From Clostridiales bacterium (GTDB lineage Bacteria; Bacillota; Clostridia; Oscillospirales; Oscillospiraceae), in the NCBI GenBank assembly GCA_021205695.1, contig JAJPXB010000082.1, forward strand, positions 1-34,610: a DNA stretch of 34,610 bases, written 5' to 3'. The translations under genes were made by a program, and so were the position numbers. Positions 1 through 34,610 of the stretch are shown one piece after another. Below the pieces are notes generated by a model. It was not told the DNA's origin. It saw only the letters and a program-made list of their open reading frames with translations, and searched no databases. How positions within the stretch are numbered: the stretch's first letter is position 1; each line of letters starts with the position of its first letter.

Positions 1-1004
1 ACGGCAGCGAGAATCACCACAATCACAACAGCTGGCAGGGCATTCATGCCGCCGCTCTCGGTATCATCCTCAGTGGTCTCGGTGTCTTTCGCCTCGAAAG
101 CCTCCGCTTCCTCGTCAGTGACTGCGCTGGCGTCAGTTTCGTCGGTGCTGTCTTCGGTATCCGTATCGGTGCCGAAGACAGAGGCTTTGTATTCCTCTAC
201 ATCCTCCTCATCCATCAGGGCCAGCAGGTCGGCCTCATCCACCTGGTTCAGAAAGTGAACGGTCTCCTCACCCTCATCATCCCTGTCGATAATGATATAG
301 AAGTAGTTGCCGCTCTTTGTGACCACCGTGATAAACTGCTTGCCAGTGTCCTCGTCCGTGGCGGTATCAATATCGTCGATCAGGCTCAGATTGCCGTCCG
401 GGGTCAGTGCCAGGGAAGTATCATCGGTGTCAGTGGTATTCTGCATCATAAGGCTGAACATCATCAACAGGAGTGTTTCATCCATGCTGTCCAGTTCGCT
501 GTCCTCCGTTTCCTCTGTGGTGGCCTCTTTAACCTCCAGATAGTCGCTGTAGACATACCCGGTCTGGCCGTCCACTGTCACCTGATACCAGCCGTTTTCC
601 TCATCGAGAACTTCCACCTCGGTGCCGTTGGTCAGCTTGCCGATCACGTCATAGTCCATGCCAGCGCCGGAGCGCAGGTTCAGGTAGCTAGTGATGCCCA
701 CCACTGTGCCGGTCAGCGTGGTGGTTTCTTCCTCATCCTCGGCCTCATCTTCACTGTCCACTGTCCACGACCAGTCGCCGTAGGTGTAGGTGGTGGTGCC
801 GTCCTCGGAGACGGTCACTTCCAGGGTCGGCTCTGTATCCTCCTCGTCGGTGTCCTCTTCGGATTCCACAGTGTCCGTGCTGACTTCGGCCTCCGTGGTG
901 TCCTCCGCATTGGCGTCGCCCTCCACATAGGCAAAGGCTGTGGTGGAGAACATCCCCACGCAGAGCAGCAGGGCGGTCATAACAGAAATGATTTTAGTTC
1001 TCAT
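1..1004 (-). CDS. DUF4366 (CD1107-family) ICE protein with SH3 domain, 3' end outside window
   Basis: The frame runs off the window edge, so at least the C-terminal end is missing. The start is ATG at 1004. A second in-frame ATG lies at 1013, but GAGGAGG abuts that one and sits 9 nt from 1004, so 1004 is preferred. A hydrophobic segment at residues 5-25 ending in a TAFA site looks like a signal peptide. Then come an acidic Thr/Glu/Asp-rich stretch, a bacterial SH3-like module (LNLRSGAGMDYDVIGKL about residues 95-150), and another acidic region. A hydrophobic segment at the very edge (LPAVVIVVILAAV) is probably a C-terminal membrane anchor. The start overlaps the end of the DUF4315 gene by 11 nt, suggesting translational coupling. 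In CTn4/Tn1549-type ICEs this family lies at the end of the T4SS block. I infer an extracytoplasmic, membrane-tethered role near the cell wall; the exact function is unknown. Confidence 0.8.
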   Translation of the reverse strand, partial: MRTKIISVMTALLLCVGMFSTTAFAYVEGDANAEDTTEAEVSTDTVESEEDTDEEDTEPTLEVTVSEDGTTTYTYGDWSWTVDSEDEAEDEEETTTLTGTVVGITSYLNLRSGAGMDYDVIGKLTNGTEVEVLDEENGWYQVTVDGQTGYVYSDYLEVKEATTEETEDSELDSMDETLLLMMFSLMMQNTTDTDDTSLALTPDGNLSLIDDIDTATDEDTGKQFITVVTKSGNYFYIIIDRDDEGEETVHFLNQVDEADLLALMDEEDVEEYKASVFGTDTDTEDSTDETDASAVTDEEAEAFEAKDTETTEDDTESGGMNALPAVVIVVILAA

Positions 1005-1263
1005 GTGCTTCATCCTCCTCATAATCGAAAGATTTCGTGGTTTCCTGTGCCTTGGGCGTCTCCGGCATGGTCTCCTTCACCATGCGGAGCAGCTCTGCAA
1101 GCTGGTCAGGGGTCAGGTTGTAGGAGTGGGTGATGTCGCAGATCTCCGTATTTTCCTGCTCCCTGTAGCGTGCCTCCAGCTCCTTCGTTTTGGCCTCCCA
1201 CTCCTGCCATTTGGCACGGGCTTTCTCCAGGTCCGCACCGATCTTGTTCAATTTTGCGCTCAT
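994..1263 (-). CDS. DUF4315 family small coiled-coil protein
   Basis: This 89-aa protein has a charged N-terminal helix (residues 1-40, K/E/A rich, coiled-coil-like) followed by a segment on initiation and helix-forming residues, YNLTPDQLAELLRMVKE, and an acidic tail. It matches the size and style of the DUF4315 proteins found between the CD1108 hydrolase and the CD1107 protein in CTn4/Tn1549-like ICEs. GGAGG precedes the ATG by a short spacer. It lies 36 nt downstream of the hydrolase gene and overlaps the next gene, so it is part of the T4SS operon. No enzymatic motif is seen. A structural or assembly role in the conjugation machine is inference from position only. Confidence 0.75.
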   Translation of the reverse strand: MSAKLNKIGADLEKARAKWQEWEAKTKELEARYREQENTEICDITHSYNLTPDQLAELLRMVKETMPETPKAQETTKSFDYEEDEAHEN

Positions 1264-1299
1264 AAACGCCTCCTTCTTGTTAATGGAAGGCTTCTCCGG

Positions 1300-3690
1300 T
1301 CACATCCCAGGAAGCCTTGCAAAGCAGTAAAAATGTTGCTGCCAGTACGATGTGTTGATGCTGCTGACCTGGCACGGGTTTCCACAGTGGATCATCTGCC
1401 CATTCCCCAAGTAGATTCCAACATGGCTTGCGCCGCTGGTGGAATAGGTTCCCTGGAAGAAGATCAGGTCTCCCGGTTGTGCCTCCGACGAAGATACCTT
1501 AGTGCAGATGTCCAGCAGACCGTTGGCGGTGAGCCGCCCCACGCTCCAGCCTGCGCCGCAGTTGTTGATACAGTAGGACACGAAGCCGGAGCAGTCGAAC
1601 CCACTTGGGCTGTAGCCGCCCCACACATAGGGAACGCCCAGGTACTGATACGCCTTGGCGATCAGCAGCGCCGCCTTGCCGGTGGCATCGCCCACATCCA
1701 CATCTCCGAACAGGTTTCCTTCTCCCACATCCAGATAGAAATAGGGGTTGAAGCTGGTGCTGTTGTAGGTGAAGGAGATGGTCAGCACCCCGGAACTGCC
1801 CACCTTGCCGATGGCCTGCCCGTTGGTCACTTCCTCGCCTGCGGATACGCTGATATTTTTCAGCCCACCCAGCTTGATGATATAACCGCTGTCGTTTTTC
1901 AGAGCGACGGTGCCGCCGGATACCGATTTGACGGTGCCGTCCATGACGGAAAGCACCTCTGTTCCGGTGGGAACAGTCACATCCAGGCTGTCAGAGGACA
2001 CCACGCTGGTGCCGCTGCACCGGTAGCCATACTCGCCGGTGATATACAGGTGCCAGTTGAAGTCCAGAGGAGTGCCGAAAATGACCCGGTTGCCCTTGGT
2101 CTCCTGGTAGATGTCGTACATCTCGGCCTGTTCCTCATCCAAACGGCTGGTCAGGATACTCTCGAAATCGGTGACGGTAAGGGTCACATAGCAGACCTTC
2201 ACGGTCTCCGTGGTGGTCACTTCGATGGATTCCCCGTCGCCGCCTGCATAGTAGGCTTGCCAGGTCTGATGCCCGTGAGCCAGAGCCTCCGAATGGCTGT
2301 CATAGTAAACGTCGAAGTCCACACCGTACCGGGCAAAGTTGCCGGTGTCCTCCACTGTGTAGAGAACGCCGTTCATAATGATTTGTGTCCCGATGGGGAC
2401 GATGGGGTTGGTTGCGTCCACCGCTATTGTGTGGTTGGCCGTGGGATACACCCCGGAGGCGGTCGCTCCGCCTGCCCATTTGCCGCAGCAGATGGAGCAG
2501 TTGCAGTAGCCGCTGGTCACGACTTCACCGATATACTCACCGGCCTGCACGGTCTTTGTCACTGTCCGGGTCTCGTTGGCAGTCTCCACATCCAGGTCAT
2601 ACTGGAGTGCGAAGATGGCGTCCAGCTCGGATTTTACCTCGCTGAACGTGAAGTCGCCATACTTGGCACACAGATAGCTGATGAGCGCCGTGGAATCATG
2701 ACCGATCTCTCCAATGCTGTAATTGAACTCATCACAGTTGGAGTGGGTGGATTCCATGTTGTTGATCTTTTTCTGTAGCTGTGCCTCCAGTTTGGTGTAG
2801 TAGGCGTCGGCTTTGGTGATCTCGATGTCCTCCGCTGGCCAGGATGTGGCCGTTACAGACGTGAGTATACCGCCCGCCAACATGGAGCAGGACTGGAGCT
2901 GGGTGATCAGCAGAAGCACCACCAGGCACAGAAGCAATGCGACCTTCACGCCGCTGCTGTTCTTGGTGAAGAAGCCCTTTATCGTCGCCAGCACAGATTC
3001 GCCCTTTTCTCTGGCGGATTCCACCGTTTTGGCCGTTCCCGCTGCGGAGGTGGTGGTCTTGCCGGTCTGCGCCGCCGCCCGTGTTGCCGCATACTCCTTC
3101 TTGATTTTCTGTTTCTGCATCCACCGGGATAACGGGTTGGTAGTAGCCTCCGGATTTTCCTTCAGGTACTTCTGATATAGCGCCTCCACGTTGGCATTGT
3201 CCGATTTCCGAACCAGCTTTTCCGCCTTTTCATACTTTCTCAGCTTGTTGGAATAGACCGCCTGCTCGGTCACATGGGCGACACCCTCTACAGCTTCCTC
3301 AGACTGGTGCGCTGCCTGTACGCCCACATTGTCATCCTCATACTGACTGATTTGCTTATGGGCAGTACCGGAGACGGTATCCAGCGGCGCTTTTGCAGCG
3401 GCGTGTTTCCCCCTGGCCTTTGGTTTGGGGGCCTCCACCTCCTCGATTTTCAGCTTGCCGAACCGCAGCTTTTCTTTGCTCTTAGCGGCAGCGGTGGATT
3501 CCCGCCGCAGCTTTGTTTTTTTACTGCCAGCGGTGGCAGGCTCCCGGCGAAGCCTGCGCTTTGTCGGGAGCTTTGCATTGGCCTTTTCTGCCTTGTCCGC
3601 CGCCTTATCCGCTTTGGAGGCTGCTTTTGCCACCTTGTTGTCTGCAAGGTCGTCCTCGGTGAAGCGGAGGCGTACAGGTTTTTCAGCCAT
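1300..3690 (-). CDS. CD1108-family conjugation cell-wall hydrolase (3D + M23-like + NlpC/P60)
   Basis: A 796-aa membrane-anchored peptidoglycan hydrolase of the conjugation machine. It would open the wall for the transfer channel, as VirB1-type or TcpG-like proteins do. The first 240 residues are Lys/Ala-rich and likely cytoplasmic. One membrane segment lies near residues 249-272 (LLLCLVVLLLITQL). Then come a Cys-rich 3D-like fold (about 390-470, with AVDATNPIVPIGT), a degenerate M23-like beta domain (about 560-660) that lacks a clear HxH zinc site, and a C-terminal NlpC/P60 domain with Cys700 (FDCSGF), His756 (SHVGIY) and a third polar residue near His768. ATG follows GGAGG and directly abuts the TAA of the VirB4 gene. 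The domain set and neighbourhood make the family call firm; the muramyl-bond specificity is not visible. Confidence 0.88.
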   Translation of the reverse strand: MAEKPVRLRFTEDDLADNKVAKAASKADKAADKAEKANAKLPTKRRLRREPATAGSKKTKLRRESTAAAKSKEKLRFGKLKIEEVEAPKPKARGKHAAAKAPLDTVSGTAHKQISQYEDDNVGVQAAHQSEEAVEGVAHVTEQAVYSNKLRKYEKAEKLVRKSDNANVEALYQKYLKENPEATTNPLSRWMQKQKIKKEYAATRAAAQTGKTTTSAAGTAKTVESAREKGESVLATIKGFFTKNSSGVKVALLLCLVVLLLITQLQSCSMLAGGILTSVTATSWPAEDIEITKADAYYTKLEAQLQKKINNMESTHSNCDEFNYSIGEIGHDSTALISYLCAKYGDFTFSEVKSELDAIFALQYDLDVETANETRTVTKTVQAGEYIGEVVTSGYCNCSICCGKWAGGATASGVYPTANHTIAVDATNPIVPIGTQIIMNGVLYTVEDTGNFARYGVDFDVYYDSHSEALAHGHQTWQAYYAGGDGESIEVTTTETVKVCYVTLTVTDFESILTSRLDEEQAEMYDIYQETKGNRVIFGTPLDFNWHLYITGEYGYRCSGTSVVSSDSLDVTVPTGTEVLSVMDGTVKSVSGGTVALKNDSGYIIKLGGLKNISVSAGEEVTNGQAIGKVGSSGVLTISFTYNSTSFNPYFYLDVGEGNLFGDVDVGDATGKAALLIAKAYQYLGVPYVWGGYSPSGFDCSGFVSYCINNCGAGWSVGRLTANGLLDICTKVSSSEAQPGDLIFFQGTYSTSGASHVGIYLGNGQMIHCGNPCQVSSINTSYWQQHFYCFARLPGM

Positions 3691-6126
3691 TTATGCCTCC
3701 TTCCCGGCAGACAACTCAGACACCTCGGACAGCTTCGTGGTCATGATGCGGTACAACTCCGTATCCTGGGGGAAGTGGTCTACAAAGGGCAGGATCACAT
3801 TTCCGTAGAACAGCAGTCCCTCGCCCTCGCCGGACTGGGTGACATAGGAAAGCTGATGCGGCGAGATGCCGAGCTGCTTGGCCAGTATCTGCCGGTCTCC
3901 GCTGGCCTGGTTCAGCATGATAATGAAGTCAGAGTTTTCAAAAATGTTTTCAACTTCACGGCTGGAGAGGAGGTCTTTCACGTTCTGCGTAATCCCTGTG
4001 GGGACGCCGCCCCACTTTCTGAACCGCTTCCAAATCTCCACACTGTACGCCGCCGTCTGCTCCTCTTTCAGCAGCAGGTGGAACTCGTCCATATAATAGC
4101 GGGTAGTCTTACCCTCGCTGCGGTTGGCCGTGACACGGCCCCAGACCTGATCCTGTACCACCAGCATCCCGATTTTCTTGAGCTGCTTGCCCAGCTCCTT
4201 GATGTCGTAGCAGACAAACCGGTTCTGGATGTCCACGTTGGTGCGGTGATTGAACAGGTTCAGGGAGCCTTTCACATAGATTTCGAGGGCAGTCGCCACA
4301 TGACGGGCTTCTTTTTCCTCCTGTTCCAGCAGGGCATGGTACAAGTCCTCCAGCAGCGGCATATTCTCCGGCACCGGGTTCTCGAAGTACTTCCGATAAA
4401 TCTGGTGGACACAGCGGTCAATAACCGTCTTTTCAATGGGCTGCAAGCCCTCTTTGCCGCCCACGATCAGCTCACAGAGCGACAAAACGAAGTCACTCTT
4501 GAGGGCGATGGGGTTATCCTCCTCGGAGTAGTTGCTGTTGATGTCCATCGGGTTGATATACTGCTTGCTGGCCGGGCTGATTTTAATGACCTGCCCGTTC
4601 AGCCGCTGCACCAGCGCCGCATACTCCGCCTCCGGGTCACAGACGATGATGTCATCATCTGTGGTCAGAAACGCATTGGCAATTTCCCGCTTGGCGGCGA
4701 AGGATTTGCCTGCGCCGGGGGTGCCGAGAATCAGTCCGTTGGGGTTTTTCAGCCGCAGCCTGTCCACCATGATAAGGTTGTTAGAGAGGGCGTTCAGCCC
4801 ATAATAAAGGGCGGACGGGCTGTCCTGGAACAGCTCCTGGGTGGTGAATGGAATAAAAATCGCCGTACTGGAAGTGGTCAGCCCCCGCTGAATGTTGATC
4901 TGGTTATCCGCCAGCGGCAGGCAGCTCATGAGCCCCTGCTCCTGCTGGAAGTCCAGCCGCCGCAGATTGCAGTTGTGCTTCTGCGCCAGAGAGGAAATCC
5001 GGAACACATTGGTCTCCAGCTCCTGCTCCGTGCGTCCGGTGGACAGGACGAGGAACGTCACCAGGAACATCCGCTCATTCTGGCTCTGCAACTCTTTCAA
5101 GAGTGCTTTCGCATCTTTTCCATAGGTGGCAAGGTCACTCGGAATGATGTCCATGTCATACCCGGAACGGACGGCCTTTTTCTGCTCCTCGATCTTGCTT
5201 CTGTCCAGCTCTGTGATGGTGCGCTTCACCGTCTTGATGGCCTTGTTCTGGTCTACCGACTGAATGTGCATCGTCACCACCTGGCTGCTGTCCACGTCCA
5301 GAAAGTCTTTCAGCAGCCGGTCACTGATGTCTGAGGCGGTGATAGCCAGATAGGACATGGCTCCGTAGAGGTTCCCCATCGTGAACGTCCTGCTCTTGAA
5401 GGAGAAGGACGTGGGGGCGATGAAGTCCTTCACGGACAGGCCGGATTCCGGGAGCCACTTCCAGTCAAAATGAAACTTGTCCGTGTCTCCCATGTGGAAC
5501 ATATCGTGCATCAATGCAAGACGTTCCTTGCCGCTCAGGGCTTTTGCTCCAACACCCAGACGGTGAAAATTGTTCAGAATGTCGGTCTGCACATGGTCGA
5601 GCCGGGGCTTGGCCTGCCGCATGGTCGCCGCCTCGATGCCGAAGGTCAGGTACTTGGTCTTGGTCAGGCCGTTGTTGCCCTTCTCCAACTGAGATTTCAG
5701 CATCTGACTGTACTCTGCCCGGACATCATCGAAGCCGTCCCTCTGATACGGGATACGGATGCTCTTTTCAAAGCTCTCCGCATCGGTGTTCATGTTCATA
5801 AAGGACAGCTCGAAATGGATAGAGCTGTCGAAGAAGTTCAGGAAGGAACACCACTCCTCGAAGATGGCGCTCTGGTCTTCCTGCTGGGCAAGCTGATAAT
5901 TGATGTCCTGGAACTGGATGGCCTTGGTGTAGTAGTTGCCCCGCACCCGGCAGATGCCGTCCGGGAACATCCGCTCAAAAGGGATGGACTGCTGCGCCGT
6001 TTTCGGAACCTTGCCATCCGTCCGGTTCCGTTCGATCACTGCCCGGATCTGCTTCTGCTCTTTAGGCGTCAGATTTGCGGGCAGTTTTACGCTTTCCGGC
6101 GTTTTCTTCTTTGCTGACAATCGCAT
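3691..6126 (-). CDS. VirB4-like conjugal transfer ATPase (CD1110 family)
   Basis: An 811-aa T4SS motor ATPase that powers assembly and substrate transport at the inner face of the membrane. The N-terminal half (residues 1-440) matches the CagE/TrbE/VirB-type scaffold region. The ATPase core has Walker A GTPGAGKSF with Lys474 and Walker B RYYMDEFHLLL with Asp680/Glu681, followed by the FRKWGG and GITQNVKDLL segments typical of VirB4. The length is normal for the family. The ATG at 6126 is preceded by AAGGAGG only 3 nt away; an in-frame TTG two codons later has a better spacing and could be used instead. The gene overlaps the end of the PrgI gene by 65 nt and its stop abuts the hydrolase start, so it sits in the middle of a coupled operon. 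Confidence 0.93.
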   Translation of the reverse strand: MRLSAKKKTPESVKLPANLTPKEQKQIRAVIERNRTDGKVPKTAQQSIPFERMFPDGICRVRGNYYTKAIQFQDINYQLAQQEDQSAIFEEWCSFLNFFDSSIHFELSFMNMNTDAESFEKSIRIPYQRDGFDDVRAEYSQMLKSQLEKGNNGLTKTKYLTFGIEAATMRQAKPRLDHVQTDILNNFHRLGVGAKALSGKERLALMHDMFHMGDTDKFHFDWKWLPESGLSVKDFIAPTSFSFKSRTFTMGNLYGAMSYLAITASDISDRLLKDFLDVDSSQVVTMHIQSVDQNKAIKTVKRTITELDRSKIEEQKKAVRSGYDMDIIPSDLATYGKDAKALLKELQSQNERMFLVTFLVLSTGRTEQELETNVFRISSLAQKHNCNLRRLDFQQEQGLMSCLPLADNQINIQRGLTTSSTAIFIPFTTQELFQDSPSALYYGLNALSNNLIMVDRLRLKNPNGLILGTPGAGKSFAAKREIANAFLTTDDDIIVCDPEAEYAALVQRLNGQVIKISPASKQYINPMDINSNYSEEDNPIALKSDFVLSLCELIVGGKEGLQPIEKTVIDRCVHQIYRKYFENPVPENMPLLEDLYHALLEQEEKEARHVATALEIYVKGSLNLFNHRTNVDIQNRFVCYDIKELGKQLKKIGMLVVQDQVWGRVTANRSEGKTTRYYMDEFHLLLKEEQTAAYSVEIWKRFRKWGGVPTGITQNVKDLLSSREVENIFENSDFIIMLNQASGDRQILAKQLGISPHQLSYVTQSGEGEGLLFYGNVILPFVDHFPQDTELYRIMTTKLSEVSELSAGKEA

Positions 6127-6475
6127 CTACCTCCTTATACACTTGGTACTGCCGCATGAGAGCGGCATAATAGCAGTCCGTCTGATAGGGGCGGACTTTT
6201 GGTCGAATGAATGTTGCCTGAATGAAATGTTGTGCGATGACCTCCAACGGCTGACCGTCCTTCTCGTACATGGCGAGCAGGAACAGGGGGAGCATGATGA
6301 CGATCATGCCCATCGTGGCGAGCGTTGCGTTGCCGATGCTTTTCAGGGCAAAAAAAGACGGCACTCCAATCAGTGCCGCCGCCCCAAAGCACACAAGCTG
6401 CCGTTTGGTCAGGTTGAAAAACACCTTGGACTTTACCCGTGTCAGGTCACGGGGTACGGATACATAAGCAGCCAG
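6062..6475 (-). CDS. PrgI-family T4SS membrane protein with probable CTG start
   Basis: A 137-aa protein with two adjacent hydrophobic segments (about residues 28-70), like VirB3/PrgI proteins that partner VirB4 in Gram-positive T4SS. A start at the internal GTG (6424) would drop the first 17 residues, AAYVSVPRDLTRVKSKV, which are the typical conserved N-terminus of this family. Reading upstream in frame, the only codon with a good ribosome site is CTG at 6475: AGGAGG followed by 9 nt and then CTG. No ATG, GTG or TTG lies in frame between that site and the upstream gene. The 3' end overlaps virB4 by 65 nt. Family call is good; the CTG start is an inference from the N-terminal sequence and the Shine-Dalgarno position. 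Confidence 0.82.
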   Translation of the reverse strand: MAAYVSVPRDLTRVKSKVFFNLTKRQLVCFGAAALIGVPSFFALKSIGNATLATMGMIVIMLPLFLLAMYEKDGQPLEVIAQHFIQATFIRPKVRPYQTDCYYAALMRQYQVYKEVDAIVSKEENAGKRKTARKSDA

Positions 6476-6497
6476 AAAAAAATACCTCCTTCCTGGG

Positions 6498-7364
6498 TCA
6501 GTGTGCGTTCATCACTGACTTTGCGAGGCTACCGGTTTTGAATAAGGTGAACACCAGCAGCACGGTGTAGCCGACGATCCCCCACAGGGATGCGATAATA
6601 TCATCCGAAATGGCCACAGACTGAATCAGCACCGCATAGATACCCACACACACCAGGATCAGGAACCCCTGGAACCCCAAAGCGATGAGGGAGCGCAGGT
6701 AATTCTGCCCGATCTGGCTCTGCTCCCGGTTGCCGAAGGTGGCAAAGGGGATGGGCGCAAGGCTGACCATGAGATAAATTTCCACCATCCTGCCGTAGAC
6801 GATGACAAAGATGACCACTGACAGGGCGGACATGGTAAACTGGATGAGGAAGGACTGTAAGAACAGCCCCAGCAGCGGCCCCAGCTCCATTTCCAGCAGC
6901 GTGGCCTCCAGCGTCTCCAGCATTTCAGCGTCCACAGCGGTGCTTGCAGTAATCAGACTCCCGCTGGAATTGATCACGCTCTGCGCCACGTCGAACACCG
7001 CCATCGTGATATTGAAGCAGTTGGTGATCAGCATGACGGCGACGAAGGTCTTGAAGACCCATTTGAAGAATATCCACGTCTCGAAGTTGGCCAGATTGTT
7101 GTGTTCTATGAGGAGCTGGATCAGTTCCCAGCAGCAGATAAATGTGAGGATGATGCCGGCTATCGGCATGATGACCGATTCTGATAGGTTCTGAATGAGG
7201 GAGAAGACTCCCGGCGAGAAGCTCGCCGGGGTCGTCCCCACATCCGAGGCAATCGAGCCAACCTGTGTGTTCACCGAATCAAATAGCCCTGTCAGATTAT
7301 CCATGATAGCACCCACCAGCAGCTCCTTCAGCCACTGAGTGATCTGCTCAAGAATTGCGTTCAA
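6498..7364 (-). CDS. VirB6/TrbL-like conjugal transfer channel protein (CD1112 family)
   Basis: A 288-aa polytopic membrane protein with about five or six hydrophobic helices (for example PIAGIILTFICCWELIQLL, LSVVIFVIVYGRMVEIYLMV, FLILVCVGIYAVLIQSVAI). The amphipathic N-terminus, WLKELLVGAIMDNLTGLF, is typical of the CD1112 type in CTn4/Tn1549 ICEs. It is likely an inner-membrane channel component of the T4SS. The start codon is TTG at 7364 with AAGGAGG 9 nt upstream. It lies 22 nt upstream of the PrgI start and about 80 nt downstream of Maff2. No catalytic motif is expected or seen. Confidence 0.88.
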   Translation of the reverse strand: MNAILEQITQWLKELLVGAIMDNLTGLFDSVNTQVGSIASDVGTTPASFSPGVFSLIQNLSESVIMPIAGIILTFICCWELIQLLIEHNNLANFETWIFFKWVFKTFVAVMLITNCFNITMAVFDVAQSVINSSGSLITASTAVDAEMLETLEATLLEMELGPLLGLFLQSFLIQFTMSALSVVIFVIVYGRMVEIYLMVSLAPIPFATFGNREQSQIGQNYLRSLIALGFQGFLILVCVGIYAVLIQSVAISDDIIASLWGIVGYTVLLVFTLFKTGSLAKSVMNAH

Positions 7365-7441
7365 TAAGGACTACCTCCTTCCGGAGACGGCCACGGGCAC
7401 TTGAACCACACCCGTGACCGCCAGTGATACGGTGTGACAGA

Positions 7442-7657
7442 TCAGCCGAACAAGCCGGAGAGCAGCGGAACGAGGGTGATACCGATGAGGGCGACACCGC
7501 CGCCCGCCATAAGCTGCTTCATTCCCTGGGACTTGGCACCGGGGTTGTCGTTGCCGTAACCTTCCAGCAGGTTGATGGCACCCCAGATACCGAGGCCAGC
7601 GCCGAGTGCGACCACGAGGGTCTGGAGGACAGAAACAGCAGAATTGAAGAATTCCAT
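7442..7657 (-). CDS. Maff2-family small membrane protein
   Basis: The 71-aa product starting MEFFNSAVSVLQ has two hydrophobic helices (residues 7-28 and 48-70) around a polar loop, EGYGNDNPGAKSQGMKQ. This pattern is characteristic of the Maff2 proteins that precede VirB6-like genes in Tn1549-type ICEs; pilin-like or channel roles have been guessed for such VirB2-sized proteins. The ATG at 7657 agrees with the usual length but has no Shine-Dalgarno sequence. An in-frame GTG at 7753 would add 32 residues of unconvincing sequence. Translation may be coupled to short reading frames in the leader (7765-7829). It is the first substantial gene after the terminator at 7867-7919, so it probably has its own promoter. 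Confidence 0.82.
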   Translation of the reverse strand: MEFFNSAVSVLQTLVVALGAGLGIWGAINLLEGYGNDNPGAKSQGMKQLMAGGGVALIGITLVPLLSGLFG

Positions 7658-7764
7658 ACCGATAATCGGAAACCGGACTTGTTTCAGTAGGTCGTTGTGT
7701 ACAGGAAGCAGGAAAGCAAGCCCCGATTTTCGAGGCCCAAATCCGGTCTCCACTCCTTTCCATT

Positions 7765-7829
7765 TTAATTTTTTTGATACGCTTTCTGTTTCCTGTGTGT
7801 CATGGGGTGGGACTGCGAATCCGCTTCAT
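7765..7829 (-). other. Two overlapping mini-ORFs in the Maff2 leader
   Basis: ATG at 7829 has a perfect GAGGAGG 7 nt upstream but encodes only nine residues (MKRIRSPTP), ending at 7800. Its TGA overlaps the ATG (7803) of a second frame of 12 residues (MTHRKQKAYQKN), whose TAA at 7765 lies 1 nt before another ATG (7763). This chain could be a leader peptide or coupling device for Maff2, or just the remains of a damaged 5' region. I see no independent support for the peptides being functional. Confidence 0.25.
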
Positions 7830-7866
7830 AAAGCCACCTCCTCAGCGAAAAGCCCTGTTTTTGGGC

Positions 7867-7919
7867 AAAAAAAGAAGCCCTCCCCGCATATCCCGTTCAT
7901 CCACGGGCGGGGAGGGCTT
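7867..7919 (-). terminator. Rho-independent terminator between the VirD4 block and Maff2
   Basis: A perfect 13-bp stem (7875-7887 paired with 7907-7919, AAGCCCTCCCCGC arm) is followed on the minus strand by CTTTTTTT. It lies just downstream of the 159-aa gene ending at 7934 and divides the T4SS locus into two transcription units. Confidence 0.85.
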
Positions 7920-7933
7920 GGTTGCTGTGCGTC

Positions 7934-8413
7934 TTATCGGGAGGCGTCCTTGTTGCGGGCAGCACGTTTGGGCGCTGTGGGTGCCGTCTGCGCCGCCGCT
8001 GTCTGTTTGCTGGAGAGGTCGGAAAGCACGGAATCCCGGCTCTTTTCCTTATACGCCTCCAGCATGGATTTCAGCTCGGTGTTGGGAACCATCCGGCTTT
8101 CTCTGCTCCAGATGTTCTTGCCGTTTTCGTTCTGCCCCTGCAAGACCGGGCGGGAAACCTTGGTCTGGCCGTCCTCCGGCAGCTTCATCCAGACGCCTTT
8201 GCCGAATTTGTTGTCGTGGATCATGCCGGGTGCGACCACAAAGGTCTGCCAGGGGCGATGATCGTTTGCGGACTGATTGGGGATGCTCACCTGCACCAAC
8301 TGCTTGCCGGATTTAGAGGTGAACGGTTCTCCCACCAGCCCTTTGCCGAACTTGATGGTCACTTCCGGGCGGTCATTGCCACCCGTCGCCGTTGTGCGGT
8401 CATTATCAGCCAT
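7934..8413 (-). CDS. Conserved-looking T4SS-locus protein of unknown function
   Basis: I do not recognise this 159-aa protein. Residues 15-100 look like a compact beta-rich domain (VTIKFGKGLVGEPFTSKSGK, VQVSIPN, WQTFVVAPGMIHDNKFGKG, VWMKLP), which could be an OB-like or SSB-like fold, though that is only an impression. Residues 100-130 form a charged helix, and the tail is Ala/Thr/Lys/Arg-rich and basic (PKRAARNKDASR), compatible with DNA contact. No signal peptide or membrane segment is present, so it is cytoplasmic. It lies 33 nt downstream of the VirD4 gene and is followed by a terminator, so it is the last gene of the upstream unit. A link to substrate DNA handling near the coupling protein is plausible but unproven. 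Confidence 0.65.
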   Translation of the reverse strand: MADNDRTTATGGNDRPEVTIKFGKGLVGEPFTSKSGKQLVQVSIPNQSANDHRPWQTFVVAPGMIHDNKFGKGVWMKLPEDGQTKVSRPVLQGQNENGKNIWSRESRMVPNTELKSMLEAYKEKSRDSVLSDLSSKQTAAAQTAPTAPKRAARNKDASR

Positions 8414-8446
8414 AGCGAACTCCTTTCCGGGCGATAAGCCCTTTTG

Positions 8447-10228
8447 TTATTTTGCGGAGGCCGCAGGGGTCTCCTGGGCAGCGTCCACATCGATGACTTC
8501 AAATTCATCGGTGGGGTGCAGCTTCATCCTGCGGTGAAGAAACGCCTCAATGTCAAAGGCGTTCTTCGGGTCGGCATCGGACGTGTATCTGTAGTTGGGG
8601 TGCTGGGTCAGGTCGTATTTGTCTGACAGGAATGGCCTGACGCCCCGCAACTGCAAGATACATTTGCCGCCGTCCATCACGGCAAGCTCATCCTGGCTCA
8701 TAAGTTCATGGCCAGTCTTTTGATAATTTGTGCCGTAGGAAGGGCTGTTGCCACGGGTGTCCGAGGTGTTGAACATATCAATGGTTTCTTTCCCCAGTGC
8801 AGCGTTCAGCTCTTTTAGCGTGGTCGGTTCTGAGCCACCCAGGAATATCTGACTGTCCATATTGCCGATGATAGTATCGGCGTTGTCCTTGTAGATGGCC
8901 TTGAGCTGGCTTCTGGCCTGCAAAACCAGACAGGCGGAAATCTCACGGCTGCGGATGGTTGCCACGAGCTTCTCCAGATTGGGAATCTGGCCGATGTTCG
9001 CCGCCTCGTCTACCAGGCACCGGACATGAACCGGCAGCCTGCCGCCGTAAACATCATCCGCTTTTTCGCAGAGCAGATTGAAAAGCTGGGAATAGATCAT
9101 GGAAATCAGGAAATTGAAGGTGCCATCCGTATCCGACATAATAAGGAACAGCGCCGTTTTACGGTCCCCTAGGGTGTCCAGTTCCAGCTCATCGTAGGAT
9201 GTGATCTCCCGAAGTTCCTGAATGTCAAAGGGGGCAAGCCGTGCGCCACAGCTCACAAGTATGCTTTTTGCCGTTTTTCCCGCACTCAATTTGAATTTGG
9301 CGTACTGCCGCACCGCAAAGTGATTCGGGTCTTTTTTCTTCAGCTCCTTGAACATCAGGTCTACCGGGTTTTCAAAGGTCTCGTCATCCTCCCGCACTTC
9401 CATAGCGTTAATGAACTCGATGAGTGTGGCGAAATTCTGCTCCTCCACCGGCGCTTCGTAGTGGATATACCCAATGAGCGCCGTATACAGCAGGGTCTCC
9501 GCCTTTTCCCAGAACGGGTCGCCGCCCTTGCCGTCGCCCTTGGTGTTGGTGATAAGGGTCGTAACCAGCTTCAAAATGTCCTTCTCCGAATGAATATAGG
9601 CAAAGGGGTTGTAGTGCATGGATTTTTTGAAGTTGATTGTGTTGAAAAATTTCAGGCGATAGCCATGCTTCAGCATCGCGTTTCCACACTCGATCACGAT
9701 ACTGCCCTTGGGGTCAGTGACCACATACGAGCTGTGCATCTGCAAGAGATTCGGCTTCAACCAAAACCTCGTTTTACCGGAGCCGGAGCCGCCGACGATC
9801 AGCACGTTTTTGTTCCGGGCGTTGGCCGGGTTCTTTGGGCGGTTGGACATCATCAGGCGTTCGGTTTTCGTGAGGATGATATTGTCCTCAAATTTGGGTG
9901 CCATGAATGGCTCGATGTCCTTTGCTGTCCCCCAGCGGGCGGAACCGTATTCCATGTTGTGGCGATACTTTTTGGCGTTTTTGCCTTTCAGGTACACGGC
10001 CAGCCGCAGGCCGCCGCCGCACAGCAACCCGATGAGCAGATCAAAGGGGTGCAGGCTGGGCAGAGGATTTCCAAACGCCTGGGGGACGGTGTACATCAGG
10101 CTGAGTATCTTTTCTCCCGCTGTGCCACCCGTCGCCAGCCGCCACGCCTCGCCCAGATTGGTTGCCACCAGCCCCACCAGCACATAGGGCAGATACATGA
10201 TTAGCAGCTTTTTTGTTTTCTGGCTCAT
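8447..10228 (-). CDS. VirD4-like T4SS coupling protein (CD1115 family)
   Basis: A 593-aa TraG/TraD-type coupling ATPase that delivers the relaxase-DNA complex to the channel. Two N-terminal hydrophobic segments (about residues 7-25 and 60-78) anchor it in the membrane. The motor domain has Walker A GGSGSGKTRF with Lys152, then VTDPKGS, and Walker B CLVDEAANIG with Asp407/Glu408. This is followed by STIRSREISACLVLQARSQL and a late GGSEPTT segment, all typical of VirD4/TcpA-like proteins. The ATG overlaps the stop of the PcfB gene as ATGA, indicating tight coupling. The C-terminal tail after residue 560 is acidic and may be the part that contacts accessory or relaxase proteins. Confidence 0.93.
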   Translation of the reverse strand: MSQKTKKLLIMYLPYVLVGLVATNLGEAWRLATGGTAGEKILSLMYTVPQAFGNPLPSLHPFDLLIGLLCGGGLRLAVYLKGKNAKKYRHNMEYGSARWGTAKDIEPFMAPKFEDNIILTKTERLMMSNRPKNPANARNKNVLIVGGSGSGKTRFWLKPNLLQMHSSYVVTDPKGSIVIECGNAMLKHGYRLKFFNTINFKKSMHYNPFAYIHSEKDILKLVTTLITNTKGDGKGGDPFWEKAETLLYTALIGYIHYEAPVEEQNFATLIEFINAMEVREDDETFENPVDLMFKELKKKDPNHFAVRQYAKFKLSAGKTAKSILVSCGARLAPFDIQELREITSYDELELDTLGDRKTALFLIMSDTDGTFNFLISMIYSQLFNLLCEKADDVYGGRLPVHVRCLVDEAANIGQIPNLEKLVATIRSREISACLVLQARSQLKAIYKDNADTIIGNMDSQIFLGGSEPTTLKELNAALGKETIDMFNTSDTRGNSPSYGTNYQKTGHELMSQDELAVMDGGKCILQLRGVRPFLSDKYDLTQHPNYRYTSDADPKNAFDIEAFLHRRMKLHPTDEFEVIDVDAAQETPAASAK

Positions 10229-10713
10229 CGGTCACGCTCCTGGTGCTTCTCCCGCACCTTCTTCGGCGTGGCGGCAGTCAGGTCAATGAGCTTGTTCAAC
10301 GTCTTCCGAACACTAGGGCGCTTCTGCTTGCTGAGTGCCTGGGCGGTGTACTCCTTGTAAGCCGCAGTCAGCGCTGCCTCATCTCTGGCCTTGAAGAACA
10401 CTGTATACCGGGGAGGGTCAACAGAGGCATCCTTGCGAATGGCGAAGTCCACGCCGTACTTTTTCGCCACACGCTCGAAGCCCTTCAGCTCTGTGTTGGC
10501 AATGGGGATGGTGGAAACGCCCTGATTCTGCCCGATCAGCTCCTCTACGGTCTGCTTGCCATGGGGGACTTCGTTTTTTGCCGCCGTCTTTTTCGCCTTC
10601 ACCTTGGCACGGTGGTTCAGGAACATCCGAAGCCCCTTCATAATGGTTCTGGCGGTCAGTTTGGTGGTGCTGATCGCCAAATTGACCGTCCTGTTCGTTA
10701 CTTCTTCCTGCAA
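10225..10713 (-). CDS. pcfB: PcfB-family conjugation accessory protein
   Basis: A 162-aa basic protein beginning MQEEVTNRTVNLAI, with TTKLTARTIMKGLRMFL and a central KKYGVDFAIRKDA...YTVFFKARD region. This is the pattern of PcfB (DUF3801) proteins, encoded just upstream of VirD4/PcfC-type coupling proteins in Gram-positive conjugative elements and thought to help dock the substrate. The start codon is TTG at 10713, preceded by GGAGGAG 10 nt away. An overlapping ATG slightly upstream is in a different frame and gives an unconvincing product. It is coupled to the coupling-protein gene by an ATGA overlap. Confidence 0.85.
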   Translation of the reverse strand: MQEEVTNRTVNLAISTTKLTARTIMKGLRMFLNHRAKVKAKKTAAKNEVPHGKQTVEELIGQNQGVSTIPIANTELKGFERVAKKYGVDFAIRKDASVDPPRYTVFFKARDEAALTAAYKEYTAQALSKQKRPSVRKTLNKLIDLTAATPKKVREKHQERDR

Positions 10714-10749
10714 TACTCATCATCTCCTCCCAGCAGGGTGGTGGATGTT

Positions 10750-11115
10750 CTACGAAGGGTCTTCCTCCAGAATTTCATCCGAAAGGCCCTCGTAGTTGCG
10801 TCCTTCATCCATAAAATAAACATAGCCATCAAGGAGACCACTCATCGGACGAACCTCGCCATTGGCGCAGACACCCATGAACAGGACTTTATCCTGATAG
10901 GGGCCTTCCTTGCTGCGATAATTCGCATACAGCCCGTCAACGGGGAATGCCTGCACAACATTATCCCGACCAAATACCCTGTCCCACTCGTCCAAAGGTA
11001 CACGCAGGCAAAAATCACCTGTCATCTCCAAAACGATCTCTGAGCCATCTCGATAGGCTCTGATCAGGTAATCCAGATTGATAAACTGGCCTGCACAATC
11101 AATAATCGTTGCCAT
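10750..11115 (-). CDS. Hypothetical ICE protein, 121 aa
   Basis: I do not recognise a family. The protein is small and acidic, without membrane segments or Cys clusters. The N-terminal half (IDCAGQFINLDYLIRAYRD, IVLEMTGDFCLRVPLDEWDRVFG) suggests a compact alpha/beta fold. The C-terminal half is Gly/Tyr-rich (LLDGYVYFMDEGRNYEGLSDEI). GAGGTGAGC precedes the ATG. It sits 8 nt after the DUF3846-like gene and 36 nt before pcfB, so it is expressed with the replication and transfer operon. Confidence 0.65.
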   Translation of the reverse strand: MATIIDCAGQFINLDYLIRAYRDGSEIVLEMTGDFCLRVPLDEWDRVFGRDNVVQAFPVDGLYANYRSKEGPYQDKVLFMGVCANGEVRPMSGLLDGYVYFMDEGRNYEGLSDEILEEDPS

Positions 11116-11123
11116 AGCTCACC

Positions 11124-11759
11124 TCACAGTGCATCGTGACCAGGCTGTGTCCGCTTCACAGCATCCGCTGCCTTGTCCTTTGCGGCGCTTTTCACCGTCT
11201 CATCGTCGATGGGAAGCACGATCAGCCCACGCCCCATCTTCACGAACGCCTCCGGGGTGTGGAACAGCTTCTCGAACTTCTCCATCTGCTCCGGGGTCAG
11301 GGAGCCGAAATCATCCTCGGTCAGCCCCACCACCAGGAAGTCCCCGGTGATGATGTCATACATCTGCCCGTCCTCGTCCCGGAGCGCCCGGTTCAGCGGC
11401 AGACCAGAGAGCTTGCCCTCCTCATTGCAGACCAGACCAACAGGGTCTTCGTAGGGGTACACGACCTCAATGTCGCCGCCCACCGCCGCCTGCAAAGCCT
11501 CCAGCTCGGTGCTGACCTGGAAGGGCTGGGGAAATTCTCCCGGCTTCACCAGAAGCACATCGATCATGTTCCCTTTGCGGGCAGGCTCCCGCCCTTCGCT
11601 GGTCAGAAAATCAACCTGGGTGAAGTTATCCGCATCCAGCACATACTCAGAGTCGAAATAGCCCTGCCTGACCTTTTCCTCTGCCTCCTCTTTGGAAGCG
11701 GCAGTCACAGAGACGGTTTTCTCCAGCGTCTCCGTGATGGTGATGTCATACTCTTTCAT
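11124..11759 (-). CDS. DpnD/PcfM-like plus DUF3846-like fusion protein
   Basis: A 211-aa soluble acidic protein. Residues 1-55 (YDITITETLEKTVSVTAASKEEAEEKV) match the short DpnD/PcfM-type domain, a beta-hairpin followed by a helix. Residues 60-180 (MIDVLLVKPGEFPQPFQV, ALQAAVGGDIEVVYPYEDPVGLVCNEEGKL..GLPLNRAL, ITGDFLVVG) match the DUF3846 pattern found in phage, plasmid and ICE proteins. The biochemical function of both parts is unknown. GGAGG lies 4 nt before the ATG. It sits among other small acidic accessory genes, which in such elements are often linked to defence evasion or establishment; that is inference. Confidence 0.7.
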   Translation of the reverse strand: MKEYDITITETLEKTVSVTAASKEEAEEKVRQGYFDSEYVLDADNFTQVDFLTSEGREPARKGNMIDVLLVKPGEFPQPFQVSTELEALQAAVGGDIEVVYPYEDPVGLVCNEEGKLSGLPLNRALRDEDGQMYDIITGDFLVVGLTEDDFGSLTPEQMEKFEKLFHTPEAFVKMGRGLIVLPIDDETVKSAAKDKAADAVKRTQPGHDAL

Positions 11760-11772
11760 GCGGCCTCCTTCT

Positions 11773-12357
11773 TCACAGCGGCAGTGCCGTGACCGGCTGG
11801 CCGTTCACCACGATGGTCTCGCACTGCTCCTCCAGGATACGCCTTACCAGGTGGATGTCGTCGCCGTCCAGGGACTTGGTGATCCGTCCGATGGTGGAGA
11901 ACACCACCGCCGTGCCGGTCAGGTACTTCTTGCCGTTTACAGCGACCACCGAATCCGGCTTGAAGGTCATCATCAAGTCCAGCAGCGGGAACAGGCAGCC
12001 CACCTCGTCGCCCTCAAACACGTCCAGCACTTCACGGCTGTCCTCCACAGTCATAGCGGTGGCTCCGCACTCCGGGTTGACCACCATCACGATGTCGCAG
12101 GGGCGGAACAGAACGCCGTTCTGGGGGATGCCGTCATACTCCTCATATTCCACGTCGCTGTCCTCATCTTCCTCATCGTCCTCGTCGGACAGCGGCTGTT
12201 CTTCCTGTCGCTCCTCCTGCAACAGCTTGTCGAGCTGGCGCAGGGTCTCGTCCATCATGGCGTCGTTGGCGTCTGTGCGGGTGGTCTGGTTGGCCTTGAA
12301 CCCGAAATTGATATTGATGTCGATGCCGCCGGAGACGATCACGTTAATATCCTGCAT
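11773..12357 (-). CDS. Acidic hypothetical ICE protein, paralog A
   Basis: A 194-aa protein beginning MQDINVIVSGGIDININFGF. The ATG at 12357 is chosen because AAGGAGG lies 8 nt upstream; an extended frame to 12426 has no comparable site. A very acidic linker (DEDDEEDEDSDVEYEEY, about residues 60-80) separates the N-terminus from a C-terminal domain with IVMVVNPECGATAMTVEDSREVL, VNGKKYLTGTAVVF and GDDIHLVRRIL. The C-terminal domain resembles that of the next gene upstream (12474-12983), so the two look like diverged duplicates. No family name is recognised. The charge suggests a protein-binding or DNA-mimic type role, which is speculation. Confidence 0.65.
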   Translation of the reverse strand: MQDINVIVSGGIDININFGFKANQTTRTDANDAMMDETLRQLDKLLQEERQEEQPLSDEDDEEDEDSDVEYEEYDGIPQNGVLFRPCDIVMVVNPECGATAMTVEDSREVLDVFEGDEVGCLFPLLDLMMTFKPDSVVAVNGKKYLTGTAVVFSTIGRITKSLDGDDIHLVRRILEEQCETIVVNGQPVTALPL

Positions 12358-12473
12358 AGAAAATTCCTCCTTCAAAGTTCGTGAGAAACAAAAAATGCGG
12401 CCACCCAGGTGCCAAAACGCACCCAAATGACCGCAGTATGCTTTCTCTGTATTCTGTTTTCATGGTGTTGTGG

Positions 12474-12983
12474 TTACTCCAGGAGCATTGCCGGGAACTC
12501 CTTTCCGTCGCCGCAGAGGGTGGCTTCGTTGTCGGACGCATAGTAGAACGTCCGATAGATGTCGTCGCCGGTCAGGGACAGCAGGTCGCAGTCCTCGTTC
12601 TCCCGGCACACCACCGCAGCGCCCAGCAGGAACACCCTGCCGTCCAGCTTGAGAGCCTGGTCGGTACGGTAATAGAGGGTCAGGTCGGAACCAGCAAAGT
12701 CCTCGATGCAGTCAAACCGCTCATAGAAGCTGGGCATCAGCTCACAGGCTTCTGCGCAGGTCAGCACCTTCGGCTCCCTGCCGGGGCGGAGAACCATGAC
12801 GATTTTCTTGTCCTCCGGCTCCTCTTTGCTTTCATCAGGACGGAACGAGCAGAAAACGTCACGGATAAACTGCTCCACCATCAACCCCATCAGCGCCGCC
12901 GAAATTTCCTGCGACTGCTTTTTGACCTCCTCGCCTACCTGAGCAGACAAGTCGTTCGGGATACCTTTGATTTTGTGATCCAT
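12474..12983 (-). CDS. Hypothetical ICE protein, paralog B
   Basis: A 169-aa soluble protein. The N-terminal helix-rich part (SAQVGEEVKKQSQEISAALMG) leads into a domain with IVMVLRPGREPKVLTCAEACELM, LDGRVFLLGAAVVCRENEDCDLLSLTGDDIYRTF and a GDGKEFPAMLLE tail. The order and spacing of these blocks match the C-terminal domain of the neighbouring gene at 11773-12357, implying an old tandem duplication. AAAGGAG lies 9 nt before the ATG. No catalytic motif is evident. Confidence 0.65.
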   Translation of the reverse strand: MDHKIKGIPNDLSAQVGEEVKKQSQEISAALMGLMVEQFIRDVFCSFRPDESKEEPEDKKIVMVLRPGREPKVLTCAEACELMPSFYERFDCIEDFAGSDLTLYYRTDQALKLDGRVFLLGAAVVCRENEDCDLLSLTGDDIYRTFYYASDNEATLCGDGKEFPAMLLE

Positions 12984-13023
12984 AGTGTAGAACTCCTTTC
13001 ACGATTGCGTATTTTGCAGCCCT

Positions 13024-13905
13024 TTACCGGGCCTGATCTCGCTGCCTCCGCCGCTGCCACTGTTCCAGCAGCTTGATGATGGTCTTTTCCATCTGCTGGG
13101 GCGTGTAGGACTTGGGAAAATACTTCCGCAGGTCGTTTGCCTTGAACGTCACCCGGTCAATGTCATCTTTTTTGACCTCATTCATGATCTCGCACATGGA
13201 CTCCAGGGTTGCCGTCCCTTCCTGGCTCTGCTTTTTCAGCCGCTGTGCCTGGGAGAGAGAAGGGGTAGCCTGGGCGTAGTCCATAGCGTCCAGAAGCAGC
13301 GCCTGTTCCGCTCTGGAGAGATAGGAAATCTCCACTGCTGGTCGAAATGCAATTTTTCCCTCATCTACCATGTTCATTAAGTCAGGAACCAAATTTGTTA
13401 AGCGAATATACCGCTGTACCTGACGCCCACTTTCGCCAGCGTCCTTTCCCAGCATATCAGCCGCTCCTAACTTCTCGACCAGTGGTCGAGAAGTTAAATC
13501 CGACCTGGCTCCCTGATGCTTCATAGCGTCCAGCTTCATCTTGTACGCCCATGCCCGCTCGCTGGGGAGGATGGTCTCTCGCTGGAGATTGGCGTCCACC
13601 ATTGTGATGATCGCTTCATCATCATCCATTTCACGGACGATAACCGGCAGGGTCTTCAGCCCCACCAGCTCCGCCGCATGACAGCGCCGGTGGCCGGAAA
13701 TAATCTCATAGCCGCCGTCCGGGTCAGGCCGGGCCAGCAGCGGGGAAATGACCCCGAACTGGGAAATGCTCTCCACGGTGCGGGTCATGGCCTCATCGTC
13801 CACCACCCGGAAGGGATGTCCCTCAAAGGGGTGCAGTTCCGTGATGGGTATCTGCTGAACCTGTTCCTGTGAGGGTGTGCCTTTGGTTTCGACTTCATTC
13901 GACAA
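13024..13905 (-). CDS. parB: ParB/Spo0J-family partition protein
   Basis: A 293-aa ParB-like protein. The N-terminal ParB/Srx-type domain runs from ITELHPFEGHPFRV (residue 21) through the GHRRC motif (71-75) to LQRETILPSERAWAYKMKL. A central helix-turn-helix region follows (ESGRQVQRYIRLTNLVPDLMNMV, then IAFRPAVEISYLS). The C-terminus is basic and Gln/Arg-rich. It should stabilise or license the excised circular ICE, or act as a replication or expression regulator as similar ICE ParB proteins do. The start is TTG at 13905, with GGAGGTG about 7 nt upstream. Codons around residues 137-146 contain a 29-bp palindrome (see separate entry). It lies downstream of the initiator and DnaC-like genes. 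Confidence 0.9.
   Translation of the reverse strand: MSNEVETKGTPSQEQVQQIPITELHPFEGHPFRVVDDEAMTRTVESISQFGVISPLLARPDPDGGYEIISGHRRCHAAELVGLKTLPVIVREMDDDEAIITMVDANLQRETILPSERAWAYKMKLDAMKHQGARSDLTSRPLVEKLGAADMLGKDAGESGRQVQRYIRLTNLVPDLMNMVDEGKIAFRPAVEISYLSRAEQALLLDAMDYAQATPSLSQAQRLKKQSQEGTATLESMCEIMNEVKKDDIDRVTFKANDLRKYFPKSYTPQQMEKTIIKLLEQWQRRRQRDQAR
13468..13496. repeat. Perfect 14-bp inverted repeat with 1-nt centre inside parB
   Basis: The arm TAACTTCTCGACCA (13468-13481) is followed by one G and its exact reverse complement (13483-13496). Such a long perfect palindrome is not required by the encoded peptide (around SRPLVEKL). It could be a protein-binding site, a hairpin in the mRNA, or the trace of an insertion. 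It does not resemble the parS consensus of chromosomal ParB. Confidence 0.9.
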
Positions 13906-13971
13906 AATTTGTCACCTCCATTTCTGCGTGAATTTTGAGACTATTAAGTCAGCACATGGGAACCACCTCCC

Positions 13972-14805
13972 TTAACTGCCATAGAGCAGGTCTTTGACCA
14001 GCGCCTGCTTGTCCCGCCCGATCTCCGTGCGCCTGTCTGTTCCACGCACCTGCAACGGGGTACACAGTTCCAACACCCGGCTGTAGATGCGGGCGTGAGC
14101 CACATCCTCGGCATTGCGAATCTGGTTGATGGTCAGATTGGTGGTGATGATGAGGGGCTTCTTCGATTTGTAGCGTTCATCAATGACCGCATAGACCTGT
14201 TCCAGCGCATACTCGGTATTGCGCTCGATGCCCAGGTCGTCGATGATGAGTAGCTCGAAGGACGAAAAAGAAGCGATATACTTGTATCGCTCCTCTGAGT
14301 ACATCCCACCCATCTGGTTTAATATCTTAGAAAAGTTTGTCATCAGCACAGGCACCCCGGTCTCCAGTAGGGCGTTGGCAATGCAGGCGGCTATAAATGA
14401 TTTTCCTGTTCCAACGTCGCCCCAGAGCAGGAGACCGAGGTTGTGCTTTCTGACCTCCGGCCAACTGTCCACATAGCGCCTTGCCATTTGGATGCTGGGG
14501 CTGTCCGCTGCCTTCTCAAACGTCCAGTCATACAAAGCCCGTTCCTGAATACCGTTGGCTTTCAGGCTGTAGATATGATTTCGACGGTTCATCTCCGCCA
14601 GCTCACGTTCGTATTTGTCCAGCTCTTCTTTGGCACAGCTACACATACAGGAAACAATGCTCTGTCTGCCTGCGATTTCCACCCGGCATTGGGTAGGCGT
14701 ATGGCATTTTTTGCAGTAAAAAAGGCCGTCCTCTCCGACATATTCCTCGTCGGAAGGCTCGGCTTTCATGTTCCGGTCAAAGAGGGAAGATAACAGCTCG
14801 TTCAT
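13972..14805 (-). CDS. DnaC/IstB-like helicase loader ATPase
   Basis: A 277-aa AAA+ protein starting MNELLSSLF. The ATG at 14805 has GAGGAGGGAG upstream and overlaps the preceding stop (ATGA); an upstream start at 14826 would lie on top of that ribosome site. Residues 25-60 hold four cysteines of a probable zinc-binding region (CKKC...CMCSC). The ATPase core has Walker A GDVGTGKSF with Lys135 and Walker B LLIIDDLG, followed by the sensor-like PLIITTNLT. It probably loads the replicative helicase on the excised ICE in partnership with the initiator encoded just upstream. Confidence 0.88.
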   Translation of the reverse strand: MNELLSSLFDRNMKAEPSDEEYVGEDGLFYCKKCHTPTQCRVEIAGRQSIVSCMCSCAKEELDKYERELAEMNRRNHIYSLKANGIQERALYDWTFEKAADSPSIQMARRYVDSWPEVRKHNLGLLLWGDVGTGKSFIAACIANALLETGVPVLMTNFSKILNQMGGMYSEERYKYIASFSSFELLIIDDLGIERNTEYALEQVYAVIDERYKSKKPLIITTNLTINQIRNAEDVAHARIYSRVLELCTPLQVRGTDRRTEIGRDKQALVKDLLYGS

Positions 14806-15557
14806 AGGCTTTCTCCCTCCTCGCATCTGTAGTTGTCGTGGCTGTAACCGCCTGTTCCCGTGGCAGAGACTGTCTGCCGCCGGTCTCTCCTCGCCCAGCT
14901 CCGAATGGTAGCCAGGTGGCTCTTGTATGACTTCCCGGTGGAGGCCATATACTCGGACAGGCGCTCGATCCGCCGCTGGTAGTCCTGGGGGAACTCAGCC
15001 CGTAAAGAAGAAAGCTCAGAATCTGACAGAAGGACATTGCCGTACTCCCCATACTGGTGGCGAGGCTCTTTCTCCTTCTTTCTTTTATTTGAGTCAGTAT
15101 TTATTTCTTCTTTACTTCTTTCTTCTTTATTTATTTGTGCCTGATTTTCCAGCGCAGGTTCCTCCAGCGCTGGACTTTCCTGCACTGGATTATCCAGCGT
15201 TGGATTTTCCTGTGCTGGATTATCCTGCGCTGGATTTTCTGCTTTAGGTGGTGACACACCCTGTTGAGGCATCTCATAGATCACATAGACGTTATCCCGA
15301 AGCAGCCCCTTTGCATCTCTGCGCCGCTCACGCACCAGATAGCCGCACTGTTCCAGTTCCTTCAGCCCGGAAGAAATCCCGCTCCGGCCTTCTTTACAGA
15401 TAGCGGCCAACCCTGCGATGCTGTAATCCCAGTTATCGGGCAAGCTCAGGAAAACAGAGAGCAGCCCCTTCGCTTTCAGCGTCAGGTTCCTGTCTCTCAG
15501 GTGGTAGTTGCACATGGTTGTATAATTTGTGTTTTTCTCAACTCGAAAGACCGGCAT
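14802..15557 (-). CDS. Helix-turn-helix replication initiator-like protein
   Basis: A 251-aa protein with an N-terminal winged-helix region (residues 1-95: TTMCNYHLRDRNLTLKAKGLLSVF, then YSIAGLAAICKEGRSGISSGLKELEQCGYLVR), as in RepA/DnaD-like initiators of ICEs and low-copy plasmids. Residues 109-143 are a pentapeptide tandem repeat of PxxxN type. A Lys/Glu-rich linker follows, and the C-terminal domain (ELSSLRAEFP..YQRRIERLSEYMASTGKSYKSHLATIRSWARR) resembles a DnaD-type helicase-interaction tail. The ATG at 15557 has GGAGGTGAG upstream. Its neighbours, a DnaC-like loader and ParB, support a role in autonomous replication of the excised element. Confidence 0.8.
   Translation of the reverse strand: MPVFRVEKNTNYTTMCNYHLRDRNLTLKAKGLLSVFLSLPDNWDYSIAGLAAICKEGRSGISSGLKELEQCGYLVRERRRDAKGLLRDNVYVIYEMPQQGVSPPKAENPAQDNPAQENPTLDNPVQESPALEEPALENQAQINKEERSKEEINTDSNKRKKEKEPRHQYGEYGNVLLSDSELSSLRAEFPQDYQRRIERLSEYMASTGKSYKSHLATIRSWARRDRRQTVSATGTGGYSHDNYRCEEGESL
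15129..15233 (-). repeat. 15-bp tandem repeat coding for a pentapeptide repeat
   Basis: Seven imperfect 15-bp units encode PAQDN, PAQEN, PTLDN, PVQES, PALEE, PALEN and QAQIN in the linker of the initiator-like protein. Unit number could vary by slippage without breaking the frame. Confidence 0.85.
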
Positions 15558-15563
15558 GAAAGC

Positions 15564-15725
15564 TCACCTCCTCCTGGCGGCCTGCCGCTTGCGGTACAGA
15601 CAGTGCTTGTAGCGGCACCGGATGCCTTTGCTGCCGGAAGTGTGATAACGGCAATAGCGGCAGTCCGGGAACTTTCCGTCCCTGCCCTTGTCGTAGCCGT
15701 CCTCCAGGTATTTCTTCTTTCCCAT
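15564..15725 (-). CDS. Small cysteine-rich basic protein (53 aa)
   Basis: The product starts MGKKKYLEDGYDKGRDG at 15725, with AAAGGAG 7 nt upstream; its ATG overlaps the TGA of the upstream gene by one base. It carries CRYCRY...IRCRYKHCLYRKRQAARRR, a CxxC...CxxxxC pattern that could bind zinc, and a strongly basic tail that could bind nucleic acid. The same cysteine spacing occurs in the preceding gene, suggesting duplication. Function unknown; a longer frame extends upstream to 15842 but would overlap that gene almost entirely. Confidence 0.65.
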   Translation of the reverse strand: MGKKKYLEDGYDKGRDGKFPDCRYCRYHTSGSKGIRCRYKHCLYRKRQAARRR

Positions 15726-16012
15726 CACGGACTCCTTTCCTGGTTCCGGTCTGCTCTTGCGGCCAGCCGGTTCTTGAAAACAGCGTTTATCACATCCACG
15801 GTACACCAGCCGATGCAGGGCGAGTACATCCCGTAGGGGCAACCATCACACCGGCTGTGTTCTGCCGGTTCCTCCTCCCGGATAAGGTAGGCGCAGTTCT
15901 GTTCGCCCATCAGACAGCCCTTCTTCCGGCCCTGCCAGTAGTAACAGAACTTACAGTCATTGGGCTTGTCCCTGGAATACCGCACGTTGCTATCTGCTGT
16001 GTTTCCGCTCAT
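15725..16012 (-). CDS. Cysteine-rich ICE protein (95 aa)
   Basis: The start at ATG 16012 (MSGNTADSNVRYSRDK) is chosen because GGAGGTGAAGGA lies upstream; a longer frame to 16087 would begin inside the terminator-like hairpin. Two cysteine clusters are visible: DCKFCYYWQGRKKGCLMGEQNC, then CDGCPYGMYSPCIGWC, which together could form two zinc knuckles. The first cluster matches the following 53-aa protein. It is the first gene of the ICE replication and transfer operon, placed just after an attenuator-like hairpin. No family is recognised. Confidence 0.65.
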   Translation of the reverse strand: MSGNTADSNVRYSRDKPNDCKFCYYWQGRKKGCLMGEQNCAYLIREEEPAEHSRCDGCPYGMYSPCIGWCTVDVINAVFKNRLAARADRNQERSP

Positions 16013-16043
16013 GGTTCCTTCACCTCCACTTGTTTCATGGCAT

Positions 16044-16092
16044 AAAAAAAGAGCGTGTACCCATCCCCGAAAATTGGGGCGATACACGCTCT
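16044..16092 (-). terminator. Terminator or leader attenuator upstream of the ICE operon
   Basis: AGAGCGTGTA (16050-16059) pairs with TACACGCTCT (16083-16092). An inner CCCC/GGGG stem lies in the loop, and the minus-strand transcript then reads TTTTTTT. A first terminator lies 37 bp upstream (16129-16154), so this second one is in the right place to attenuate transcription that starts between them and heads into the ICE genes. Confidence 0.75.
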
Positions 16093-16128
16093 GAATTTAT
16101 GTATTGAATTAGTATCCACGCAGGCATT

Positions 16129-16154
16129 AAAAAAACGAGGCCAAAATGGTCTCG
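16129..16154 (-). terminator. Terminator after the surface operon
   Basis: A short stem (16136-16143 with 16147-16154, one mismatch) is followed on the minus strand by TTTTTTT. It lies 31 bp after the stop of the leucine-rich protein gene and closes the surface operon. Confidence 0.65.
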
Positions 16155-16184
16155 AACATGATGAAATACGCTATTTTAGGCACT

Positions 16185-17078
16185 TTAGGCGGTTAGTCCA
16201 AATATATCACTAGCATCGCCAATAGATGTCACTGTCTCCGGGATAGCGATCTTTGTCAGCCCGGTGCAGGCGTAAAATACGCCCTCAGACAAGATGGTCA
16301 CACTGTTCGGAATCTCGATGGATTTTAACCCGCTGCAGCTGTAAAAAGCCTCTGCGCCGATTTCAGTGACTGTGTCCGGGATGTTGATCGAGGCAAAAGA
16401 GGAGCAGTTGTAAAATGCCTGTTCCCCGATGGTGGTCAGGCCCTCCGGCAGCGTCAGCGCAGTCAGGGCTTTGCAGCCGTAAAAAGCATCCATCCCAATC
16501 GTGGTAACGCTCTCCGGCAGGGTGGCGGAGGTCATGGCTTCGCAGCCATAAAATGCGTAGTCCCCCACATTTGTGACCCCATCTGTTATGACAACTGCCG
16601 TGATTGAGTCCACATAGCTATACCAGGGAATGCCGCCGTACCAGTCCCAGGACTCCATAGCCCCGGAGCCGCTGATGGTCAGCGTATAATCTCCATCCAG
16701 AACCCACGTCAGGCTGTCGCCGCAGGAGCCGCTGTCAATGATTTCTGCTTCCGTTGAATCATCGGCCGTTTCATCGGACTCAGCTTCTTCCGTTGCATCA
16801 TCAGCCATTTCGTCGGAAACAGCCTCTTCCGAGATTGTCAAATATTCTTCGCTACTCTCACCTGCCACATTTTCCACAGCCTCCGATTCTTCATCGGGTG
16901 CCTGTGTTTCCAAGTCAGGAGATTGCTCCTCTGTCGCCATTGCCCCAGTGCTATTTCTTGCGTTTCCTCTGCTATCAACTTGCGTACCTTTTGCATAGGC
17001 TGAAGAACTGATGCAGCTTATGACCAACGCGCCTGCCAGCATTGCTGACATAAGGCGCAGGAATCTTTTGTGTTTCAT
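16185..17078 (-). CDS. Secreted BspA-like leucine-rich repeat protein
   Basis: A 297-aa protein with a signal peptide (residues 1-29: basic start, LMSAMLAGALVISCIS, SAYA) and an acidic low-complexity region rich in Glu/Ser/Thr/Ala (40-115). A CGDSLTWVL...LTISGSGAM module comes next, and then about five BspA-type LRR_5 repeats (TTIGMDAFYGCKALTALTLPEG type). These proteins mediate binding or signalling at the surface in gut bacteria. There is no LPxTG or membrane tail, and the protein stops abruptly after TSIGDASDIFGLTA. It may therefore be truncated, or it may be secreted freely. GGAGG precedes the ATG. It is the last gene of the surface operon, 19 nt after the CotH gene. Confidence 0.85.
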   Translation of the reverse strand: MKHKRFLRLMSAMLAGALVISCISSSAYAKGTQVDSRGNARNSTGAMATEEQSPDLETQAPDEESEAVENVAGESSEEYLTISEEAVSDEMADDATEEAESDETADDSTEAEIIDSGSCGDSLTWVLDGDYTLTISGSGAMESWDWYGGIPWYSYVDSITAVVITDGVTNVGDYAFYGCEAMTSATLPESVTTIGMDAFYGCKALTALTLPEGLTTIGEQAFYNCSSFASINIPDTVTEIGAEAFYSCSGLKSIEIPNSVTILSEGVFYACTGLTKIAIPETVTSIGDASDIFGLTA

Positions 17079-17097
17079 GTCCTTATTTCCTCCGTGT

Positions 17098-19863
17098 TCA
17101 CACCGTCAGGGAATTGTAGCTGGCCACAACCTGGTCAGAGTAAACGTAAACAGTCTTCCCCGATGCGTTTTTGTAGGTCACATAGGCTCGCACCACATAT
17201 ACCGTATCCGTCGTTTTCGGCGTCATGCTGTAAATGTAGGTACTGTCTGAACTAAACCCGCTCACACTCACCTTCGTCCGGCTGGATGTATTGACCGTCA
17301 GGGCTTTGGCTCCCAGCTTTGCCTTCGTGATGTAAACGAACCCGTGCCCGGTAACCTCGTAATAGTCGTCTGAATCGGCACCCGTCACTGTGGCGGTCAG
17401 CCGGATTTTCCCGCTTGTACCCTGATCTACACTCAGTGTCACGGAAGGAACAGACAGTTCTTTTTGAAACGCAATCGTTTCCGTCTTTGTCTCGCCGCAG
17501 ACGGTGCAGGTGTAGGTCATTTCTCCCTCTTCGTCCTCAGTCGCTTCCTTCGTCACAACACCGGAATCCCAGCTGTGGCCGGTCGCGGCAATCACTGAGC
17601 CGGTGGAGACTGTCTCCCCGCAGACGGTGCAGACCTCATCCCCGGTATAGCCTTCTGTGGTACAGGTTGCCGCAACCGCGTTCTGTATCTCGACGGTATG
17701 CCCTGTAGCCGGTATGACGCTCCCTTCCTCCAGGAGCTCATCGCAGACGGCACAGTACAGGTCGCCGGTATAACCGTCTTCTGTGCATGTTGCTTCGGTT
17801 GCGCCGGACAGGTATGTTTCATCATGGGTGCACGCCTGCTCATCTTCTTCCTGGTCGTAGATGAAATTAGATCCAAGGCTGTTGCCTCTCGAGTCATAGA
17901 TAATGACATGGATAACATCCTGTCCCCCGGTCAGCATGGTGCTGGCATCAAAGCTTCCGGCGCCGTTCGTAAGCGTTACCGTGCTGACAACCGTGCCATT
18001 GATACGTACCTCTGCCTTTGCGGCCCTGGAAGATGCTGTGATATTCAGCACGCCGTCCGTGACAGCCAGACCAATGCTTTCATCCGGGTCATACAGCCCC
18101 ATGGAATCAATCATCGTGTCAATACTGGCCATATTTTCGTCCAGCCAGCTGATGCGGTTGTTCAGCCAGGTGTAGAGTTTAGCCACTTCACCGTCATAAC
18201 CGAGCTTGTACTTGCCCCACAGGGTCTCGTTCGCCACGGCTGCATCATACAGGTAGCTGTAGGCATTGTCTGTAAAAATATCATTGTCGGCCTCGCCGTA
18301 AATAGACGCCACCATGTCCAGGATTTCGCTGCGGTGTTCCCAGTAAAACGCCCTGGCTTCCGTCAGGAAATACGGGTCCTGGCACAAATATTTGTACCAT
18401 TGGTTTGCCTGCGCCCCGTCGTTATAGTAAACAGTCTGCCATGCGGTATAGTCACCGCCGCCTTCCCCATCGCTGCTCCAGTCCATGTCCCAGACAGGGC
18501 CCATGAACATTTTGCTAATTTCATCCGCCGTATCCTGGTCTTTGTAGAAGTACGTGGATTTCTTCATGCCGTCCTCGTTCATGAACAGCTCCTGGATCAT
18601 CCAGTAACTGACCAGCGAATCAAAATCGAACAGGTCGTAGGCGGAGACAGTTTCACCGTTGTAAGAAGCCTGGAAGTCCGCAGACTGGATAGACGCCTCA
18701 AAAGCGTTGATAAATTCCTTCGCGTAATCCATCATGTCCTGGTTCGTGTTTGCATACTCCGGCGTATTAAACATGATCGGCTGGTTCAGTGAGGAGCGGA
18801 ACTTCGATACCTCGTCATAATAGGCGTCCAGCTCAAAGAGGAAACCTCCGGAGGTCAGCTGGTTCTTGTCAAAGGCGTAATAGTCGCTGACCTTAAATGT
18901 CACGCCGCCGTAAGTAAAGGAATCGCTGCTGATCCAGGAAAGGTCCTCCTCCATGGCATCTGCCAGCCCATCAGCGTCCGACAGGAGCCCCGCTTCCACG
19001 ACAGCATCCGCAGCGTCCGCCGCGGCGTCGGCCAGGTCTTCGATATCGACCCGCGTGCTGCCGACACGCACATGCTCACAGAGGTAATAGGTGCCGTAAT
19101 ATTCCCCGTTAATCACCACTTCCACCCATGTGCCGTCCTGGTAAGTCAGCCCCCACAGTCCGGAGAGCTTATAGGCAAGGTCATTGCGCATCATGGATCC
19201 CTCCGTCGCATTTGCCAGAAGTACCCAGTGTTTATTTTTCCCCATTCCTAAAAGGTTCGTCTTGGCGTCCAGTTTCAGCTTGAACGGCTTTTTGTCTGCG
19301 TTCCAGCTGGTATTGCCCCTGCCTTTTACTTCCAGGGCACCGCTGTACAATTGGCTGCTGCTCGTATAAGTGCCGTTTCCCTGCAGATTCATGGTGCCGT
19401 CCACATAGGTCGTCTTATCTGCGATGACAGCATCCAGGTCAAAATCCAGGTACATGACGGGAAGCTCGCTGAAATAGATCTCCGCAGTCTGATCTTCATA
19501 CCCGGCGCAGGAGACCGTGACCTGGATCCATTTCTCAGCGTCATCCGCGGATGGGGTATAAGAGTCCCCACTGCTCCCCGTGTCCACACCGTCCACAGTC
19601 CATTTGTATTGAAGGCTGCTGCCTTCCGAATAGCCTTCCGTCTGGACGGTAAGCGCCGTCCCCGCTGACACATAACTGTTGGTAATCGAGACAGAAACCT
19701 CATCCGAATAAGCAGCCGTTTCCAAATCTGTGGAAACCTCTGTCCCTGCGTTATTCCCCGCCGCTGCGGCCGGGAGCGTCATACCACAGAAAAGGCAAAA
19801 TGCCATGACTAGCGCTGCCAGGCGTTTCCCCTTCTTTTTTATCGTGTGTTTTCCAGAGAACAT
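17098..19863 (-). CDS. Secreted CotH-family protein with CxxC-repeat C-terminus
   Basis: A 921-aa exported protein with a signal peptide (residues 12-36, LAALVMAFCLFCGMTLPAAAA). Residues 50-130 form an Ig-like module. The CotH domain follows (about 135-580): LEVKGRGNTSW..KKPFKLKL, KHWVLLANATEGSMMRNDLAYKL and the GPVWDMDWSS motif with Asp459/Asp461. CotH proteins are atypical secreted protein kinases in Bacillus spore coats; many gut CotH proteins are uncharacterised. The C-terminus has three CxxC-type repeats (about 674-794, ATCTEDGYTGD type) and a terminal beta module (805-921) nearly identical to that of the GH2 protein encoded upstream. AAAGGAG precedes the ATG. No wall-sorting motif is seen, so the shared module may be the attachment device. 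Confidence 0.87.
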   Translation of the reverse strand: MFSGKHTIKKKGKRLAALVMAFCLFCGMTLPAAAAGNNAGTEVSTDLETAAYSDEVSVSITNSYVSAGTALTVQTEGYSEGSSLQYKWTVDGVDTGSSGDSYTPSADDAEKWIQVTVSCAGYEDQTAEIYFSELPVMYLDFDLDAVIADKTTYVDGTMNLQGNGTYTSSSQLYSGALEVKGRGNTSWNADKKPFKLKLDAKTNLLGMGKNKHWVLLANATEGSMMRNDLAYKLSGLWGLTYQDGTWVEVVINGEYYGTYYLCEHVRVGSTRVDIEDLADAAADAADAVVEAGLLSDADGLADAMEEDLSWISSDSFTYGGVTFKVSDYYAFDKNQLTSGGFLFELDAYYDEVSKFRSSLNQPIMFNTPEYANTNQDMMDYAKEFINAFEASIQSADFQASYNGETVSAYDLFDFDSLVSYWMIQELFMNEDGMKKSTYFYKDQDTADEISKMFMGPVWDMDWSSDGEGGGDYTAWQTVYYNDGAQANQWYKYLCQDPYFLTEARAFYWEHRSEILDMVASIYGEADNDIFTDNAYSYLYDAAVANETLWGKYKLGYDGEVAKLYTWLNNRISWLDENMASIDTMIDSMGLYDPDESIGLAVTDGVLNITASSRAAKAEVRINGTVVSTVTLTNGAGSFDASTMLTGGQDVIHVIIYDSRGNSLGSNFIYDQEEDEQACTHDETYLSGATEATCTEDGYTGDLYCAVCDELLEEGSVIPATGHTVEIQNAVAATCTTEGYTGDEVCTVCGETVSTGSVIAATGHSWDSGVVTKEATEDEEGEMTYTCTVCGETKTETIAFQKELSVPSVTLSVDQGTSGKIRLTATVTGADSDDYYEVTGHGFVYITKAKLGAKALTVNTSSRTKVSVSGFSSDSTYIYSMTPKTTDTVYVVRAYVTYKNASGKTVYVYSDQVVASYNSLTV
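17101..17700 (-). repeat. Shared C-terminal module, copy 1 (CotH gene)
   Basis: This stretch and 19964-20580 are long, nearly identical DNA repeats encoding the CxxC repeats and the terminal beta module. The segment around 17245-17400 differs at only a few positions, and many third-codon bases are also identical, indicating recent duplication or gene conversion. Confidence 0.88.
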
Positions 19864-19960
19864 AGACCATACACTCCTTTCTTTGTAAACTTCCAGGCAC
19901 TGCTAATGTAATGCGCAAACATCCATGAAAGCAGATGGCTGCATCAGTAGTCATGTCCGC

Positions 19961-22900
19961 CTACTGTGCCAGTGCGTTATAGCTGGTATAGACCGTATTT
20001 GAATAAACGTAGACCGTCTTACCACTGCTGTTTTTATAAGTAATCCAGGCACGGACCGCATAAGTCGTGGAAGCGTCCTTCGGAGCCATGCTGTAGATAT
20101 AAGTGCTGCCTGAACTAAACCCACTTACACTCACCTTTGTCCGGCTGGATGTATTGACCGTCAGGGCCTTGGCTCCCAGCTTTGCCTTCGTGATGTAGAC
20201 AAACCCGTGTCCGGTAACCTCGTAATAGTCGTCTGAATCGGCACCCGTCACTGTTGCGGTCAAGCGGATTTTTCCGTCAGTCCCCTGTTCAACGCTTAAG
20301 GTCACGCTGGGGACCAGCAGCTCCTTCGTCTCCTCCAGCTTGGGGATTACCTCCGTCTTTGTCTCGCCGCAGACCGTGCAGGTGTAGGTCATAATGCCCT
20401 CCTCCTCGGTGGTGGCGGCCTTGGTCACGGTGCCGGAATCCCAGCTGTGGCCGGTGGCGGCAATCACTGAGCCAGTGGAGACTGTCTCCCCGCAGACGGT
20501 GCAGATCTCGTCGCCGGTATAGCCATCCTCCGTACAGGTGGCAGCCCTGGCGTTTTGGGTCACGGTACTGTGGCCGGTGGCAGGAATGATACTTCCCTGC
20601 TCTACCAGTGCACCGCAGTCAGTGCAGTAGGTGTCGCCGGTGTAGCCCTCGCCGGTACAGGTAGCAGCGACGGCGTTCCGGATTTCGGTATTCTCATGCT
20701 GGCAGGCTTCCACGCCGGACAATGTGACTTCATAAGTCTTTGCCGTGCTCCCATCCTCGGAGATAGTCAGGATACGCACCACGCCATCGGTGTAGATGGG
20801 CAGAACAGTGATGCCCGCATTGGCCTCGGTGGTGGCGGTCACGGTTGCGTCATTCGTCCCGTCCGCCGCATAGGTCAGGGTGTCGGCGTCAAAGCCGCTG
20901 ACGGCGGTCCCGTCCACGGCGATGCCGGACAGGTCGGCGGAGGTGTTGGTCTCCACGCTGCCCGCGTAGGTCATTACCTCGCACTCGGTCAGGCCGACAC
21001 AATGGCCGGACTGCTCGGTGAAGGTGATACGCAGGGCCACCGGGTTGATGACCGAGTCGAACACATAGGCTGTCTCGGTAAAGCCTGCCGTAGGGGTCAC
21101 ATCCGCATAGGTGATCCCGGTGAAGGTCGTCCCATCCAAAGAGTACTCGAAGGTCACGTCCGAGGGCAGGGCGGCAGAATAGCTGTCCGTAAAGAAATAC
21201 AGGTTCACGCCGCTGAGCAGCTGGGCGGTAGACCATGTGAAGGTGATGGTCGCCGTGGAGCTATTGTTGCGGTTGTTGTAGTTCGTCCAACGCGCGTCAG
21301 TGTCACTGGAATTATTTGTCACGCCGTCTACGATGGACAGGAGGTTGTCGGAGGTGCTGGTGCAGTCCTCTGTCAAGGTGTAGTAGTCAGCAGCCACGTT
21401 GACACTCTCGGTATTCACCGTCTCCGCTACCCGGACAGTGCAAGTCACGGGCAAGGTGGTCGTACCGATGACGGTGGCTGTACCGTTCACAGTGATGATT
21501 TCGTCAACCGTAACAAAATCATCTGCACTGACGCTGTCCCATGTCACAGTAAATTCCCCGGTGACGGTGCCGTCTGCCAGCACGCCGTTTACGGTGCTGG
21601 GCAGAGTGGGCGCATATCCCGCCATGGTGACGGTGGAGACGTTCCGCATAGCGATGACATCCGCGATCACATGAAGCCTTGCAATGACGGTGATATCTTC
21701 AAGCCCGTCAAAGCTGAGGGTTCCGGTGATGGTGTAGTCCCCGGCGGTGTTATAGATTTCAGAAGAAATCTCATCCCAGGTGATGGTGCCTGTCACCGTG
21801 GAGCTGTCCGCCAGCGTGCCTGTGGCGGTGGTCAGCAGCTCCGGCCCGGTGCCCACGGTCACGCTGTAATCCCGCACCAGTGTGTAGCTCACCAGTCCTT
21901 CCGTAACAGTATCGCTCTCCACTGCCGTGGTGGTCACGGTGGCGCTGCCACCTGTGAGACCGTCAGAAGATACGTCCACAGTAAAGCTGCCCGCCTCGGT
22001 AGTGGAGCGCACGATGACCAGTGCCTTGCCTGCATAGGCAGCGATATGAGCGCTGGTGGAACTGGTCAGAACCCTGTCCTGCTGGTACTTCTCCGTGGTA
22101 GCTTGGTCGCCGTTGTCCACGCCCACGATCTCGCCATCGCCGGTGAGGTTGAAATAGATCGTGTTGGTGGCAGTGGTGTCCAGATTGCCATCCGCATCCT
22201 GAACCTCCACCTCGATGTAGGCCAGACTCTGGCCGTCGGCGTCGATGACCGTCTTGTTCTGGGTCACCTCCAGCTGGCTGACGGTGCCGGGCGTGGATAC
22301 CACGCTGCTGCCGCTGGTGTCGGAGATCATGTTGCCGTCCTCGTCATAAGCGACAGCGGAGATGGTGCCCGCCTCGTAGGTCACGTTAAAGGTGACGTAC
22401 AGGCTCTCGGAGCCGGAGGCGGATACCGCCGTGCAGACAGAGGAATTATTGCTGGCCGTGGTGTAGGTGTAGTAGGTGTGGCCTGCGTCCGTGGTGTGTA
22501 CCGTACGGGTGGCGGTGCCGATCAGAGTGCCGTTGCGATAAAGCTCCACTTTGGCGGCATTCGTATAGATGACTACCGGAGTCTTGCCGCTTGTGGTATA
22601 CATGTTGTCGCTGTCCCAGGCGGTGACCAGATGCAGAGTGGTGGAATCCTGGTTCCACTGGCTGCGGTAAAGGTAATAAGTGTCCTTCTCAAAGCCTGCC
22701 GTGTCCACGATACCGAAGTAACTGCTATTAGGGATTGCACCGCCGCCGGAGACAGAGCCGGTGCCCGTACCGTTCCATGGAGTAGGCTCACCGATATAGT
22801 CGAAGCCCGTCCAGACGAACTCACCCGCCACATAATCGTTGGCCAGGGTGTTGTACAGGGACTCATGGGCGGTAATGCCCCAGCTCACATAGGAAGTATC

Positions 22901-24652
22901 ATAGGATGTCAGATGATACAGGCCATCCGCATTGCTCATATTTGCCTGTGAGGAATAGATTCCCCGGCTGTTGACAGCGGAACTGGTCTCCGAGGAGAGG
23001 ATCAGCCCCCAGGCGTTGTGCAGGGACGAAAGGGTGGATGATGAATTGGCGTAATTCAGGCCGACAATGCCGCCGTTGTCGATAATGACCTGCATCACCT
23101 GACCCGCATAAGAGGATGTGCTGGTCGCCAGATTGTTGCAGCCCAGCGTCGTCGGGCGGGTGGTGTCCAGCTCGTTGATCCAGTCGATCAGGTTCTGGCA
23201 GATGGTGGGATAGGTGCTGTCAATGGTCAGCTCGTTGCCCAGCGACCAGAGAATGACCGACGCATCGTTGCGGTCACGTTTGACCATGCTCTTGATGGCG
23301 TACTCCGCCCATGTCATGGTGCTGTCTCCACCAAGGATGTTGTTATCGGAACTTAAAGTCGTGCTGAAATACTTGCTGAAATCATTGGTGTTGCCATTTT
23401 TTGCCGTCGTCCAGCAGTCAAAGGCCTCCTCCATCACCAGAAGACCCAGCTCGTTGCAGATGTCGATGAAGTCCTCGTCCGCCGGATTGTGGCTGGTGCG
23501 GATAGCGTTCACGCCCATGTCCTTCATGATAGACAGCTGACGGTACATGGCGTCATAGCTGGCAGCGCTGCCCAGCGCGCCCTGGTCATGGTGCATACAG
23601 ACGCCGTTCAATTTGACCGCCTCACCGTTCAGGTAAAAGCCGTTGTCAGAATCAAAGCTGTACCAGCGGAAGCCGAACTGGGTGTCATAGGTGTCTGTCA
23701 GCGTGCCATCTACATAGACTTCTGTGCGGACAAAATACAGGTTCGGATCGTCGGTAGACCACAGGGCAGGATTTTCTACTTTAGGAGAAGATGTCACCGT
23801 TACCGTATTTCCCGCTGCAATGGTCGTTGTTGCCTCTGCGGACTCGGAGGCGGAAACACCATCGCTGGTATAGACGGTGTTCTTTACTGTAACCTCTACA
23901 TCGGTATCGCTGTCGTTATCCAGCTCCACCTCCACACTGACAGTACCATCGCTGCCATAGCTGCTTTCGAGATTCGGAGTGGTCACACAGGTGCCGTTAT
24001 AGGCCACATGGACCGGCTCGGTGACAATCAGCGTCACATCCCGGTAAATGCCGCTGCCGGAATACCACCGGCTGTTGGGCTGGTTGTTGACCACTTTCAC
24101 CGCAATAACGTTCTCCGTCGCGCCGTCACAGACCAGATAATCTGTGATGTCGAAGGCGAAGGAGGTGTAACCATAGTGGTTCTCTCCCGCATAGACGCCG
24201 TTGACGTATACATAGGCGTCGGAATACACGCCGTCAAAGTTGAGGACGATGGTGCTGTCCGCCTCCGCCTCGGTCAGGGTAAAGCTCTTGCGGTACCATC
24301 CGGTGCCGCCGGGCAAAAAACCGCTCTCCGCCTCACCGGAAGTCGTAAAGTTCTGGCTGATGCTGAAATCATGCGGCAAAATCACGTCATCCCAGGAGGA
24401 GTCATCAAAGCTCTGTCCGGAGGCCGAGCTGTTGTCCCCAAGGTAGAATTTCCATCCGCTGTTAAAGTCCGTCTCCCGGCTGGAAACGCCGGAGGAAACC
24501 AGTACCGTCTCCTCCTCACCATAAACAGTGCCGGCCGCAGAAGCGGCTTCCTCATCCACAGCCAAAGCTGAGATGGGCGCACAGGTCAGAAGCATCACAG
24601 CAGAAAGCATCAGGCCGGCCATCCGCTTTCTCAGGCTTGTTTTCTTTTTCAT
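19961..24652 (-). CDS. Large secreted GH2 beta-galactosidase with Ig-like, discoidin-like and CxxC modules
   Basis: A 1563-aa exported glycosidase. The ATG at 24652 has AGGA 8 nt upstream and gives a standard signal peptide (KKKTSLRKRMAGLMLSAVMLLTCAPISALA). The GH2 part runs to about residue 800, with the sugar-binding jelly-roll (LPHDFSI, WYRKSFTL, YVNGVYAG), HHDQGALGSA, IRTSHNP, SLGNEL with the probable acid/base Glu474, ILSSETSSAVNSRG with the probable nucleophile Glu555, and GEFVWTGFDYIGEP. Ig-like/Big modules, a discoidin-like module (about 1111-1227), CxxC repeats and the terminal module shared with CotH follow. It likely removes beta-galactose from host mucin or dietary glycans outside the cell. 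It lies 34 nt after the radical SAM gene. Confidence 0.9.
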   Translation of the reverse strand: MKKKTSLRKRMAGLMLSAVMLLTCAPISALAVDEEAASAAGTVYGEEETVLVSSGVSSRETDFNSGWKFYLGDNSSASGQSFDDSSWDDVILPHDFSISQNFTTSGEAESGFLPGGTGWYRKSFTLTEAEADSTIVLNFDGVYSDAYVYVNGVYAGENHYGYTSFAFDITDYLVCDGATENVIAVKVVNNQPNSRWYSGSGIYRDVTLIVTEPVHVAYNGTCVTTPNLESSYGSDGTVSVEVELDNDSDTDVEVTVKNTVYTSDGVSASESAEATTTIAAGNTVTVTSSPKVENPALWSTDDPNLYFVRTEVYVDGTLTDTYDTQFGFRWYSFDSDNGFYLNGEAVKLNGVCMHHDQGALGSAASYDAMYRQLSIMKDMGVNAIRTSHNPADEDFIDICNELGLLVMEEAFDCWTTAKNGNTNDFSKYFSTTLSSDNNILGGDSTMTWAEYAIKSMVKRDRNDASVILWSLGNELTIDSTYPTICQNLIDWINELDTTRPTTLGCNNLATSTSSYAGQVMQVIIDNGGIVGLNYANSSSTLSSLHNAWGLILSSETSSAVNSRGIYSSQANMSNADGLYHLTSYDTSYVSWGITAHESLYNTLANDYVAGEFVWTGFDYIGEPTPWNGTGTGSVSGGGAIPNSSYFGIVDTAGFEKDTYYLYRSQWNQDSTTLHLVTAWDSDNMYTTSGKTPVVIYTNAAKVELYRNGTLIGTATRTVHTTDAGHTYYTYTTASNNSSVCTAVSASGSESLYVTFNVTYEAGTISAVAYDEDGNMISDTSGSSVVSTPGTVSQLEVTQNKTVIDADGQSLAYIEVEVQDADGNLDTTATNTIYFNLTGDGEIVGVDNGDQATTEKYQQDRVLTSSTSAHIAAYAGKALVIVRSTTEAGSFTVDVSSDGLTGGSATVTTTAVESDTVTEGLVSYTLVRDYSVTVGTGPELLTTATGTLADSSTVTGTITWDEISSEIYNTAGDYTITGTLSFDGLEDITVIARLHVIADVIAMRNVSTVTMAGYAPTLPSTVNGVLADGTVTGEFTVTWDSVSADDFVTVDEIITVNGTATVIGTTTLPVTCTVRVAETVNTESVNVAADYYTLTEDCTSTSDNLLSIVDGVTNNSSDTDARWTNYNNRNNSSTATITFTWSTAQLLSGVNLYFFTDSYSAALPSDVTFEYSLDGTTFTGITYADVTPTAGFTETAYVFDSVINPVALRITFTEQSGHCVGLTECEVMTYAGSVETNTSADLSGIAVDGTAVSGFDADTLTYAADGTNDATVTATTEANAGITVLPIYTDGVVRILTISEDGSTAKTYEVTLSGVEACQHENTEIRNAVAATCTGEGYTGDTYCTDCGALVEQGSIIPATGHSTVTQNARAATCTEDGYTGDEICTVCGETVSTGSVIAATGHSWDSGTVTKAATTEEEGIMTYTCTVCGETKTEVIPKLEETKELLVPSVTLSVEQGTDGKIRLTATVTGADSDDYYEVTGHGFVYITKAKLGAKALTVNTSSRTKVSVSGFSSGSTYIYSMAPKDASTTYAVRAWITYKNSSGKTVYVYSNTVYTSYNALAQ
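19964..20580 (-). repeat. Shared C-terminal module, copy 2 (GH2 gene)
   Basis: Partner of 17101-17700. The protein ends TYKNSSGKTVYVYSNTVYTS here and TYKNASGKTVYVYSDQVVAS in the CotH protein, and the core ADSDDYYEVTGHGFVYITKA is identical in both. Confidence 0.88.
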
Positions 24653-24686
24653 GTGGTTTTTCCTCATTTCTTTTTTCTCGTAAATT

Positions 24687-25874
24687 TCAGGGCAGCAAGT
24701 CATCGTCCAGTACGCAGTTTTCCGATGGGATTCCCTCTGTCTGCGTTCCGGTTTCCCGCACAGATTCGGGAAGTTTATCTAAAAATTCCTTGTAATACCG
24801 GGACGCATATTTCACCTTTTCACACAGGTAGACCGGACGTCCCTCGAAGCCGCCGGTCTCGTTGTGTACCATAGCGGCGCAGGAGAAGCACAGCCCCCGG
24901 TTCACACAGTTGGCACAGGCCGCGCTGTAACGAAAATCTTCTGTCCAGTCCACGATTTCCTGCCAGGCATCGGCCAGGGATTTATCGTTCAGGCTTACCT
25001 TGGGAATGTCCATCATCCCGCAACCGCTTAAATTCCCCTGCCAGTCCACCCAATAGCTGCACCGTCCCGCCAGGCAGCCCATCGGTCTCGGCGGCTGTGC
25101 CTCCGCCTCCGCAACCGCCTCCGGTGTCAGTTCCCTGTAATGCTGCATGTTGTTGACGAGCTGCACAAAATTTCCCGGCTCCATCTGCTTAAAATCCGCC
25201 AGCACCTGATAATAGGCACTCTCCTGTGCAGACAGCCGAGCCTCAAAGTCCCCTGTCTCACCCGTCCGTCGATAGGGAGGCACCATATAAGTTGCGACCC
25301 GCAGGTTCCGCCCGGTGCTGTGAGCGTAGTCGATCATTTTTTCCAGATCCATGCAGTTATAAGGGGTCAGGCTGCAGTTGAATTTGAAGCGGATATTGTT
25401 CTCCATCAGCAGCTCCACGCCCCGGCGTACCTTGTCAAAGCCGTGGGGATCGCCGCAGAGCCGCTCATAGCTCTCGTTGCTGCCGCCATAAAGGGTGATA
25501 TTAATGCGCGTGGGCGGCGATTCCCGCAGCCAGGAGACAACTTCTTCCGTAATGCTGCTGCCATTGGAGTTGATGCTCACTTCCATGCCCATCCGCACCA
25601 TCGCCTGGTACAGCTCCCGGACATGGGGATAGAGGAACGTCTCCCCGCCGGTGAGCAGGGGAAACATGGTTCCCGCATCCTTTGCCTGTTTTGCCAGGTC
25701 CAGCCAAAACTCCAGCGGCTTTAATCCTCCCAGGCTGCGTACCTCCTGGGGAGATTTACGCACATAGCACATCTTGCATTGAAAGTTACACAACGGCGTC
25801 AGCTCAAAGGCTCCCGTCAGCGGGATCTTCGCCACCGACGCACGGGCATATAGCCTTCCCTTAATCTCGGCCAT
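24687..25874 (-). CDS. Radical SAM/SPASM peptide-modifying enzyme
   Basis: A 395-aa enzyme with the radical SAM cluster CxxxCxxC at Cys29, Cys33 and Cys36 (LCNFQCKMC). The GGE-type motif LLTGGETFLYP and SINSNGSSI follow, and then INITLYGGSNESYERLCG. A C-terminal SPASM region (about residues 266-355) contains many cysteines (CLAGRCSYW..GNLSGCGMM, ACANCVNRGLCFSC, YLCEKV) for auxiliary Fe-S clusters. SPASM enzymes commonly install crosslinks or epimerise residues in ribosomal peptides. The ATG directly follows the TAG of the kinase gene. A candidate substrate is encoded two genes upstream and a PqqD-like carrier at the head of the operon. The kind of modification cannot be told from sequence. 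Confidence 0.88.
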   Translation of the reverse strand: MAEIKGRLYARASVAKIPLTGAFELTPLCNFQCKMCYVRKSPQEVRSLGGLKPLEFWLDLAKQAKDAGTMFPLLTGGETFLYPHVRELYQAMVRMGMEVSINSNGSSITEEVVSWLRESPPTRINITLYGGSNESYERLCGDPHGFDKVRRGVELLMENNIRFKFNCSLTPYNCMDLEKMIDYAHSTGRNLRVATYMVPPYRRTGETGDFEARLSAQESAYYQVLADFKQMEPGNFVQLVNNMQHYRELTPEAVAEAEAQPPRPMGCLAGRCSYWVDWQGNLSGCGMMDIPKVSLNDKSLADAWQEIVDWTEDFRYSAACANCVNRGLCFSCAAMVHNETGGFEGRPVYLCEKVKYASRYYKEFLDKLPESVRETGTQTEGIPSENCVLDDDLLP

Positions 25875-26741
25875 CTAAATCACCCCGTCTCTCTCTAATC
25901 TATTTTTGAGGCAGGACACTGCCTCCCTGTCCGGTCTGCAGGTCAGGCGGTAGACCGGATAAACCGCCGCAAAATTCAGCCACAATTGACCTACATCGTT
26001 CCCTGTCTGATCCCAGGGCGTCGCCACTGTCTGTCCCGTCAGGCAGCGAACTGCCGACAATACAGGAAGCCGCTCCACCCGATTCTCTTTCCCCTGAGCT
26101 AGCATCACCACGGCTCCCAGGGGAATCCGTTTGTTGTCAAACACCGGGCTGCTCCCATCAATGGGATAGCCATAGGTGAGAAAGCCGTCCGTCTCCTGCC
26201 GCAAAATGGAGCGGTCATTGCTGACGATCTCCGCCCCGGCGTATTGCTGCCAAAGCCCCGCCTGGGTGGATTTTCCCGTCTGGCTGGGCGCAGAAAATAC
26301 AATGGCCTTGCCGCCCACGTTCACCCTGCTGGAGTGCAGCACTACAGCTTGATGCAGGAACAGAAGCTGCCGGAGGGGGAACAGCTGCAACACAAAATCC
26401 ACCGTCAGCCGCAGGTCAGGGAAAGCTCTCAGATTGATATATAGAGTCGCCTCTGAAAAATCCGGCGTATAGACCGCTGTGGAGACGGAGCCGTCCACGC
26501 CGGGGATTGCCACGGCGTATAAGGATTCGCTGTCCCGGTAATAGGTAAAGTGGACATCCTGTCCAACCGTCTGGGCACAGGTCAGATCAAAGTCCTTCTC
26601 TAACGCCTTGACAGTAATCGTCACGGCATTGCCGAAATAAGGGACAAGAAAATGCGCCACACCATCCGAAACCGTCAGCGGCAGCCGAGACACCACCCGG
26701 ATGTTCACGCCGCCCACGGAAAGATGAAATTCCTGCTCCAT
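25875..26741 (-). CDS. HPr-kinase-like peptide kinase candidate
   Basis: A 288-aa protein with a P-loop FSAPSQTGKST (Lys157) and a preceding VLHSSRVNVGGKAIVF strand. An EIVSNDRSIL region follows, and then the PIDGSS..FDNKRIPLGAVVML region typical of HprK/P-related kinases. It lacks the usual HPr-binding context and is closer in type to HprK homologs in peptide-modification clusters. The start at ATG 26741 is preferred, with TAGGAGA 8 nt upstream. A start at 26792 is possible, but it lies inside a hairpin. The gene stop abuts the radical SAM start. HprK homologs in some lasso-peptide clusters phosphorylate a C-terminal Ser of the precursor; the peptide encoded just upstream ends in Ser. That link is inference. 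Confidence 0.75.
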   Translation of the reverse strand: MEQEFHLSVGGVNIRVVSRLPLTVSDGVAHFLVPYFGNAVTITVKALEKDFDLTCAQTVGQDVHFTYYRDSESLYAVAIPGVDGSVSTAVYTPDFSEATLYINLRAFPDLRLTVDFVLQLFPLRQLLFLHQAVVLHSSRVNVGGKAIVFSAPSQTGKSTQAGLWQQYAGAEIVSNDRSILRQETDGFLTYGYPIDGSSPVFDNKRIPLGAVVMLAQGKENRVERLPVLSAVRCLTGQTVATPWDQTGNDVGQLWLNFAAVYPVYRLTCRPDREAVSCLKNRLERDGVI

Positions 26742-26759
26742 CGCTGTCTCTCCTATGGG

Positions 26760-26802
26760 AAAAGGGCTGGCAGGCATTTTATGATCTGCCATACCAGCCC
26801 TT
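26760..26802 (-). promoter_or_regulatory. Hairpin between precursor and kinase genes
   Basis: AAGGGCTGG (26762-26770) pairs with CCAGCCCTT (26794-26802), with further GGCAG/CTGCC pairing possible. The minus-strand transcript continues into TTTT only, so it would be a weak terminator or processing stem. It could raise peptide output relative to the downstream enzymes, as is common in peptide operons. Confidence 0.45.
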
Positions 26803-26842
26803 CCTTGTCTATTTGTTCTTTCAGATATTACCTAAGCCCACA

Positions 26843-27094
26843 TCAGGAGTTCAGGAACGTTGAGTTGCCGGAACTCAGATAGCAGGAGCAACTGCCCTCA
26901 AACCAGGGACCGCTGCCAGTATATGTATCATCATCACTCAGAGTCTGAATGTACTCCTCACAAATACCATAGTGCGTTCCTTTGTAAGTCCATTCCTCAG
27001 GAGCCAGAGATACATATGTCTCGCAGGATGCAATCGCAGTTGACAGCTGATACTCCTCAAACTCGATCATCGGCTTTTCGTAACCCATTTTCAT
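26843..27094 (-). CDS. Candidate modified-peptide precursor (83 aa)
   Basis: An 83-residue peptide starting MKMGYEKPMIEFEEYQLSTA, with GGAGGTGAGC 5 nt before the ATG. The acidic N-terminal 22 residues look like a leader. The rest is rich in Gly, Ser, Tyr and Cys (Cys24, Cys45, Cys69, Cys71) and ends NSTFLNS with a C-terminal serine. There is no signal peptide or membrane helix. It is encoded directly before an HprK-like kinase and a radical SAM/SPASM enzyme, with a PqqD-like protein upstream, which is the usual composition of a ribosomal-peptide modification cluster. No exporter or leader protease is encoded within this operon. Precursor status is inference from size, composition and neighbours. 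Confidence 0.65.
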   Translation of the reverse strand: MKMGYEKPMIEFEEYQLSTAIASCETYVSLAPEEWTYKGTHYGICEEYIQTLSDDDTYTGSGPWFEGSCSCYLSSGNSTFLNS

Positions 27095-27108
27095 CTCAGC
27101 TCACCTCC

Positions 27109-30100
27109 TTATTCTGCTGTCACCGTATAGGTCTCGCTGGCGTTGCCGTCAGCATCGTATACGACGATCTCATACTCGGTGCCCTTGGTCACCTTGGTGT
27201 AGGACTTGCTCCAGTTCAACTGGCCACCGGACGTCTTAGATGTCACATCCACACCGTCGATGGTCACTCGTGCCACTTCGGTAGAGGTGGCAACCGTTAC
27301 AGTGGCCTTTTTGGTCTTGCTGGCCCAGTTGCAGGCTATCTTGATCGTCTCGGGGGTGAACACTGTGGCCTCCTCCTCATTGGAACCATCGTCCATTGTC
27401 AGGGAGATGGTACTGGGCAGGAGATATAGGGTGTCCGCATCCAGGGAGGTCAGGGAGACAGAGCTCGAACCATCGTCCTCACTCACCACAGTGACATCCT
27501 CCGAATAACCCAGTTCAAAGGCGTCGATACCGGTGACCTTGATGTTAGTCAGGGCGATGAGATTAGAACCGCCGGTGATGGTCAGGGTGCCAACATAGGT
27601 TTCTTCTGTCCCATCCTCATCCAGATCATAAGTCTCAACCGTCACATAGTCACTGATATCGTAGTAGCAGACGGTGCTGTTTTTGATGGTCAGGGTCGCA
27701 CTTCCGATGGCCACGGTAGCCTCAGAGCCGCTGGGAGCCTTGAGACCCAGATAGAGCTTGTAGGACTGAGAATCCCAGTTGACCAGAGTGAAGGAAACCG
27801 TCTGATCCTTAGTCAGATATAACTCCTCGTTGGGACCGATAGCAGTGTATGTGCCCACTTTGATAATGTTTCCATCTACATCGGTCAGAGTGGCAAACTC
27901 TTCACCGCTCCATCCCTCTTCATCGTCAGCAACAATTTTCGCCCGGATGTTGATGATCGACACGTTGGCTTCGCCATCGGTGGCGTAGGCGCTGGCTGCG
28001 GTGGAATAACCCGTAACGCCGTTATCCTCGGTGCCCATAGGCTGATAAACCCGGATACCGTCCAGATAGAACGCACCGCCGGACTTGGTGTCAGTCAGCT
28101 GCTTTCCGTCATCATCATAGGTGGCGTACACAGTGGTGTTTGCCTTATAGACATAAACATAGACGTGATAGGTGCCGTAGTCCAGGCTGTCGATGTTGTA
28201 GACCGGGATGTTGTACAGCGTTTTATTGTCGGAGACATTCTCAACCACCCGTGTATCGACGTACTGGCGATCATCCTGAACGGTATTGCCGTTCTCATCC
28301 TTGTGGGTGATCGTCACCTGAATATAAGCGCTATCAGTGGAGATACGGCTGAGGATAGCGGTGCCGGTGCCGGTGAAGTCATATTCAAAGGCTGCGCCGT
28401 AGTTGCCACTGACATCCGCATACATGCTGGTTCCGTAGCTGTCGCCGGTTTCTTCCAGGTAGACTACATCAGTGCCGTAGGTGCTGTCGGTGGTAGTGCC
28501 AACGAAGCCAGTCTCCTGATAGCCGGTGGCGGTGGTGCCGGTAGACACCCACTTCACATTGCTGTCAGAATAGGTGACCATGCTGCTATCGCCGAAATTC
28601 TCCTCGTAGTACATCAGAGTTGCGGGGATGATGGTCAAGGTAGCAGTGCTGGACTGTGTCTCGTCCTGTTTAGTATCTGTATTGTAGGCGCTGGCAGTAA
28701 CGGTATACTGGAAGGTTTCGATACCGGTCAACTGCTTGGTCATGGTGTAGACGATGTTGCCGTCATCATTGATGGTGGCATAACCGTAGGTACCAGTGAC
28801 CTTGCCACTCTCATCTGCGCCAACCAGAGCCATGGTAGAGCTCACTGCAACGCCATAAGCGGTAATGTTATCGTTGGCACGGACATTTACCTCTACGGGC
28901 AGGCCATAGTCCAGAACGATGGTGTCATCATTGGTGTCCACGTCGGGCTGAACGGAACCGTAGCTGTAGCTGTTCTCACAGACAAAGCTGATGGTATCTG
29001 TAGCCGTGCTGGAACCGGTGACGGTGACGGTGTCAGAAGTCAGACCGCTTCCACCACTAATTGTTGCATTACTTACACTGGAGGTCGCCGTCCACTTGGC
29101 CGTCCAACGGTCTCCCGGACTGGTCTCCACGACATAGTAGCTGGATTCTTCATCCAGGCTGATATTTTTAAAGGTGGCCGTCTGACCGTTCTTGATGGTA
29201 AAGGTACCTGCGGCATCCGTGCTTCCGGTGCCCACAAGATTTCCGTCAGAATCGTAGAGCGAGTAACTCTTGTTGGCTACCACGCTATTTCCGTTGTACA
29301 AGGTGAACGTAAAGTCCATGTTGTTCAGGGTTTTCATAACATCGTCAGAGATCTCATACTCAGAATTGGTATAATACTCGTCGATGGTCTTGGTCACGCT
29401 GACGCTGTCCTTCTGGGGCAGGTTGAACTTGATCAGGCAGTTGGAACGACCACGGCCACGCTCCATGTAGTAGATGGTCAGGGTGTGGCTACCCTGAGAA
29501 GCAAAACCAGTCAAGGTAGTGCCCAAGGCGGTATAAACGTTCGTCTGAGAAAGAGTTTCAGAAGTAGTTACAGAACTGGTACTTGTCTTTCCGGACAAAT
29601 CGCCAATCTGACCGTAAGAGCCTGCAGTCAGCTCGACCTCGCCGGTGGAGAAGTCGATAGTTCCGGTGATAGCATCATGTGTTCCGCCAATGTCCAGAAC
29701 CAAAACGCCATCAATGTAAACCCACACGTCGTCGTCGCCGGAAAACTCAAAGGTAATAGCATCGCCATTGGCATCCTTGCCATCATCTGTCATCTGGAAG
29801 TCCACGGATGTAACCATACCAAAGCCCCAAGTGGTGCTGCTAGTCTGATAACCAGTCGTGGAACCGGCGCTGCTGCCGCCGCTCTTTACTGCCGTCCGAG
29901 TGGTTGTGGATACATCATCGAAAGGCAGGAAGCCGGTGGCGTAGGAATAGCCGCTGATTTCCGTATAGCTGTGGGCTGCAGGCTTATCCGCAATCGTCAG
30001 ATTCGTGTCGCTTGCCGCTGCGGTAGAGCCGCCGTCAAAGTAGACAGCATATAAGTCACTATCCAAGGTATAATAGCCAGTTTCCGAATCATAGACGAAG

Positions 30101-30792
30101 GGCACACCTACGTTGGTATAAACGTCGGCGTAGTCGTCGTTGCTGCCATCGGTAGCGAACAGATTGGCGGCGTTCACTGTATCATCATTGAACGGGGCGT
30201 TGCTGCTCTCACTCAGCTTAGAGGCGGCCAGACCGGAATAAATCATGTAGTTCTGCGCACTGTCCAGCCACTGGCTGAAGATGGGAGTACTCTGCCTGTT
30301 GCTGCCGTTGGTAAAGTAGAAGCCTTTGCCCTCGTAGCTGGTGGTGCCGGTGCTCTGCTGATAAAGGGTGAAGGTGCTGTTGGTGCCGGTCACTGTGCCG
30401 CCGCTGTATGTAACCGTCCAGCTGTAGGTGTAGTTATTTTGCCGTCCACTGCGAGTGCAGCTGATGTTGGTCACAACATAATACTCGCCGTTCACCAACA
30501 CATAATAGCTGCCGCTGGTGTAGGTGCTGTAATTACTCTGTTGATTATAAGACACAGACGCGCTCGTATAGCTCACAGTGGAGCTGTCGGTCTTGTCCGC
30601 CTCAGCGGTAGCCGCATTGGCCTTGTCCTCATCCCAGTTATACAGGGTACTGGTGAAGTATTCCACATCCAAGGATGTGTTCCCCGGCGTAGTTGTCACG
30701 GTTTCTGCCAACGCGCTGGTGGGCAACAGAGCCAGCACCATGCACAGCGTCAGAGCCGCCGAAAGGATACGCCGGAACGATTTCCTTTTCAT
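27109..30792 (-). CDS. Large secreted fibro-slime-domain adhesin
   Basis: A 1227-aa exported protein with a clear signal peptide (residues 1-29, SFRRILSAALTLCMVLALLPTSALA). A fibro-slime/PA14-like domain spans about 285-470 and includes the hallmark FEFSGDDDVWVYIDGVLVLD. A SpaA-like prealbumin beta module (SVTKTIDEYY...MDFTFTLYN) follows, then several beta-sandwich modules and a terminal Ig-like module. The composition is rich in Ser, Thr, Gly, Tyr and Asp. No LPxTG, membrane tail or SLH repeat is visible, so attachment is unexplained. GGAGGA precedes the ATG. It is placed between the PqqD-like and precursor genes, inside the modification cluster. Fibro-slime proteins are linked to adhesion to fibres in gut bacteria; the ligand here is unknown. 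Confidence 0.88.
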   Translation of the reverse strand: MKRKSFRRILSAALTLCMVLALLPTSALAETVTTTPGNTSLDVEYFTSTLYNWDEDKANAATAEADKTDSSTVSYTSASVSYNQQSNYSTYTSGSYYVLVNGEYYVVTNISCTRSGRQNNYTYSWTVTYSGGTVTGTNSTFTLYQQSTGTTSYEGKGFYFTNGSNRQSTPIFSQWLDSAQNYMIYSGLAASKLSESSNAPFNDDTVNAANLFATDGSNDDYADVYTNVGVPFVYDSETGYYTLDSDLYAVYFDGGSTAAASDTNLTIADKPAAHSYTEISGYSYATGFLPFDDVSTTTRTAVKSGGSSAGSTTGYQTSSTTWGFGMVTSVDFQMTDDGKDANGDAITFEFSGDDDVWVYIDGVLVLDIGGTHDAITGTIDFSTGEVELTAGSYGQIGDLSGKTSTSSVTTSETLSQTNVYTALGTTLTGFASQGSHTLTIYYMERGRGRSNCLIKFNLPQKDSVSVTKTIDEYYTNSEYEISDDVMKTLNNMDFTFTLYNGNSVVANKSYSLYDSDGNLVGTGSTDAAGTFTIKNGQTATFKNISLDEESSYYVVETSPGDRWTAKWTATSSVSNATISGGSGLTSDTVTVTGSSTATDTISFVCENSYSYGSVQPDVDTNDDTIVLDYGLPVEVNVRANDNITAYGVAVSSTMALVGADESGKVTGTYGYATINDDGNIVYTMTKQLTGIETFQYTVTASAYNTDTKQDETQSSTATLTIIPATLMYYEENFGDSSMVTYSDSNVKWVSTGTTATGYQETGFVGTTTDSTYGTDVVYLEETGDSYGTSMYADVSGNYGAAFEYDFTGTGTAILSRISTDSAYIQVTITHKDENGNTVQDDRQYVDTRVVENVSDNKTLYNIPVYNIDSLDYGTYHVYVYVYKANTTVYATYDDDGKQLTDTKSGGAFYLDGIRVYQPMGTEDNGVTGYSTAASAYATDGEANVSIINIRAKIVADDEEGWSGEEFATLTDVDGNIIKVGTYTAIGPNEELYLTKDQTVSFTLVNWDSQSYKLYLGLKAPSGSEATVAIGSATLTIKNSTVCYYDISDYVTVETYDLDEDGTEETYVGTLTITGGSNLIALTNIKVTGIDAFELGYSEDVTVVSEDDGSSSVSLTSLDADTLYLLPSTISLTMDDGSNEEEATVFTPETIKIACNWASKTKKATVTVATSTEVARVTIDGVDVTSKTSGGQLNWSKSYTKVTKGTEYEIVVYDADGNASETYTVTAE

Positions 30793-30856
30793 AATCGTGT
30801 TCCTCCTTAATTTTAAAAATATCTATGTAAAATTGCATTATGCAATGGATAGCCGC

Positions 30857-31144
30857 TTAGCATCTCAGAACGACGCCCTTGGACATGGCCATATTCAGAA
30901 AATCGGCAACATCCTGACAACTCTCCTCCTCAGTCAACTCATACTCCTTTGCCAATGCTGCAGATAGCTGATGAAACGTCTTCTCCTGCTCCAACAGCTT
31001 CCACAAAAACAGGCCGGTTTTATTCAGAGACGCCAGCCCGCTAAATCGCTCGGCTGCCCTTCCAACAGGCACGAGGATATTTTCGCCTGCGATCTCCCGG
31101 TATACGAAATCCGGGTTGGCGCAGAATACATCCGAATCGTTCAT
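30857..31144 (-). CDS. PqqD-family RiPP recognition element protein
   Basis: A 95-aa protein of the PqqD fold: a beta-rich start (FVYREIAGENILVPVG), then LNKTGLFLWKLLEQEKTFHQLSAALAKEYELTEEESCQDVADFLNMAMSKGVV. The helix-turn-helix-like LNxTGxxLW and the final VxxFLxxxxxKGVV pattern are characteristic. Such stand-alone recognition elements hold the leader of a precursor peptide and present it to a radical SAM enzyme. It is the first gene of the surface and peptide operon; the adhesin gene separates it from the precursor and enzyme genes. GATGAGGG directly before the ATG serves as ribosome site. No promoter is evident upstream in the present orientation. Confidence 0.82.
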   Translation of the reverse strand: MNDSDVFCANPDFVYREIAGENILVPVGRAAERFSGLASLNKTGLFLWKLLEQEKTFHQLSAALAKEYELTEEESCQDVADFLNMAMSKGVVLRC

Positions 31145-31211
31145 CCCTCATCACCCCCATAACAATTTCCTGTGTGCCTCTTTTTTCCAGGCGCGACTGG
31201 GAAAAGTTTTC

Positions 31212-31228
31212 TTTCGTAGAGCTGACAA
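31212..31228 (-). repeat. 17-bp inverted repeat, left copy
   Basis: Reads TTGTCAGCTCTACGAAA on the minus strand. It is identical to the plus-strand copy at 32665-32681. It lies in the leader of the PqqD gene, 68 bp from its ATG. Confidence 0.93.
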
Positions 31229-31256
31229 CTCTGTGGCTTACGCCTGCTACAAAACG

Positions 31257-31289
31257 CAAAAAAGCCTGAAATTACAACAATTTCAGGCT
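31257..31289 (-). terminator. Terminator of the recombinase gene
   Basis: A perfect 11-bp stem (31263-31273 with 31279-31289) with a 5-nt loop is followed by TTTTTT on the minus strand. It lies 43 bp after the recombinase stop and before the left inverted repeat, so recombinase transcripts should not reach the PqqD gene. Confidence 0.9.
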
Positions 31290-31313
31290 CATTCTGTTTA
31301 CTACTGACTGCGG

Positions 31314-31328
31314 AATTTGACTGCGAAT
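31314..31328 (+). repeat. 15-bp direct repeat, copy next to recombinase 3' end
   Basis: AATTTGACTGCGAAT, preceded by CTGCGG, lies immediately beyond the recombinase stop codon. The second copy is at 32496-32510, upstream of its start. Candidate recombinase-binding or attachment site. Confidence 0.85.
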
Positions 31329-31331
31329 CAT

Positions 31332-32450
31332 TCAAAATCCAACAGCGGTTAGCTTATCCATATTATTCCTTTTAAGCTCCATTGAGGAGTGTACATAACG
31401 GTTTAGAGTGATAGAAGTATTTGCATGACCCAGAATTTCACTAAGGCTCTTGATCTCAAAGCCGACCTCCACACAGCGGGTGGCGAAGGTGTGGCGGAGC
31501 GTATGAAAATGTACTCCTTCGAGGCCACAATCCTCCATATAACGCTTGAACCGATACTGCAAGGTTCTAGGTTCCATATAGCTTTCTGTTCCGGTCAGAA
31601 CAAATGCGGATGCGATGGAAGGCATAAATTCCCTGCAAAGAGCAATCACATTGGCTGTCAACGGAATAGTCCGGGAGGACGCATCACTTTTGGGATTGCC
31701 AAAGCTGATATGCGTTTTCGCTTCACTGGTTGAATCGAAATTTTTCACTCTCTGCATTGTGACGGAAACCGTTACGGTGCGGTTCTGTATGGAGATGTCC
31801 GACCATCGCAGGGCGCAAAGCTCTCCAATCCGCAGGCCTGTTGCAAGAGCCAGGTAAACGCCAAATTTACATAAATCCATATCCGAAAGGAGGTATTGCA
31901 CCAATTTATCCTGCTCCTCTCTCGTCAAAACACGCATCTCCTTCCTCTGCTCCCGCGGGTAAATAATCTCAATATCTGACATGCCTCTCGGTATCTGCTT
32001 TCGGGTGAAAGCAATGGCCATCTTCAGCACGGTAAGAATATCCCGGACTGACTTTGCAGCCAGACCTCGCTCCATCAAAAGATCAGCCTTAAACTGCTCC
32101 ACCAGCTCGGTAGAAAGCGCATACGGATGATAATTACCCAACTGGGGTTTGACATAGTTTTCAAGGATCATACTGTATTTGGCGTAGGTGGATGATTTGA
32201 TTGCAGTCTTGTGCTGCTCCAACCACTTGTCGCAGTAGTAGCAAAATCGCTGCCTGCTTTTTACCGCATTGGATCCGTCTGCCGAAACAATGTGAGCCTT
32301 TAAAACTGTAACCTTATTCCTTGCCTCTGTATAGGTTTTACCGTAGCAAAATCCATATTTTGCCTTGCCTGATACGTCGTATCCCTTGATATAACGGGCT
32401 TCCCATCGGCCATCCTTTCGTTTAAATATGTTCTCGCCTTTTCTTGGCAT
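31332..32450 (-). CDS. Tyrosine recombinase / integrase
   Basis: A 372-aa phage/ICE-type integrase. The N-terminal 60 residues form an arm-binding-like domain (GRWEARYIKGYD..GKAKYGFCYGKTYTEA). A SAM-like core-binding domain follows (about 65-160). The catalytic domain has Arg207 (ATGLRIGELCALRW), His316 and Arg319 (FHTLRHTFAT), His near 340 (LGHANTSIT) and the nucleophile Tyr352 (NRYVH). All key residues are present, so it should be active. AGGAGG lies 9 nt before the ATG. The gene is flanked by direct repeats and, further out, by 17-bp inverted repeats. It could integrate a mobile element, invert the surrounding segment, or both. No excisionase gene is visible nearby. Confidence 0.95.
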   Translation of the reverse strand: MPRKGENIFKRKDGRWEARYIKGYDVSGKAKYGFCYGKTYTEARNKVTVLKAHIVSADGSNAVKSRQRFCYYCDKWLEQHKTAIKSSTYAKYSMILENYVKPQLGNYHPYALSTELVEQFKADLLMERGLAAKSVRDILTVLKMAIAFTRKQIPRGMSDIEIIYPREQRKEMRVLTREEQDKLVQYLLSDMDLCKFGVYLALATGLRIGELCALRWSDISIQNRTVTVSVTMQRVKNFDSTSEAKTHISFGNPKSDASSRTIPLTANVIALCREFMPSIASAFVLTGTESYMEPRTLQYRFKRYMEDCGLEGVHFHTLRHTFATRCVEVGFEIKSLSEILGHANTSITLNRYVHSSMELKRNNMDKLTAVGF

Positions 32451-32495
32451 GGTACAAATCCTCCTGTTTCATTGGAATGGCTACATTGTACTGCG

Positions 32496-32510
32496 AATTT
32501 GACTGCGAAT
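32496..32510 (+). repeat. 15-bp direct repeat, copy next to recombinase 5' end
   Basis: AATTTGACTGCGAAT again, here preceded by CTGCG, 46 bp upstream of the recombinase start. It is in the same orientation as the copy at 31314-31328. Confidence 0.85.
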
Positions 32511-32523
32511 AGATTCCCGGCCT

Positions 32524-32539
32524 TTGGTATTCAAACCAA
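32524..32539. promoter_or_regulatory. Operator-like palindrome upstream of recombinase
   Basis: TTGGT, a 6-nt spacer and ACCAA form a short palindrome about 75 bp upstream of the recombinase start, where its promoter should lie. It could bind a repressor such as the nearby Xre protein. The evidence is weak. Confidence 0.3.
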
Positions 32540-32600
32540 TTTTGCTGCCAGAACCCACTAAATCGGTGCCTAATTTTTTGAAATTTTTCCTATCTTGTAG

Positions 32601-32628
32601 TTGAAATCCAAAAAGAAAGTGGTATAAT
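32601..32628 (+). promoter_or_regulatory. Strong outward promoter with extended -10
   Basis: TTGAAA (32601-32606), a 16-bp spacer, and TATAAT (32623-32628) preceded by TGG give an extended -10. It points right, across the inverted repeat at 32665-32681, with transcription expected to start near 32635. In this orientation nothing but a terminator follows closely. Confidence 0.78.
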
Positions 32629-32664
32629 GAGTCTATATACGTGAAAGTGGGGCTGTTCGCATAT

Positions 32665-32681
32665 TTGTCAGCTCTACGAAA
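32665..32681 (+). repeat. 17-bp inverted repeat, right copy
   Basis: TTGTCAGCTCTACGAAA, the exact inverse partner of 31212-31228. It lies about 30 nt into the predicted transcript from the promoter at 32601-32628. Confidence 0.93.
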
Positions 32682-32709
32682 AAATGATAAAGTTAACTCG
32701 CTTTTAACG

Positions 32710-32752
32710 ACGGCAATAGTTTCAAAAGATGAAACTGTTGCCGTTCTTTTTT
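32710..32752 (+). terminator. Strong terminator facing the outward promoter
   Basis: A 15-bp stem with one G-U type mismatch (32710-32724 with 32730-32744, ACGGCAATAGTTTCA arm) and a 5-nt loop is followed by TCTTTTTT. It lies 29 bp outside the right inverted repeat, so it would not move if the segment inverted. Between it and the Xre gene (32753-32887) I see only AT-rich sequence and the operator-like repeat. Confidence 0.88.
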
Positions 32753-32854
32753 CTCGATTCTACTTCTCAAACTGGATTTATTCTTCATTATATCTATTTC
32801 AACAAGATATGTCAATGAATTTACCTAGTCAAACCGGACAGAATCAACATATGT

Positions 32855-32871
32855 GTATAGTAAAATTATAC
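32855..32871. promoter_or_regulatory. Operator-like palindrome before the Xre gene
   Basis: GTATA, a 7-nt spacer and TATAC form a palindrome immediately upstream of the AGGCGGTG ribosome site of the Xre-family gene. It overlaps a TATAGT that could be a -10. This is a typical place for an autorepressor site. Confidence 0.4.
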
Positions 32872-32887
32872 GCAGGCGGTGATTGGC

Positions 32888-33199
32888 ATGGAAAAATCTG
32901 ATTTTGGGAAAAGATTAAGTGAACTCCGGGGCAATAAAGGCGTTTCAGCAAGGGATATGAGCCTCACATTAGGGCAAAGCCCTGGTTATATCAACAATGT
33001 CGAGAATGGTATCAACTACCCATCTATGACGTTGTTCTTCTATATTTGCGAGTATCTAGGTGTATCCCCCAAAGACTTCTTTGACATAGGAAATACTCAT
33101 CCTGATAAAATTAATGAGCTACTGGATGCTGTGAAGGACTTGGATGCAGATAACCTTTCACACCTGATTGCTCTGGCAAAAGCACTAAAGCAGAAATGA
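32888..33199 (+). CDS. Xre-family small transcriptional repressor
   Basis: A 103-aa DNA-binding protein. The helix-turn-helix occupies residues 8-60 (FGKRLSELRGNKGVSARDMSLTLGQSPGYINNVENGINYPSMTLFFYICEYLGVSPKDFF), and a helical tail (DKINELLDAVKDLDADNLSHLIALAKAL) is probably for dimerisation. The ATG at 32888 follows AGGCGGTG; a GTG three codons earlier overlaps that site and is less likely. It is the only convincing plus-strand gene in the window. A palindrome lies just before it and a strong terminator separates it from the outward promoter, so it needs its own promoter. It may regulate the recombinase or the neighbouring mobile region, but the target is not shown. Confidence 0.88.
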   Translation: MEKSDFGKRLSELRGNKGVSARDMSLTLGQSPGYINNVENGINYPSMTLFFYICEYLGVSPKDFFDIGNTHPDKINELLDAVKDLDADNLSHLIALAKALKQK

Positions 33200-33210
33200 T
33201 AACCAGCAGG

Positions 33211-33263
33211 AAAAAGGCTGGCAGGCCACCATCATAACGATGCGTGACTTGCCAGCCTTTTTT
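33211..33263. terminator. Bidirectional terminator between Xre and leucine-rich genes
   Basis: A perfect 13-bp stem (33211-33223 with 33251-33263) carries A and T tracts at its outer ends, so it can work in both directions. It closes the Xre gene on the plus strand and the leucine-rich protein gene on the minus strand. Confidence 0.85.
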
Positions 33264-33386
33264 GTTTTTATAGATCTTTTACGACTTCGGATGTTGTGGT
33301 TGCGGATATACCAAATTTCGGTCAATATCGATGTGCTTTTCAAAAATAATACTGAAAAATGATAAAAATGTACTTGACAAGTAGCG

Positions 33387-34610
33387 TTAGGTGCCGCGGC
33401 CGGAAGTGACGTCACCATTCACGGCCTCGATGGCGTAATAGTAGGTGGTGCCGGAGACCGGGCTGGTGCTGAGATAGGTGGTGCCGGTGGTGGTGGCGCA
33501 CTTCTCCCACTTGCCGGTGGAGTTGTTCAGCCGCCAGACGATGTATTCGGCGGCACCGTCCACGGCGTCCCAGCCCACGGACACGCCGTTGGTGGCGTTG
33601 TAGAGAGAGGTGATGGTGGGGGCGGTGAGCTCGGTAATCGTGGTTTCTGCGTAGTGGATGGTGGCCGATGTCAACGCCTCATTATTATCGCCAATGCTTA
33701 TGGCAGCCCAGTCGGCCTCGGAGCCAGCATAGTATACATCGGTCAGGCTGGTGCAGTCGTAAAACGCAGAACTGCCGATGCTGGTCACGCTGTCCGGTAT
33801 CGTCACGCTGGCAAGGCTCGTGCAACTCCGGAAGGCACCAGCGCCGATGGAAATGACGCCGCTGCCGATGGTCGCACTGGTCAGGCTCGTGCAGTTCCAA
33901 AACGCCCAGACGTCAATACTGGTCACGCTGTCCGGTATTGTGATGCTCGTCAGGCTCGTGCAGTTGTAAAACGCGCAAAAACCAATGCTGGTCACTCCGT
34001 CTGCGATGGTTACGCTGGTCAGGCTCGTGCAATCGGAGAACGCATATTCGTCAATGCTGGTCACGCTTCCCGGAATCGTGATGCTCGTCAGGCTCGTGCA
34101 GCCTTCAAATGCAGAACGTCCAATACTGGTCACTCCGTCCGAAATCGTTACGCTCGTCAGGCTGCTGTAGTTATAAAACGCCCACTTACCAATGCTGGTC
34201 ACGCCATTCTCAATGGTCACAGAAGCGATAGACGTACGATAGCTGTACCAAGGGACGCTGGAATAGCTGCTCCAATCCGTCATATCTCCTGTCCCGCTGA
34301 TAGTCAGTTTTCCATCGCTCACCCTCAGCACCCAAATCAGGCCGTCGCCGCAGGTGCCGCTCTCCGCGTCCCTGCCATAGTGGATAGTGGCGGAGGTCAG
34401 GTAAGTGTTGAAGGAGCGGATGCTGATGGCCGTCCAAGTGAGCTTAGACCCCTCATAGTATACATCGGCCAAGTTGGTACAGTTGTAAAACGCCCATTCA
34501 TCAATGAGGGTCACGCTTTCCGGAATCGTGATGCTTGTCAGGCCCGTGCAGCCGTAAAATGCATAGCTGCCAATGCTGGTCACGCCGTCCGGTATCGTGA
34601 TGCTCGTCAG
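33387..34610 (-). CDS. BspA-like leucine-rich repeat protein, 5' end outside window
   Basis: The frame is open to the window edge, so the N-terminus and signal peptide are not seen. The visible 407 residues contain LRR_5/BspA repeats of 23 residues (TSIGxxAFxxCTSLTSVTIPDSV). They are interrupted by two spacer modules (ADVYYEGSKLTWTAISI, and SGTCGDGLIWVL..LTISGTGDM..PWYSY, the latter also found in the protein at 16185-17078). After the last repeats comes a fibronectin-III-like domain (LTAPTITSLYNATNGVSVGW to YYYAIEAVNGDVTSGRGT). The protein stops in that domain, about one strand short of the usual end, so it may be C-terminally truncated. It is probably a surface or secreted binding protein. 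It ends before the bidirectional terminator. Confidence 0.85.
   Translation of the reverse strand: MTSITIPDGVTSIGSYAFYGCTGLTSITIPESVTLIDEWAFYNCTNLADVYYEGSKLTWTAISIRSFNTYLTSATIHYGRDAESGTCGDGLIWVLRVSDGKLTISGTGDMTDWSSYSSVPWYSYRTSIASVTIENGVTSIGKWAFYNYSSLTSVTISDGVTSIGRSAFEGCTSLTSITIPGSVTSIDEYAFSDCTSLTSVTIADGVTSIGFCAFYNCTSLTSITIPDSVTSIDVWAFWNCTSLTSATIGSGVISIGAGAFRSCTSLASVTIPDSVTSIGSSAFYDCTSLTDVYYAGSEADWAAISIGDNNEALTSATIHYAETTITELTAPTITSLYNATNGVSVGWDAVDGAAEYIVWRLNNSTGKWEKCATTTGTTYLSTSPVSGTTYYYAIEAVNGDVTSGRGT
33720..34200 (-). repeat. 69-bp tandem repeats encoding leucine-rich units
   Basis: About seven units of 69 bp, each encoding one 23-residue BspA-type repeat. Near-identical blocks such as CAGGCTCGTGCAGTT recur, so unit loss or gain by recombination is likely. 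Confidence 0.85.

Follow-up and report, generated by a model that had tools for sequence, protein, structure and literature searches.

An integrase-type tyrosine recombinase apparently serving as a self-contained promoter switch in Clostridia

Introduction

Hin is a serine recombinase that uses a Fis-bound enhancer, and a promoter points out of the Hin segment. The locus considered here resembles Hin and Gin in that a recombinase gene lies inside a putatively invertible segment with a promoter pointing outward, but its enzyme belongs to the tyrosine recombinases, its core sites are dyads about a 7-bp spacer, and it has direct repeats of arm-like sequence. Comparisons with published systems below draw on excerpts of the cited papers. 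According to one of these, the hin gene is located within its own invertible segment, and Providencia stuartii has, near a fimbrial locus, a putative 844-bp invertible segment with 14-bp imperfect repeats and a recombinase open reading frame within (PMC5903667). This, too, is a putative invertible segment enclosing a recombinase; it is, however, a single and shorter case from another phylum, compared here by description rather than homology, whereas the Clostridia cassettes form a family with a conserved outward promoter and arm-like sites. The same excerpt has RecV of C. difficile acting on several switches (cwpV, flg), only Cdi7 having a recombinase nearby (PMC5903667). The likeness lies in inversion by a tyrosine recombinase that controls surface genes in Clostridia, the difference in that each of our cassettes carries its own enzyme.

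Invertible promoters of Bacteroidales ICEs have a local invertase, with the invertible region downstream of the invertase gene (PMC8748976, as excerpted). They share with our cassettes an invertible promoter, a local invertase and a spread on conjugative elements; the region lies downstream of the invertase, not around it. Because that study, in the excerpted part, dropped invertible regions containing or overlapping coding sequences, cassettes of the present type would have been filtered out there. The IntTn916 subgroup (Tn916 and Tn1549 Int) comprises integrases of ICEs and phages, and the survey that describes it ties the arm-binding domain to a mobility function (PMC8138268, in part). Our family has its best solved-structure match here, an N-terminal extension at the arm-binding position and arm-like sites, but its members have a promoter, are enclosed by inverted sites and, to judge by comparison, undergo inversion. 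Finally, the Rin shufflon of bifidophages, described in the excerpt as lacking an arm-type domain (PMC6109161), is likewise a tyrosine-family DNA invertase in gut-associated DNA, but shuffles receptor-binding-protein genes rather than switching a promoter.

Promoter inversion and single recombinase-containing switches are, then, already known; our literature search found no description of a family of integrase-type cassettes. If arm-like sites are retained in a family whose members invert a promoter, that family would illustrate a path from integrase to regulator and supply a compact toggle of natural origin. Phase variation may, moreover, be more frequent in gut Clostridia than counts so far suggest: one study reports few invertons in Clostridia-like genomes (a median of 3 per genome in the excerpt of PMC11892184), another discarded gene-overlapping regions (PMC8748976), and the recombinase goes by no other name than 'site-specific integrase' in the two annotated cassette-bearing records.

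Results

Inverted sites around a recombinase gene

The window, by which we mean the whole stretch of 34,610 nucleotides analysed (a contig of a Clostridiales bacterium), had been interpreted in a sequence-only reading as carrying a promoter-inversion switch, OFF as sequenced and ON after a flip, in front of a PqqD operon. The perfect 17-bp inverted repeats on which that reading relied are found exactly where it placed them, at 31212-31228 and 32665-32681. They are the one inverted 17-mer pair within 3 kb in the window and no pair arose in 60 Markov shuffles, that is, inverted repeats surround the segment beyond chance. The exact repeat occurs only these two times in the 2.24-Mb genome, and hence no contig with the alternative (inverted) junction was seen in the same assembly. 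Allowing up to three mismatches adds three matches in the genome, one with two mismatches (contig C40) and two with three (C23 and C79); because a backward control pattern also gives three matches in the same genome scan, only the match on C40 is likely to be meaningful. The match at C23:2243 was considered as a site acting in trans and set aside: it lies among long open frames, and the 800 bp inspected showed no partner site.

Each repeat overlaps a crossover site (Table 1). The two sites consist of dyad arms about a 7-bp spacer and lie inverted, about 1.45 kb apart: the left reads arm TCGTAGAG, spacer ctgacaa, arm CTCTGTGG, and the right has the same spacer and outer arm with a diverged inner arm (TCGCATAT). 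Across the family, spacers are identical within loci and differ between loci, a comparison that is to some extent circular, given that matching was the means of finding the sites. Automated dyad placement was wrong in several rows (L017, L020, L021, L022, L063, L068, L094, L099); for L017 the spacer was identified by visual inspection.

Table 1. Features of the window in and around the putative cassette and its neighbours.
Feature	Position	Strand	Basis or remark
BspA-type leucine-rich repeat protein	16185..17078	-	domain match
CotH kinase-domain protein, 921 aa	17098..19863	-	domain match
GH2-type glycoside hydrolase with Big_4, 1580 aa	19961..24703	-	domain match
Radical SAM protein, 395 aa	24687..25874	-	domain match
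HprK-like protein, 305 aa	25875..26792	-	weak match
Cys-containing ORF, 83 aa, candidate precursor peptide	26843..27094	-	position; short ORFs like it in L016, L017
Large protein, 1227 aa, Cadherin-like domain	27109..30792	-	domain match; N-terminus looks secreted
PqqD-like peptide chaperone, first gene of putative target operon	30857..31144	-	domain match
Left crossover site	31214..31236	.	overlaps repeat 31212-31228
Intrinsic terminator, recombinase transcript	31262..31290	-	z -4.7; between recombinase and PqqD
Arm-like site	31303..31328	+	after recombinase gene; TTTGACTGCGAAT exact at 31316-31328; same orientation
Tyrosine recombinase, 372 aa	31332..32450	-	Phage_integrase E 3.2e-28, Tyr352
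Two tandem arm-like sites (TACTGCGAAT, TTTGACTGCGAAT)	32485..32510	+	before recombinase gene
Outward promoter TTGAAA-16-TATAAT, TG before -10	32601..32628	+	sequence, shuffle test
Right crossover site, inverted	32657..32679	.	overlaps repeat 32665-32681
Intrinsic terminator beyond right repeat	32709..32745	+	hairpin -23.3 kcal/mol, z -6.3
External consensus promoter TTGACA-17-TATAAT	32787..32815	-	12/12 consensus; kept in L017
HTH regulator gene	32879-33199		right of cassette

Between the repeats lies, as had been read, a complete tyrosine recombinase gene; its product has the expected motifs. Its catalytic residues (R207, H316, R319, H342 and Y352) are invariant in 9/9 aligned proteins, and the protein matches the tyrosine-type Phage_integrase domain, with no match to a serine recombinase domain, so that it is not of the Hin/Gin type. 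The best solved-structure matches are 6EN0, which we take to be Tn1549 Int, 6EMY and 6EMZ (E 1e-25 to 5e-25; next best 1.3e-15). Among solved structures only, the core-binding and catalytic parts are nearest to Tn916/Tn1549 Int, as for a member of the IntTn916 subgroup. The first 60 residues are conserved and positioned as an arm-binding domain would be; the N-terminal part matched no solved structure, and Pfam returned no arm-binding domain at E<=5 for four proteins. The direct arm-like sites flanking the gene are probably bound by this N-terminal domain, as in Tn916/lambda-type integrases, and probably help to shape the inversion complex. An integrase-type enzyme is apparently used here as a phase switch. 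By eye, an imperfect second arm-like copy adjoins TTTGACTGCGAAT at 31316-31328.

Promoters and terminators

The extended -10 promoter of the earlier reading does point outward across the right repeat, its -10 ending 36 nt inside that repeat and its direction, as sequenced, away from PqqD; it scores p 0.01 against 100 shuffles in the window, versus p 0.99 on the opposite strand; the latter is the sense strand of the recombinase gene, for which the window cassette shows no evident internal promoter. The terminator beyond the right repeat would block this promoter in the sequenced orientation. That terminator is as strong as the earlier reading had it, but stands 27 nt, not 29 nt, past the repeat. 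On the left, the recombinase transcript is indeed provided with a terminator before PqqD. No promoter-like signal is present within 250 nt of the left repeat in the direction of PqqD (p 0.85); the earlier reading had seen no convincing -10 box in the 140 bp before the PqqD gene. OFF may nonetheless be leaky, because the perfect external promoter reads into the recombinase and through the cassette toward the operon; for the same reason the OFF state depends on the recombinase terminator. What the sequence-only reading had missed is the external promoter, the dyad form of the sites, the arm-like repeats in direct orientation and the existence of paralogous copies.

The length of 15 kb given in the earlier reading is plausible for the putative target operon; its 83-aa open reading frame has no family match. 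Conjugation genes are found in the window at 1.3-10.2 kb, and others next to the L016 cassette.

A family of cassettes in relatives

Besides the window, 46 places were listed, of which 40 were fetched for the site test and six left out (G295:C118, G125:C92, G398:C19, G062:C19, G062:C16, G013:C33); L092, with its recombinase at a contig edge, falls outside the test. Inverted repeats enclose the recombinase beyond the shuffle control at 39 of the 52 testable loci, including two (L021 and L089) that look weak or due to chance on reading; the remaining 13 failed. Loci of other recombinases, used as a control, have such repeats in 0/7 cases, two of these rows being one gene (L003, L005) and one a short frame (L004). 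Further records have them in 4/5 cases, one of the four, L192, being a duplicate of L079. Cultured organisms carry cassettes too, namely Ruminococcus albus 7 (L194, 5858-7154) and Vescimonas fastidiosa MM35 (L190, integrase WP_212822192.1).

An outward promoter is present at p<=0.05 at 31/38 loci, compared to 5/38 on the opposite strand, and at 29/38 its -10 also ends 10-80 nt inside the site; at L019 and L020 the best outward match overlaps arm-like sites and is not a promoter near the site. Promoter signals outside the sites are near chance (4/39, 4/39, 3/37, 5/37). Counting matches to a window-derived consensus with <=3/13 mismatches, arm-like sites occur upstream of the recombinase gene at 27/38 loci versus 2.6 expected and downstream at 26/38 versus 1.3 expected, and 64/65 share one orientation. 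L026, whose upstream part is short, is outside the promoter and arm-like counts. Family-wide shuffles for sites, promoters, arm-like sites and terminators preserve single-base content only. At L023 the recombinase frame is interrupted in the assembly, and in L026, L077 and L078 the match does not include the N-terminal part. Family recombinases as low as 34-40% identical still have inverted sites and an outward promoter. Two further candidate traits of the family were rejected: an external inward promoter is found at only 4/39 loci, and an internal recombinase terminator at 4/38 by a strict scan, confined to the window's close group. A search of IMG/VR viral contigs with recombinase patterns gave no match.

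Inverted and decayed copies

L019 and L020, by collection design from different species, share a flank that is 94.75% identical over 4764 bp and a cassette that is 97.2% identical, yet the two cassettes have opposite orientations, and the change of orientation falls at the repeats. Both orientations are also found for the pair L081/L083. Among flank matches between loci, 20/32 link the same side, meaning no inversion, with the L068/L072 match (same side, opposite strand) counted neither way; orientation does not vary among the four window-like copies (window, C40, L016, L017).

The predicted ON layout is seen elsewhere. In the window's own genome, contig C47 holds a decayed cassette in the ON orientation, its promoter facing the PqqD gene of a third PqqD operon; this promoter resembles the window's (similarity score 52; best of 500 shuffles 34), the spacers, compared by eye, agree at 5/7, and the sites of this copy no longer register as an inverted pair. 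In another species of the genus, the L083 cassette precedes a PqqD operon and is oriented ON; at L154, also in another species, PqqD is immediately preceded by a homologous promoter, with no cassette present (score 60 versus a shuffle best of 33). The region upstream of PqqD on C12 (L151) was tried as another relative of the cassette promoter and rejected (27, below the shuffle best of 35). At C40, in the same genome, a transposase gene is joined to the end of the promoter's -10 box. With every structural element it relied on in place, the proposed switch is well supported by comparison, through the sites and outward promoters of relatives, the L019/L020 inversion and the ON layouts.

Discussion

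The window element is very probably a self-contained phase-variation cassette, where inversion is observed for the type by comparison and inferred for the window copy. The recombinase would bind the two inverted core sites and swap strands over their common 7-bp spacer, which would flip a segment of about 1.45 kb containing both the recombinase gene and the single outward promoter. As sequenced, this promoter would run right into the terminator and the recombinase transcript, heading to PqqD, would end at its own terminator, and the PqqD/HprK-like/radical SAM/surface-protein operon is predicted to be OFF in this form. Inversion would place the promoter immediately before PqqD, without an intervening terminator, and the operon is then predicted to be ON.

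How do other scenarios fare? Imagine that the recombinase were simply the integrase of an integrative element, the repeats its attachment sites or transposon ends, and any regulation of PqqD incidental. Conjugation genes in the window and beside the L016 cassette, along with the Tn1549-type Int as best solved match, would fit. However, the sites that bound the segment are inverted rather than direct, about 1.45 kb apart around one gene, and recur beside unrelated genes, L019/L020 represent inversion rather than excision, and the outward promoter is conserved, all of which makes this scenario highly improbable. That the window holds a former switch now locked OFF, its sites persisting in a copy that no longer inverts, is unlikely, though less far-fetched: C40 (transposase at the -10 box) and C47 (decayed recombinase) look locked in the same genome, and the right site has one degenerate arm. 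Against this, the window recombinase is intact with its motifs and the window spacers are identical, compared to 5/7 in decayed C47.

Two scenarios concern the promoters. The external promoter might read through the cassette and drive the operon whichever way the segment lies, with inversion tuning nothing but recombinase expression. Its full match to consensus and its retention in L017 speak for this; we nonetheless consider it very unlikely, given that the recombinase terminator intervenes before PqqD as sequenced, that such promoters are rare in the family whereas the cassette promoter is conserved, and that a homologue of the latter directly precedes PqqD in L154. Alternatively, the switch might be two-way, its promoter serving the HTH regulator as sequenced and the PqqD operon when flipped. 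In the window, L016 and L080 (HTH domain), and by eye in L017 and L079, HTH genes are indeed directed away from the promoter side; in the window and L017, however, a strong terminator lies between that gene and the promoter, and only 4/39 rows have an HTH gene there by eye (window, L016, L079, L080), which leaves a two-way arrangement quite unlikely.

Returning to the self-contained cassette, a broader reading, which we put forward tentatively and hold at somewhat less than even, is that a Tn916-type mobile-element integrase became a portable phase-variation module, with core sites inverted, arm sites retained inside and travelling with the segment, and an outward promoter added; this combination would make any operon beside a landed cassette switchable. 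The reading includes a one-sided switch and decay. Because the sole good recombinase promoter in the window and L017 lies outside the cassette, the OFF orientation would permit production of the enzyme and inversion would end it, leaving ON the more stable state; modules would then decay to fixed-ON promoters (C47, L154) or to an insertion-disabled form (C40). Across the family, inverted sites recurrently enclose one gene beside unrelated neighbours. These neighbours are PqqD/radical SAM peptide operons, genes for surface proteins of the S-layer-homology and Cna-B/SpaA types, and capsule, CheW and EAL/GGDEF genes, which serve envelope and signalling functions.

A recombinase cassette between inverted crossover-like sites

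The sites, recombinase, promoter and terminators of the window's cassette are directly evident in its sequence. The 17-bp inverted repeats (TTTCGTAGAGCTGACAA and TTGTCAGCTCTACGAAA) lie exactly where the sequence-only reading had put them and are the sole inverted 17-mer pair within 3 kb of each other in the window; 60 Markov shuffles of the window contained none. The tyrosine recombinase gene reported between them was recovered at 372 aa (minus strand), with R207, H316, R319, H342 and Y352 invariant in 9/9 aligned proteins. The outward promoter (TTGAAA-16-TATAAT, TG preceding the -10 box; p 0.01 on the outward and 0.99 on the opposite strand), the terminator past the right repeat (z -6.3 versus shuffles) and that of the recombinase transcript (z -4.7) held up equally. 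A 250-nt stretch flanking the left repeat towards PqqD has no promoter-like signal (p 0.85). We infer that the window copy is active and that the operon beginning with PqqD would be OFF in the orientation as drawn and ON once inverted.

No sense promoter for the recombinase is evident inside the window's cassette. Beyond the right site, however, a sigma-70 promoter with perfect consensus points into the recombinase, and it is kept in the close-group locus L017; in both loci this would make expression of the recombinase dependent on orientation.

Coordinates of features in the window and in related sequences
Sequence	Feature	Position	Strand
Window	Left inverted repeat	31212-31228	
Window	Right inverted repeat	32665-32681	
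Window	Outward promoter	32601-32628	
Window	Terminator hairpin past right repeat	32709-32745	+
Window	Terminator hairpin, recombinase transcript	31290-31262	-
Window	Consensus promoter outside right site	32815-32787	-
Window	Conjugation module (NlpC/P60, VirB4-like, TrbL, TraG/VirD4, ParB, DnaC-like)	1300-15557	-
Window	Short Cys-containing ORF	26843-27094	
L016	Short Cys-containing ORF	3783-4022	
L017	Short Cys-containing ORF	3383-3598	
Window	BspA-type leucine-rich repeat protein	33387-34610	-
C40 (G000, L082)	DDE_Tnp_1 transposase gene	1-1258	
L190 (Vescimonas fastidiosa MM35 plasmid)	Cassette	9001-10197	
L194 (Ruminococcus albus 7 plasmid pRUMAL02)	Cassette	5983-7068	

The cassette belongs to a family

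Relatives were drawn from a genome collection (12 loci), from the genus (32 genomes, 9 of them matching at E<=1e-60) and from the family (400 genomes, 32 of them matching). We took 53 loci, namely the window, the 12 collection loci and 40 of 46 other genus or family places; one was untestable, leaving 52. A locus passed the site test if the inverted repeats flanking its recombinase scored more than 12 and also outscored all of 20 shuffles. By this measure the recombinase lies between inverted repeats in 39/52 loci, with a median cassette span of 1486 bp (1290-1545 bp in 37 of the 39). The site test failed in L017, L018, L025, L066, L078, L081, L082, L085, L086, L087, L088, L091 and L100: L017 has a 12-bp repeat that tied with its own control, the contig stops near the expected position of one site in L018, L025, L081 and L086, and a transposase gene occupies the expected place of one site in L082. 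Other tyrosine recombinases of the window's genome, serving as control, had sites at none of 7 loci (6 genes, one a short frame), wider flanks included.

The repeats resemble crossover sites with dyad arms (consensus TCGYAGAG-N7-CTCTRCGA), the arms differing in some subgroups, for example TCTTTAAG or CCGCAGTT. By script, the spacer is identical on both sides in 38/40 loci, with 38 distinct spacers, although the script put the dyad wrongly in several rows and the equality is partly built in, sites being found by match. In the close group the spacers (ctgacaa in the window, ctgccaa in L016 and, by eye, ctatcaa in L017) are the same within each locus and unlike between loci, and one arm has diverged. 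This pattern is what repeated recombination between partner sites would maintain.

A sigma-70-like promoter (p<=0.05) is found on the outward strand in 31/38 loci and on the opposite strand in 5/38; its -10 box ends 10-80 nt inside the site in 31/38, and position and p value coincide in 29/38. In the four stretches that flank the cassette beyond its sites, promoter signals come close to chance (4/39, 4/39, 3/37 and 5/37), so that the cassette provides a promoter of a kind generally missing around it. Terminator-like hairpins follow the site on the promoter side in 9/40 loci (0.6 expected) and on the other side in 2/38 (0.3 expected).

In the reading direction of the recombinase, the motif ATTCGC(A/C)GTCAAA precedes the gene in 27/38 loci (2.6 expected), follows it in 26/38 (1.3 expected) and is present on both sides in 22; counted by sites, orientation is 38:0 before and 26:1 after the gene. 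We infer that these arm-like sites bind the recombinase. Its closest solved structures are the Int entries 6EN0, 6EMY and 6EMZ (E 1e-25 to 5e-25; the alignment starts at residue 80), which we take to be Tn1549 Int. The first 60 residues are conserved, stand where such integrases carry an arm-binding domain and form a putative domain of this kind; the N-terminal part had neither a Pfam match to an arm-binding domain nor a match among solved structures.

Beyond these loci, 16 matches were listed in phage or plasmid records, and 5 of them were site-tested in addition. Sites were found in 4 of the 5: three contigs from human faeces that are filed as 'Bacteriophage sp.' (L191, L192, L193) and the R. 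albus 7 plasmid; the Enterococcus gilvus record had none by the site test. Note that L192 repeats L079, from a bacterial genome; since their outward sequences are the same, at least L192 is probably bacterial DNA rather than phage. The V. fastidiosa plasmid cassette equals L093 and lies close to dockerin/cohesin proteins. One genome, G302, holds four cassettes (L063, L067, L068, L072); L063 and L068 have identical site sequence, which makes recombination across loci conceivable.

Both orientations are found within the family

Comparison of two 'Lapin' metagenome genomes shows that cassettes of the window's family occur in both orientations. L019 and L020 share a 4764-bp flank (94.75% identity) with an SLH surface-protein gene; relative to it their cassettes, 97.2% identical, are reversed, with the switch point at the repeats (the L020 contig stops 2 nt past its site). 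Among 32 flank matches, 11 are on opposite sides, 20 on the same side and 1 is not interpretable. Weaker opposite-side matches join L063/L068, L081/L083, L023/L076, L074/L098, L095/L098 (both flanks swapped, matches short) and L085 with L088, L089, L090 and L100. As L081, L085, L088 and L100 failed the site test, L019/L020 alone is decisive among the opposite-side pairs. L081 and L083 carry PqqD operons of the window's genus, the recombinase pointing towards PqqD in one and away in the other.

Fixed forms and candidate target genes

A cassette or its remnant precedes the PqqD/radical SAM operon in the window, C40, C47, L016, L017, L081, L083 and L158 (the last counted here but outside the site test). 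PqqD was Pfam-confirmed in 8/8 loci tested (L083, L081, L150, L154, L158, L151, L016, L017). In the window's genome, radical SAM genes of the operon's kind lie at four places: C5 (the window), C40, C47 and C12. On C40 the recombinase is retained (93%) in the window's orientation, and the transposase gene abuts the outward promoter exactly where its -10 box ends. The C47 cassette is decayed and oriented the other way round. Its two sites lie some 585 and 74 bp upstream of PqqD, a promoter faces PqqD, and remnants persist of the recombinase (with stops), terminator and arm-like sites; by eye the spacers agree at 5/7 positions, and the sites are no longer recognised as a pair by the repeat finder. 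In L154, which comes from a different species of this genus, a homologous promoter immediately precedes PqqD and there is no cassette. Similarity to the window's promoter scored 52 in C47 and 60 in L154 (best of 500 shuffles 34 and 33). Comparison thus shows that a cassette-type promoter can stand before PqqD, and these fixed forms support the view that it would be the operon's promoter when facing PqqD. At the C12 PqqD locus no cassette is visible, and its upstream region was rejected as a relative of the cassette promoter (27, below the best of 500 shuffles, 35).

In 40 further radical SAM stretches, several ending at contig ends, a same-family recombinase adjoins PqqD in L158 only; L168 has a distant match, far off, and the C47 remnant is too decayed for the recombinase search. 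Since the operon is also found without a cassette, the switch is, on this comparison, an addition to it.

Elsewhere, 19 hand-picked neighbour proteins were run against Pfam. Reading away from the cassette are SLH (L020, L075, L086), Cna-B/SpaA (L077, L066) and repeat or DUF11 surface proteins (L073, L064, L067), sugar transferases (L023, L076), CpsB (L025), an ABC-2 transporter (L069), CheW (L101), EAL/GGDEF (L027) and PP2C (L024); HTH genes neighbour L016 and L080, and the L094 and L088 neighbours had no Pfam match. These are candidate targets, adjacency at distances of up to 700 nt being no proof of regulation.

Tyrosine recombinases that invert promoters are already known, as are invertible segments with a recombinase inside them. 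Our comparison drew on PMC5903667, PMC11892184, PMC8138268, PMC6109161 and PMC8748976; PMC11892184 reports that genes for tyrosine-type recombinases are enriched in the vicinity of some inverton groups, one of them in regulatable and non-regulatable positions alike. Neither the integrase-type cassette family nor a phase-variable PqqD/radical SAM operon was found described in the literature covered, most subscription papers, bioRxiv preprints and the original PhaseFinder paper being outside its scope.

The window also contains a conjugation module, so an integrative conjugative element may carry the operon behind the switch as cargo; in L016, too, TraG adjoins the cassette. Short Cys-containing ORFs between PqqD and the HprK-like/radical SAM genes are candidate precursors of a modified peptide. 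They begin similarly (KxYxxPxL-like in L016 and L017, GYEKPMI in the window), and the window's had no family match. The BspA-type protein at the window's right end is built of 69-nt repeat units and extends past the contig end.
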